From positions 1-37,633 of the forward strand of contig CALHXU010000172.1 in assembly GCA_938040365.1 (NCBI GenBank): a DNA stretch of 37,633 nucleotides, given 5' to 3'. Below are positions 1 through 37,633 of this stretch, in pieces (the stretch's first letter is position 1; every line of letters starts with the position of its first letter). A model generated the notes under the pieces. That model was not told the DNA's origin. It was given only the letters and a program-made list of their open reading frames with translations, and searched no databases. The position numbers were made by a program, and so were the translations under genes. This DNA comes from an uncultured Acidimicrobiales bacterium. Lineage in GTDB: Bacteria > Actinomycetota > Acidimicrobiia > Acidimicrobiales > SHLQ01.

Positions 1-606
1 GACATTATTCGGCGGTATCCGCGGCCGAAGTCGGCGTTGATTCCGCTTCTCCACCTCGCCCAAGAACAAGATGGCTGGGTTTCTGACGACGCGATGGCTC
101 ACCTCGGTGAACTGGTCGGAGTCACACCAGCTGAGGTTCGCGGCACGTGCACTTTCTATGAGATGTTCAAGCTGCATCCGGTCGGAAAGTACATGATCAA
201 CATCTGCACGAACCTGTCATGTCAGCTCCTCGGCGCCGAAGAGTTGTTGCATCACGCCGAAGGGGTCCTCGGAATTCGCGCTGGCGGAACGACGAGCGAC
301 GGCATGTTTACGATCGAAGATGTCGAATGCATCGCTGCCTGTACCGAGGCGCCATGCATTCAGGTGAACTACCGCTTTGGTCTGCGTCTCACGACCGATG
401 ATCTCGACGACATCATCGCTGCGCTGCGCGCTGGCCACACCCCAGACAAGCTCCTCACGGCGAACCCCGGCGAGGTCATTCCGTCTCATGGCACGCTCGG
501 CTTGTCCCGTCAGGTCATGTCCGAGGAGCAAACGAGCCATATCGTCGCGCCCGAATCCGTGCACGAATCGCCCGTCTGGCTCTCTACTGCAAGCAAGGAA
601 GGCTGA
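1..606 (+). CDS. nuoE: NADH-quinone oxidoreductase subunit E, NuoE (5' partial)
   Basis: This is the 24-kDa flavoprotein-associated subunit of complex I, which holds the off-pathway 2Fe-2S cluster N1a beside NuoF in the NADH-oxidising arm. The reading frame is already open at base 1 (DIIRRYPRPKSALIPLL...) and reads like the NuoE family from before the first visible start codon, so the gene is truncated by the window edge and the TTG at 37 is not its start. The thioredoxin-like domain carries both halves of the N1a site, CTNLSC near bases 205-222 and ECIAAC near 328-345. After the domain there is a C-terminal tail of about 50 residues with no recognised motif. The stop overlaps the nuoF start (TGATG), so the two are translationally coupled. 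nuoABCD of this operon are expected upstream of the window. Confidence 0.95.
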   Translation, partial: DIIRRYPRPKSALIPLLHLAQEQDGWVSDDAMAHLGELVGVTPAEVRGTCTFYEMFKLHPVGKYMINICTNLSCQLLGAEELLHHAEGVLGIRAGGTTSDGMFTIEDVECIAACTEAPCIQVNYRFGLRLTTDDLDDIIAALRAGHTPDKLLTANPGEVIPSHGTLGLSRQVMSEEQTSHIVAPESVHESPVWLSTASKEG

Positions 607-1994
607 TGGCCACCGGAAACTACGTTCCCCACGCTCCTGGCTATGTCGATTCACCGGGAGAGAAGATCGTTACCTCTCGTTTCACCTACGAAGACAGCTA
701 CACCATGGAACGCTACGAAGCGACCGGTGGTTATGTCGGATTCAAAGAGGCGCTGAAGAAGGCGCCCGAAGACGTTCACAGCATCACCCGCGACGCAACG
801 CTTCTCGGCCGCGGTGGCGCTGGCTTCCCCGCCGGAATCAAGTGGGGCTTTTGCCCACCGGAGGTTTGGCCTCGGTACCTCGTCGTGAACGGCGACGAGT
901 CCGAACCAGGAACCTACAAAGATCGACTCCTCATGGAGCTCGATCCCCATCAGCTCATCGAGGGTTGTCTCATCGCGTGCTACGCGATCGGACTCACGCA
1001 GTGCTTTCTCTATGTGCGCGGTGAGATGGCAGTCGCCCAGCAGCGCATTGCCGATGCGCTCAACGAGGCCTACGCCAAGGGTTATGTGGGCCAGAACATT
1101 CTCGGCACCGACTTCTCGGTCGACATCGTGCTGCATTGGGGCGCTGGCGCCTACATCGTCGGCGAGGAAACGGCGCTCATCGAGAGCCTCGAGGGCAACC
1201 GCGGCATGCCCCGCCTCAAGCCACCATTCTTCCCGGCAGCGGTTGGGCTCTACGGTCAACCAACGATCGTGAACAACGTCGAGACGCTGTCGAACTTGCC
1301 GTGGCTCATGACCCATGGTTCAGACAAGTACAAGGAGTTCGGTAGCGAGACCTCGCCGGGCACCCGCATGTTTGCGGTGTCTGGTCAGGTGAAGCGCCCC
1401 GGCGTGTACGAAGTCGAGCAAGGTGTTACCACCTACGAAGACCTCCTCTACGGCGACGACTATTGCCAAGGGATGCTCGAAGGCCGCGAGCTCAAGGCGT
1501 TTGTCCCAGGCGGAGGCTCGGCTCCATGGCTGTTCCCCGAGCACGTTTCGCTTCCGCTCGAGGCTCGTCCGGTGGGCGCAGCCGGAACCATGCTTGGATC
1601 GGGCGCGATCATGGTGATGGACGACAGTTCCGACGCGGTGAAGTGCGCGCTTCGCCTTGTCCGCTTCTATGCCCGCGAATCGTGTGGCAAGTGCTCACCA
1701 TGTCGGGAGGGCACGACGTGGGAAGAGAAGATCCTCACCCGAATCAACGATGGCTATGGCCGTCCGGGCGATATCGAATTGCTGCTCGACGTCGCAGACA
1801 ACATTTCACCCGGGCCATACCCGGTCGCATCCTTTGATAGCGAAGGGCTCGAGGCGGTTCCGTTTCCTCCAAAGCAGACGACGATCTGCCCGCTCGGTCC
1901 ATCGTCGGTCGCGCCGATCACCTCGGCGATCCGTCGCTTCCGCCACGAATTCGAAGCGAAAATCAATGCTGCTCAAGCGGAGGTAACCGCGTGA
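606..1994 (+). CDS. nuoF: NADH-quinone oxidoreductase subunit F, NuoF
   Basis: NuoF is the NADH- and FMN-binding subunit of complex I and carries the 4Fe-4S cluster N3. The glycine-rich flavin/NADH segment GRGGAGFPAGIKWGF is at residues 69-82 or so. Three N3 ligands are seen as CGKCSPC (Cys360, 363, 366) and the fourth in TTICPLG (Cys428). The third-to-fourth spacing of 62 residues is about 20 longer than the roughly 41 of Thermus Nqo1. The extra piece (around residues 402-424) is Pro/Gly-rich. The length of 462 residues is otherwise normal. The ATG shares its A with the nuoE stop. The C-terminus ends in an ordinary helix, and an 88-base gap separates it from nuoG, which is unusual for this tightly packed operon. 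Confidence 0.97.
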   Translation: MATGNYVPHAPGYVDSPGEKIVTSRFTYEDSYTMERYEATGGYVGFKEALKKAPEDVHSITRDATLLGRGGAGFPAGIKWGFCPPEVWPRYLVVNGDESEPGTYKDRLLMELDPHQLIEGCLIACYAIGLTQCFLYVRGEMAVAQQRIADALNEAYAKGYVGQNILGTDFSVDIVLHWGAGAYIVGEETALIESLEGNRGMPRLKPPFFPAAVGLYGQPTIVNNVETLSNLPWLMTHGSDKYKEFGSETSPGTRMFAVSGQVKRPGVYEVEQGVTTYEDLLYGDDYCQGMLEGRELKAFVPGGGSAPWLFPEHVSLPLEARPVGAAGTMLGSGAIMVMDDSSDAVKCALRLVRFYARESCGKCSPCREGTTWEEKILTRINDGYGRPGDIELLLDVADNISPGPYPVASFDSEGLEAVPFPPKQTTICPLGPSSVAPITSAIRRFRHEFEAKINAAQAEVTA

Positions 1995-2017
1995 TCTTTA
2001 CCGCCTCGTTCTCAAGT

Positions 2018-2070
2018 GCTGGCGTTTGGCGCGCCAGCGACAAACCCGAGTTTGTCGATCCCCGAAGGGG
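2018..2070 (+). promoter_or_regulatory. Three consecutive hairpins in the nuoF-nuoG gap
   Basis: The only sizeable gap in the first nuo operon (1995-2082) contains three adjacent inverted repeats. The first pairs GCTGGCG (2018-2024) with CGCCAGC (2032-2038) and overlaps the palindrome TGGCGCGCCA (2027-2036). The second pairs CGACAAAC (2038-2045) with GTTTGTCG (2050-2057) around a CCGA tetraloop. The third pairs CCCC (2060-2063) with GGGG (2067-2070) around GAA, and its 3' arm is also the likely Shine-Dalgarno sequence for the nuoG GTG at 2083. There is no T-run, so this is not a plain terminator. It could be an mRNA processing or stability element, a translational control site, or an inserted palindromic repeat. 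Confidence 0.6.
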
Positions 2071-2082
2071 TGAGACAAAACC

Positions 2083-4572
2083 GTGACGGCTACTGATCCT
2101 GAAGCACCAGTTGAGGTCGTTCCCGACGGGGTTCCCGTCACGGTAAACGGCGTTGAGATCCTCGCCGAGAAGGGCGAGCTGCTCATCGATGCAGCCGAAC
2201 GACACGGCGTATATATCCCGCGCTTTTGCTACCACCCACGAATGAAACCGGTCGGCATGTGCCGGATGTGCCTCGTCGAAGTCGACACCGGCCGCGGTAT
2301 GGGCTTGCAACCGTCGTGCATGCTGAATGTTTCTGAGGGCATGGTCGTCGAGACCGAGAGCGAAGTCAGCAAGAAGGCCCAAGATGGTGTGCTTGAGTTT
2401 CTGCTCATCAACCATCCACTCGACTGTCCGGTCTGCGACAAGGGCGGCGAATGCCCCCTCCAAGATCAGACCATGGCCTTTGGACCAGGCGAGACCCGCT
2501 TTGTCGAGGAGAAGCGCCATTTCCAAAAGCCGATCCCGATCAGTGACATTGTCTTTCTCGATCGGGAACGCTGCATCTTGTGCGACCGCTGCACTCGCTT
2601 TGCAAAAGAGGTGGCGGGAGATCCGCTCATCCACTTCCAATCACGCGGAAACCAGACCGAGGTCAACACCTTTCCCGACGAACCGTTCTCGTCGTACTTC
2701 TCTGGCAACACGGTCCAGATTTGTCCGGTAGGTGCACTCACTGCTTCGCCATACCGCTTCAAGGCCCGACCTTGGGATCTCACCGAAACGTCGTCGACCG
2801 CAACGACCGATTCGGTCGGCAGCCAGATCACCGTGCAGAGTTCACGCAACGAAGTCCTGCGTTACCTCGGCGTCGACAGCGACGCGGTCAACTGGGGCTG
2901 GTTGAGCGACAAAGAGCGCTTCAGCTTTGAAGCATGGAATTCAGAAGCTCGACTCACTGGTGCATTGGTCCGCGGCGATGAGCTAGGAAACCCCGCCGAC
3001 GATGGAGATCAGTTGGTCGCTGCGTCGTGGCCTCTTGCGTTGCGCGCCGCAGCCGAAGCCTTGGCGGGCGTCGATCCTGACCGGGTGGCCTTCTTTGGCG
3101 GTGCTCGTATGTCCAACGAGAGCCAGTACGCCTGGGCCAAGTTCGCGAAGTCGATCATCGGCACCGACAACGTCGACGTACAACTCGGCGACGGTATCGA
3201 TCCTCGGTTGGTTCTCGGTCTTGCTCGCGCAACCATTTCCGATGCGTGCACGCCGGGAGGTTCGGTTCTCGTTCTCGGTGTCGACCCCAAAGAAACACAT
3301 GGCTCGCTGTTCCTGAGGCTCCGGCACGCTGCCGCAGAAGATGGAGCGACGATCGTCGAAGTTGTATCGACCGCCACTGGACTCACGCCGTATTCTGCGC
3401 ATTCGATTCGCGCAATACCGGGAACCACCCACGACGTCGTTGCCGCCATGTTGGCCGGCAACGGGTCAGACGATGTCAACGCCGCTGCTGCTGCACTCGG
3501 TGAGGGTCCGCTGACCGTCGTTTATGGACCGGGTTCGCTCGCCGAGGATTCGGCGACCATCGAACGGGCGCTCGCATCGATCGCCGAAACACGGCCCGAC
3601 GCGAAGTTCCTCCCAGCGTTGCATCGCGGCAACATCTTTGGCGCCCTCGACATGGGGCTTTCTCCTGGGCTTTTGCCGGGCCGCACCGAACTCGGTGCAA
3701 CGCCAGCTGGCTGGGGCAACGCACCTGAGCAACGGGGCCTCGACACCGAAGCAATGTTGCGTCGCGCCGCCGAAGGCGGAATTGAAGTTGCGGTGCTCTT
3801 GGGCTGTGACCCGCTTACCGACTTCCCCGACGGACAGATGGCAGAGCGCGCGTTCAACAAGGTCGAGCACCTCATTGCAGTCGATTCGCTCCTCAACTTC
3901 ACCTCGACGGGAGCCGACGTGGTGTTTCCCGCAGCGGCGAGCGCAACCGAAGTCGACGGCAGCTTTACCAACCTCGAGGGCCGCATTAGCGCAGTGAACC
4001 GAAAGGTGACCCCGCCCGGAACTGCTCGCCCTGACTGGATGATCGCCGCTGAGCTCGCCGCCGAAATGGGAGCCGATCTCGGCTTCATCGATACCGACGA
4101 GATTTGGGCCGAGATCGCCGCCGTTTCAGAACTGCATGCAGATCTCAACCTCTCGACGATCCAAGCCGCAGGGGCCGAGGGGCTTCTCGTCTCTGGTTCA
4201 TCTATCGCCGCGCCGTCTTCGGCTTCGGTTGCGGTGGCCGAGCGTCAATTCGAAGAGGGCCTGTTGCTCGTCGCGAATCGCAAGATGTATGACCAAGGGA
4301 CGATCCTCACCTTCTGCCCATCGCTCAGTAGTTTGGCGCAGGGAGCAGTGTGCTCGATCCATCCAGATTCACTCGCTGAACTCGGTATTGCTTCGGGCTC
4401 GAACGTCACCGTCAGTAACGATTCAGGGTCGATTGAACTGCACGTAGTGGCTACGAGTGAAGTGGCCCTTGGGTGTGTCGCAATTGACTTCAATCAACCC
4501 AATGCCTCAGTTGCAGAACTCTTCGATGCATCACGTATCGTCACGTCCGTGCGAGTAGAGGAAGCGTCATGA
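2083..4572 (+). CDS. nuoG: NADH-quinone oxidoreductase subunit G, NuoG (N7 ligands lost)
   Basis: NuoG carries the electron wire from NuoF toward the membrane arm. The N-terminal ferredoxin-like domain holds N1b (Cys49, 60, 63, 79). N5 follows as His111, Cys115, Cys118 and Cys124, and N4 as Cys164, 167, 170 and 214. The molybdopterin-oxidoreductase-like domain fills the rest of the 829 residues. Many bacterial NuoG proteins bind an extra cluster N7 at the start of that domain through CxxCxxxC plus a later Cys. Here the aligned positions are Ala240, Asp243, Ser247 and Ser275, so N7 is absent, as in mitochondrial NDUFS1. The GTG start at 2083 is preceded by GAAGGGG about 10 bases away. An internal start is unlikely because N1b begins at residue 49. 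The stop overlaps nuoH (ATGA). Confidence 0.96.
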   Translation: MTATDPEAPVEVVPDGVPVTVNGVEILAEKGELLIDAAERHGVYIPRFCYHPRMKPVGMCRMCLVEVDTGRGMGLQPSCMLNVSEGMVVETESEVSKKAQDGVLEFLLINHPLDCPVCDKGGECPLQDQTMAFGPGETRFVEEKRHFQKPIPISDIVFLDRERCILCDRCTRFAKEVAGDPLIHFQSRGNQTEVNTFPDEPFSSYFSGNTVQICPVGALTASPYRFKARPWDLTETSSTATTDSVGSQITVQSSRNEVLRYLGVDSDAVNWGWLSDKERFSFEAWNSEARLTGALVRGDELGNPADDGDQLVAASWPLALRAAAEALAGVDPDRVAFFGGARMSNESQYAWAKFAKSIIGTDNVDVQLGDGIDPRLVLGLARATISDACTPGGSVLVLGVDPKETHGSLFLRLRHAAAEDGATIVEVVSTATGLTPYSAHSIRAIPGTTHDVVAAMLAGNGSDDVNAAAAALGEGPLTVVYGPGSLAEDSATIERALASIAETRPDAKFLPALHRGNIFGALDMGLSPGLLPGRTELGATPAGWGNAPEQRGLDTEAMLRRAAEGGIEVAVLLGCDPLTDFPDGQMAERAFNKVEHLIAVDSLLNFTSTGADVVFPAAASATEVDGSFTNLEGRISAVNRKVTPPGTARPDWMIAAELAAEMGADLGFIDTDEIWAEIAAVSELHADLNLSTIQAAGAEGLLVSGSSIAAPSSASVAVAERQFEEGLLLVANRKMYDQGTILTFCPSLSSLAQGAVCSIHPDSLAELGIASGSNVTVSNDSGSIELHVVATSEVALGCVAIDFNQPNASVAELFDASRIVTSVRVEEAS

Positions 4573-5822
4573 TTCTGGCGCAGCAGCAGTACCTCGAGGA
4601 GTTCGACTGGTTCGTCGATCGATGGTGGACCGCGTGGCTTGGCGGCGACGTCTTGTTCCTCCTCGGCAAGGTCGTTCTTATCTTTGCCTTCTTGCTTGTT
4701 TCGGTCATGCTCATGGTCTGGTTCGAACGCAAAGTCGTTTCCGACATGCAGCACCGTATTGGCCCGAACGTCGCTGGTCCGTGGGGCATCTTGCAGACCC
4801 TCGCTGATGGCATCAAGCTGTTCTTCAAAGAGGACATCACCCCCGATGGTGCGGACAAGCGAATCTTTAAACTCGCGCCCTACCTCTCGCTCATCCCCGC
4901 GTTCTTGATGTTCTCGGTGGTGCCGATCGGTGGCGACTTCCGGAACGGTGACGGAGCGACCAACTTCTTCTGGGGTGACATTCCGTTCCGGCTGCAGTTG
5001 GTCGACCCGCCGATGGGGATCTTGCTCTTTCTCGCAATGTCGGGCCTTGGCATCTATGGCGTCATGCTCGCCGGTTGGGCGTCGGGATCGAAATACCCGC
5101 TGCTCGGTTCGGTTCGAGCATCGGCACAGATGGTCTCCTATGAGGCTGCGCTCGGCCTTTCGCTCGCGACAATCTTTCTCGTCAGCGGATCGCTCCGAAC
5201 AAGCGAGATCGTCGCCGCCCAAACCGGCGGCGCGCTCTTCGTTGGCGGTTGGAACATTTGGGGCCTCGGCTTTGTGCCATTTGTGATCTTCCTCATCGCG
5301 GGCACCGCCGAGCTCAACCGTCCGCCGTTCGATCTTGTCGAAGCCGAACAGGAACTCGTCGGTGGTTTCCACACCGAGTACAGCTCGCTTCGGTTCTCGC
5401 TCTTCTTCCTCGCAGAATTCATGAACGTGGTCACCATGGCCGGAATTATCGTGACGCTGTTCTTCGGCGGACCCGACGGACCAGTCCTCACCGAAACCCT
5501 CGGATGGGCGTGGGGTATGTTGTGGTTCTTCTTGAAGGTCCTCGTGTTCCTGTTCATCTTTGTCTGGTTCCGGGCCACGCTTCCTCGTCTTCGTTACGAC
5601 CAGCTCATGGATCTTGGATGGAAGGTGCTCATCCCGATCGCACTCGGCTGGTTCATCGTCATTGCAGCTCGCGAGGTTGCCGACGTCGAAGGATGGCCAG
5701 TGATCCCAGCGACGTTGATTGCATTTGTTCTCGTCTTTGGATTGGGCGCACCGCTGCTTATGGGAGCGGTCAAGAACGCTCGAAGGCAAAGACTCGAATC
5801 TGAGATCGTGGAGTACGGCTGA
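4569..5822 (+). CDS. nuoH: NADH-quinone oxidoreductase subunit H, NuoH (cluster 1)
   Basis: NuoH is the membrane subunit that joins the two arms and forms most of the quinone chamber. The 417-residue protein has the usual eight or so membrane helices. It shows the family signatures WFERKV-x-QHRIGPN near residues 55-70 and the charged loop ELNRPPFDLVEAEQELV, followed by GFHTEYSSLRF. The conserved Arg and the Glu residues of that loop are all present, unlike the second NuoH in this window. The start overlaps the nuoG stop by four bases (ATGA at 4569-4572) and the stop shares one base with nuoI. The C-terminus is somewhat longer than in minimal NuoH, with a further hydrophobic segment and a basic tail. 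Confidence 0.96.
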   Translation: MILAQQQYLEEFDWFVDRWWTAWLGGDVLFLLGKVVLIFAFLLVSVMLMVWFERKVVSDMQHRIGPNVAGPWGILQTLADGIKLFFKEDITPDGADKRIFKLAPYLSLIPAFLMFSVVPIGGDFRNGDGATNFFWGDIPFRLQLVDPPMGILLFLAMSGLGIYGVMLAGWASGSKYPLLGSVRASAQMVSYEAALGLSLATIFLVSGSLRTSEIVAAQTGGALFVGGWNIWGLGFVPFVIFLIAGTAELNRPPFDLVEAEQELVGGFHTEYSSLRFSLFFLAEFMNVVTMAGIIVTLFFGGPDGPVLTETLGWAWGMLWFFLKVLVFLFIFVWFRATLPRLRYDQLMDLGWKVLIPIALGWFIVIAAREVADVEGWPVIPATLIAFVLVFGLGAPLLMGAVKNARRQRLESEIVEYG

Positions 5823-6541
5823 TGGGATATCTCGAAGGATTCGCCGTCACGCTGAAGAAGCTTGGCGAAGAGCGATTTACTGGCGAATATAAGGCCGCTG
5901 GCGAAGGTGAAAAGCGAGAGAAACCTGCGCGATTCCATGGACGTCACGTGCTCAATCGCTACGAAGACGGCATGGAGAAGTGCATTGGTTGCGAACTCTG
6001 CGCCGGTGTATGCCCCGCTCGCTGCATCTATGTGCGCGGCGCCGACAACGAACCTGCGAACCCGGTTTCACCCGGCGAACGCTACGGCTATGTCTATGAG
6101 ATCAACTACCTGCGTTGCATCCACTGCGACCTGTGTGTTGAGGCCTGCCCAACCCAAGCAATCACCGAATCAAAGCTCTTCGAGTTCTCCTTCACCAATC
6201 GCCAAGACGCGATTTACACCAAGGAAGAACTCGTCGTAGGCGATGACGGCATGCCGAAGAAGCTGGCATGGGAAGACTGGCGTGAAGGTGACGACGAGCT
6301 GACCTCGGGTTGGATGCGCGCAACATCGCCTGGTGGTTCGGTCGCGTATCAAAACACCGTGTCGTGGTCAGGCGAGCTTGGCTATGGCGTACGTGACGCG
6401 GAGATGGGACAGCACATTTCAAGTGTTGCCGCCCCAGCCGAGACGACCGATCACAGCCACGACGACCACGGCCATGACGATCACAGCCACGACGATCACG
6501 GCCATGACGATCACCACCATGATGAAGAAGGTGGGCACTGA
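5822..6541 (+). CDS. nuoI: NADH-quinone oxidoreductase subunit I, NuoI, with His/Asp-rich tail
   Basis: NuoI is the 8Fe ferredoxin-like subunit that carries N6a and N6b and passes electrons to N2. Two complete CxxCxxCxxxCP motifs are seen at Cys54/57/60/64 and Cys99/102/105/109. The spacer between them (NPVSPGERYGYVYEINYLR) is typical of 14-subunit complex I. The body ends near residue 207, and the remaining 32 residues are an almost pure His/Asp stretch encoded by a 30-base tandem repeat. Such tails usually bind transition metals such as Ni, Zn, Co or Cu, but no function is known to me for one on NuoI. The gene overlaps nuoH and nuoJ by one base each. Confidence 0.96.
   Translation: MGYLEGFAVTLKKLGEERFTGEYKAAGEGEKREKPARFHGRHVLNRYEDGMEKCIGCELCAGVCPARCIYVRGADNEPANPVSPGERYGYVYEINYLRCIHCDLCVEACPTQAITESKLFEFSFTNRQDAIYTKEELVVGDDGMPKKLAWEDWREGDDELTSGWMRATSPGGSVAYQNTVSWSGELGYGVRDAEMGQHISSVAAPAETTDHSHDDHGHDDHSHDDHGHDDHHHDEEGGH
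6451..6510 (+). repeat. 30-bp tandem repeat coding the NuoI His-rich tail
   Basis: Two head-to-tail 30-base units (6451-6480 and 6481-6510) differ at a single base and are followed by a decayed partial unit. They encode the alternating HDDHGHDDHSHDD pattern at the C-terminus of NuoI. The near identity of the units, including third positions, indicates recent slippage or unequal exchange, so copy number may vary between related strains. Confidence 0.85.
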
Positions 6542-7191
6542 TGGGTCTCCAGCTTTTCTCGTTCCTCATCGCCGGCGTCATCATCGTCGCTGGCGCGCTC
6601 GGCGTTGTGTTGTCAAAGCACCCGGTTCACGCAGCGCTGTTCTTGATCCAGACCCTGTTCGGTGTGGCTGTTGAATTCCTCGTCGTCGAGGCACACTTCC
6701 TCGCAGCGATCCAAGTCATTGTGTATGCCGGTGCGATCGTCATTCTCTTCTTGTTTGTGATCATGCTTCTCGGTGTCGATAACGCAGAGGATTTATCTAT
6801 CGAACCAATCATTGGGCAGAGACCTCTTGCCGCGCTCAGCGGCGCCGCAATCTTTGGGCTGCTCATGACCGTGATCTTCTCGGCGTCTTCAGGCGGTCGA
6901 ATTACCGGCGAAGGCTCCGTGTCGCTCGCGCTTGACGCGACGGACCCGACCGGCGAAGTGCTGCCAAATGTTGAACAGTTGGCGCAGGTGATCTTCACCG
7001 ACATGGTGTTCGCTTTCGAAGTGACCGCAATCTTGCTCACGGTCGCTGTTGTCGGGGCAGTTGTCATGGCCCGCCGAATTCCAGGTGCGCTGCAACCGCT
7101 GCCAGAGGTTCTCCCAATTGGCGAGTTCTCCACCGAAGATCAGGGCGAGTCGACAGCGGTGGCTGCGACAGAGGAAGGGGAGGAGCACTAA
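6541..7191 (+). CDS. nuoJ: NADH-quinone oxidoreductase subunit J, NuoJ (cluster 1)
   Basis: NuoJ is a five-helix membrane subunit of the proton-translocating arm, next to NuoK, NuoH and NuoA. The 216-residue protein shows the family core with HPVHAALFLI near residue 25 and the following helix VIVYAGAIVILFLFVIMLLG, which corresponds to the mobile third helix with its pi-bulge. A loop rich in small and acidic residues (about 118-148) separates the last helices, and the tail is acidic. The start ATG overlaps the nuoI stop by one base (TGATG), and the stop abuts the GTG of nuoK. Confidence 0.95.
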   Translation: MGLQLFSFLIAGVIIVAGALGVVLSKHPVHAALFLIQTLFGVAVEFLVVEAHFLAAIQVIVYAGAIVILFLFVIMLLGVDNAEDLSIEPIIGQRPLAALSGAAIFGLLMTVIFSASSGGRITGEGSVSLALDATDPTGEVLPNVEQLAQVIFTDMVFAFEVTAILLTVAVVGAVVMARRIPGALQPLPEVLPIGEFSTEDQGESTAVAATEEGEEH

Positions 7192-7494
7192 GTGTTGACC
7201 CCTACCTACTACCTCGTGTTGTCCGCGCTCGTATTTTCGATTGGCGCATTCGGCGTCCTCGTGCGTCGCAACCCGTTGATCATGTTCATGTGCGTCGAAC
7301 TCATGTTGAACGCCGTCAACCTCACCTTTATCGGCCTCGCATGGGGCCTCAATGACATTGGTGGCCAGGTGTCGGTCTTCTTCGTGATGGTCGTCGCAGC
7401 GGCCGAGGTCGTTGTTGGCCTCGCGATCGTGGTCGCAATCATGCGCCGTCGCGACGGCGCAACCGCCGACGATCTTTCGGTGTTGAGGGGCTAG
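7192..7494 (+). CDS. nuoK: NADH-quinone oxidoreductase subunit K, NuoK (cluster 1)
   Basis: NuoK is the small three-helix antiporter-like (MrpC-related) subunit of the membrane arm. At 100 residues it has the normal length. Both membrane glutamates known to matter for proton pumping are visible, one in CVELMLNAVNL and one in AAAEVVVGLA. The start is GTG directly after the nuoJ TAA, since no ATG lies in a suitable position. Three bases separate the stop from the nuoL ATG. Confidence 0.95.
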   Translation: MLTPTYYLVLSALVFSIGAFGVLVRRNPLIMFMCVELMLNAVNLTFIGLAWGLNDIGGQVSVFFVMVVAAAEVVVGLAIVVAIMRRRDGATADDLSVLRG

Positions 7495-7497
7495 ATC

Positions 7498-9822
7498 ATG
7501 ATCAACTTCGTCTACCTGATACCTCTCTTTCCGCTGCTCGGATGCGTCACCTTGATGCTCGTCGGCAAGAAAATGGGCGAGCCGAGCGCGGGCTATTTCG
7601 CTACCGCAGCGTCTGGGCTGTCGTTCATTGCCACCGTGGTCACCTTCTTTGGCCTTCGTGCGCTCGACGTCGAAGAGCGGCAGGTCACCAAGACGCTCTT
7701 CGAGTGGGTGCCCGCCGGTAACTTCAGCGCGAACGCGGGGTTCCTCGTCGACCCGCTTTCGGTCGCGATGCTGCTGTTCATTACCGGTATCGGCACGCTC
7801 ATTCACCTGTATTCGGTCGGATACATGCACGGCGACGAGAACTTCTCGAAGTTCTTCCTCTACCTCAACATGTTCATCTTTGCGATGTCGATTCTCGTGC
7901 TGGGCGACAACCTGCTACTCACCTTCCTCGGTTGGGAAGGTGTGGGGGCGTGTTCCTATTTCCTCGTGAGCTTCTGGTTCTCCGAAGAGAAGAACGCAAT
8001 GGCCGGCAAGAAAGCATTCATCACCAACCGCGTGGGTGACTGGGGCTTCATGGTCGCAACGTTCCTTGCGTTCGCGTCGATCGGCTCGATCGACTACCTG
8101 ACGATCAACGGCACCGCTGCACAGCTGAGCACTCCGGTTCTCGCCGCAATGGTGTTGCTGTTGTTCGTCGGAGTCATGGGCAAGTCCGCACAGTTCCCGC
8201 TCTATCTCTGGCTGCCCGATGCAATGGCCGGCCCAACGCCGGTCTCCGCGCTCATTCACGCAGCGACGATGGTGACCTCAGGTGTCTATCTGCTGACCCG
8301 CGTAAACGGCTTGGTCTATGAGGCCTTGCTCCATGCGCAGTGGGTCACCAACATCATTGCGTGGGTTGGTGTCGGCACTGCCTTCTTCGCAGCCACGATC
8401 GCTATTGCTCAGACCGACATCAAGAAGGTCCTTGCGTATTCAACGGTGTCACAACTCGGCTACATGGTGCTCGCCGTTGGATCGGGTGTTTTTGTCGCTG
8501 CGATCTTCCACATGATCACCCACGCCTTCTTCAAGGCGTTGCTCTTCCTTGGTTCAGGCTCGGTCATTCACGGCATGGACAACGATCAAGACATGCGCCG
8601 CTACGGCGGCCTTCGCAAACTGCTCCCAATCACGTCGGCCACGTTCATCATTGGCTGGTTGGCAATCGCCGGAGTGCCACCGTTCGCCGGCTTCTGGTCG
8701 AAAGACGAGATCTTGCTCAGCGCCTGGGAGCTCGGCGGTATCAATGGCAAGCTTCTGTGGTTCTTTGGTTTGATCACCGCCCTCATGACCGGCTTCTACA
8801 TGAGTCGCCAGGTCTTCCTCACCTTCTATGGTGACTACCGTTTCGGCGACCCCGACAAGGACGAGGTCGACCAGGCTTGGGATGGCTACATTGCCCACGC
8901 CGAAGCCGAGAAGGATGAAGCGATAACGGCCCGCGAGGCCGCTGCAACAAAGCTCGAAGAAGCAAACGTTGCGGTCGAATCTCGAAACGTTGCCTTTGCA
9001 AAGGCACAGATGGAAGTCACCCAGACCACGAGCGAAGACGACCTTGCCAAAGCCCAAAAGGCGCTCGACACCGCATCTGGTGCGCTCGAGAAGGCCGAGG
9101 CTGGCGTTGTGTCGGCACAGGACGAGCTCACGGCTGCAAGCGCATTGGTCGACGTGAAAGATCAGGCGGTGTCCTCGGTGAAGTCCGAAGCAGCCCGACG
9201 CGTCGAGCCCGAGCCAGGAGAGCAGCGTACCGCTGGCGCTGCGAGCGACTTCTTGCCCGACGCCGTGGCAAAACGCGCGGAACACCACCCGCACGAGTCG
9301 GGCTGGCAGATGGCGACGCCACTCGTCATCCTCGCGTTCCTCAGCATCGTCGGCGGCGTTATCCAGCTGCCGTTCACCTCCGAGGTGCACTTCCTTGAGA
9401 ACTGGCTCGAACCCGCGCTCACGTTTGAACACAAGTTCGCGTCGTCAGCTGGCACCAAGGTGGCCCTCGCGGTCGTAGCGATCATCGCTGGAGCGGTCGG
9501 CATCATGGCAGCGGTGAGCGTTTATCTGCGAAACCAAGGTGATCCGGCCAAGATCGAAAAGCAGATCTTGTTCGATGGTTGGGGTTACGACCGGGCAGTC
9601 ACAGCCTTCATGGGAGGCCCCGGAGCGAAGATGTTTGACGCAATCACCTGGCTCGACGCCAACATCGTCGACGGGATGGTCAACGGAACCGGATCGCTTG
9701 TCCGTGGCACCGGCTCGACCGTTCGACGCTTCCAGAACGGTCTCGTTCGCTCGTATGCAATGAGTATCACCCTCGGCTCCATCGGCCTGCTCGTCTGGTT
9801 CGTTGTGAGGATCGCAGCATGA
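7498..9822 (+). CDS. nuoL: NADH-quinone oxidoreductase subunit L, NuoL, with coiled-coil insertion
   Basis: NuoL is the distal proton-pumping, antiporter-like subunit with the long lateral helix. The core has the key membrane Glu in LGWEGVGACSY and the Lys in GKSAQFPLYLWLPDAM, with the characteristic GPTPVSALIHAATMV. After the family segment MSRQVFLTFYG (about residue 443) the protein should run within about 15 residues into HPHESGW. Instead a hydrophilic, Ala/Glu/Lys/Asp-rich stretch of about 145 residues (roughly 449-595, bases 8842-9282) intervenes. It is free of Pro and nearly free of Gly for some 110 residues and looks like a long alpha-helical coiled coil. The remaining helices follow normally, giving 774 residues against about 620-650 expected. 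The second NuoL here lacks this insertion. Confidence 0.95.
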   Translation: MINFVYLIPLFPLLGCVTLMLVGKKMGEPSAGYFATAASGLSFIATVVTFFGLRALDVEERQVTKTLFEWVPAGNFSANAGFLVDPLSVAMLLFITGIGTLIHLYSVGYMHGDENFSKFFLYLNMFIFAMSILVLGDNLLLTFLGWEGVGACSYFLVSFWFSEEKNAMAGKKAFITNRVGDWGFMVATFLAFASIGSIDYLTINGTAAQLSTPVLAAMVLLLFVGVMGKSAQFPLYLWLPDAMAGPTPVSALIHAATMVTSGVYLLTRVNGLVYEALLHAQWVTNIIAWVGVGTAFFAATIAIAQTDIKKVLAYSTVSQLGYMVLAVGSGVFVAAIFHMITHAFFKALLFLGSGSVIHGMDNDQDMRRYGGLRKLLPITSATFIIGWLAIAGVPPFAGFWSKDEILLSAWELGGINGKLLWFFGLITALMTGFYMSRQVFLTFYGDYRFGDPDKDEVDQAWDGYIAHAEAEKDEAITAREAAATKLEEANVAVESRNVAFAKAQMEVTQTTSEDDLAKAQKALDTASGALEKAEAGVVSAQDELTAASALVDVKDQAVSSVKSEAARRVEPEPGEQRTAGAASDFLPDAVAKRAEHHPHESGWQMATPLVILAFLSIVGGVIQLPFTSEVHFLENWLEPALTFEHKFASSAGTKVALAVVAIIAGAVGIMAAVSVYLRNQGDPAKIEKQILFDGWGYDRAVTAFMGGPGAKMFDAITWLDANIVDGMVNGTGSLVRGTGSTVRRFQNGLVRSYAMSITLGSIGLLVWFVVRIAA

Positions 9823-11447
9823 TCAATTTGGCCAACAATCTTCTCTTCGCTGCAGAGGGCGGAACAGAAGTTTCCTTCCCAGTCCTGACATCGTTGATCG
9901 TGATTCCGTTCCTCGGCGCGATCGGTGTTGCACTCGTCCCAAAGGGCCGTGTCGAAGTCCATCGCCTCGTTGCACTCATGGCGTCGGTGGTTACCGGCGC
10001 GATGAGCGTGTGGGTATTGCTCAACTTCGATCGCAACGATGGCGGTTTCCAATTCCGAAACCCGGATCCAAACGTGTGGATCGAGAGCCTTGGTATCCGC
10101 TGGGACCTTGCGGTCGACGGCATCAGCTTGTTCCTCGTTGTGCTCACCGGATTCTTGTTCCCGCTCGCGATCGTTGGCGTGAAACCCGAGCACAGCCCGA
10201 AGAATTACTACGCGTGGATCATCCTCCTCGAGGCTGGCGTCATGGGCGTGTTCATGACGCTCGACTTGTTCTTCTTCTTCGTGTTCTTCGAAGTCGTGCT
10301 TGTCCCGATGTATTTCCTCATCGGTAGCTGGGGTCACGGCAACCGGATCTATGCCGCGACCAAGTTCTTCATCTTCACGATGTTTGGCTCTGCGCTGATG
10401 CTGGTCGGGATCTTGGCGATCGTCTTCCTGCACGAAGACGCAACCGGCATTGTCACCTTCGATGTTGTTGCGCTCGCCGAGGGCCAGAACTGGGGAGACA
10501 CGGTCGGGCGCTGGGTGTTCCTGTCCTTTGTGCTTGCCTTCTCGGTCAAGGTCCCGGTCTTCCCGGTCCACACCTGGCTTCCCGACGCGCACACCGAAGC
10601 GCCAACCGCTGGTTCGGTCATCTTGGCCGGCGTCATGTTGAAGCTCGGTACTTACGGCTTCTTCCGCTACGGGCTGTACCTGTTCCCCGAGGCAGCGACG
10701 TGGTTCGCGCCAGTTCTAATGATCCTCGGAACGATCGGCATCCTCTACGGTGCTGCTGCGGCGACGATGCAAAAAGACCTGAAGCGCCTGGTGGCGTACT
10801 CATCGGTTGCCCACCTCGGCTTCATCGTGCTCGGCACGTTCGCAATCACGACCGAATCGCTCACCGGGTCGGTTTCACAGATGGTCAACCACGGGCTTTC
10901 GACCGGAGCGTTGTTCTTCCTCGTTGGCTGGATGTACGAACGCACCAAGACCCGACAGATTTCCGAGCTCGGCGGCATTCAGAAATCGGCGCCGCTCTTT
11001 GCAGGGTTCTTTACGCTCGTCATGTTGTCGTCGGTCGGGTTGCCCGGCTTGAACGGCTTTGTCGGCGAGTTCTTGATCTTGCTCGGCGCGTTCGTTGCGA
11101 ATCCTTGGATTGCTTCGGTCGCCGCGACCGGTGTCATCTTTGCTGCGGTCTACTTGCTCTGGGCCTACCAGCGCGTGTTCCACGGCAAGCCTCGCGGTGA
11201 ACACACCGATATGGAAGAGCTTCGGCCGAGCGAACTGATGGTCCTGATGCCGATGGTCGTGCTGATCGTCTTCCTTGGCGTCTATCCAAAGCCAATGCTT
11301 GAACGCATCGAGCCATCGATTGAAGTTCTCGTTGCCCACATCGACGAAAATGTTGACGATTGGACCGAACCAACCGCCGATGTCCTCATTGCTGAGGACT
11401 CTCATGATGATGAGGAAGGCGAAGAAGGAGGGGAGGGCGAAGAATGA
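9819..11447 (+). CDS. nuoM: NADH-quinone oxidoreductase subunit M, NuoM (cluster 1)
   Basis: NuoM is the middle antiporter-like proton pump of complex I. The 542-residue protein has the conserved glutamate in FFFFVFFEVVLVPMYF, the lysine in FSVKVPVFPVHTWLPDAH and the family signature HTEAPTAGSVILAGVMLKLGTYG. The last 25 residues form an acidic tail with some His (SHDDEEGEEGGEGEE). The ATG overlaps the nuoL stop by four bases (ATGA at 9819-9822), and its own stop overlaps nuoN in the same way. The N-terminus is long enough to include the first membrane helix. Confidence 0.96.
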   Translation: MINLANNLLFAAEGGTEVSFPVLTSLIVIPFLGAIGVALVPKGRVEVHRLVALMASVVTGAMSVWVLLNFDRNDGGFQFRNPDPNVWIESLGIRWDLAVDGISLFLVVLTGFLFPLAIVGVKPEHSPKNYYAWIILLEAGVMGVFMTLDLFFFFVFFEVVLVPMYFLIGSWGHGNRIYAATKFFIFTMFGSALMLVGILAIVFLHEDATGIVTFDVVALAEGQNWGDTVGRWVFLSFVLAFSVKVPVFPVHTWLPDAHTEAPTAGSVILAGVMLKLGTYGFFRYGLYLFPEAATWFAPVLMILGTIGILYGAAAATMQKDLKRLVAYSSVAHLGFIVLGTFAITTESLTGSVSQMVNHGLSTGALFFLVGWMYERTKTRQISELGGIQKSAPLFAGFFTLVMLSSVGLPGLNGFVGEFLILLGAFVANPWIASVAATGVIFAAVYLLWAYQRVFHGKPRGEHTDMEELRPSELMVLMPMVVLIVFLGVYPKPMLERIEPSIEVLVAHIDENVDDWTEPTADVLIAEDSHDDEEGEEGGEGEE

Positions 11448-12937
11448 TGTTGGCTCAAGTAATTCCATCACCGAGCATCGATATTGAAGTCTTGCTCCCC
11501 ATGTTGTTTATGGGCGTCGGCGGCTTGCTCATCCTCACGATGACCTCGGTCAAGAAAGACCTGCCGGGCTGGTTCGTGACGAGTTGGAGCGTCGCAGCGT
11601 GCGCTGGAGCGATCATTTCGGCGATTGTGCTCTGGAACCAGTTTGGAGATGATGGCCCGAGTTCGACGATCGCAGGCGCGGTTGGGTTCGATGGGTTTTC
11701 GATCTTTCTCACCGTCGTGATTGCGTCGGCTGTTGCGATGGCCTCGTTGCTCGCCCACCCGTACCTCGAGCGAGAAGAGCTCGAAGGCGTAGAGCTTCAC
11801 GTGCTGTTGCTGCTCGCTGGGACCGGCGGGCTGATCATGGCGTTTGGTAACGATCTGATCGTGTTCTTCCTCGGCCTCGAGACGTTGTCGATGGCGGTGT
11901 ACATCTTGTCGGCGATGCATCGGCGCCGCATTCAGTCTCAAGAGGCGGGCATGAAGTACTTCGTGCTCGGAGCGTTCTCGTCAACCTTCTTGCTCTATGG
12001 CATTGCGTTGATCTACGGGGCCACCGGCACCACCAACATGATCGGCATTCGAGCGGTGCTCGACAACCAGGTCATCGTCGAAGACGGACTGCTGCTCGGC
12101 GGTATTGCGCTGCTCATCGTCGGCCTCACCTTCAAGGTTGGCGCCGTGCCGTTCCACTCGTGGACACCCGATGTGTACGAGGGTGCGCCAACTCCGGTCG
12201 TTGCGTTCATGGCGTCGGGCGTGAAGGCAGCGGGCTTTGCGGCGCTGCTTCGTATTCTTTCAACGACCTTCCAGCCAATCGTCGACGACTGGGTACCTGC
12301 GATCGAAGTCATCGCAGCGCTCACGCTGCTCATCGGTGCGCTCAGCGCAATCGTTCAGACAAACGTGAAGCGCATGCTTGCCTACTCGTCGATCAGCCAT
12401 GCAGGTTTCATCTTGCTCGGCGTGCTCGCCGCGTCCGAGCGAGGCACTGCCGCGGCGCTGTTCTACTTGTTTACCTACGCATTCTTGGTGTCGGGAACAA
12501 TGGCAACGCTGACCGTCGTTGCGGGCCAAGGCGACAGCGATTTCTCGTTTGAATCGATCCAGGGCCTCGGACGTCGCAAGCCAATTCTTGGCTTTGCCAT
12601 GATGATCTTCTTGTTCGCCCAGGCGGGCATTCCCTTCACGAGCGGGTTTGTTGCCAAATTCGGCGTGATCGCTGCTGCGGTCGATTCGCAGAACTACTGG
12701 GTTGCTGGCGTTGCGATGATCTCGGCGGTGATCGGTGCGTTCTTGTATCTGCGGATTCTCGTATCGATGTTCCTCCAAGATCCTGTCGAGGATGCTCCGG
12801 CACTCGTGATTCCGCGAACGATCGGCACGGTGCTCGTGAGTGCGGTCGTGGTGACGATCCTCTTTGGCATCTTCCCCGGTCTGCTCGACGGCTTCGCTCA
12901 GGACGCGCTCGTCGCGCTCACTGCCGGAACGCCGTAG
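11444..12937 (+). CDS. nuoN: NADH-quinone oxidoreductase subunit N, NuoN (cluster 1)
   Basis: NuoN is the proximal antiporter-like proton pump, sitting next to NuoK and NuoJ. The conserved Glu lies in VFFLGLETLSMAVY and the Lys in TFKVGAVPFHSWTPD, followed by VYEGAPTPVVAFMA, which is diagnostic of NuoN rather than NuoL or NuoM. The length of 497 residues is typical. Two in-frame ATGs overlap the end of nuoM (11444 and 11447). The first gives an ATGA overlap, which is the rule in this operon, so it is preferred. This ends the canonical nuo genes of the first cluster. Confidence 0.96.
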   Translation: MMLAQVIPSPSIDIEVLLPMLFMGVGGLLILTMTSVKKDLPGWFVTSWSVAACAGAIISAIVLWNQFGDDGPSSTIAGAVGFDGFSIFLTVVIASAVAMASLLAHPYLEREELEGVELHVLLLLAGTGGLIMAFGNDLIVFFLGLETLSMAVYILSAMHRRRIQSQEAGMKYFVLGAFSSTFLLYGIALIYGATGTTNMIGIRAVLDNQVIVEDGLLLGGIALLIVGLTFKVGAVPFHSWTPDVYEGAPTPVVAFMASGVKAAGFAALLRILSTTFQPIVDDWVPAIEVIAALTLLIGALSAIVQTNVKRMLAYSSISHAGFILLGVLAASERGTAAALFYLFTYAFLVSGTMATLTVVAGQGDSDFSFESIQGLGRRKPILGFAMMIFLFAQAGIPFTSGFVAKFGVIAAAVDSQNYWVAGVAMISAVIGAFLYLRILVSMFLQDPVEDAPALVIPRTIGTVLVSAVVVTILFGIFPGLLDGFAQDALVALTAGTP

Positions 12938-12952
12938 GTCGGGGCCGACGTC

Positions 12953-13381
12953 ATGGCGAGTCTCTCGAGGGACGAGGCTCGCGAGGTTGGCGCGGTAGCC
13001 GTCGGCCTCACGATTGCCTTGCGGCTGGTCGCTGGTGTCTTTCAAGTGGTGGAGGAGCTCGGCGCCCAATGGACGTTTCGGTCGCTGCTCGGGCGGTTTC
13101 TCGCGCCGGTTGGCGCGACCATGGGAATGTTGATGTTGGCACTTGCACTGCTCATCGTGCTCTCGCCAAGTGGCAGCATCGAGCGTCGGACCTTCCGGTG
13201 GGCAACAACGCTCGCGGCCGTGGTGTCGGTACTTGGCGTGCTTTCGGTGTTGAACGCGATCACCACGGGCTTTGGCAGCGTTGCGAGCCGAATCGGGTTC
13301 ACCTCGATAAACGGCGCCGCCGCACTCGTCCTCGGTGCCGCAGCATGGTGGATCCTCAAAAACTTCAACCCCGATCGGTGA
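12953..13381 (+). CDS. Four-helix membrane protein of unknown function
   Basis: I do not recognise this 142-residue protein. It starts 15 bases after the nuoN stop on the same strand, with no terminator between, so it is probably the last gene of the operon. The sequence predicts four membrane helices at about residues 13-35, 53-77, 82-104 and 110-134. Short polar links contain the run SGSIERRTFR, and the N-terminus has the charged stretch SLSRDEAREV. There are no Cys, no catalytic-looking motifs and no signal peptide with a cleavage site. Position suggests a complex I-associated or merely co-transcribed membrane protein, which is an inference from context only. Confidence 0.7.
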   Translation: MASLSRDEAREVGAVAVGLTIALRLVAGVFQVVEELGAQWTFRSLLGRFLAPVGATMGMLMLALALLIVLSPSGSIERRTFRWATTLAAVVSVLGVLSVLNAITTGFGSVASRIGFTSINGAAALVLGAAAWWILKNFNPDR

Positions 13382-13404
13382 CGTCCGAATTTTAGAACGG
13401 CTCG

Positions 13405-13457
13405 ATGGGGTCTGACCCCGATGGGCCGGTGACAGGACGGATGGGGTCAGACCCCAT
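13405..13457. repeat. REP-like pair of inverted palindromes
   Basis: The palindrome GGGGTCTGACCCC at 13407-13419 is followed by ATGGGGTCAGACCCCAT at 13441-13457. Each is nearly self-complementary. The two copies are also reverse complements of each other (13405-13419 against 13443-13457), so the segment can fold as two hairpins or one long cruciform. From memory, GGGGTCAGACCCC-type palindromes are abundant in many genomes as REP sequences linked to REP-associated tyrosine transposases. No transposase is present here. Confidence 0.75.
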
Positions 13458-13474
13458 TGAGTTCGGGCGCGAAA

Positions 13475-13513
13475 GGGCCCTCGGTGAGTGCCGAGGGCCC
13501 GTCCTTCGTTCAG
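13475..13513 (+). terminator. Rho-independent terminator after the first nuo operon
   Basis: A perfect 10-bp stem pairs GGGCCCTCGG (13475-13484) with CCGAGGGCCC (13491-13500) around a 6-base loop. It is followed on the plus strand by the pyrimidine-rich GTCCTTCGTTCAGTTTT. It lies 94 bases after the stop of the membrane-protein gene, and the converging ferredoxin gene ends at 13588. It most likely terminates the plus-strand nuo transcript. It may also stop readthrough from the opposite strand, where the T-run is poor. Confidence 0.75.
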
Positions 13514-13587
13514 TTTTGCATCGAGGTGATACGCCTAAGGGACCAATACGTCCCAAAGACCGCTACACCCCAAAGATGCTGAGGCGC

Positions 13588-13848
13588 TTAGGCCTCGAGG
13601 AAGATGCACTCTCCGGGGCATTCTTCAGCGGACTCGATGACACCTTCGATGAGGTTGTCGGGTACGCGAGCCATACCTTCTGAACCTGCGGGGTTGTTGG
13701 TGCCATCGAAGAGCTTTTCTTCGCCGAAGTTATCGGCAGTTTCCTTGACGTAAAAGAGGCCGTCGTCTTGTCCAAAGAACACGGCGGGTGCAATCTCTTC
13801 GCAGAGTCCGTCGCCGGTGCACAAGTCTTGGTCGATCCATACCTTCAT
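13588..13848 (-). CDS. Small acidic Fe-S ferredoxin (CxxDxxC type)
   Basis: This 86-residue soluble electron carrier has Cys10, Asp13 and Cys16 in CTGDGLC and Cys77 in ECPGEC, the spacing of single-cluster [3Fe-4S] or Asp-ligated [4Fe-4S] ferredoxins of actinobacteria and Pyrococcus. Cys81 is an extra Cys that is not a usual ligand. About 20 insertion residues lie between the two halves compared with the shortest relatives. The protein is strikingly acidic, with 20 Asp/Glu against 4 Lys/Arg. The ATG at 13848 follows a strong GGAGGAG Shine-Dalgarno (13864-13858). It is transcribed divergently from the second nuo cluster, which lacks the NADH module, so it is a candidate electron donor. That role is inferred. 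Donors for P450s in the same family are the main alternative. Confidence 0.9.
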   Translation of the reverse strand: MKVWIDQDLCTGDGLCEEIAPAVFFGQDDGLFYVKETADNFGEEKLFDGTNNPAGSEGMARVPDNLIEGVIESAEECPGECIFLEA

Positions 13849-14072
13849 AATCTCGATCTCCTCCGAGAGCGGGTTCGCTTGTCTCTATCATAAAGCGTCG
13901 GTACCACAAATTGCGGCTTGAGTGGTACGCGGTCCAATGTGACTAATGCACCCTATTTGTAACGCAGAGGGTCAGCCAAAAGTGTGCGTATTCCCGATAG
14001 CGTCGTGACGTACGTAACGTCGCCGAATCTGACTTTGGCGGCGTCCAAATCCGACAGTTAGCCTGAGCAACC
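13849..14072. promoter_or_regulatory. Divergent control region between ferredoxin and nuoA
   Basis: This 224-base region must hold promoters for both the ferredoxin (minus) and the second nuo operon (plus). On the minus strand TATGAT (13892-13887) is a plausible -10, but I see no good -35. Two inverted repeats could be operators. One is GTACCAC (13901-13907) with GTGGTAC (13922-13928), and the other is GACGT-ACGTA-ACGTC (14007-14021). No convincing plus-strand promoter is visible. nuoA has only a weak ribosome site before its GTG. Confidence 0.45.
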
Positions 14073-14438
14073 GTGTCTGAGTTCCTTCGTAGTTATCTGG
14101 TGGTCGCCATCTTTGGCGGTCTCGGTGTTCTCCTCGTTGGAGTTCTCCTGTCTCTGGCCTCGATCTTTCGTCCTCACAAGCCAAATCCAGACAAGCTGAA
14201 GAACTACGAATCAGGTGTCGATCCGGCAGGGGACATGTGGAGCCAGGCGAACATTCGCTACTACGTTTTCGCTCTACTCTTTGTCTTGTTCGACGTGGAA
14301 GCGGTTTTCATCTTCCCGTGGGCAACCCGTCTCGAAGTGCTCGGACTATTCGGTTTGATCGAGATGGCCATCTTTGTGTTCATCCTGCTCTTGGGCCTGA
14401 TGTATGCCTGGCGAAAAGGAATGCTCAAATGGGTCTAG
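14073..14438 (+). CDS. nuoA: NADH-quinone oxidoreductase subunit A, NuoA (cluster 2)
   Basis: NuoA is a three-helix membrane subunit near the quinone chamber. The 121-residue protein shows the family loop [16 protein letters not shown] followed by [20 protein letters not shown], including the acidic residues inside the second helix. The normal Cys of the loop (usually YECG) is Ser here. It opens the second complex I cluster and starts with GTG. Its end overlaps the start of nuoB by ten bases. No nuoA-D copy of the first cluster is visible in the window, so paralogue comparison is not possible here. Confidence 0.95.
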
Positions 14439-14932
14439 TCGAATCAGGCAAGCTTCCAAAGCCGCTCACCGGTTTGCTCAACATGAGCCGCAAGTACTCG
14501 CTCTGGGTCTACCAATGGGGTCTTGCATGCTGCGCGCTCGAGATGGGTGCAGCATTTGCATCGCCGCGCTATGACGTCATGCGCCTCGGCGTTATCCCGT
14601 TTCCTGCAAGTCCGCGCCAAGCAGATTTGGTCGTGGTCTCGGGAACCGTCACCGACAAAATGGCTCCAGCCATCCGCCGCCTCTACGAGCAGATGCCTGA
14701 ACCGAAATATGTGATTTCTATGGGGTCGTGCGCAAACTGCGGCGGACCGTACTGGGATTCGTACTCGGTAACCAAGGGAGTCGATCAGATAATTCCCGTC
14801 GATGTGTATGTTCCTGGATGCCCACCGCGACCAGAGGCGTTGCTCGAGGGAATCGTGATGCTTCAAGAACGCATCTTGAACGAAGACATGACCGCTCGCT
14901 GGACCGAAGAGCCAATCGTGGTGGGCGCCTAA
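14429..14932 (+). CDS. nuoB: NADH-quinone oxidoreductase subunit B, NuoB (cluster 2)
   Basis: NuoB carries the terminal 4Fe-4S cluster N2, which reduces quinone at the interface with NuoD. All four ligands are present: the adjacent pair Cys34-Cys35 in LACCALEM, Cys101 in GSCANCGG and Cys131 in [11 protein letters not shown]. The ATG at 14429 overlaps the nuoA stop by 10 bases and gives a 167-residue protein of standard length beginning [13 protein letters not shown]. The frame is open further upstream, but that part only shadows nuoA. The stop directly abuts the nuoC ATG. Confidence 0.96.
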
Positions 14933-15625
14933 ATGTCTGATGTCGAAACGGTTGAAGAAGAAGTCGCGGTCGAGGTCGACCACGAGCGCGAGGCAATGCT
15001 CGCCGAAATTTCAGACGAGCTCGGTGACGAAATCGTCGAAACCTTCGTCAAGCCCGGCGACGATGTCTGGATCCGCATCACCAGAGATGCATGGGTTACG
15101 ACCGCAGAGGTCTTGAAGAACAAACTCGACTTTCGATTCTTGAACTTCGTCTCGGCTATTGACTGGATGCCGTCACCGTTCGGGCGAGACATGGACTCCC
15201 AAGTCGATCTCGCAATGTCGGCTGCGCAGGGCGATGTTCCGGACCCACCCGACATGACGATCGAGACTGGCTATGCCGGGGGCGACACTCGTTTTCAGGT
15301 CTTTGCTCGAGTGAACGATGTTGATTCTGGCCGGGCGGTAACGATCAAGGCAGATGTCCCAGACGACGACCTTTCCGTTCCGACGTGGATCCCGGTCTAC
15401 CCCGGTGCCAACTGGCACGAGCGCGAACTTATGGAGATGTTTGGGATTGCTGTAACTGGGCACCCAAACCCTCGCAAGCTCTACCTGCCCGGCGCATTCG
15501 AAGGCAACCCTATGCGCAAGGATTTCGCGCTGTTGGCCCGCCGCATCAAGCCGTGGCCCGGCATTGTCGACGTCGAGCAAATGCCCGGCGAAGACGACGA
15601 AGAGTCTTCAGAGGCGGAATCATGA
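14933..15625 (+). CDS. nuoC: NADH-quinone oxidoreductase subunit C, NuoC (cluster 2)
   Basis: NuoC is the 30-kDa structural subunit of the peripheral arm. It has no cofactor and packs against NuoD. The 230-residue protein contains the family signature NWHERELMEMFGIAV followed by LYLPGAFEGNPMRKDF (about residues 161-203). Both termini are acidic, the first 27 residues and the last 14 being rich in Glu and Asp. The ATG abuts the nuoB stop. The stop overlaps the ATG of a 47-codon repeat ORF rather than nuoD itself. Confidence 0.95.
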   Translation: MSDVETVEEEVAVEVDHEREAMLAEISDELGDEIVETFVKPGDDVWIRITRDAWVTTAEVLKNKLDFRFLNFVSAIDWMPSPFGRDMDSQVDLAMSAAQGDVPDPPDMTIETGYAGGDTRFQVFARVNDVDSGRAVTIKADVPDDDLSVPTWIPVYPGANWHERELMEMFGIAVTGHPNPRKLYLPGAFEGNPMRKDFALLARRIKPWPGIVDVEQMPGEDDEESSEAES

Positions 15626-15765
15626 TCAGCCACGCAATGACCTCCCACGCCGCACACGTCATGCCCACCGGCCTGGCCGGACCGAGCGATGCGGAAGCCC
15701 TCGCCGCACACATCATGCCCACCGGCCTGGCCGCACCGAGCGCTGTGGAAGGAAGAACCTCATGA
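15622..15765 (+). CDS. 47-aa tandem-repeat microprotein ORF between nuoC and nuoD
   Basis: An ATG at 15622 overlaps the nuoC stop (ATGA), and this frame's own stop (15763-15765) overlaps the nuoD start (ATGA at 15762). A 47-residue peptide is therefore coupled on both sides exactly like the genuine genes of the operon. It consists of two 18-residue repeats, AAHVMPTGLAGPSDAEAL and AAHIMPTGLAAPSAVEGR, after a short MISHAMTSH lead. It has no charge clusters, membrane segment or known motif. I know of no complex I subunit like it. It may be a real accessory peptide, a translational bridge needed for nuoD, or an inserted repeat that happens to keep the frame. Confidence 0.55.
   Translation: MISHAMTSHAAHVMPTGLAGPSDAEALAAHIMPTGLAAPSAVEGRTS
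15648..15751 (+). repeat. 54-bp-period tandem repeat between nuoC and nuoD
   Basis: Two units (15648-15697 and 15702-15751) match at 46 of 50 bases with a period of 54, which is 18 codons. They make up most of the 47-codon ORF between nuoC and nuoD. Three of the four differences change the encoded residue, so there is little sign of coding constraint. The unit is GC-rich and contains CCGGCCTGGCCGG-type palindromic sequence, so a mobile or slippage origin is possible. Confidence 0.8.
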
Positions 15766-16937
15766 CGGCGATTAGTGACGCAGAGAAGCTCCGTCAGCTC
15801 GGGGAACAAGCGACCGAAGCTCGGATGAACGTCGAGATCGAGACCGAGGGCATGACCCTCAACCTCGGTCCGCAGCACCCGGCGACCCACGGAACGCTTC
15901 GCATTATTGCAAAGCTCGATGGTGAACAGGTCGTCGTGGCCGAACCGGTCATGGGCTACATGCACCGCGGCTATGAAAAGCTCGCCGAAGTCCGCACGTA
16001 CCCGCAGGTCACCACGTTGGTGAACCGCATTGACTGGGTTGGCAGCTTCGCGAACGAAACGCCGTTCATTCTCGCCGCCGAGAAGTTGATGGAGATCGAG
16101 GCGCCGCCACGAGCCCAATACATCCGCACGGTACTCCACGAGATGAGCCGTATTGCCAACGTCATGTTGGGCATTGGCGATATGGGTGTGCAGATCGGCG
16201 CAGTGACCCCGATCTTCTTTGCCTTCCGCGATCGCGAGTACGTACTCAACCAGATCGAGGCGGTGACCGGTGGTCGCTTCCATCCGAACTTTGATCGCAT
16301 TGGTGGCCTGAAAGACGACCTGCCCGCAGGTTGGATCCAGAACACCCAAAACGCCATGGACAAGGTGCTCGAATTCTGTGATCAGATCGAGACCCTCATG
16401 TACGGCAACGAGATTTTCCAAGCCCGTACCCGCGGCATCGGCATCATTCCCAAAGACGTTGGTCTTTCCTATGGCGTTTCGGGTGTGAACATTCGTGGTT
16501 CGGGCGTCGATTGGGATGTCCGCCGAGACAACATGCCTCAAGGCCTTGTCTATGACCAGGTCGATTGGAAGGTCTGGACCCACCCCGACGGCGACTGCTA
16601 CAGCCGTATGTGGGTTCGCCTCCAAGAGGTTCGTGAAGGCGCGAAGATCGTCCAGCAACTGCTCAAGCAGATTCCCGCTGGCCCGGTGATGGCCAAGGTT
16701 CCGCGAATCATCAAGGTCCCCGCTGGCGAAGCGTTCGTCGAGACCGAGAACCCACTTGGGGTCATGGGTTACTACATCGTCTCGAAAGGTGACCTCAACC
16801 CGTATCGGGTCAAGATCCGCACGGCGTCGTTCAGCAACATCTCGATTACCCCATGGCTGCTCAAGGGCGTTTTCGTCCCTGACATCATCGCTATCCTCGG
16901 TTCGCTCTATTTCATCTTGGGAGACATCGATCGATGA
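15762..16937 (+). CDS. nuoD: NADH-quinone oxidoreductase subunit D, NuoD (cluster 2, altered quinone pocket)
   Basis: NuoD is the 49-kDa subunit that binds the quinone headgroup close to cluster N2. The 391-residue protein has LGPQHPATHG (His39, His43), MHRGYEK (Arg69) and the usual C-terminus ending GDIDR. Compared with Thermus Nqo4 at a constant offset of 5, the headgroup-binding His38 is kept as His43. Tyr87 is replaced by Trp92 (NRIDWVG), and Asp139, the partner of His38, by Gln144 (VQIGAVTP). The paired CxxC motifs of NiFe hydrogenases are absent, so it is not a membrane-bound hydrogenase large subunit. The ATG overlaps the stop of the 47-codon ORF, and the stop overlaps nuoH (ATGA). A longer in-frame extension upstream only covers that ORF's region. 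Confidence 0.95.
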   Translation: MTAISDAEKLRQLGEQATEARMNVEIETEGMTLNLGPQHPATHGTLRIIAKLDGEQVVVAEPVMGYMHRGYEKLAEVRTYPQVTTLVNRIDWVGSFANETPFILAAEKLMEIEAPPRAQYIRTVLHEMSRIANVMLGIGDMGVQIGAVTPIFFAFRDREYVLNQIEAVTGGRFHPNFDRIGGLKDDLPAGWIQNTQNAMDKVLEFCDQIETLMYGNEIFQARTRGIGIIPKDVGLSYGVSGVNIRGSGVDWDVRRDNMPQGLVYDQVDWKVWTHPDGDCYSRMWVRLQEVREGAKIVQQLLKQIPAGPVMAKVPRIIKVPAGEAFVETENPLGVMGYYIVSKGDLNPYRVKIRTASFSNISITPWLLKGVFVPDIIAILGSLYFILGDIDR

Positions 16938-17953
16938 TCAGCCTCGCATTTTGGATTGAGACCACCTTCCGATCGGTCGGCGGCTTGGCTGCCGTGCTTT
17001 TGCCCGCTGGTCCCATCGTTTACATCTTCTTGTTCAAGATGATGAGCTTTATGCAAAGCCGCCTCGGCCCTACCGAAGCTGGTCCCGCCGGAACGCTTCA
17101 GCTCATTGCTGAGGTCGGCAAGTGGATCCAAAAGGAAGACATCTTCCCTGAGAAGGCCGACCGCCTCATCTTTGCTGCAGCACCGTTTGTGGTGCTCGCG
17201 AGCTCGTTCCTGCTCGTCCTCGTCGTGCCGTTCGGCCCCGATGCGTGGTTCGTCAACCTCGATACCGGCATCTACTTTGCGCTGGCGGTCTCGTCGGTTT
17301 CGGTCATCGGCATCCTCATGGCCGGTTGGGCCTCCGCGTCGAAGTACTCGATGCTCGGTGGCCTCCGAGCTGCCGCCCAGCTCATTGCCTACGAGCTGCC
17401 GCTCGTCCTCGCCGTTATGGGCGTCGTCATTCAGGCCGGCACGCTCAACATGCAAGACATCGTGCTCGCTCAAGCCGAAGGTGAGATCTTTGGGTGGGGC
17501 GGCATTGGCAACCCGTTTATCATCACTCAATTCCTCGGCTTTGTGATCTTCATGATTGCAATGCAAGCCGAACTCACGCAGCCACCGTTCGATATGCCGG
17601 TTGCAGAATCTGAGCTCGTTACCGGTTACCTGACCGAGTATTCGGGAATCCGATTCCTGCTCTTCTTTATCGGCGAGTTCGCAACCGCTGGCGTGTTCGG
17701 GATGATTGCCTCGGTGCTCTTCCTCGGCGGTTGGTGGGTTCCAGGACTCGACCCAGATTCGAATCTGTTCAACATCATTGGACCCGGCGTTATGTTCGCG
17801 AAGGTCATGGGTGTCATGTTCCTCGTGTTCTGGTTCCGGTTTACGTACCCACGCTTCCGTGAAGATCAGCTGCAGAAGCTGGCATGGAAGGTGCTCATCC
17901 CGCTGGCGCTGCTCAACATTGTGTTCACCGGAATCTTGAAGGTGGTCTTCTAA
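16934..17953 (+). CDS. nuoH: NADH-quinone oxidoreductase subunit H, NuoH (cluster 2)
   Basis: This is the second NuoH, 339 residues with about eight membrane helices. It lacks the C-terminal extension of the first copy. The quinone-chamber loop is present as [17 protein letters not shown] (Glu213 onward) followed by [11 protein letters not shown]. Relative to the family consensus E-x-N-R-x-PFDL-x-EAE, the near-invariant Arg is Gln216 and the Glu of the EAE stretch is Val223, while Glu213, Asp220 and Glu225 remain. The first NuoH in the window keeps all of these. The gene overlaps nuoD by four bases and nuoI by one. Confidence 0.95.
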
Positions 17954-18486
17954 TGGGCATTGTTCCCGGCATGATCAAGGGCCTTGGCGTCACTGCCAAG
18001 ACCGCATACGAGACCATCTTTCCCGATGGACCACTGAAGCCGCCGAGCCCATCGAAGGGCGCGGTCACGATTCAGTATCCGCATGAGAAGGAAACCCCGA
18101 GCCCTCGTGCTCGCGGCGTTATTGCCCTTCAAGAGGACAACTGCACGGCGTGCATGCTGTGCGCTCGTGAGTGCCCGGACTGGTGCATCTACATCGAGGG
18201 TCACAAAGAGAAGGCCCCGCCTCGCCGTGCTGGTGGAAAGCCACGCCAGAAGAACAAGCTCGACCGTTTCGACATCGACTTTGCGCTGTGCATGTACTGC
18301 GGCATCTGTGTCGAGGTCTGCCCATTCGATGCGTTGTTCTGGAGCCCCGAGTACGAGTTCTCAGAGCCGCGCATTGCCGACCTGCTCCATGACAAGAGCC
18401 GCCTTGCCGAGTGGATGGAAACCGTTCCCGACTTCGAAGCCTATGAAGCAGGTTCCGAGGCCAAGGTTCGGAAGGTGCCTCGATGA
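17953..18486 (+). CDS. nuoI: NADH-quinone oxidoreductase subunit I, NuoI (cluster 2, Ndh-like)
   Basis: This is the 8Fe ferredoxin-like subunit of the second complex, 177 residues, with two full motifs at Cys64/67/70/74 and Cys113/116/119/123. The segment between them has a strongly basic loop (residues 84-105, nine Lys/Arg) and then [18 protein letters not shown]. That resembles cyanobacterial/plastid NdhI (YSIDFGVCIFCGNC) more than the NADH-type spacer of the first NuoI. In a complex without NuoEFG, NuoI lies next to the electron entry side, so the basic loop could dock an acidic ferredoxin; this is an inference. The ATG at 17953 shares its A with the nuoH TAA; the longer open frame upstream is a shadow. 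There is no His-rich tail. Confidence 0.94.
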
Positions 18487-19178
18487 CCAGTGCGCTCCTT
18501 CTCGCCCAGGTCGAATTCGACGTGGCCCAAAACATTGCGTTCGCGATCATCGCCGCAATCATGTTGATCTCGGCGTTCAAGATGGTGACCACCGGCAACG
18601 TTGTTCACGCAGCCCTCTACCTCGTGATCGTGCTTGCCGCCTCTGCTGCGATCTTCATCCTGCTTGGTTCGGACTTTGTTGGAGCGACTCAAGTGCTCGT
18701 CTACATCGGCGCGATCATCGTGCTGTTCTTGTTCGGCATCATGTTGACCAAGGCACAACTCGGTGATGATGACTCGGTCGAAAAAGAGCAGCGGAGCATG
18801 GGCGCGCTCGTTGGTCTGCTTCTCTTTGTCGTGATGGCATTTGCCCTCATCGACACCTTTGGTACTCAAGAGATCGAGTTCGGGAACCCCGAGCCGATCG
18901 CCTACGTTGCCGAACCGGTCGATGCGAACGATCTGCCAACGCCAGTCCGCGAGGCGCTCAACATCAGCGCTAATTCCGGCACGGTCGAGATCTCCGAAGC
19001 GCAGTTCGCAACCTTGCTTCCCGAGGTGCAGCGCCGCGTGCCCGGCGCTGAGGTTCGAGGCAACAACGCACAGATCGCCGATGCGATCTTTAGTCAGTAC
19101 ATCATCCCTTTCGAAGCAGTCTCGGTCTTGCTGCTCGCTGCACTCATCGGTGCGGTCGTCGTGGCCCGGAAAGAGTAG
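18483..19178 (+). CDS. nuoJ: NADH-quinone oxidoreductase subunit J, NuoJ (cluster 2)
   Basis: This five-helix membrane subunit of the second complex has 231 residues. The family helix [20 protein letters not shown] follows a conserved [11 protein letters not shown]. Between the fourth and fifth helices lies a long hydrophilic stretch (about residues 127-205), roughly twice the length seen in the first NuoJ. It contains a Glu/Gln-rich helical segment and ends in [16 protein letters not shown], the start of the last helix. The start overlaps the nuoI stop (ATGA). A nine-base gap with no obvious signal precedes nuoK. Confidence 0.94.
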
Positions 19179-19187
19179 GTCGGCACT

Positions 19188-19487
19188 ATGTTGCTCAACC
19201 AGTTCCTCTTGCTATCGGCACTCTTGTTCGCCATGGGCGTCTATGGCGTGCTCACCCGGCGCAATGGCGTGCTCGTCTTGATGTCGGTCGAACTCATCTT
19301 GAACGCAGTGAACATCAACCTCGTTGCTTTCGGAGCGTTCCAAGACAACGTCCAAGGCGACGTGTTTGCAATATTCGTCATTGCGGTCGCTGCCGCCGAA
19401 GTTGGGGTTGGCCTTGCGATGGTCTTGCTCATGTACCGAAACCGCCGAAGCATCGACTTCACCGAAGTCGATTTGATGAAGGGCTGA
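19188..19487 (+). CDS. nuoK: NADH-quinone oxidoreductase subunit K, NuoK (cluster 2)
   Basis: This small antiporter-like membrane subunit has 99 residues and three helices. Both functional glutamates are present, in SVELILNAVNI and AAAEVGVGLAM. It is clearly paralogous to the first NuoK but only moderately similar outside these motifs, which argues that the two clusters are old relatives and not a recent duplication. It starts with ATG nine bases after nuoJ and ends seven bases before nuoL. Confidence 0.95.
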   Translation: MLLNQFLLLSALLFAMGVYGVLTRRNGVLVLMSVELILNAVNINLVAFGAFQDNVQGDVFAIFVIAVAAAEVGVGLAMVLLMYRNRRSIDFTEVDLMKG

Positions 19488-19494
19488 TTCGTAG

Positions 19495-21825
19495 ATGTAT
19501 TCCGTCCTTGCCGTAGAGGCATTCGAGGCGTCCTTCACGACCGAAGGTAACTGGTTCCTCAAAAACGTCTGGCTGATCCCGCTCCTTCCGGCGGTCAGCT
19601 TCTTCCTGATCTTGGGCTTTGGAAAGAAGATGCCAAAGGGCGGTGCCGAGATCGGTATTGCCGCAATTGGCGCTGCGTTCTTGCTCGCAATCTTCGCAAA
19701 CGTTGCGTGGATCGATCATCGGGACAACTTCGATGGCGAAACACAAAGTGCGATCACCGGCATTGTCGACAGCCACAGCGAAGACGAAAACGCACTCGGC
19801 GATAACACCGATGCGAATGCACTCGGCGCGACGATCGACGTCACCGACGAAACGGGCGCAACCGAAACGGTTGACGTCGAGCTAACAGCCTTTGTTGAAG
19901 CCGGCGAGGGTGGCGAAGAGTCCCACCCTGCGATCGCGGTCGTGACGAGCCAAGAGTGGCTCGTGAACGGCGGGATTCCGTTCCTCGTAGGAACACTCCT
20001 CGATGGGCCTTCGGTGATGATGCTGTTCGTCGTCACGATGATCTCGCTTCTCGTGCACATCTACAGCACCGACTATGTGGCCGGCGACAGTCGCTTTACC
20101 CACTACTTCGCGTTCTTGTCGCTGTTCAGCTCATCGATGCTGATCTTTGTGCTCTCACGCTCGACGTTGCAAGCACTCGTTGCCTGGGAGTTGGTGGGCG
20201 TCTGTTCCTTTGTGCTGATCGGCCATTGGTGGGAAGAGAAACCCAACTCCGACGCCGCAATGAAGGCGTTCCTGACCAACCGTGTCGGCGACGTTGGTTT
20301 GCTCATCGGCATCATCATTTTGTTCTTCTCGGCGGGCGGAACGTTCGACATTATTCGCATCAACGAGCTGGCGCTCGCCGGAGAGATCAGCCAGACCGCA
20401 CTCACGTGGGCCGCAATCTCGCTCACCGCTGCGGTCATGAGTAAATCTGGTCAGTTCATTCTCCATACGTGGCTACCCGACGCGATGGCCGGACCGACAC
20501 CGGTGTCCGCGCTCATCCACGCCGCGACGCTCGTGACCGCGGGCGTCTTCCTCGTTGGACGCCTCTACCCGGTCTTCTTCATTGGCTATGGCATCGATGG
20601 TTCGAGCATCAACGGCCTTGCGATCATTGGTTCGATCACCGTCGTCGGCGCTGGCCTCGTGGCGTTCGTGCAGGACGACATCAAGAAGGTGCTCGCGTAC
20701 TCCACTGTTTCTCAGCTCGGCTACATGGTCCTCGCCCTCGGCGTCGGTGCATGGACCGCAGCGTTCTTCCATCTCTTTACCCACGCGTTCTTCAAGGCGG
20801 GCCTCTTCCTCGGTTCGGGCTCGGTCGCACACGCCGTACACAGCTTCGACATGAAGAAGGACATGGGCGGTTTGCGCAAGTACATGCCAACGACCCACAA
20901 GACCTTCCTGATCTGTTCGGTTGCGCTCGCAGGTGTATTCCCGACTGCCGGTTTCTGGTCGAAGGACGAAATTCTTGTCGGCACGGGCGGGCTCGGTGTG
21001 GGCTCTGGCAGCGCGAACGGTAGCTACCACCTGATGTTGATCATGGGCTTGGTCGGCGCTGCGCTCACCGGTGCCTACATGACCCGAGCGATTTACCTCA
21101 CGTTCTATGGCGAGTTCCGAGGCCATGGCGAACCGCACGAATCGGGTCCCCGAATCTTGTGGCCCCTACGAATCCTCAGCGTGTTCGCGCTCTTTGGCGG
21201 CTTGGTCAACCTTCCGCCGGGATTCATCACCGGAAGCCTCGAACCATGGCAAGAACGGTTCTTCCATTTCGTCGAGCCAGCTGCGGCATACTTCCCAGGA
21301 ATTGGCCATGCGGTTCCCAGTTACTGGTTGGCCGTCATCGCGAGCGTGATTGGACTCATGGGGCCAGCGGTTGCGTATTGGTACTACTTCATCAAGGTCG
21401 ATGGGCTAGCCAAGTCCACGGGCCAAAAGCTCACCGAGTTGCCCGACGGTCTCGTCTCGAACAACAAGCTGGCTGCGAGCGGTCACGCAATGTTGAAGAA
21501 CAAGTACTACCTCGACCACCTCTACAACGACGTGATTGTCGCCGCGGTCAAGGGCCCAATCGCAAAGCTCGCCTATCGATTCAACCAGCACTTCCTCGAC
21601 GAGATCGTCGACACCGCTGGTCGTACGTCGGTCAAGACCGGCCAAACGATCTACTCGGTGATCGACCAAGGCCTCATCGAGGGCACTGTCAATGGTTCAG
21701 GAAAGCTCTCGAACCGTGGCGGTGGCATCCTCCGCAAAATTCAAACCGGAAAGATCCAACAGTACGCAGCTCTGCTCTTTGCAGCGGCGACCGTGCTCGC
21801 TGGCATCTTCATCGTCTTCGTCTAA
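19495..21825 (+). CDS. nuoL: NADH-quinone oxidoreductase subunit L, NuoL (cluster 2, acidic insertion)
   Basis: This is the distal antiporter-like pump of the second complex, 776 residues. The core has the membrane Glu in ALVAWELVGVCSF, the Lys in MSKSGQFILHTWLPDAM and GPTPVSALIHAATLV. The segment after LTFYGEFRG runs straight into EPHESG, so the coiled coil of the first NuoL is absent. Instead there is an acidic hydrophilic stretch at about residues 77-152, between the second and third helices, rich in Asp, Glu, Thr and Ala with no Cys. It makes that loop some 60-70 residues longer than usual. A C-terminal region after the lateral helix is also extended (about residues 640-750). Confidence 0.95.
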   Translation: MYSVLAVEAFEASFTTEGNWFLKNVWLIPLLPAVSFFLILGFGKKMPKGGAEIGIAAIGAAFLLAIFANVAWIDHRDNFDGETQSAITGIVDSHSEDENALGDNTDANALGATIDVTDETGATETVDVELTAFVEAGEGGEESHPAIAVVTSQEWLVNGGIPFLVGTLLDGPSVMMLFVVTMISLLVHIYSTDYVAGDSRFTHYFAFLSLFSSSMLIFVLSRSTLQALVAWELVGVCSFVLIGHWWEEKPNSDAAMKAFLTNRVGDVGLLIGIIILFFSAGGTFDIIRINELALAGEISQTALTWAAISLTAAVMSKSGQFILHTWLPDAMAGPTPVSALIHAATLVTAGVFLVGRLYPVFFIGYGIDGSSINGLAIIGSITVVGAGLVAFVQDDIKKVLAYSTVSQLGYMVLALGVGAWTAAFFHLFTHAFFKAGLFLGSGSVAHAVHSFDMKKDMGGLRKYMPTTHKTFLICSVALAGVFPTAGFWSKDEILVGTGGLGVGSGSANGSYHLMLIMGLVGAALTGAYMTRAIYLTFYGEFRGHGEPHESGPRILWPLRILSVFALFGGLVNLPPGFITGSLEPWQERFFHFVEPAAAYFPGIGHAVPSYWLAVIASVIGLMGPAVAYWYYFIKVDGLAKSTGQKLTELPDGLVSNNKLAASGHAMLKNKYYLDHLYNDVIVAAVKGPIAKLAYRFNQHFLDEIVDTAGRTSVKTGQTIYSVIDQGLIEGTVNGSGKLSNRGGGILRKIQTGKIQQYAALLFAAATVLAGIFIVFV

Positions 21826-21849
21826 TCGAAACAAGCAGGATTTCAAACT

Positions 21850-23493
21850 ATGGAAATATTTCGTGAGTGGGGCCTAACGGCGGCAATCTTCTTGCCGCTC
21901 ATTGGTGGGGCCATCATGATGACGATCCCAAAGGCCGAAGAGAACCTTCACAAGATGATTGCGCTCATCACGTCGCTCGCCGTAGCGGCGATTGGCGTGG
22001 TCCTCCTCTTCGACTTTGACTACAGCCGCGCCGATGAGTTCCAGTGGGCCGTCGACATCGAATGGATCCAGATCATTCGAAGCGAGTACGCAATCGGAAT
22101 CGACGGCATGTCTCTACCGCTCCTCATGCTGACGATGCTGGTTGTCCCGCTCGTCATCATCTACTCGTGGAACCATTTCCCCGAACCCGCAAACCCCAAA
22201 GCGTTCCTGATTTTGATCCTGGTACTCCACACCGGCATGATCGGCTCGTTCCTCGCTCGAGATCTCGTGTTGTTCTTCGTGTTCTTCGAGGTCGTGCTTT
22301 TGCCGATGTTCTTCAAGATCGCGGTATGGGGCGGCCCCGACCGCAAGTACGCCTCGCTGAAGTTCTTCCTGTACACGCTGTTTGGCTCGGCGCTCATGCT
22401 CGTCAGCTTCCTCGCATTGTTCTTCCTCGCCGGCGGCGAGACTTTCTCGATCGTCGGTCTTTCCGAAGCGGTTCAAGCGAATGGCGTGAGCCGCACGGCC
22501 CAGATCTGGATCTTTGGTGGCATGCTGCTCGGCTTTGGTATCAAGGTGCCTTTGTTCCCGTTCCACACCTGGCTTCCCGATGCGCACACCCAAGCGCCGA
22601 CCGCGGGTTCGGTTATCTTGGCTGCGGTCTTGCTCAAGCTCGGCACCTACGGCTTTGTCCGAATCGCAATTCCGATTCTTCCCGAAGCGGCTTCGGTCTG
22701 GGCGCCATGGATCGGCCTGCTCGCTGTCATCGGCATCATCTACGGTGCGCTCGGCTGTTTGGCCCAGACCGACATGAAGCGACTCATTGCCTTCTCGTCG
22801 GTTGCCCACATGGGCTACATCATGCTCGGGATCTCGACCCTGACCGACTGGGGTATCAACGCCGCAATCTTCGGTATGGTCGCCCACGGCCTCATCACCG
22901 GCATGTTGTTCTTCATCGCCGGGTCGATCAAGGAGCGGTACCACACCCTCGAGATCAAACGCCTCGGTGGTCTGCTAATCCAGGCACCAAAGATGGGTTG
23001 GATTCTCGGATTTACGACCATGGCGTCGCTCGGCCTTCCCGGCCTCGCCGGATTCTGGGGCGAGTTCCCAGCCATCCTCGCGGCGTACAACCCGGCGAAT
23101 GGTTTGAGTGAAGGCCTGTTCCGCACGTACATGGTCGTCGCCGCGATCGGCACCGTCCTCGCTGCGGGCTATCTGCTCTGGTTGCTCCAGCGCACCGCCT
23201 TCGGTATGCCGAGCGAAGAGTTTGCGACGAACCCCGAGATCGTCGACGCCAATCGGAACGAGTACATGGCGTGGGCGCCGATGCTTTTCCTCGTCTTGCT
23301 CTTCGGCCTGGTCCCAGGCCTTATCTTTAACGTCACCGACCCAGCGGTCGATGCAAACCTGTCAGAGTGCTTCCAAGCCGATCTTGGCGACGGTGATGAG
23401 GACACCTTCGATCTGGGTGTCTGTGAACGAGAGGGACTCGACGTTGCCCTCGCCAACCTCGGCGTCGTCGTCTCGACCGCCGAGGGAGAGTAA
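21850..23493 (+). CDS. nuoM: NADH-quinone oxidoreductase subunit M, NuoM (cluster 2)
   Basis: This is the middle proton-pumping subunit of the second complex, 547 residues. The signatures are FFVFFEVVLLPMFF (functional Glu), GFGIKVPLFPFHTWLPDAH (Lys) and QAPTAGSVILAAVLLKLGTYG. The C-terminus extends about 50 residues beyond the last helix as an acidic segment containing two Cys (SECFQ and GVCER) that could form a disulfide if exposed outside. There is one NuoM in this cluster, so it is not the two-NuoM variant of complex I. The ATG is 24 bases after nuoL; three bases separate the stop from nuoN. Confidence 0.95.
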   Translation: MEIFREWGLTAAIFLPLIGGAIMMTIPKAEENLHKMIALITSLAVAAIGVVLLFDFDYSRADEFQWAVDIEWIQIIRSEYAIGIDGMSLPLLMLTMLVVPLVIIYSWNHFPEPANPKAFLILILVLHTGMIGSFLARDLVLFFVFFEVVLLPMFFKIAVWGGPDRKYASLKFFLYTLFGSALMLVSFLALFFLAGGETFSIVGLSEAVQANGVSRTAQIWIFGGMLLGFGIKVPLFPFHTWLPDAHTQAPTAGSVILAAVLLKLGTYGFVRIAIPILPEAASVWAPWIGLLAVIGIIYGALGCLAQTDMKRLIAFSSVAHMGYIMLGISTLTDWGINAAIFGMVAHGLITGMLFFIAGSIKERYHTLEIKRLGGLLIQAPKMGWILGFTTMASLGLPGLAGFWGEFPAILAAYNPANGLSEGLFRTYMVVAAIGTVLAAGYLLWLLQRTAFGMPSEEFATNPEIVDANRNEYMAWAPMLFLVLLFGLVPGLIFNVTDPAVDANLSECFQADLGDGDEDTFDLGVCEREGLDVALANLGVVVSTAEGE

Positions 23494-23496
23494 CCC

Positions 23497-25008
23497 ATGT
23501 CGCTTTCGATACTCGCCCAGGTAGCGCCCTTCGAGCGCCCCGCGATCGACTGGCACGCGCTCGCGCCTGAGATTGTGCTGCTGAGCTTCGGCGCGCTGCT
23601 CACGCTGCTCGATGTGATCTTCCTCGAGCGAGGTCGCAAGTACACCTCGACGATTGCGGGAATTGGCTTGCTCGCAACGCTGATCCCGGTGATCACCTTG
23701 GCGATCGATGGACAAGATCGTGTGCTCTTCAATGGCGCCTTTGTGGTCGACAACTTCTCGCTCATCATGAAGGCACTCTTCCTGCTTTCTGGCTACGTCG
23801 TCGTCCTTTTGTCGACGAACTACATTGCCGAAGGCGACTACTGGGAGAACGAGTACTACTCGCTCTTGCTCGCATCGATTCTCGGTATGGTGGCGATTTC
23901 GTCGGCCCGAGATCTCATCACCATCTTTGTGGCGTTCGAGTTGTTGTCGATCCCGGCATACCTCATGGCTGCGTGGCGCAAACGCGACCTCAAGTCGAAC
24001 GAAGCGGGACTGAAGTACTACCTGATGGGCGTGTTTGCATCGTCGATCATGCTCTATGGCATGTCGCTGCTTTATGGACTCTCAGGGTCGACGATCTTGG
24101 CCGAAATTGGCGAGGCTGCGAGCGATGGGCAATCGAACTCGGTACTGAGCCTGGCAGTCGTCTTCATTGTTGCTGGCTTTGCGTTCAAGGTCTCTGCGGT
24201 GCCATTCCATACGTGGGCGCCCGATACCTATGAGGGTGCGCCGACGCCGGTGACAGCCTTCTTCGCCGTCGCCGCAAAGGCCGCTGGCTTTGTGGCGCTC
24301 GTCCAAATCTTGTTCGTCGCGTTCTGGCAGCAGGCCGACGTCTACGAGCCACTGATTTGGATTCTCGCTGCGGCGTCGATGACCGTGGGTAACCTCATTG
24401 CGCTCCGTCAGACCAACATGGTTCGACTTGTTGCGTACTCCGGTGTTGCCTCTGCGGGATACATCCTCGCCCCACTCGCAGTAGCGGGCGGAAGTGCTGG
24501 GGTTGGTGACGAAGCGCTGCGCGCCGTCGTGACCTACCTCGTGATCTATGCCGCGATGAACCTCGGCGTCTTTGCTGTTGTCCTCGCGATTGCCCGAAAG
24601 ACCAAGTCGGCTGAGATCTCGAGCTACTCGGGCCTCTTCCACTATGCACCGGGCCTCACCGCCGCGATGACCGTCTTCTTGATGGCGCTTGCGGGCATCC
24701 CACCGCTCGGCGGGTGGTATGCAAAGTTCGTCGTGTTCCGCGCGTTGATCAACGCCGACACCTTCGGCGGATACTCGCTTGCGATCGTCGCTGCGGTCAA
24801 TTCGGTCGTTGCGCTCTACTACTACCTTTCGGTATTGCGCACGATGTGGGCCGATGACGCCCCCGACGGCGACCTCACCCCACTTCGCGTTCCGCCATCG
24901 CTCATCGGTGCGTTAGGTCTCACCGTCTTTGCGACCCTCGCCTTTGGTGTGTGGCCACGGATCGTCGACACCGTCTCTGATGTAACCCTCCTCGGGTTGG
25001 GCGGCTGA
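23497..25008 (+). CDS. nuoN: NADH-quinone oxidoreductase subunit N, NuoN (cluster 2)
   Basis: This is the proximal antiporter-like pump of the second complex, 503 residues. The functional Glu lies in TIFVAFELLSIPAY and the Lys in AFKVSAVPFHTWAPD, followed by TYEGAPTPVTAFF. A conserved MTVGNLIALRQTNMVRLVAYS segment precedes the later helices. It closes the nuo genes of this cluster. Its TGA stop is embedded in CTGA, which provides a possible CTG start for the downstream methyltransferase. Confidence 0.95.
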   Translation: MSLSILAQVAPFERPAIDWHALAPEIVLLSFGALLTLLDVIFLERGRKYTSTIAGIGLLATLIPVITLAIDGQDRVLFNGAFVVDNFSLIMKALFLLSGYVVVLLSTNYIAEGDYWENEYYSLLLASILGMVAISSARDLITIFVAFELLSIPAYLMAAWRKRDLKSNEAGLKYYLMGVFASSIMLYGMSLLYGLSGSTILAEIGEAASDGQSNSVLSLAVVFIVAGFAFKVSAVPFHTWAPDTYEGAPTPVTAFFAVAAKAAGFVALVQILFVAFWQQADVYEPLIWILAAASMTVGNLIALRQTNMVRLVAYSGVASAGYILAPLAVAGGSAGVGDEALRAVVTYLVIYAAMNLGVFAVVLAIARKTKSAEISSYSGLFHYAPGLTAAMTVFLMALAGIPPLGGWYAKFVVFRALINADTFGGYSLAIVAAVNSVVALYYYLSVLRTMWADDAPDGDLTPLRVPPSLIGALGLTVFATLAFGVWPRIVDTVSDVTLLGLGG

Positions 25009-26066
25009 GCTCAGCGCTGACTCCGCTCGACCGGCAGGTCCGCGAAGCAATCTCGGAGCGTGGGCCGATTCGCTACGAGGAAGTAGTAAACCTCGCGCTC
25101 TACGACCCTGCTCATGGCTTTTACGCCTCGGGTGGACACGCGGGAAGGCGCGGCGACTTCATCACGAGCCCAGAGGTTGGACCGCTCTTTGGCCACCTCG
25201 TCTCACGGGCGATCGATGCGTGCTGGGATCAGCTCGATCAACCCGAGGACTTTACCGTCGTCGAGTTTGGTGCAGGTCCTGGAACGCTCGCTCGGGCCAT
25301 CATGGCAGCGAATCCCCGCTCGGCCGGAGCGCTTTCCTACATTGCCGTCGAGCGATCGGAGAAACAGCGTCAGTTACATCCCGAGGGAATCGAGTCGGTC
25401 GGTGAATTGGCCGCTTCGCGAATCGGTGAAGGGTTCACTGGAATGGTGGTCGCGAACGAACTCCTCGACAATCTGTCGTTCGCTCCGGTTCGATGGGTCG
25501 ATGGTACGCCACACTACGGCCACGTCGACGTGGCCAGCGGTGTTGGCAGCCCGTGTAGCGCCGGTGATGACGAATTGGTCGAGGTCTTTCTTCCCCGCCC
25601 CGAACGAGATTCGTCGTACTTGCTTAGGGGTCGGTCTCGCTATGACCAACGCGAAGCCGGCGACTTGATCGATTGGCTCCGAAGCGACGTTTTTGCATCG
25701 GGAAAAATCCTGGTGTTCGACTATGCGAAGCAACGAAGCGAAGACGTCCGAGTCCGAACCTACAGCGACCACGGGCGGGCCGGGGAACCGCTTATTGGTT
25801 TAGGAACGAAAGACATCACGATCGATGTCGACCTCGAGGCTTTGCAGCAACGGTTTGGACCACCCACAACGACGATGCCTCAGGCGGAGTGGTTAGCGAA
25901 TCACGGCGTTTCAGAGTTGGTCGACGAGGGTAAGGCCATTTGGGAACGCGAGGCTGCGACCGGTGGTCTCGATGCACTACGGGCCATCAGTCGAGTTCGC
26001 GAAGCCGAAGCTTTGTGCGACCCGCAAGGATTAGGCGGTTTCACGGCGCTCGAATGGCTGGTTTGA
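25005..26066 (+). CDS. MidA/NDUFAF7-type SAM-dependent methyltransferase
   Basis: The protein has the family motifs LALYDPAHGFYA, GDFITSPEVGPLFG, the SAM-binding VVEFGAGPGTLA and VVANELLDNLSF. The homologous frame extends well upstream of the first in-frame ATG (25302), and no ATG, GTG or TTG lies between the frame's opening (24981) and 25302. The start is therefore probably CTG, either at 25005, overlapping the nuoN stop as CTGA, or at 25017. That gives 353 or 349 residues, normal for the family. The human homologue NDUFAF7 dimethylates an Arg of NDUFS2 (NuoD) during complex I assembly, which I place in the HRG motif. That Arg is present as Arg69 of the NuoD encoded here. Position after nuoN supports a role in maturing this complex. 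Confidence 0.9.
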   Translation: MSSALTPLDRQVREAISERGPIRYEEVVNLALYDPAHGFYASGGHAGRRGDFITSPEVGPLFGHLVSRAIDACWDQLDQPEDFTVVEFGAGPGTLARAIMAANPRSAGALSYIAVERSEKQRQLHPEGIESVGELAASRIGEGFTGMVVANELLDNLSFAPVRWVDGTPHYGHVDVASGVGSPCSAGDDELVEVFLPRPERDSSYLLRGRSRYDQREAGDLIDWLRSDVFASGKILVFDYAKQRSEDVRVRTYSDHGRAGEPLIGLGTKDITIDVDLEALQQRFGPPTTTMPQAEWLANHGVSELVDEGKAIWEREAATGGLDALRAISRVREAEALCDPQGLGGFTALEWLV

Positions 26067-26155
26067 CCCACTTTTCCGGCGATATCAGAAAAAATGATGA
26101 ACTTTATGAAGAAATGCCCTAGACGAGATGATACGAGTCGGGATACGTTCGTGTG

Positions 26156-26419
26156 ATGGAAAGCACGACACGAACCGCACTCGAAGTTGGCTTTAGCGAT
26201 CTTTCGATCGGTACCTACTCGGTAGGGCTGCCTCCGAGTCGCACGGGTGACCAAATCGTCGAGGCATACCTCGACTTGATTACCCTCGTCCGCCGTGATC
26301 GTCCGGAATACCTTCGCGACGAAGACTTCGCGACCCTCGCTGCCGAAACGAACCTCGAGCAGTCCTTCATCAAAAACCGCGTGAAGAACCATCTCGTTTC
26401 CGAGATCATCGCTAGCTAG
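26156..26419 (+). CDS. Small conserved-looking hypothetical protein
   Basis: I do not recognise this 87-residue protein. It is soluble, mixed charged and probably helical, with no Cys and no membrane segment. The second half (TGDQIVEAYLDLITLVRRDRPEYL... and EQSFIKNRVKNHLVSEII) looks like two or three amphipathic helices. The ATG at 26156 is preceded in frame by GTG at 26153. A weak ribosome site makes the choice uncertain by one codon. It stands alone between the methyltransferase and the acetyl-CoA synthetase genes on the same strand. The 86 bases upstream are AT-richer than their surroundings and probably include a promoter, but I see no clear -35/-10 pair. Confidence 0.65.
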   Translation: MESTTRTALEVGFSDLSIGTYSVGLPPSRTGDQIVEAYLDLITLVRRDRPEYLRDEDFATLAAETNLEQSFIKNRVKNHLVSEIIAS

Positions 26420-26472
26420 CAAAAGAGGCTCGAACCTCCTCGCTCCAAATCGCTTGCTTTGAACCAGCGGTC

Positions 26473-26520
26473 TAAAGTCGCCGCAGGGACAAATTTGTCA
26501 CGATGTGACGGGGGAGCAGG
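26473..26520 (+). promoter_or_regulatory. Promoter/operator region of acs1
   Basis: A plausible -10, TAAAGT (26473-26478), is followed by the perfect 12-bp palindrome GACAAATTTGTC (26488-26499) around the expected start point. An overlapping inverted repeat GTCAC-GAT-GTGAC spans 26497-26509. The strong ribosome site GGGGGAG (26510-26516) precedes the GTG of acs1. The -35 is not convincing. Repressor binding to the palindrome is an inference from its position. Confidence 0.45.
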
Positions 26521-26523
26521 ACT

Positions 26524-28518
26524 GTGAGCGAGCCAACGATTGAGGTGTACGAGGTCGAGGATCGGACCTTTCCGCCATCGGAAGCCTTTCAGGCAACAGC
26601 GTTATCTTCAGATCGATCGCTCTATGACGAGGCAAACGCCGATTACGAAGCGTTTTGGGCGCGCCAAGCCCGTGAGCTGATCACTTGGGACAAGCCGTTC
26701 ACCAAGGTCCTCGAGTGGGATCTGCCGTACGCCAAGTGGTTCAGCGACGGCCAACTCAACATGAGTTACAACTGCCTGGACCGCCACGTCGAGGCAGGCC
26801 GCGGCGACAAGATTGCGTATTACTTCGAGGGCGAGCCTGGCGATACCAAGACCTTCACCTATGCCGAGCTGCTCGATGAGGTGAAGAAGTTTGCGAACGG
26901 CCTCTTGGGCCTTGGCCTCGAGAAGGGGGACCGGGTCGCGATCTACATGCCGATGATCATCGAGCTGCCGATAGCGATGCTCGCGTGCAGTCGAATCGGT
27001 GTTGTGCACTCGGTCATCTACGGCGGGTTTAGCCCGGAGGCAATTCGAGGCCGGTGCGAAGACGCCGACTGCAAAGCGGTCATCACCGCGGACGCGGGCT
27101 ATCGACGAGGTGTTCCCTCAGGCCTGAAGCCTCTCGTCGACGAAGCGCTCGCCGACGGAGCGCCAACGGTCAACAACGTCATCGTGTACGACCGTTGCAA
27201 TACCGATATTGACATGGTTGAAGGACGCGATATTTGGTGGCACGACCTCGTTGCGGATGCGTCGCTCGATTGTCCGGCAGAACCAATGGATGCCGAGCAA
27301 CTTCTGTTCTTGCTCTACACGTCGGGGACAACAGCAAAGCCCAAGGGCATCATGCACACGACGGGCGGCTACCTGACCCAAGCGTGCTTCACCCACAAGT
27401 ACGTGTTCGATATCGACCCAGAGAACGATGTGTACTGGTGTGGCGCCGACATTGGCTGGATCACCGGTCACAGCTACATCGTTTATGGCCCGCTGACCAA
27501 CGGCGTCACGAGCTTGATGTATGAGGGGACTCCCGATACACCACGGATGGAAGAGCGGGTCGGTAACGACCGAGCAAACTGGCACAAGGGTCGCCTGTGG
27601 GACATCGTCGAACGTTACGGGGTGACCCAGTTCTACACGGCGCCAACCGCAATCCGAACCTTCATGAAATGGGGCGACGAAGAAGTCGAAGGCTATGACC
27701 TGTCCTCGATCCGAGTCCTCGGCACGGTCGGCGAACCCATCAACCCAGAAGCGTGGATGTGGTACCACGAAAACATTGGCAAGGAAGCTCGACCGATCGT
27801 CGACACGTGGTTTCAGACCGAGACCGGCGGCCACGTCCTCACGCCGCTGCCCGGCGTCGCAACGACCAAACCCGGTTCGGCGGTCGGCGGCATCCCAGGG
27901 ACCTTCCCCGAACTCGTCGACGACGCGGGAAATGTTATTACGAAGGGCGGCGGGTACCTCACGCTGGCGCGGCCGTGGCCATCGATGCTTCGTGGCATCT
28001 GGCGAAACCCCGAGCTCTACATGTCGACCTATTGGGAACAGTATCCCGGCCGCTATTTCTGTGGCGATGGTGCCAAGCTCGACGACGACGGGTACCTCTG
28101 GCTGTTAGGTCGGGTCGACGATGTGATGAACGTTTCGGGCCATCGTATCTCGACCACCGAAGTCGAATCGGCGCTCGTCGAACATCCAGCGGTCGCTGAA
28201 GCTGCGGTCGTCGGTGCAGCCGATGACCTCAAGGGCCAAGCGATCGTCGGCTACACAATCCTCGTTGCCGACGTCGAGCCAGGCGATGACATTCGCAGCG
28301 AGCTGTCCGATTTTGTTGCGACCAAACTGGGGCCGATCGCTCGACCTCGCGATGTCTACCTCGTCGATGACCTGCCAAAGACTCGTAGTGGCAAGATCAT
28401 GCGCCGGCTGCTTCGTGACATCGCCGCTGGAAACGCGCTGGGCGATACGTCGACCTTGGCCGACAGCGACGTGGTCGAGGCAATCCGAGTTGGTTCTGCC
28501 GAGGCAGACGAGGAGTAA
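26524..28518 (+). CDS. acs: Acetyl-CoA synthetase-like acyl-CoA synthetase, copy 1
   Basis: This AMP-forming ligase activates acetate or a related short acid to its CoA thioester through an acyl-adenylate. Of 664 residues, the P-loop-like A3 motif [19 protein letters not shown] is central, [16 protein letters not shown] starts the mobile C-terminal domain, and [17 protein letters not shown] holds the catalytic Lys usually controlled by acetylation. In the acyl pocket the residue matching Trp414 of Salmonella Acs is Phe430 (DTWFQTETGG), and the preceding ADVGWVTGH signature reads ADIGWITGH. That makes a slightly different pocket likely. The GTG start has an excellent ribosome site. A paralogue follows 111 bases downstream. 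Confidence 0.92.
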   Translation: MSEPTIEVYEVEDRTFPPSEAFQATALSSDRSLYDEANADYEAFWARQARELITWDKPFTKVLEWDLPYAKWFSDGQLNMSYNCLDRHVEAGRGDKIAYYFEGEPGDTKTFTYAELLDEVKKFANGLLGLGLEKGDRVAIYMPMIIELPIAMLACSRIGVVHSVIYGGFSPEAIRGRCEDADCKAVITADAGYRRGVPSGLKPLVDEALADGAPTVNNVIVYDRCNTDIDMVEGRDIWWHDLVADASLDCPAEPMDAEQLLFLLYTSGTTAKPKGIMHTTGGYLTQACFTHKYVFDIDPENDVYWCGADIGWITGHSYIVYGPLTNGVTSLMYEGTPDTPRMEERVGNDRANWHKGRLWDIVERYGVTQFYTAPTAIRTFMKWGDEEVEGYDLSSIRVLGTVGEPINPEAWMWYHENIGKEARPIVDTWFQTETGGHVLTPLPGVATTKPGSAVGGIPGTFPELVDDAGNVITKGGGYLTLARPWPSMLRGIWRNPELYMSTYWEQYPGRYFCGDGAKLDDDGYLWLLGRVDDVMNVSGHRISTTEVESALVEHPAVAEAAVVGAADDLKGQAIVGYTILVADVEPGDDIRSELSDFVATKLGPIARPRDVYLVDDLPKTRSGKIMRRLLRDIAAGNALGDTSTLADSDVVEAIRVGSAEADEE

Positions 28519-28526
28519 CCGCTCGC

Positions 28527-28616
28527 ACAAACAGGGTTGACCGGCAGTACGTACAAACTAACTAATTTGTCTGTGCCTCCCGTCTCGTAGGAGCCTTCTG
28601 CAATTTCGCTCCTACG
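28527..28616 (+). promoter_or_regulatory. acs2 promoter region with inverted repeat and leader hairpin
   Basis: A good -35 (TTGACC, 28537-28542) is followed after 16-18 bases by a weak -10 near TAACTAAT (28559-28566). ACAAAC occurs at 28527-28532 and 28553-28558. The second copy faces TTTGTC (28566-28571), giving the same half-sites as the palindrome before acs1. Downstream, CGTAGGAGC (28586-28594) and GCTCCTACG (28608-28616) form a perfect 9-bp stem with a 13-base loop ending 13 bases before the acs2 ATG, likely a leader hairpin. Confidence 0.5.
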
Positions 28617-28629
28617 TAGAGTCAACGCA

Positions 28630-30633
28630 ATGCCTGAACCCCTGCTGAGCGATTCGCCATTCGAGGTCTACGACGCTCCGACGCGCACGTTCGCCCCGTC
28701 CGAGGCACTCAAATCGACCGCACTCACGAAGGACGCCGCGCTCTACGAGGAGGCGAACGCCGATTACGAAGCGTTCTGGGCTCGCCAAGCGCGCGAACTC
28801 GTCACGTGGCACAAGCCCTTCACCAAGATCCTCGAATGGGATCAGCCACATGCGAAATGGTTCGGCGACGGCCAACTCAACATGAGTTACAACTGCCTGG
28901 ACCGCCACGTTGATGAGGGACGTGGGGACAAAGTGGCGTACTACTTCGAGGGTGAGCCCGGCGACACCCGAACCCTCACCTATGCCGAGCTGCTCGATGA
29001 GGTAAAGAAGTTTGCGAACGTATTGAAGTCGCTCGGACTTGAAAAAGGCGACCGTGTGGCAATAACCATGCCGATGATCGTCGAACTCCCGATAGCGATG
29101 CTCGCCTGCAGCCGAATCGGTGTTGTGCACTCGGTCATCTTTGGTGGTTTCAGCCCCGATGCGATCCGGGATCGTTGTGAGGACGCTGCGTGCAAGGTGG
29201 TTATCACCGCCGACGCGGGCTATCGCCGCGGTGCGCCCTCGGCGCTCAAACCAAACGTTGACCGAGCGCTCTCTGCTGGTGCGCCAACGGTCGAGCACGT
29301 CGTTGTCGTCGACCGCTGCGGAACCAAAATCGACATGGTCGAAGGGCGCGATATCTGGTGGCACGAAGCAATGGCAGATGCTTCGCTCGAGTGCCCCGCC
29401 GAGCCTATGGATGCCGAGCAACTCCTGTTTCTGCTCTACACGTCGGGCACGACGGCAAAGCCCAAGGGCATCATGCACACGACGGGTGGATATCTCACTC
29501 AGGTTGCCTTCACCCATAAGTACGTCTTCGACATCAAACCCGAAACCGACGTTTTCTGGTGTGCGGCAGATGTTGCTTGGGTAACCGGGCACAGCTACGT
29601 CGTCTATGGCCCGTTAAGCAATGGTGTTACGAGCGTCATCTATGAAGGCACGCCCGACACTCCCCGCGAAGACGAACGGATTGGCGCCGAACGGTCGAGC
29701 TGGCACAAAGGTCGCTACTGGGACATCATCTCCCGATATGGCGTAACCCAGCTGTACACCGCACCCACCGTGATCCGAACCTTCATGAAGTGGGGAGCTG
29801 ACACGGTCTCTGGATATGACCTTTCGTCGCTTCGAGTGCTCGGATCGGTAGGGGAGCCAATCAACCCCGAGGCGTGGATGTGGTATCACGACAACATCGG
29901 CAAGGGATCGTTGCCGATCGTCGATACGTGGTGGCAGACCGAGACCGGTGGCCACATGATCTCACCACTTCCCGCCGTGACGACAACAAAACCAGGATCT
30001 GCGTGTCACGGAATTCCCGGCGTGTTTCCCGAATTGGTCGACGATGCTGGTGTGCCCGTCAGCAAGGGCAGCGGCTATCTCACGATCGCAAAGCCTTGGC
30101 CTGCAATGCTTCGCGGCATTTGGGGCGACCCTGAGCGCTATCAATCCACGTACTGGGAGCGGTTTCCGGGCCGTTATTTCGCCGGTGACGGAGCAAGACT
30201 CGACGACGACGGCTACCTCTGGCTTTTGGGCCGGGTCGATGATGTCATGAACGTGTCCGGTCACCGCATTTCTGCGACCGAGGTCGAATCGGCGCTCGTC
30301 AACCACCAAAGTGTGGCCGAGGCTGCGGTGGTCGGAGCGAGCGATGATGTACGCGGACGGGCCATTGTTGGGTACACGATTCTCGCCGAGGATGCAGTTG
30401 TGACCGACGAGCTTCGTCGGGATCTCGCTACCCATGTGGCGGACACACTTGGCCCGATCGCACGGCCTCGCGACGTCTACCTCGTGAAAGATCTTCCGAA
30501 GACTCGGAGCGGCAAAATTATGCGGCGGCTGCTGCGTGACATTGCCGAGGGTGAGACGCTCGGTGACACCACCACGCTCGTCGACGAAACCGTCGTCGAG
30601 GCAATCCGACTCGGCGCCGCAGCTGCCGAGTAA
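28630..30633 (+). CDS. acs: Acetyl-CoA synthetase, copy 2
   Basis: This 667-residue AMP-forming acetyl-CoA synthetase is a close paralogue of the gene before it. It has the A3 motif [19 protein letters not shown], the hinge region [16 protein letters not shown] and the catalytic C-terminal [17 protein letters not shown]. The acetate-pocket Trp is conserved (Trp435 in [10 protein letters not shown]), so acetate is the most likely substrate. It would assimilate acetate into acetyl-CoA in the cytoplasm. The ATG lacks a strong ribosome site; the only good AGGAG nearby is locked in the 5' arm of the leader hairpin. Long nucleotide-identical blocks shared with copy 1 point to duplication with gene conversion. 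Confidence 0.94.
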
Positions 30634-30666
30634 GCGACTGAGCGGGCGTTCACCGGCCGATCGGAA

Positions 30667-30672
30667 TAGGCT
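30667..30672 (+). promoter_or_regulatory. Candidate -10 element for htpX
   Basis: TAGGCT at 30667-30672 matches the loose actinobacterial -10 pattern TANNNT and lies in the 108-base gap between acs2 and htpX. No matching -35 is visible. A short inverted repeat (ACCC-N5-GGGT near 30683-30696) follows. The element would give a leader of about 65 bases. Confidence 0.3.
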
Positions 30673-30741
30673 TACTTCCAACCCTGTTGGGGTGAGTGAC
30701 CTGACGCGATCGCGCCACAAACGAAAGTATGAAGTGAACAA

Positions 30742-31635
30742 ATGAGTGAAGCCTCCTTTAAGAACACGACGAAGACGGTGTTTCTACTCGCCCTGCTCGG
30801 CGGCATCTTTATTGTCTTGGGCGGACTAGCAAGCGGAACGAGCGGCGCGACCATCGGCCTGATCTTTGGCCTCATGATGGTTGGTGGCAGTTACTGGTTT
30901 AGCGACAAGATCGCCATTGCATCGGCAAAGGCTGTTCCCGCTGACCGGGCGCAGTTCCCTGAGTACTGGGAGATCATGGAAGATCTCACCACTCGCGCCG
31001 AAATGCCAATGCCCCGCCTCTACATTTCGCCGAACCCGCAGCCAAATGCATTCGCGACTGGTCGTAACCCAAACAACGCGGCCGTTGCGGTAACCCACGG
31101 CCTCCTCCAAAAGATGACCTGGGACGAAGTCCGCGGCGTGCTCGCCCATGAGCTCGCCCACATCCGAAATCGCGACATCCTCATTGGTTCGATCGCCGCA
31201 TCGATCGGCATGGCACTCACCATGCTTGCTCGTCTCGCAATGTATGGGGGCTTCTACGGTGGCCGACGCAGCAACAACGATGGCAACCCGTTCGCACAGA
31301 TCGCGTTGATCATCCTGGCGCCGCTCGCAGCGACGATCATCCGATCGGCGATTAGTCGGAGTCGAGAGTTCCAGGCCGATGCGTCCGCTGCTCGACTCAT
31401 GGGCGATGGTGAGCCGCTCGCGCAGGCACTTGAACGTCTCGAAAGCCACGCCAACAACCATCTCGAGCCCGCGATGCACGTAAATCCTGCCCAAGCATCG
31501 AACTACATCATCAACCCCTTGAAAGAGGAGTTGAAGAATGACATCGGTGGCCTCGGTGGCTTCCGCAAGTTGTTCTCGACCCATCCGCCGACCGAAGCTC
31601 GGATCGCAGCACTTCGCTCTGGCGCTTGGCGCTAA
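30742..31635 (+). CDS. htpX: Membrane zinc metalloprotease HtpX
   Basis: HtpX is an M48-family protease that degrades misfolded membrane proteins. The 297-residue protein has two N-terminal membrane helices (about 13-31 and 33-52). The zinc-binding HELAH is at residues 136-140, two more hydrophobic segments follow (about 151-172 and 187-205), and the third ligand motif SREFQADASA comes next. The loop GGFYGGRRSNNDGNPF between the later helices is glycine- and asparagine-rich. The start is ATG 108 bases after acs2. The stop overlaps the ATG of a 43-codon membrane ORF (TAATG). Adjacency to a second nuo cluster is, as I recall, also seen in Streptomyces. Confidence 0.95.
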   Translation: MSEASFKNTTKTVFLLALLGGIFIVLGGLASGTSGATIGLIFGLMMVGGSYWFSDKIAIASAKAVPADRAQFPEYWEIMEDLTTRAEMPMPRLYISPNPQPNAFATGRNPNNAAVAVTHGLLQKMTWDEVRGVLAHELAHIRNRDILIGSIAASIGMALTMLARLAMYGGFYGGRRSNNDGNPFAQIALIILAPLAATIIRSAISRSREFQADASAARLMGDGEPLAQALERLESHANNHLEPAMHVNPAQASNYIINPLKEELKNDIGGLGGFRKLFSTHPPTEARIAALRSGAWR

Positions 31636-31766
31636 TGAGCTTTGAAATCGACGACAGCGACGAGGTCTACCCAACCTCTCCCGGGCGGATTCGAATGCTC
31701 CGGCTGCTCGCATTCGGACTTGGGGCCATCCTCTTTTTGTTCTTAGTACTCGCCCTTGCCTTGTAG
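31635..31766 (+). CDS. 43-aa single-span membrane microprotein coupled to htpX
   Basis: The ATG uses the last A of the htpX TAA, a coupling overlap like those of the nuo genes. The 43-residue product starts with an acidic segment (MSFEIDDSDEVY), passes through SPGRIRMLR with positive charges, and ends in a hydrophobic helix of about 19 residues reaching the C-terminus. The charge pattern predicts a tail-anchored protein with its acidic N-terminus in the cytoplasm. I recognise no family. It could modulate HtpX in the membrane, which is an inference from coupling only. Confidence 0.6.
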   Translation: MSFEIDDSDEVYPTSPGRIRMLRLLAFGLGAILFLFLVLALAL

Positions 31767-31786
31767 CGACGGAGCCAAACTTCGGC

Positions 31787-31792
31787 TACGAT
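31787..31792 (+). promoter_or_regulatory. Candidate -10 for tRNA-Tyr
   Basis: TACGAT at 31787-31792 fits the TANNNT pattern and would start transcription a few bases before the mature tRNA 5' end at 31803. The nearest -35-like hexamer, TTGTAG (31761-31766), is 20 bases away, longer than ideal. Confidence 0.35.
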
Positions 31793-31802
31793 CTTCTGCC
31801 GA

Positions 31803-31885
31803 GGGTCGGTGCCCGAGCGGCCAAAGGGATCGGGCTGTAAACCCGCTGGCTTATGCCTACGATGGTTCGAATCCATCTCGGCCCA
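31803..31885 (+). tRNA. tRNA-Tyr (GTA)
   Basis: The acceptor GGGTCGG (31803-31809) pairs with TCGGCCC (31878-31884), allowing two G-U pairs, and the discriminator is A. The anticodon is GTA at 31837-31839. A long variable arm makes it a class II tRNA, as expected for bacterial tRNA-Tyr. The T arm GATGG-TTCGAAT-CCATC is perfect. CCA is not encoded. It stands alone between the htpX-linked microprotein and yajQ. Confidence 0.95.
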
Positions 31886-31895
31886 CACGTGATTT

Positions 31896-31932
31896 GCCCC
31901 GGGAGATCCTCCCGGGGCAGTTTCGTTTTTCA
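31896..31932 (+). terminator. Rho-independent terminator after tRNA-Tyr
   Basis: A perfect 10-bp stem pairs GCCCCGGGAG (31896-31905) with CTCCCGGGGC (31909-31918) around a 3-base loop. It is followed by AGTTTCGTTTTTC, a clear T-rich tract. It starts 10 bases after the tRNA and should terminate it efficiently. Confidence 0.93.
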
Positions 31933-31963
31933 GCCAGGTTCTTGTAGAAAGGGCAGCCTGCAA

Positions 31964-32004
31964 AGCGTTGCACGCAACGCCTGTGTTTGAGCGTTGCACG
32001 CAAC
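31964..32004 (+). promoter_or_regulatory. Tandem palindromic operator-like sites upstream of yajQ
   Basis: The 15-base sequence AGCGTTGCACGCAAC occurs twice, at 31964-31978 and 31990-32004, 26 bases apart. Each copy is itself palindromic (GTTGC-AC-GCAAC), and in the first the symmetry extends to GCGTTGC-AC-GCAACGC. The pair lies between the tRNA terminator and yajQ, whose ATG is 35 bases further on. The geometry suits a dimeric repressor, for example a LacI-type protein, binding two sites about 2.5 helical turns apart. The regulator is unknown. Confidence 0.6.
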
Positions 32005-32038
32005 CGGTGTGACAGCGAAAATTCGCCGAGGAGGATCC

Positions 32039-32527
32039 ATGCCATCGTTCGATGTTGTTTCAGAATTCAACCAACAAGACGTTCGTGATGCGGTCGACCA
32101 AGCGTCGCGAGAGATTTCGCAACGCTACGACTTCAAAAACACGAACTCGGAGATCTCTCTCGGGGATAACGAGATCAAGCTTGCATCGATCAGCGAAGAC
32201 CGGCTCGCAGCGCTGCGACAAGTGCTCGAAGAGAAGTTCGCAAAGCGCAAGGTGTCGATGAAGGTGCTTGAGTACGGCACGGTCGAACAAGCGTCGGGAA
32301 ACACCGTCCGCCAATCGGTCGCGTTGGTGTCGGGCATTTCGTCAGAGAAGGCAAAAGAACTCAACAAAGAGATCAAGGCCATGGGCATCAAAGGCGTGCA
32401 GTCGTCAACCCAAGGTGATCAGCTCCGGGTGAACGCAAAGAAACGCGACGCGCTCCAAGAAGTCATCGCAGCCCTGAAGGAAAGCAACGTGGGCATTCCA
32501 TTGCAGTTCAATAACTTTCGAGACTGA
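32039..32527 (+). CDS. yajQ: YajQ family nucleotide-binding protein
   Basis: YajQ-family (UPF0234/DUF520) proteins have two ferredoxin-like folds and bind nucleotides. Some members bind cyclic di-GMP, and tRNA or rRNA binding has also been proposed. The 162-residue protein starts MPSFDVVSEFNQQDVRDAV and includes SQRYDFKNTNSEI and the conserved end VGIPLQFNNFRD, matching the family over its full length of about 163. The ATG at 32039 has a GAGGAGGA ribosome site; the longer frame from 31994 overlaps the operator-like repeats and is not supported. It is probably a single-gene unit. Confidence 0.94.
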   Translation: MPSFDVVSEFNQQDVRDAVDQASREISQRYDFKNTNSEISLGDNEIKLASISEDRLAALRQVLEEKFAKRKVSMKVLEYGTVEQASGNTVRQSVALVSGISSEKAKELNKEIKAMGIKGVQSSTQGDQLRVNAKKRDALQEVIAALKESNVGIPLQFNNFRD

Positions 32528-32531
32528 ACCG

Positions 32532-32561
32532 CGCCGCTGCTACTGCGTTGGGGCCGCGGCG
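32532..32561. terminator. Possible weak bidirectional terminator
   Basis: CGCCGC (32532-32537) and GCGGCG (32556-32561) can form a 6-bp stem with an 18-base loop between the convergent ends of yajQ and the sulfotransferase gene. There is no T-run on either side, so termination is uncertain. Confidence 0.3.
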
Positions 32562-32562
32562 A

Positions 32563-33348
32563 CTATCGCGCAGCGACCGGCCTGCGGGTGAAGAGGCTCC
32601 GCACGTAGTCAACCGAGGTCTCGACATCGATCTTTCCGGGATCGGCTAGTTGCCAGTCAGCAACGTGGTAGTTGGCCTGTTCGAGCCAACGGCTCGTCAT
32701 TGGCCGGAACACGTCGATGTCGGATTCGGTAAGCCACTCTCGCCATGCGCCCGAGGCCTTGGAGCGAACGACCCGGTCGGCGTCGCCGGTAACGACCGCA
32801 GGTTCGATGGTTACGCCGAGGTAGTTGTTCAGCTCGGCGAATGACCCGTCGACGTAATCCTCGTAGGACAGCAAGAAGAATTTGTCGCCAGCTACCTGTC
32901 GCTGGAAGCGGATGAGTCGATCGGTCGCGCGGACGTAGTTGGAGAACATGTCGGTTCCTGTGAGCTGCCACCAGCGGCTAATCAGGACCGTCATTGGCAC
33001 CGATGCGGGATTCTCCACCTTGTGGTTCAACAACTCGAGCCACTCGCCCCGTTGAGATTCGGACAGTTTGTCGGCGTGGTTGTACGCGTCGTACAGCAGG
33101 TGCGAAATCATGCGATCGCGGGGATCTCGGACGATCAGGATTGCCTTGTCAAAGCTGTCGACGAGCTCGTCCTCCCCCCACTTCCACTGCAACAGCAGCT
33201 TCTTTACGACGAGCGGATTTGGTTCGAGGTCCGCTGGAGTCATCTTCTGTGGCTCAAAGAGTTCGACGGGATCTTTGAGGCACGCAACCACCGACGCCAT
33301 GAGCGCAGTCGTTCCGCTCTTGCCTTCGCCGACGATGAGAACTCGCAT
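32563..33348 (-). CDS. Sulfotransferase-like P-loop protein
   Basis: The 261-residue protein begins MRVLIVGEGKSGTTAL, which matches the 5'-phosphosulfate-binding loop of PAPS-dependent sulfotransferases. The second signature follows as ILIVRDPRDRMISHLLYDA, the 3'-phosphate-binding Arg/Ser region. A later YEDYVDGSFAELNNYLGV fits the family's conserved Glu/Asp-Leu segment. The acceptor substrate cannot be read from sequence; surface polysaccharide or lipid sulfation is typical. The ATG at 33348 overlaps the stop of the upstream GNAT gene (TAATG on the minus strand), so the two are coupled. Confidence 0.8.
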   Translation of the reverse strand: MRVLIVGEGKSGTTALMASVVACLKDPVELFEPQKMTPADLEPNPLVVKKLLLQWKWGEDELVDSFDKAILIVRDPRDRMISHLLYDAYNHADKLSESQRGEWLELLNHKVENPASVPMTVLISRWWQLTGTDMFSNYVRATDRLIRFQRQVAGDKFFLLSYEDYVDGSFAELNNYLGVTIEPAVVTGDADRVVRSKASGAWREWLTESDIDVFRPMTSRWLEQANYHVADWQLADPGKIDVETSVDYVRSLFTRRPVAAR

Positions 33349-33845
33349 TAGATGATCACCTGCATTACCGATACATCGAGCCAGCGATTGAACTTGCGGC
33401 CAATCTCTCGCTCGACTCCAACGAGGGTGAACCCTAGTCGGTGGTGTAGCTGCAACGAGGCCTCTTGGCTGTCGGCGATCCGTGCAATCACAGCATGGAA
33501 ACCGCGAGATTTTGACGTCTCCAGCAGTTCGACCATGAGGTCGTGGGCAACCCCGCGCCTTCGAAAGTCCTGATGGACATAGACCGACGACTCGACGGTG
33601 GTGCTGTAGGCGGGTCGGTCCCGAAACTTCGACAACGATGCGTACCCTGCGATCCGTTCGCCCGCTTCGGTGTCGACGACCGCGACGAGAACCGCCAGTG
33701 CCCCCGAGCGTTCACGTAGCCATGCACGCTGTTCCTCGACTGTGCGAGGCACAAGGTCAAATGTTGCAGTTGAGCCGGTGACCTCAGCGTTGTAGATGGC
33801 CGCTATATCCTCGGCATCACGAAGTTCAGCGAGACGAATGTGCAC
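33348..33845 (-). CDS. GNAT acetyltransferase, phosphinothricin-acetyltransferase-like
   Basis: This 165-residue single-domain N-acetyltransferase uses acetyl-CoA. The N-terminus IRLAELRDAEDIAAIYNAEV, the segment EEQRAWL, and the acetyl-CoA pyrophosphate-binding motif RRRGVAHDLM with VHQDF before it are typical of the Pat/bar and YwnH-type branch, as is the late HHRLGFTLVGVEREIGRKF with a final W. Substrates in that branch include methionine sulfone or sulfoximine and related amines. The true substrate here is unknown. The start is GTG, 11 bases after the stop of the upstream 447-residue gene, with a weak ribosome site. Confidence 0.85.
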   Translation of the reverse strand: MHIRLAELRDAEDIAAIYNAEVTGSTATFDLVPRTVEEQRAWLRERSGALAVLVAVVDTEAGERIAGYASLSKFRDRPAYSTTVESSVYVHQDFRRRGVAHDLMVELLETSKSRGFHAVIARIADSQEASLQLHHRLGFTLVGVEREIGRKFNRWLDVSVMQVII

Positions 33846-33856
33846 GTCGTCGAACG

Positions 33857-35200
33857 CTACACGGTAGGTGTTGTCTCAGCGTCGACTGCGTTGGCGATGA
33901 TCGATTCCACATCGATGTCGTGATCGGTGATGAGCAACGCATTACTGCTCACGGCCTCTAGCGCCGCCCACTTAGCAACCGCGAGATCTGCGGTCTCAAG
34001 AAGCACCTGCCGGCGGTGAGAGGCCCGCAGGAGAAGCTCACGCATGACCGCGTGATACTGCGGCGGTACCTCCGGGAAGACGTCTTCAACGAGCAGCGGA
34101 ACGCGTTCTGCGGGAAAGCGGCGGGCAAGCTCGGCGAGCACCGAAGCAAAGCCAACCAGAATCGACGTGTCGCCCGGAGCGCTTACCTGAGCGGTATTGA
34201 TCAGCTGCAAGTGGCTCGCAAGCTCTTCAATTCGTGGGCGGTCCTTCAGCAACACCGACGGATCGGCGTCTCCCGCAATGTTTGTCCATTGTTGCTTGCT
34301 TTCGGCGAGGCCGCCCTCGGCGGTCCGACGGCTGCTCGTCAAGTTCTGCGTCTCAAACAACTCATCTAAGCGGCCGAGCTGCATCTCCATTGCTTCGGTA
34401 GACGCGTCGTTGCCGGAGGCCTTCTTCGCAAACATCTTGCCAACGAGCGCTACAAGCACGCCAACGACGCAAACGCCAGCGCCGATCGGCAACGCGACCA
34501 AGACGGCAACGGCGATGCCAACGATCATTAGAGCGAGCGCACCGTAGGTGAACAAGTTCGCCTTCTTACGTCCAAGGTGTTGCTCTTCGAGTTGAGCCTG
34601 GATTCGAGACTCTCGCACTTCACGCTCGCGCTGTGTTTCAGAGAACTCACTTCGGTCATCTTGGACCTGAGCGAGCGTGCGTTCCGATGACGTGATCTTG
34701 TCGGCGAGTTCGAACAGTTGGTCGAGCGGAGTCTGCGCGAGGTGGATGAGATTTGCATCCTCTTGCACGCGACTGCGAAGCGTCGCTGCCGTCACGTGGA
34801 ACAGGTCGCGATGTGCCGCCATTTGCTGACGGTTATTCAACCAACCAACGAGTCCAAGACTGCGATCATCGGCATGTATTGGCAGCTTCGTTCGAGTATC
34901 GAACATCGCTGTTCCCTCGGTCGTCCGATGGACGCTCACGGCGTCGCCGTATTCGGTTTCGACCTCCATGGTCGAGCCAATCGTTACGGCGAGTCCATCA
35001 GCAACTCGACCAAAGGCATCGCGGCGGCGTTGTGCATCATTACTGGCAATAACGGTCAAACGCTTGTGAAGTTCGGTGACTTCAGGACCTTCAGTCGCTT
35101 CAGAGATAATTCGTTCAATCCACACAAATGATCTATCGGCAGCGGAGCGGGACGATCTGAGAAAAATGTTGGGGTTTTCATGCGGCCCATAAACTGGCAT
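33857..35200 (-). CDS. Coiled-coil membrane protein with ATPase-like C-terminal region
   Basis: I do not recognise this 447-residue protein as a named family. It has a soluble N-terminal half with a long charged helical region (about 165-215, rich in Glu, Gln and Arg). Two membrane helices lie around residues 218-258, a second helical region follows, and then comes the C-terminal part ILVGFASVLAELARRF ... VPLLVEDVFPEVPP ... RRQVLLETADLAVAKWAAL. That last part reads like the Walker B/D-loop and switch region of SMC- or RecN-type ATPases, but there is no Walker A. It is the first gene of a minus-strand unit with the GNAT and sulfotransferase genes. A degenerate or split ATPase is one reading, which is an inference. 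Confidence 0.7.
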   Translation of the reverse strand: MPVYGPHENPNIFLRSSRSAADRSFVWIERIISEATEGPEVTELHKRLTVIASNDAQRRRDAFGRVADGLAVTIGSTMEVETEYGDAVSVHRTTEGTAMFDTRTKLPIHADDRSLGLVGWLNNRQQMAAHRDLFHVTAATLRSRVQEDANLIHLAQTPLDQLFELADKITSSERTLAQVQDDRSEFSETQREREVRESRIQAQLEEQHLGRKKANLFTYGALALMIVGIAVAVLVALPIGAGVCVVGVLVALVGKMFAKKASGNDASTEAMEMQLGRLDELFETQNLTSSRRTAEGGLAESKQQWTNIAGDADPSVLLKDRPRIEELASHLQLINTAQVSAPGDTSILVGFASVLAELARRFPAERVPLLVEDVFPEVPPQYHAVMRELLLRASHRRQVLLETADLAVAKWAALEAVSSNALLITDHDIDVESIIANAVDAETTPTV

Positions 35201-35210
35201 AGTGCATACC

Positions 35211-35227
35211 CGAGTAATCGGTACTCG
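35211..35227. promoter_or_regulatory. Inverted repeat between divergent gene and tRNA-Thr
   Basis: CGAGTA (35211-35216) and TACTCG (35222-35227) form a perfect 6-bp inverted repeat with a 5-base centre. It sits in the 31-base gap between the start of the minus-strand 447-residue gene and tRNA-Thr. Both transcription units must begin near here, so it may be an operator, or part of the tRNA leader. Confidence 0.35.
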
Positions 35228-35231
35228 ACAT

Positions 35232-35304
35232 GCTCCCTTAGCTCAGTCGGTAGAGCGTCTCCATGGTAAGGAGAAGGTCGACAGTTCAATTCTGTCAGGG
35301 AGCT
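35232..35304 (+). tRNA. tRNA-Thr (GGT)
   Basis: The acceptor GCTCCCT (35232-35238) pairs perfectly with AGGGAGC (35297-35303), and the discriminator is T. The anticodon GGT is at 35265-35267 within the loop ATGGTAA flanked by TCTCC/GGAGA. The T arm is GACAG-TTCAATT-CTGTC. CCA is not encoded. tRNA-Met follows 26 bases later on the same strand. Confidence 0.95.
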
Positions 35305-35330
35305 CTGCAGCATCGCTCGTCGATGTGTTT

Positions 35331-35404
35331 GGCGACGTAGCTCAGCTGGTTAGAGCGCTCGACTCATAATCGGGAGGTCGTGGGTTCGAGTCCCACCGTC
35401 GCTA
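35331..35404 (+). tRNA. tRNA-Met (CAT), elongator type
   Basis: The acceptor GGCGACG (35331-35337) pairs with CGTCGCT (35397-35403), with a G-U pair at 1-72, and the discriminator is A. The anticodon CAT is at 35365-35367 in loop CTCATAA. The paired first position and the opening GGCGACGTAGCTCAG resemble elongator tRNA-Met rather than initiator, which has an unpaired 1-72. A lysidine-type tRNA-Ile(CAT) cannot be fully excluded from sequence alone. Confidence 0.9.
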
Positions 35405-35409
35405 CTTTG

Positions 35410-35560
35410 CGCCGCGGGCCGGGATCCGTCGCCTAGCGGCTCCTCGACCCGTCTGCGGAACGCAAGCGCCTTTTCGCTCGCACCGGCTTCGCAGCTGCGA
35501 GCTACCTGCGATGTTCTGAGCCCTTAGGCGAAGAACTCGAGTTTGGGCGAAGCCCAATAC
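35410..35560 (+). repeat. Dispersed structured intergenic repeat, copy 1
   Basis: The first 67 bases (35410-35476) match 37339-37405 at 65 positions. The body then contains a hairpin GCTCGCA (35476-35482) / TGCGAGC (35496-35502), a conserved linker, the palindrome AACTCGAGTT and a terminal hairpin TTGGGC-GAA-GCCCAA (35543-35557). Copies 2 and 3 keep the layout with covarying stems. This and copy 2 fill most of the 428-base gene-free stretch 35405-35832. An open frame on the opposite strand only translates the repeat. Confidence 0.85.
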
Positions 35561-35570
35561 CGCTGCGGTT

Positions 35571-35702
35571 GCCTGGCGGCCTTTTCGCTCGGGCGGCAAA
35601 GCCACCCGAGCTACCTGTGCGATGTTTGGAGCCGGAGGCGAGAAACTCGAGTTTGGGCGAAGCCCAATACCTCGATACAAGAACTCGAGTTTGGGTGAAG
35701 CG
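35571..35702 (+). repeat. Dispersed structured intergenic repeat, copy 2 plus fragment
   Basis: Copy 2 (35571-35670) lacks the 67-base head but has the hairpin GCTCGGGCGGC (35587-35597) / GCCACCCGAGC (35601-35611) with an AAA loop. The same linker, CTCGAG palindrome and terminal TTGGGC-GAA-GCCCAA stem (35653-35667) follow. A further fragment of the end, GAACTCGAGTTTGGGTGAAG, lies at 35681-35700. The rest of the stretch to 35832 holds no gene. TTGACG (35776-35781) and TATGAA (35814-35819) are promoter-like elements for tRNA-Trp, but their spacing is poor. Confidence 0.85.
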
Positions 35703-35832
35703 CTGATTTTGGAAGTTCTTAGGTGCCTGAGCGCGATGGCTTGGGCTTCCGGCGTACTCTGGTGAGGACTGATCGTTGACGGTGTGTGGGCGAGGCTCAC
35801 GCCGCTGATATCGTATGAAAGCTAGGAAATCT

Positions 35833-35905
35833 AGGGCGTTAGCTCAATTGGTAGAGCACCGGTCTCCAAAACCGAAGGTTGCGGGTTCAAGTCCCTCACG
35901 CCCTG
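35833..35905 (+). tRNA. tRNA-Trp (CCA)
   Basis: The acceptor AGGGCGT (35833-35839) pairs perfectly with ACGCCCT (35898-35904), and the discriminator is G. The anticodon CCA is at 35866-35868 in loop CTCCAAA. The T stem GCGGG/CCCTC contains one C-U mismatch and the anticodon stem has a terminal C-A mismatch, so the fold is slightly imperfect but still convincing. Its position directly before secE-nusG is the common bacterial arrangement. Confidence 0.93.
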
Positions 35906-35957
35906 CAAAACACATCCCCACCGATTCAAACTGCTGGCATGTTCAGCGGAGGCAACC

Positions 35958-36350
35958 GTGTCCCAACCAATGAACCGAGAACAACGGCGAATGCTCAAAA
36001 AGCAGGGCCAGTCTGTCAACGACGCAGGACAAGTCGTCGAGGAACGGTCGAACAAGCCAGCAAGTTCGGGTGCTGGTAGCGGTGGTCGCATCACCGAAAA
36101 GGGTGGGGTCAAAGAGGCGAACCCAAAGCGTCGAGAAGCGCCCGCCCAGGCCGAAGAGCGCACCAGCCCGGTCCAGTTCGGCAAAGAGGTCAAGTCCGAG
36201 CTCAGCAAGGTCTCTTGGCCAACGCGCACCGAGGTAATCAACTACTCGATCGTCGTGCTGATCACGGTGTTCGTGCTCACGCTGTTCATCGCAGGGAACG
36301 ACTGGGTGTTCTCGACATTTGTGCTTGAGCTCTTTGAGCCACGTCCATGA
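35958..36350 (+). CDS. secE: Preprotein translocase subunit SecE
   Basis: SecE is the essential small subunit that clamps SecY in the protein-export channel. The 130-residue protein has a long charged, low-complexity N-terminal region (about 1-75). The conserved amphipathic segment VKSELSKVSWPTRTEV follows and then one membrane helix (about 95-118). The GTG at 35958 sits five bases after GGAGG. An ATG at 35970 is a less well placed alternative. The stop overlaps the nusG ATG by four bases, the usual secE-nusG coupling. Confidence 0.95.
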   Translation: MSQPMNREQRRMLKKQGQSVNDAGQVVEERSNKPASSGAGSGGRITEKGGVKEANPKRREAPAQAEERTSPVQFGKEVKSELSKVSWPTRTEVINYSIVVLITVFVLTLFIAGNDWVFSTFVLELFEPRP

Positions 36351-37336
36351 GCGACAACGATGCCCCCGAGGGTGTCGACGTAGAACCGACACAAGATTCC
36401 AACGCTGGAGATGTCACCGACGCGCCGACTGAAGTAAAACCAGAGGCTGTGTCTGAAGAATCCGCAATCACCGAACCCGAGCTCGACTCGGCCGTCGAAC
36501 CAATCGACGACGCCGAAACGGTCGAGCCGGAGATGACAAACGCTGCGCCTACCGACGAACCGGCCGACGAGCCAGCATCAGTCGACGAGCCAGCATCAGA
36601 CGAAGCTGAAGTAGCTGCGATCACAGACGAGCCTGTGGCTACCGATGAACCTGTAGTTGCTGAATCGCCTGATGCTGCTGAGGAGTCTGCGCCAGACGAC
36701 GAAGTCGAACCAGCGTTGTCAGATGTGGGCGGCGAGGACGAGCTCTTCGACGAGGATGCTCCTGCACCCCGTCCAAAGAGTGCCTTTGACCGTCCGGGTC
36801 GTTGGTATGTCGTGCACACCCAAAGCGGGCACGAAAAGAAGGCGCAGCAAAACCTTGCGGCGCGTACCGAGTCGATGAACATGGAAGACCGGATCTTCGA
36901 GAGCGTCATCCCAATGGAAGATGTTGTCGAGTTCAAGAACGGTAAGAAGGTCGTCGTCCAAAAGAAGATGTTCCCTGGCTACTTGCTCGTCCGAGCCCAC
37001 CTCGATGATGACGCGTGGTACGTGGTGCGAAACACTCCTTCAGTTGTCAACTTTGTTGGTTCTGGTGGGAAGCCGTCGCCGCTGCTCCGTCGCGAGGTCG
37101 AGAACTTTTTGGCTGTGCCAGAAGAGGGAGCTCCTGCGGCGCCCAACAAGCGTCAGACCGCCCGCCTCGAATACGAAATGGGCGAAACGGTGCGAGTCAA
37201 GGAAGGCCCATTTGCGGACTTCTCTGGCGAGATCGTCGAAATCAACGCCGATCAGCTCAAGGTCAAGGTCCTCGTCAACATCTTTGGCCGCGAGACCCCA
37301 GTCGAACTCGAATTCTCCCAGATAGCGCGGCTGTAA
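36347..37336 (+). CDS. nusG: Transcription termination/antitermination factor NusG, acidic N-terminus
   Basis: NusG binds RNA polymerase through its NGN domain and links it to Rho or ribosomal protein S10 through its KOW domain. In this 329-residue protein the NGN domain starts at RWYVVHTQSGHEKKA (Arg152) and includes KKMFPGYLLVRAHLDDDAW. The KOW motif is in GETVRVKEGPFADFSGEIVE near residue 280. The first 150 residues are a low-complexity run of Asp, Glu, Ala, Pro, Val and Ser. Actinobacterial NusG proteins often carry such an acidic extension, though this one is at the long end. It overlaps secE (ATGA). Confidence 0.96.
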   Translation: MSDNDAPEGVDVEPTQDSNAGDVTDAPTEVKPEAVSEESAITEPELDSAVEPIDDAETVEPEMTNAAPTDEPADEPASVDEPASDEAEVAAITDEPVATDEPVVAESPDAAEESAPDDEVEPALSDVGGEDELFDEDAPAPRPKSAFDRPGRWYVVHTQSGHEKKAQQNLAARTESMNMEDRIFESVIPMEDVVEFKNGKKVVVQKKMFPGYLLVRAHLDDDAWYVVRNTPSVVNFVGSGGKPSPLLRREVENFLAVPEEGAPAAPNKRQTARLEYEMGETVRVKEGPFADFSGEIVEINADQLKVKVLVNIFGRETPVELEFSQIARL

Positions 37337-37338
37337 AT

Positions 37339-37487
37339 CGCCGCGGGCCGGGATCCGTCGCCTAGCGGCTTCTCGACCCGTCTGCGGAACGCAAGCGCGT
37401 TTTCGTCCGGGAGGCAAAGCCACCCGGACTACCCGTGCGACGTGTGGAAGCGCAGGCGAGAAACTCGAGTTGAGCGAAGCTCGATAC
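37339..37487 (+). repeat. Dispersed structured intergenic repeat, copy 3
   Basis: This copy begins three bases after the nusG stop. The 67-base head (37339-37405) is nearly identical to copy 1. It is followed by hairpin GTCCGGGAGGC (37405-37415) / GCCACCCGGAC (37419-37429) with an AAA loop, and by the terminal hairpin TTGAGC-GAA-GCTCGA (37470-37484). Both stems differ from copies 1 and 2 by paired changes. It occupies most of the 242-base nusG-rplK gap. The rest (37488-37578) must hold the rplK ribosome site (AGGAAT near 37565) and perhaps a promoter. Confidence 0.85.
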
Positions 37488-37578
37488 GATCTGACGTTGC
37501 GCGATGTTGTGTGCAGCGGCAGAATGGTCCGTCGGATTATCCATCTCGATACCGAACTCATCTCAGGAATCCTTTTTC

Positions 37579-37633
37579 ATGGCAAAGAAGCAAGTCTCCG
37601 CAGTTGTAAAGATCCAGATCCCGGCTGGTCAAG
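37579..37633 (+). CDS. rplK: 50S ribosomal protein L11 (3' partial)
   Basis: The first 18 codons, MAKKQVSAVVKIQIPAGQ, match the start of ribosomal protein L11, which binds the GTPase-associated region of 23S rRNA. The gene is cut by the window end. Its position after nusG is standard. AGGAAT lies about 9 bases upstream of the ATG as ribosome site. Confidence 0.93.
   Translation, partial: MAKKQVSAVVKIQIPAGQ

Follow-up and report, generated by a model that had tools for sequence, protein, structure and literature searches.

What kind of element is repeated around the tRNA, secE, nusG and rplK genes of this Acidimicrobiales genome, and how it reached its positions, is the question raised by this locus. 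The DNA analysed (the window) is the entire contig C172 of 37633 bases, from a draft genome of 3.6 Mb in 277 contigs. The gene order is tRNA-Thr, tRNA-Met (ending at 35405), repeat copies A and B, tRNA-Trp, secE, nusG, copy C, and rplK, with protein names as assigned in the first-pass annotation. That annotation placed three copies of a repeat near this region, which was borne out, and a truncated fourth copy is also present. The reading favoured here, at a probability of roughly 0.6, is a new REP/BIME-like family whose structure is selected as single-stranded DNA and which is moved in trans by a putative Y1 (HUH) enzyme of the RAYT/TnpAREP type.

Direct reading gave three mosaic copies and the truncated unit at 35410-35702 and 37339-37487. 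Each copy combines a REP-type hairpin with a GTAG head, hp0, read on the minus strand, and the element proper, E, which follows it and is made of the hairpins hp1 and hp2. On the minus strand, hp0 has GGTAG followed by a stem, the head of classical REPs, in all three copies: GGTAG, stem CTCGCA, loop GCTGCGAAGCCGG, and TGCGAG in copy A (35476-35506), GGTAG and CTCGGG...CCCGAG in copy B (35587-35615), and GGTAG and TCCGGG...CCCGGA in copy C (37405-37433). All stems named in the first-pass annotation were found: the first stems GCTCGCA/TGCGAGC (at 35476-35482 with 35496-35502), GCTCGGG/CCCGAGC (35587-35593 with 35605-35611), and GTCCGGG/CCCGGAC (37405-37411 with 37423-37429), and the last stems TTGGGC/GCCCAA (spanning 35543-35557 and 35653-35667) and TTGAGC/GCTCGA (37470-37484, with one T.G wobble). 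The last stems belong to hp2, on the plus strand, which reads TTGGGC-gaa-GCCCAA-TAC in copies A (35543-35560, GTAT-headed on the minus strand) and B (35653-35670) and TTGAGC-gaa-GCTCGA-TAC in copy C (37470-37487). The linker between the stems had been called conserved, and AACTCGAGTT does recur; yet the linker is itself a further covarying hairpin, hp1, which had been overlooked. AACTCGAGTT is present four times in the window rather than three because the truncated unit (35674-35702, plus strand) consists of AACTCGAGTT and a broken hp2.

R1, a covariance model that covers hp1 together with its flanks, was built from 46 sequences. On the plus strand, hp1 of copy A (35507-35539) reads CGAT-GTTCT-GA-GCC-ctta-GGC-GA-AGAAC-TCG and folds with a compensated stem, and in copy B (35618-35649) stem position 5 is an unpaired G.G; R1 matches both at E 5e-12. 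The hp1 of copy C (37436-37467, plus strand) is degenerate (R1 E 0.087) and is unparsed in the hp1 stem analysis below. Copies C and B align over 92 nt at 83% identity (blastn E 1.6e-19), so that, with the R1 values for A and B, the similarity of the copies is above chance. Copies A and C also have in common an upstream module of 67 nt, M0, at 97% identity (35410-35476 and 37339-37405, plus strand; blastn E 5.4e-26), which is absent from copy B. M0 begins 4 nt past tRNA-Met in copy A and 2 nt past the nusG stop codon (37334-37336) in copy C, and at these two positions it is M0, not E, that adjoins the gene.

The hp1 consensus is CGAY-GTTNN-GA-GCC-loop-GGC-GA-NNAAC-TCG with a conserved tandem G.A mismatch; the left flank is CGA, mostly with one additional pyrimidine, before GTTNN, and six copies have a longer inner stem (GCAAACGC-TTC-GCGTTTG and variants). 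Several types of hp2 occur. The window type is TTGGGC-GAA-GCCCAA-TAC, type I is GTTA-GT-GA-GC-GAA-GC-GA-AC-GGC, and type II, found elsewhere, is TTNNN, GA, stem-loop-stem, GA, NNNAA, TAC, with the head GTAT or GTAC on the complementary strand. Beyond the window, hp0 lies close to some other copies of E. Among 14 copies of hp0 found through the loop GCTGCGRAGCCGG alone, 13 have all six stem pairs, spread over seven different stem sequences, of which one is self-complementary; one of the 14 is a broken hybrid, and TAG precedes the stem in 9/14. With four other loops, six pairs were found in 4/17, some being chance or offset stems, and by eye the stems of copies with the loop CCGGCTSCGCCGG are offset by a T.T mismatch. 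Counts of distinct heads before a stem were 34 for GTAG, 62 for GATG, and 81 for GAAG; GTAG is thus no commoner than some other tetranucleotides, and the case for hp0 comes from the loop and head that its copies share rather than from these counts.

The family is dispersed, as had been proposed. R1 found at least 26 matches in the 3.6-Mb draft at E<=0.09 and two further near E 8, a lower bound from scoring 150 of 3061 first-look candidates. Blastn with copy C (E<=1) hit the genome at 23 places, several of which are short or weak matches; 11 of the 23 are no more than about 500 nt away from a contig end, so these repeats probably break assemblies of such genomes. Across 59 genomes, at least 20 have R1 matches at E<=0.1. 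E is present in 11/11 genomes of the genus (1-44 copies each, among the matches listed), in at least 5/8 other genomes of the family, and in at least 4/40 genomes of other families, where the best E among the matches listed is 1.6e-4; these counts are lower bounds from a part of the first-look candidates. In a bacterial and archaeal genome collection, the exact core pattern occurs in 46 stretches from 11 assemblies, 45 of them titled Acidimicrobiales or Acidimicrobiaceae and one from an assembly labelled Pirellulaceae. The exact pattern has no match in IMG/VR, and blastn against phage and plasmid records gave no match to E. A structured RNA motif was another possibility raised in the first-pass annotation; a known structured RNA is not supported, as Rfam gives tRNAs alone at gathering score and, at E<=1, adds two sub-threshold chance matches. 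Literature on REPs and palindromic repeats of Acidimicrobiia, and on the core letters, yielded no description of E in a search whose scope excluded most subscription papers; a REP count for Acidimicrobium ferrooxidans is listed in PMC12306157.

For the analysis of structure, 175 model matches were reduced to 161 copies by removing context duplicates and three matches judged false; L122, L123, and L124, from other families, are counted among the 161 and are probably chance. From these, 149 were parsed as hp1, giving 91 distinct hairpins, with window copy C among the 12 left out. At hp1 positions 4-5, two-sided Watson-Crick changes number 42, where 5000 shuffles gave 7.9 on average and never more than 19. 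This contrast is overstated because the shuffles ignore relatedness and the search model favours paired arms; variation in the 46-sequence seed, itself picked with a fixed pattern, is limited to two pairs. Position 4 is paired in 87/91 and position 5 in 79/91. GTT/AAC is constant in this set because the hairpins were parsed that way. The arm types are plain evidence for covariation: GTTTC/GAAAC 47, GTTTG/CAAAC 6, GTTCT/AGAAC 5, GTTGT/ACAAC 4, GTTGC/GCAAC 4, GTTCC/GGAAC 2, and GTTTT/AAAAC 1, with GTTGT/GCAAC (T.G wobble) in 7. Counter-cases are GTTTG/GAAAC (G.G, 7) and a few others, and the 12/91 with position 5 unpaired are mostly G.G, window copy B among them. The hp2 type was sorted for 113/161 copies; in type II, the four outer pairs are complete in 37/44 distinct sequences (mean 3.71 of 4 against 3.06 shuffled, shuffled maximum 3.30). 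Selection on structure, as first proposed from three copies, is supported by stem covariation in hp0, hp1, and hp2. The covariance-model search of this and related genomes that had been suggested thus returned copies in the genome and throughout the genus, and neither of the contrary outcomes named beforehand, stem positions varying independently or copies at one locus alone, was found, because copies are genome-wide and stem positions covary.

The two strands of E are not equivalent. The inner mismatch of hp1 is GA/GA in 72/91 hairpins, with a continuous stem without mismatch in 7, swapped forms (GG/AA, AA/GG) in 2, and mixed or one-sided forms in 10. These mismatches are G.A on the E strand and C.T on the complement. 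The E strand is more stable than its complement in 74/81 hairpins with DNA energies (means -6.5 against -5.9) and in 69/81 with RNA energies, the mean gain being 0.65 kcal/mol and 2.0 kcal/mol, respectively.

Position relative to genes is likewise polar. With genes called by a simple hexamer-score gene finder, 17 of the 161 copies are inside genes and 144 outside, of which 116 have genes on both sides and 28 are at contig or locus edges. In the 116, the gene on the hp2 side faces E with its stop in 75 (41 and 34) and with its start in 41 (25 and 16). The 3' end of E was defined for 127/161 copies in the docking test. A facing stop lies -1 to +10 nt from this end in 30/79 copies, compared with 1/60 on the 5' side (Fisher p 5.5e-8); with a rougher end definition (131 copies), 23/80 facing stops lie at -1 to +3. 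Within the copies' own gaps, docking was found in 26/55 against 5.8 +/- 2.2 expected, and on the 5' side in 1/45 against 4.5. The 79 copies with a facing stop represent 59 gene clusters, with docking in 26/59. In 9/79 the stop codon is provided by E, lying 18-21 nt inside hp2. The 3' end of E is often set against stop codons, as it is against tRNA/tmRNA 3' ends. E is extragenic and next to ORF 3' ends, as REPs in general are, and REPs adjoin ORF 3' ends with GTAG termini that often give a TAG stop (PMC3733652). Sharp one-sided docking with fixed polarity is what this work adds to that known 3'-end niche.

The same docking, right behind stop codons and tRNA and tmRNA genes, would also fit a role in RNA, in which the hairpins serve as tandem terminators or 3'-end stabilisers of the docked gene and were spread and then selected. 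By eye, G000, G009, G011, and G035 each have a C-TTCG-G hairpin behind the 3' end of tmRNA, with stems that differ among them, and an effect on translation is described for E. coli REPs close to stop codons (PMC12306157). However, E is antisense to most docked genes, so the mRNA would carry C.U and not the conserved G.A, and the strand it represents folds somewhat less well. Read in the sense of the docked gene, the 40 nt that follow hp2 contain no T run longer than 3 in 160/161 copies; the single longer run, of 5, is in the tmRNA copy of this genome (by eye). In 41 of the 116 copies flanked by genes on either side, the hp2 side lacks a stop codon. An RNA role is unlikely on this evidence, and the G.A mismatch on the strand antisense to most docked genes leans toward single-stranded DNA over RNA as the form in which the structure is selected.

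Relatives differ in whether a given site is occupied by E. Between nusG and rplK, this genome, G010, and G007 each have an E, in surroundings that are not alike, and no E was seen in G002, G003, G004, G006, and G008 (both by eye). Between tRNA-Met and tRNA-Trp, G007 carries 116 nt more than G010 at one point, consisting of 40 nt with the 3' 38 nt of E on each side, and no target duplication is visible at this one clean empty site. The pnp gene end is alike among relatives, with E docked 0-2 nt past the stop in G005, G007, and G010 and no E seen in G001, G002, G003, and G006. The present genome has a Y1-transposase unit at this place, its palindrome starting directly after the pnp stop codon; at its other end, at most one base separates the unit from the stop of a gene judged by eye to be of anti-sigma type. 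Past tmRNA, E-like double hairpins begin 2 nt after CCA in G000, G011, and G035; other hairpins lie on this side in G001, G004, G008, and G009, and an ordinary terminator in G005 (all by eye). No target motif at the E 3' end was apparent by eye away from genes.

Some local copies can be accounted for without transposition, by tandem duplication or replication slippage at hairpins, with gene conversion or homologous recombination acting over distance. Head-to-tail arrays of E, of about 51 and 57 nt, occur at L116 and L133. At msrA, comparison of G010 and G007 shows the gene end and E duplicated together, locally; a pattern of X-E-X was for this reason rejected as a long target duplication, and at least one such pattern is a tandem duplication, not transposition. 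As a general explanation, such duplication is quite unlikely, since the neighbours of E are many unrelated genes (59 gene clusters for the 79 copies with a facing stop) and slippage would not be expected to give polar docking. A MITE of a DDE-type insertion sequence, also suggested in the first-pass annotation, would be small, non-coding, and dispersed like E, but it is highly improbable, as the 5' and 3' ends of E differ, no terminal inverted repeats were seen, and the one clean empty site has no target duplication. Integron-type attC sites, with boxes RYYYAAC...GTTRRRY, are also hairpins recognised on one strand, and one lipoprotein-like gene (by eye) lies between two copies of E at L184, but this origin is scarcely credible, as GTT and AAC at the outer end of hp1 are the reverse of the attC R boxes and the integron-integrase model TIGR02249 gave 0/19 genomes above its 265-bit cut-off (sub-cut-off matches, best 101.7, are in all 19 genomes and in all 14 control genomes).

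A transposase associated with the repeat was looked for through PF01797, which has six genes in this genome, 1-7 in 17/19 genomes of the family (f1), and 55 matches in total. Among the 25 of these 55 Y1 loci that were scanned (up to 1.5 kb per side, less at contig ends), 0/25 carry E at R1 E<=0.01; a match at L161 (E 0.57) is not counted, and a 26th locus, L180, which has the sole match at E<=0.01, was excluded since it had been fetched for its copy of E, with the Y1 gene about 2.5 kb off. In none of the 25 does a Y1 gene lie between two copies of E, the arrangement of a REP/RAYT unit (REPtron). No hp0 was seen by eye in the same 25 loci, where other GTAG-plus-stem matches occur in 6/25. GGGG-type palindromes flank 9/25, and others were seen by eye. 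Among 378 proteins beside E, the clusters of at least three among those listed, judged by eye, include no transposase or recombinase. One HNH-type cluster of three is present among these proteins.

The proposal of a REP-like element moved in trans gains support from sites that vary among relatives and from the lack of a transposase adjoining E in the loci read. We infer transposition itself from sequence. On this reading E would be non-autonomous, and a Y1 (HUH) transposase of the RAYT/TnpAREP kind would act on it in trans, copying or moving it in the form of a hairpin of single-stranded DNA; the mobilising enzyme may be absent from these draft genomes. TnpAREP recognises, binds, and cuts just one strand of the REP, in single-stranded form, and E. 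coli REPs need their mid-stem mismatch (PMC8266576); by analogy with that conserved mismatch, the tandem G.A of E could mark the correct strand. A wider claim, possible and put forward tentatively, is that E is a third REP class, undescribed in the papers searched, in which a single-stranded DNA hairpin with tandem sheared G.A is inserted with fixed polarity by a trans-acting Y1 transposase at exact gene 3' ends (stops, tRNA/tmRNA), a niche shared with transposase units.

Comparison with described systems places E beside the REPs. The word Actinobacteria is absent from PMC3733652 and PMC2817692. REPs usually exceed 100 copies per genome (PMC2817692), whereas the copy numbers of E are low. CGTC REPs carry a CGTC tag and a CCA tail and are reported without a dedicated transposase (PMC3733652); E is likewise REP-like without a known transposase but differs from them in tag, stem, and tail, its stems starting with GTT and not AT. 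TIRYT units are RAYT genes with GGGGWSAS-type repeats on either side (PMC3733652). Units that resemble them occur in these genomes too, one of them docking at the pnp stop that is used by E in relatives, and their palindromes have by eye no sequence in common with E or hp0. REPINs of Pseudomonas have a two-hairpin design and, as E would be, are small mobile DNA built from REP hairpins. The mode of REP movement is still open, and E offers a readable strand that is likely the recognised one (G.A against C.T); together with an insertion niche defined nearly to the nucleotide and differences site by site, this makes mobility and the role of the mismatch directly testable. The GTAG REPs and BIMEs of E. 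coli, Pseudomonas, and Stenotrophomonas (PMC3733652, PMC2817692) are likewise short covarying extragenic palindromes and hairpin mosaics that adjoin ORF 3' ends, with termini that lend stops and the GTAG head that hp0 also carries (PMC3733652). The unpaired GTAG at the end of a palindromic stem-loop, which defines the GTAG REP superfamily, is found in hp0, and the BIME arrangement, a mosaic of REP-type hairpins, in the hp0, hp1, and hp2 of the three window copies. E itself has no GTAG or GTGG 5' of its hairpins (the hp1 flank is CGAY and hp2 type II has GTAT/GTAC) and differs from GTAG REPs in its two-hairpin body, its tandem G.A, the lack of a cognate RAYT in the loci read, and, apparently, its polarity toward the stop codon.

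Besides the dispersed hairpin element (E), the window holds two larger sets of repeats. Two adjacent similar genes of about 665 codons each lie at positions 26524-30633, with DNA blocks that are 73-85% alike, and repeated blocks spaced about 12 kb apart occupy positions 8173-24299; the latter, with the gene family recognized by eye, resemble two diverged NADH-dehydrogenase (nuo) gene sets.

One E copy (L168:716-760) overlaps the stop codon of pnp, and the GGTAA/TTACC arms of its second hairpin (hp2) both match the last codons of the gene; from the sequence, the inner hp2 arm looks as if it were adapted to a fixed gene end. In genome G009, two direct copies enclose a lipoprotein-like gene, named by eye (L184:1501-2370), and comparison of the locus with that of its relative G005 showed no gene at this position. 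Three further copies (L115, L131, and L190) lie within or adjoin related genes of genomes G008, G006, and G004; the G006 protein has an HNH endonuclease match (Pfam, E 8e-5), and the G004 protein has no Pfam match.

A copy was also seen 3' of a ferredoxin-like gene (by eye) on contig CALHZT010000088.1 (L047), which is labelled Pirellulaceae and is possibly a misbinned acidimicrobial contig. Stretches L195 and L206, from two different genomes (G004 and G007), share 1606 nt at 99.9% identity, reflecting either recent transfer or cross-binning.

The source genome itself (G000) carries a Y1 (RAYT-type) transposase gene with GGGTGCCAGGCACC-type palindromes on its flanks at C273:1-1100 (L028/L280), a unit that fills the gap between pnp and an anti-sigma-type gene (named by eye), abutting both stop codons. 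Arrays of GGGGTCWGACCCC or GGGGACAGGCCCC palindromes border Y1 transposase genes in L033, L154, L155, L161, and other stretches, and these bordered genes resemble the TIRYT units, RAYT genes flanked by GGGGWSAS-type repeats, of the published description (PMC3733652).
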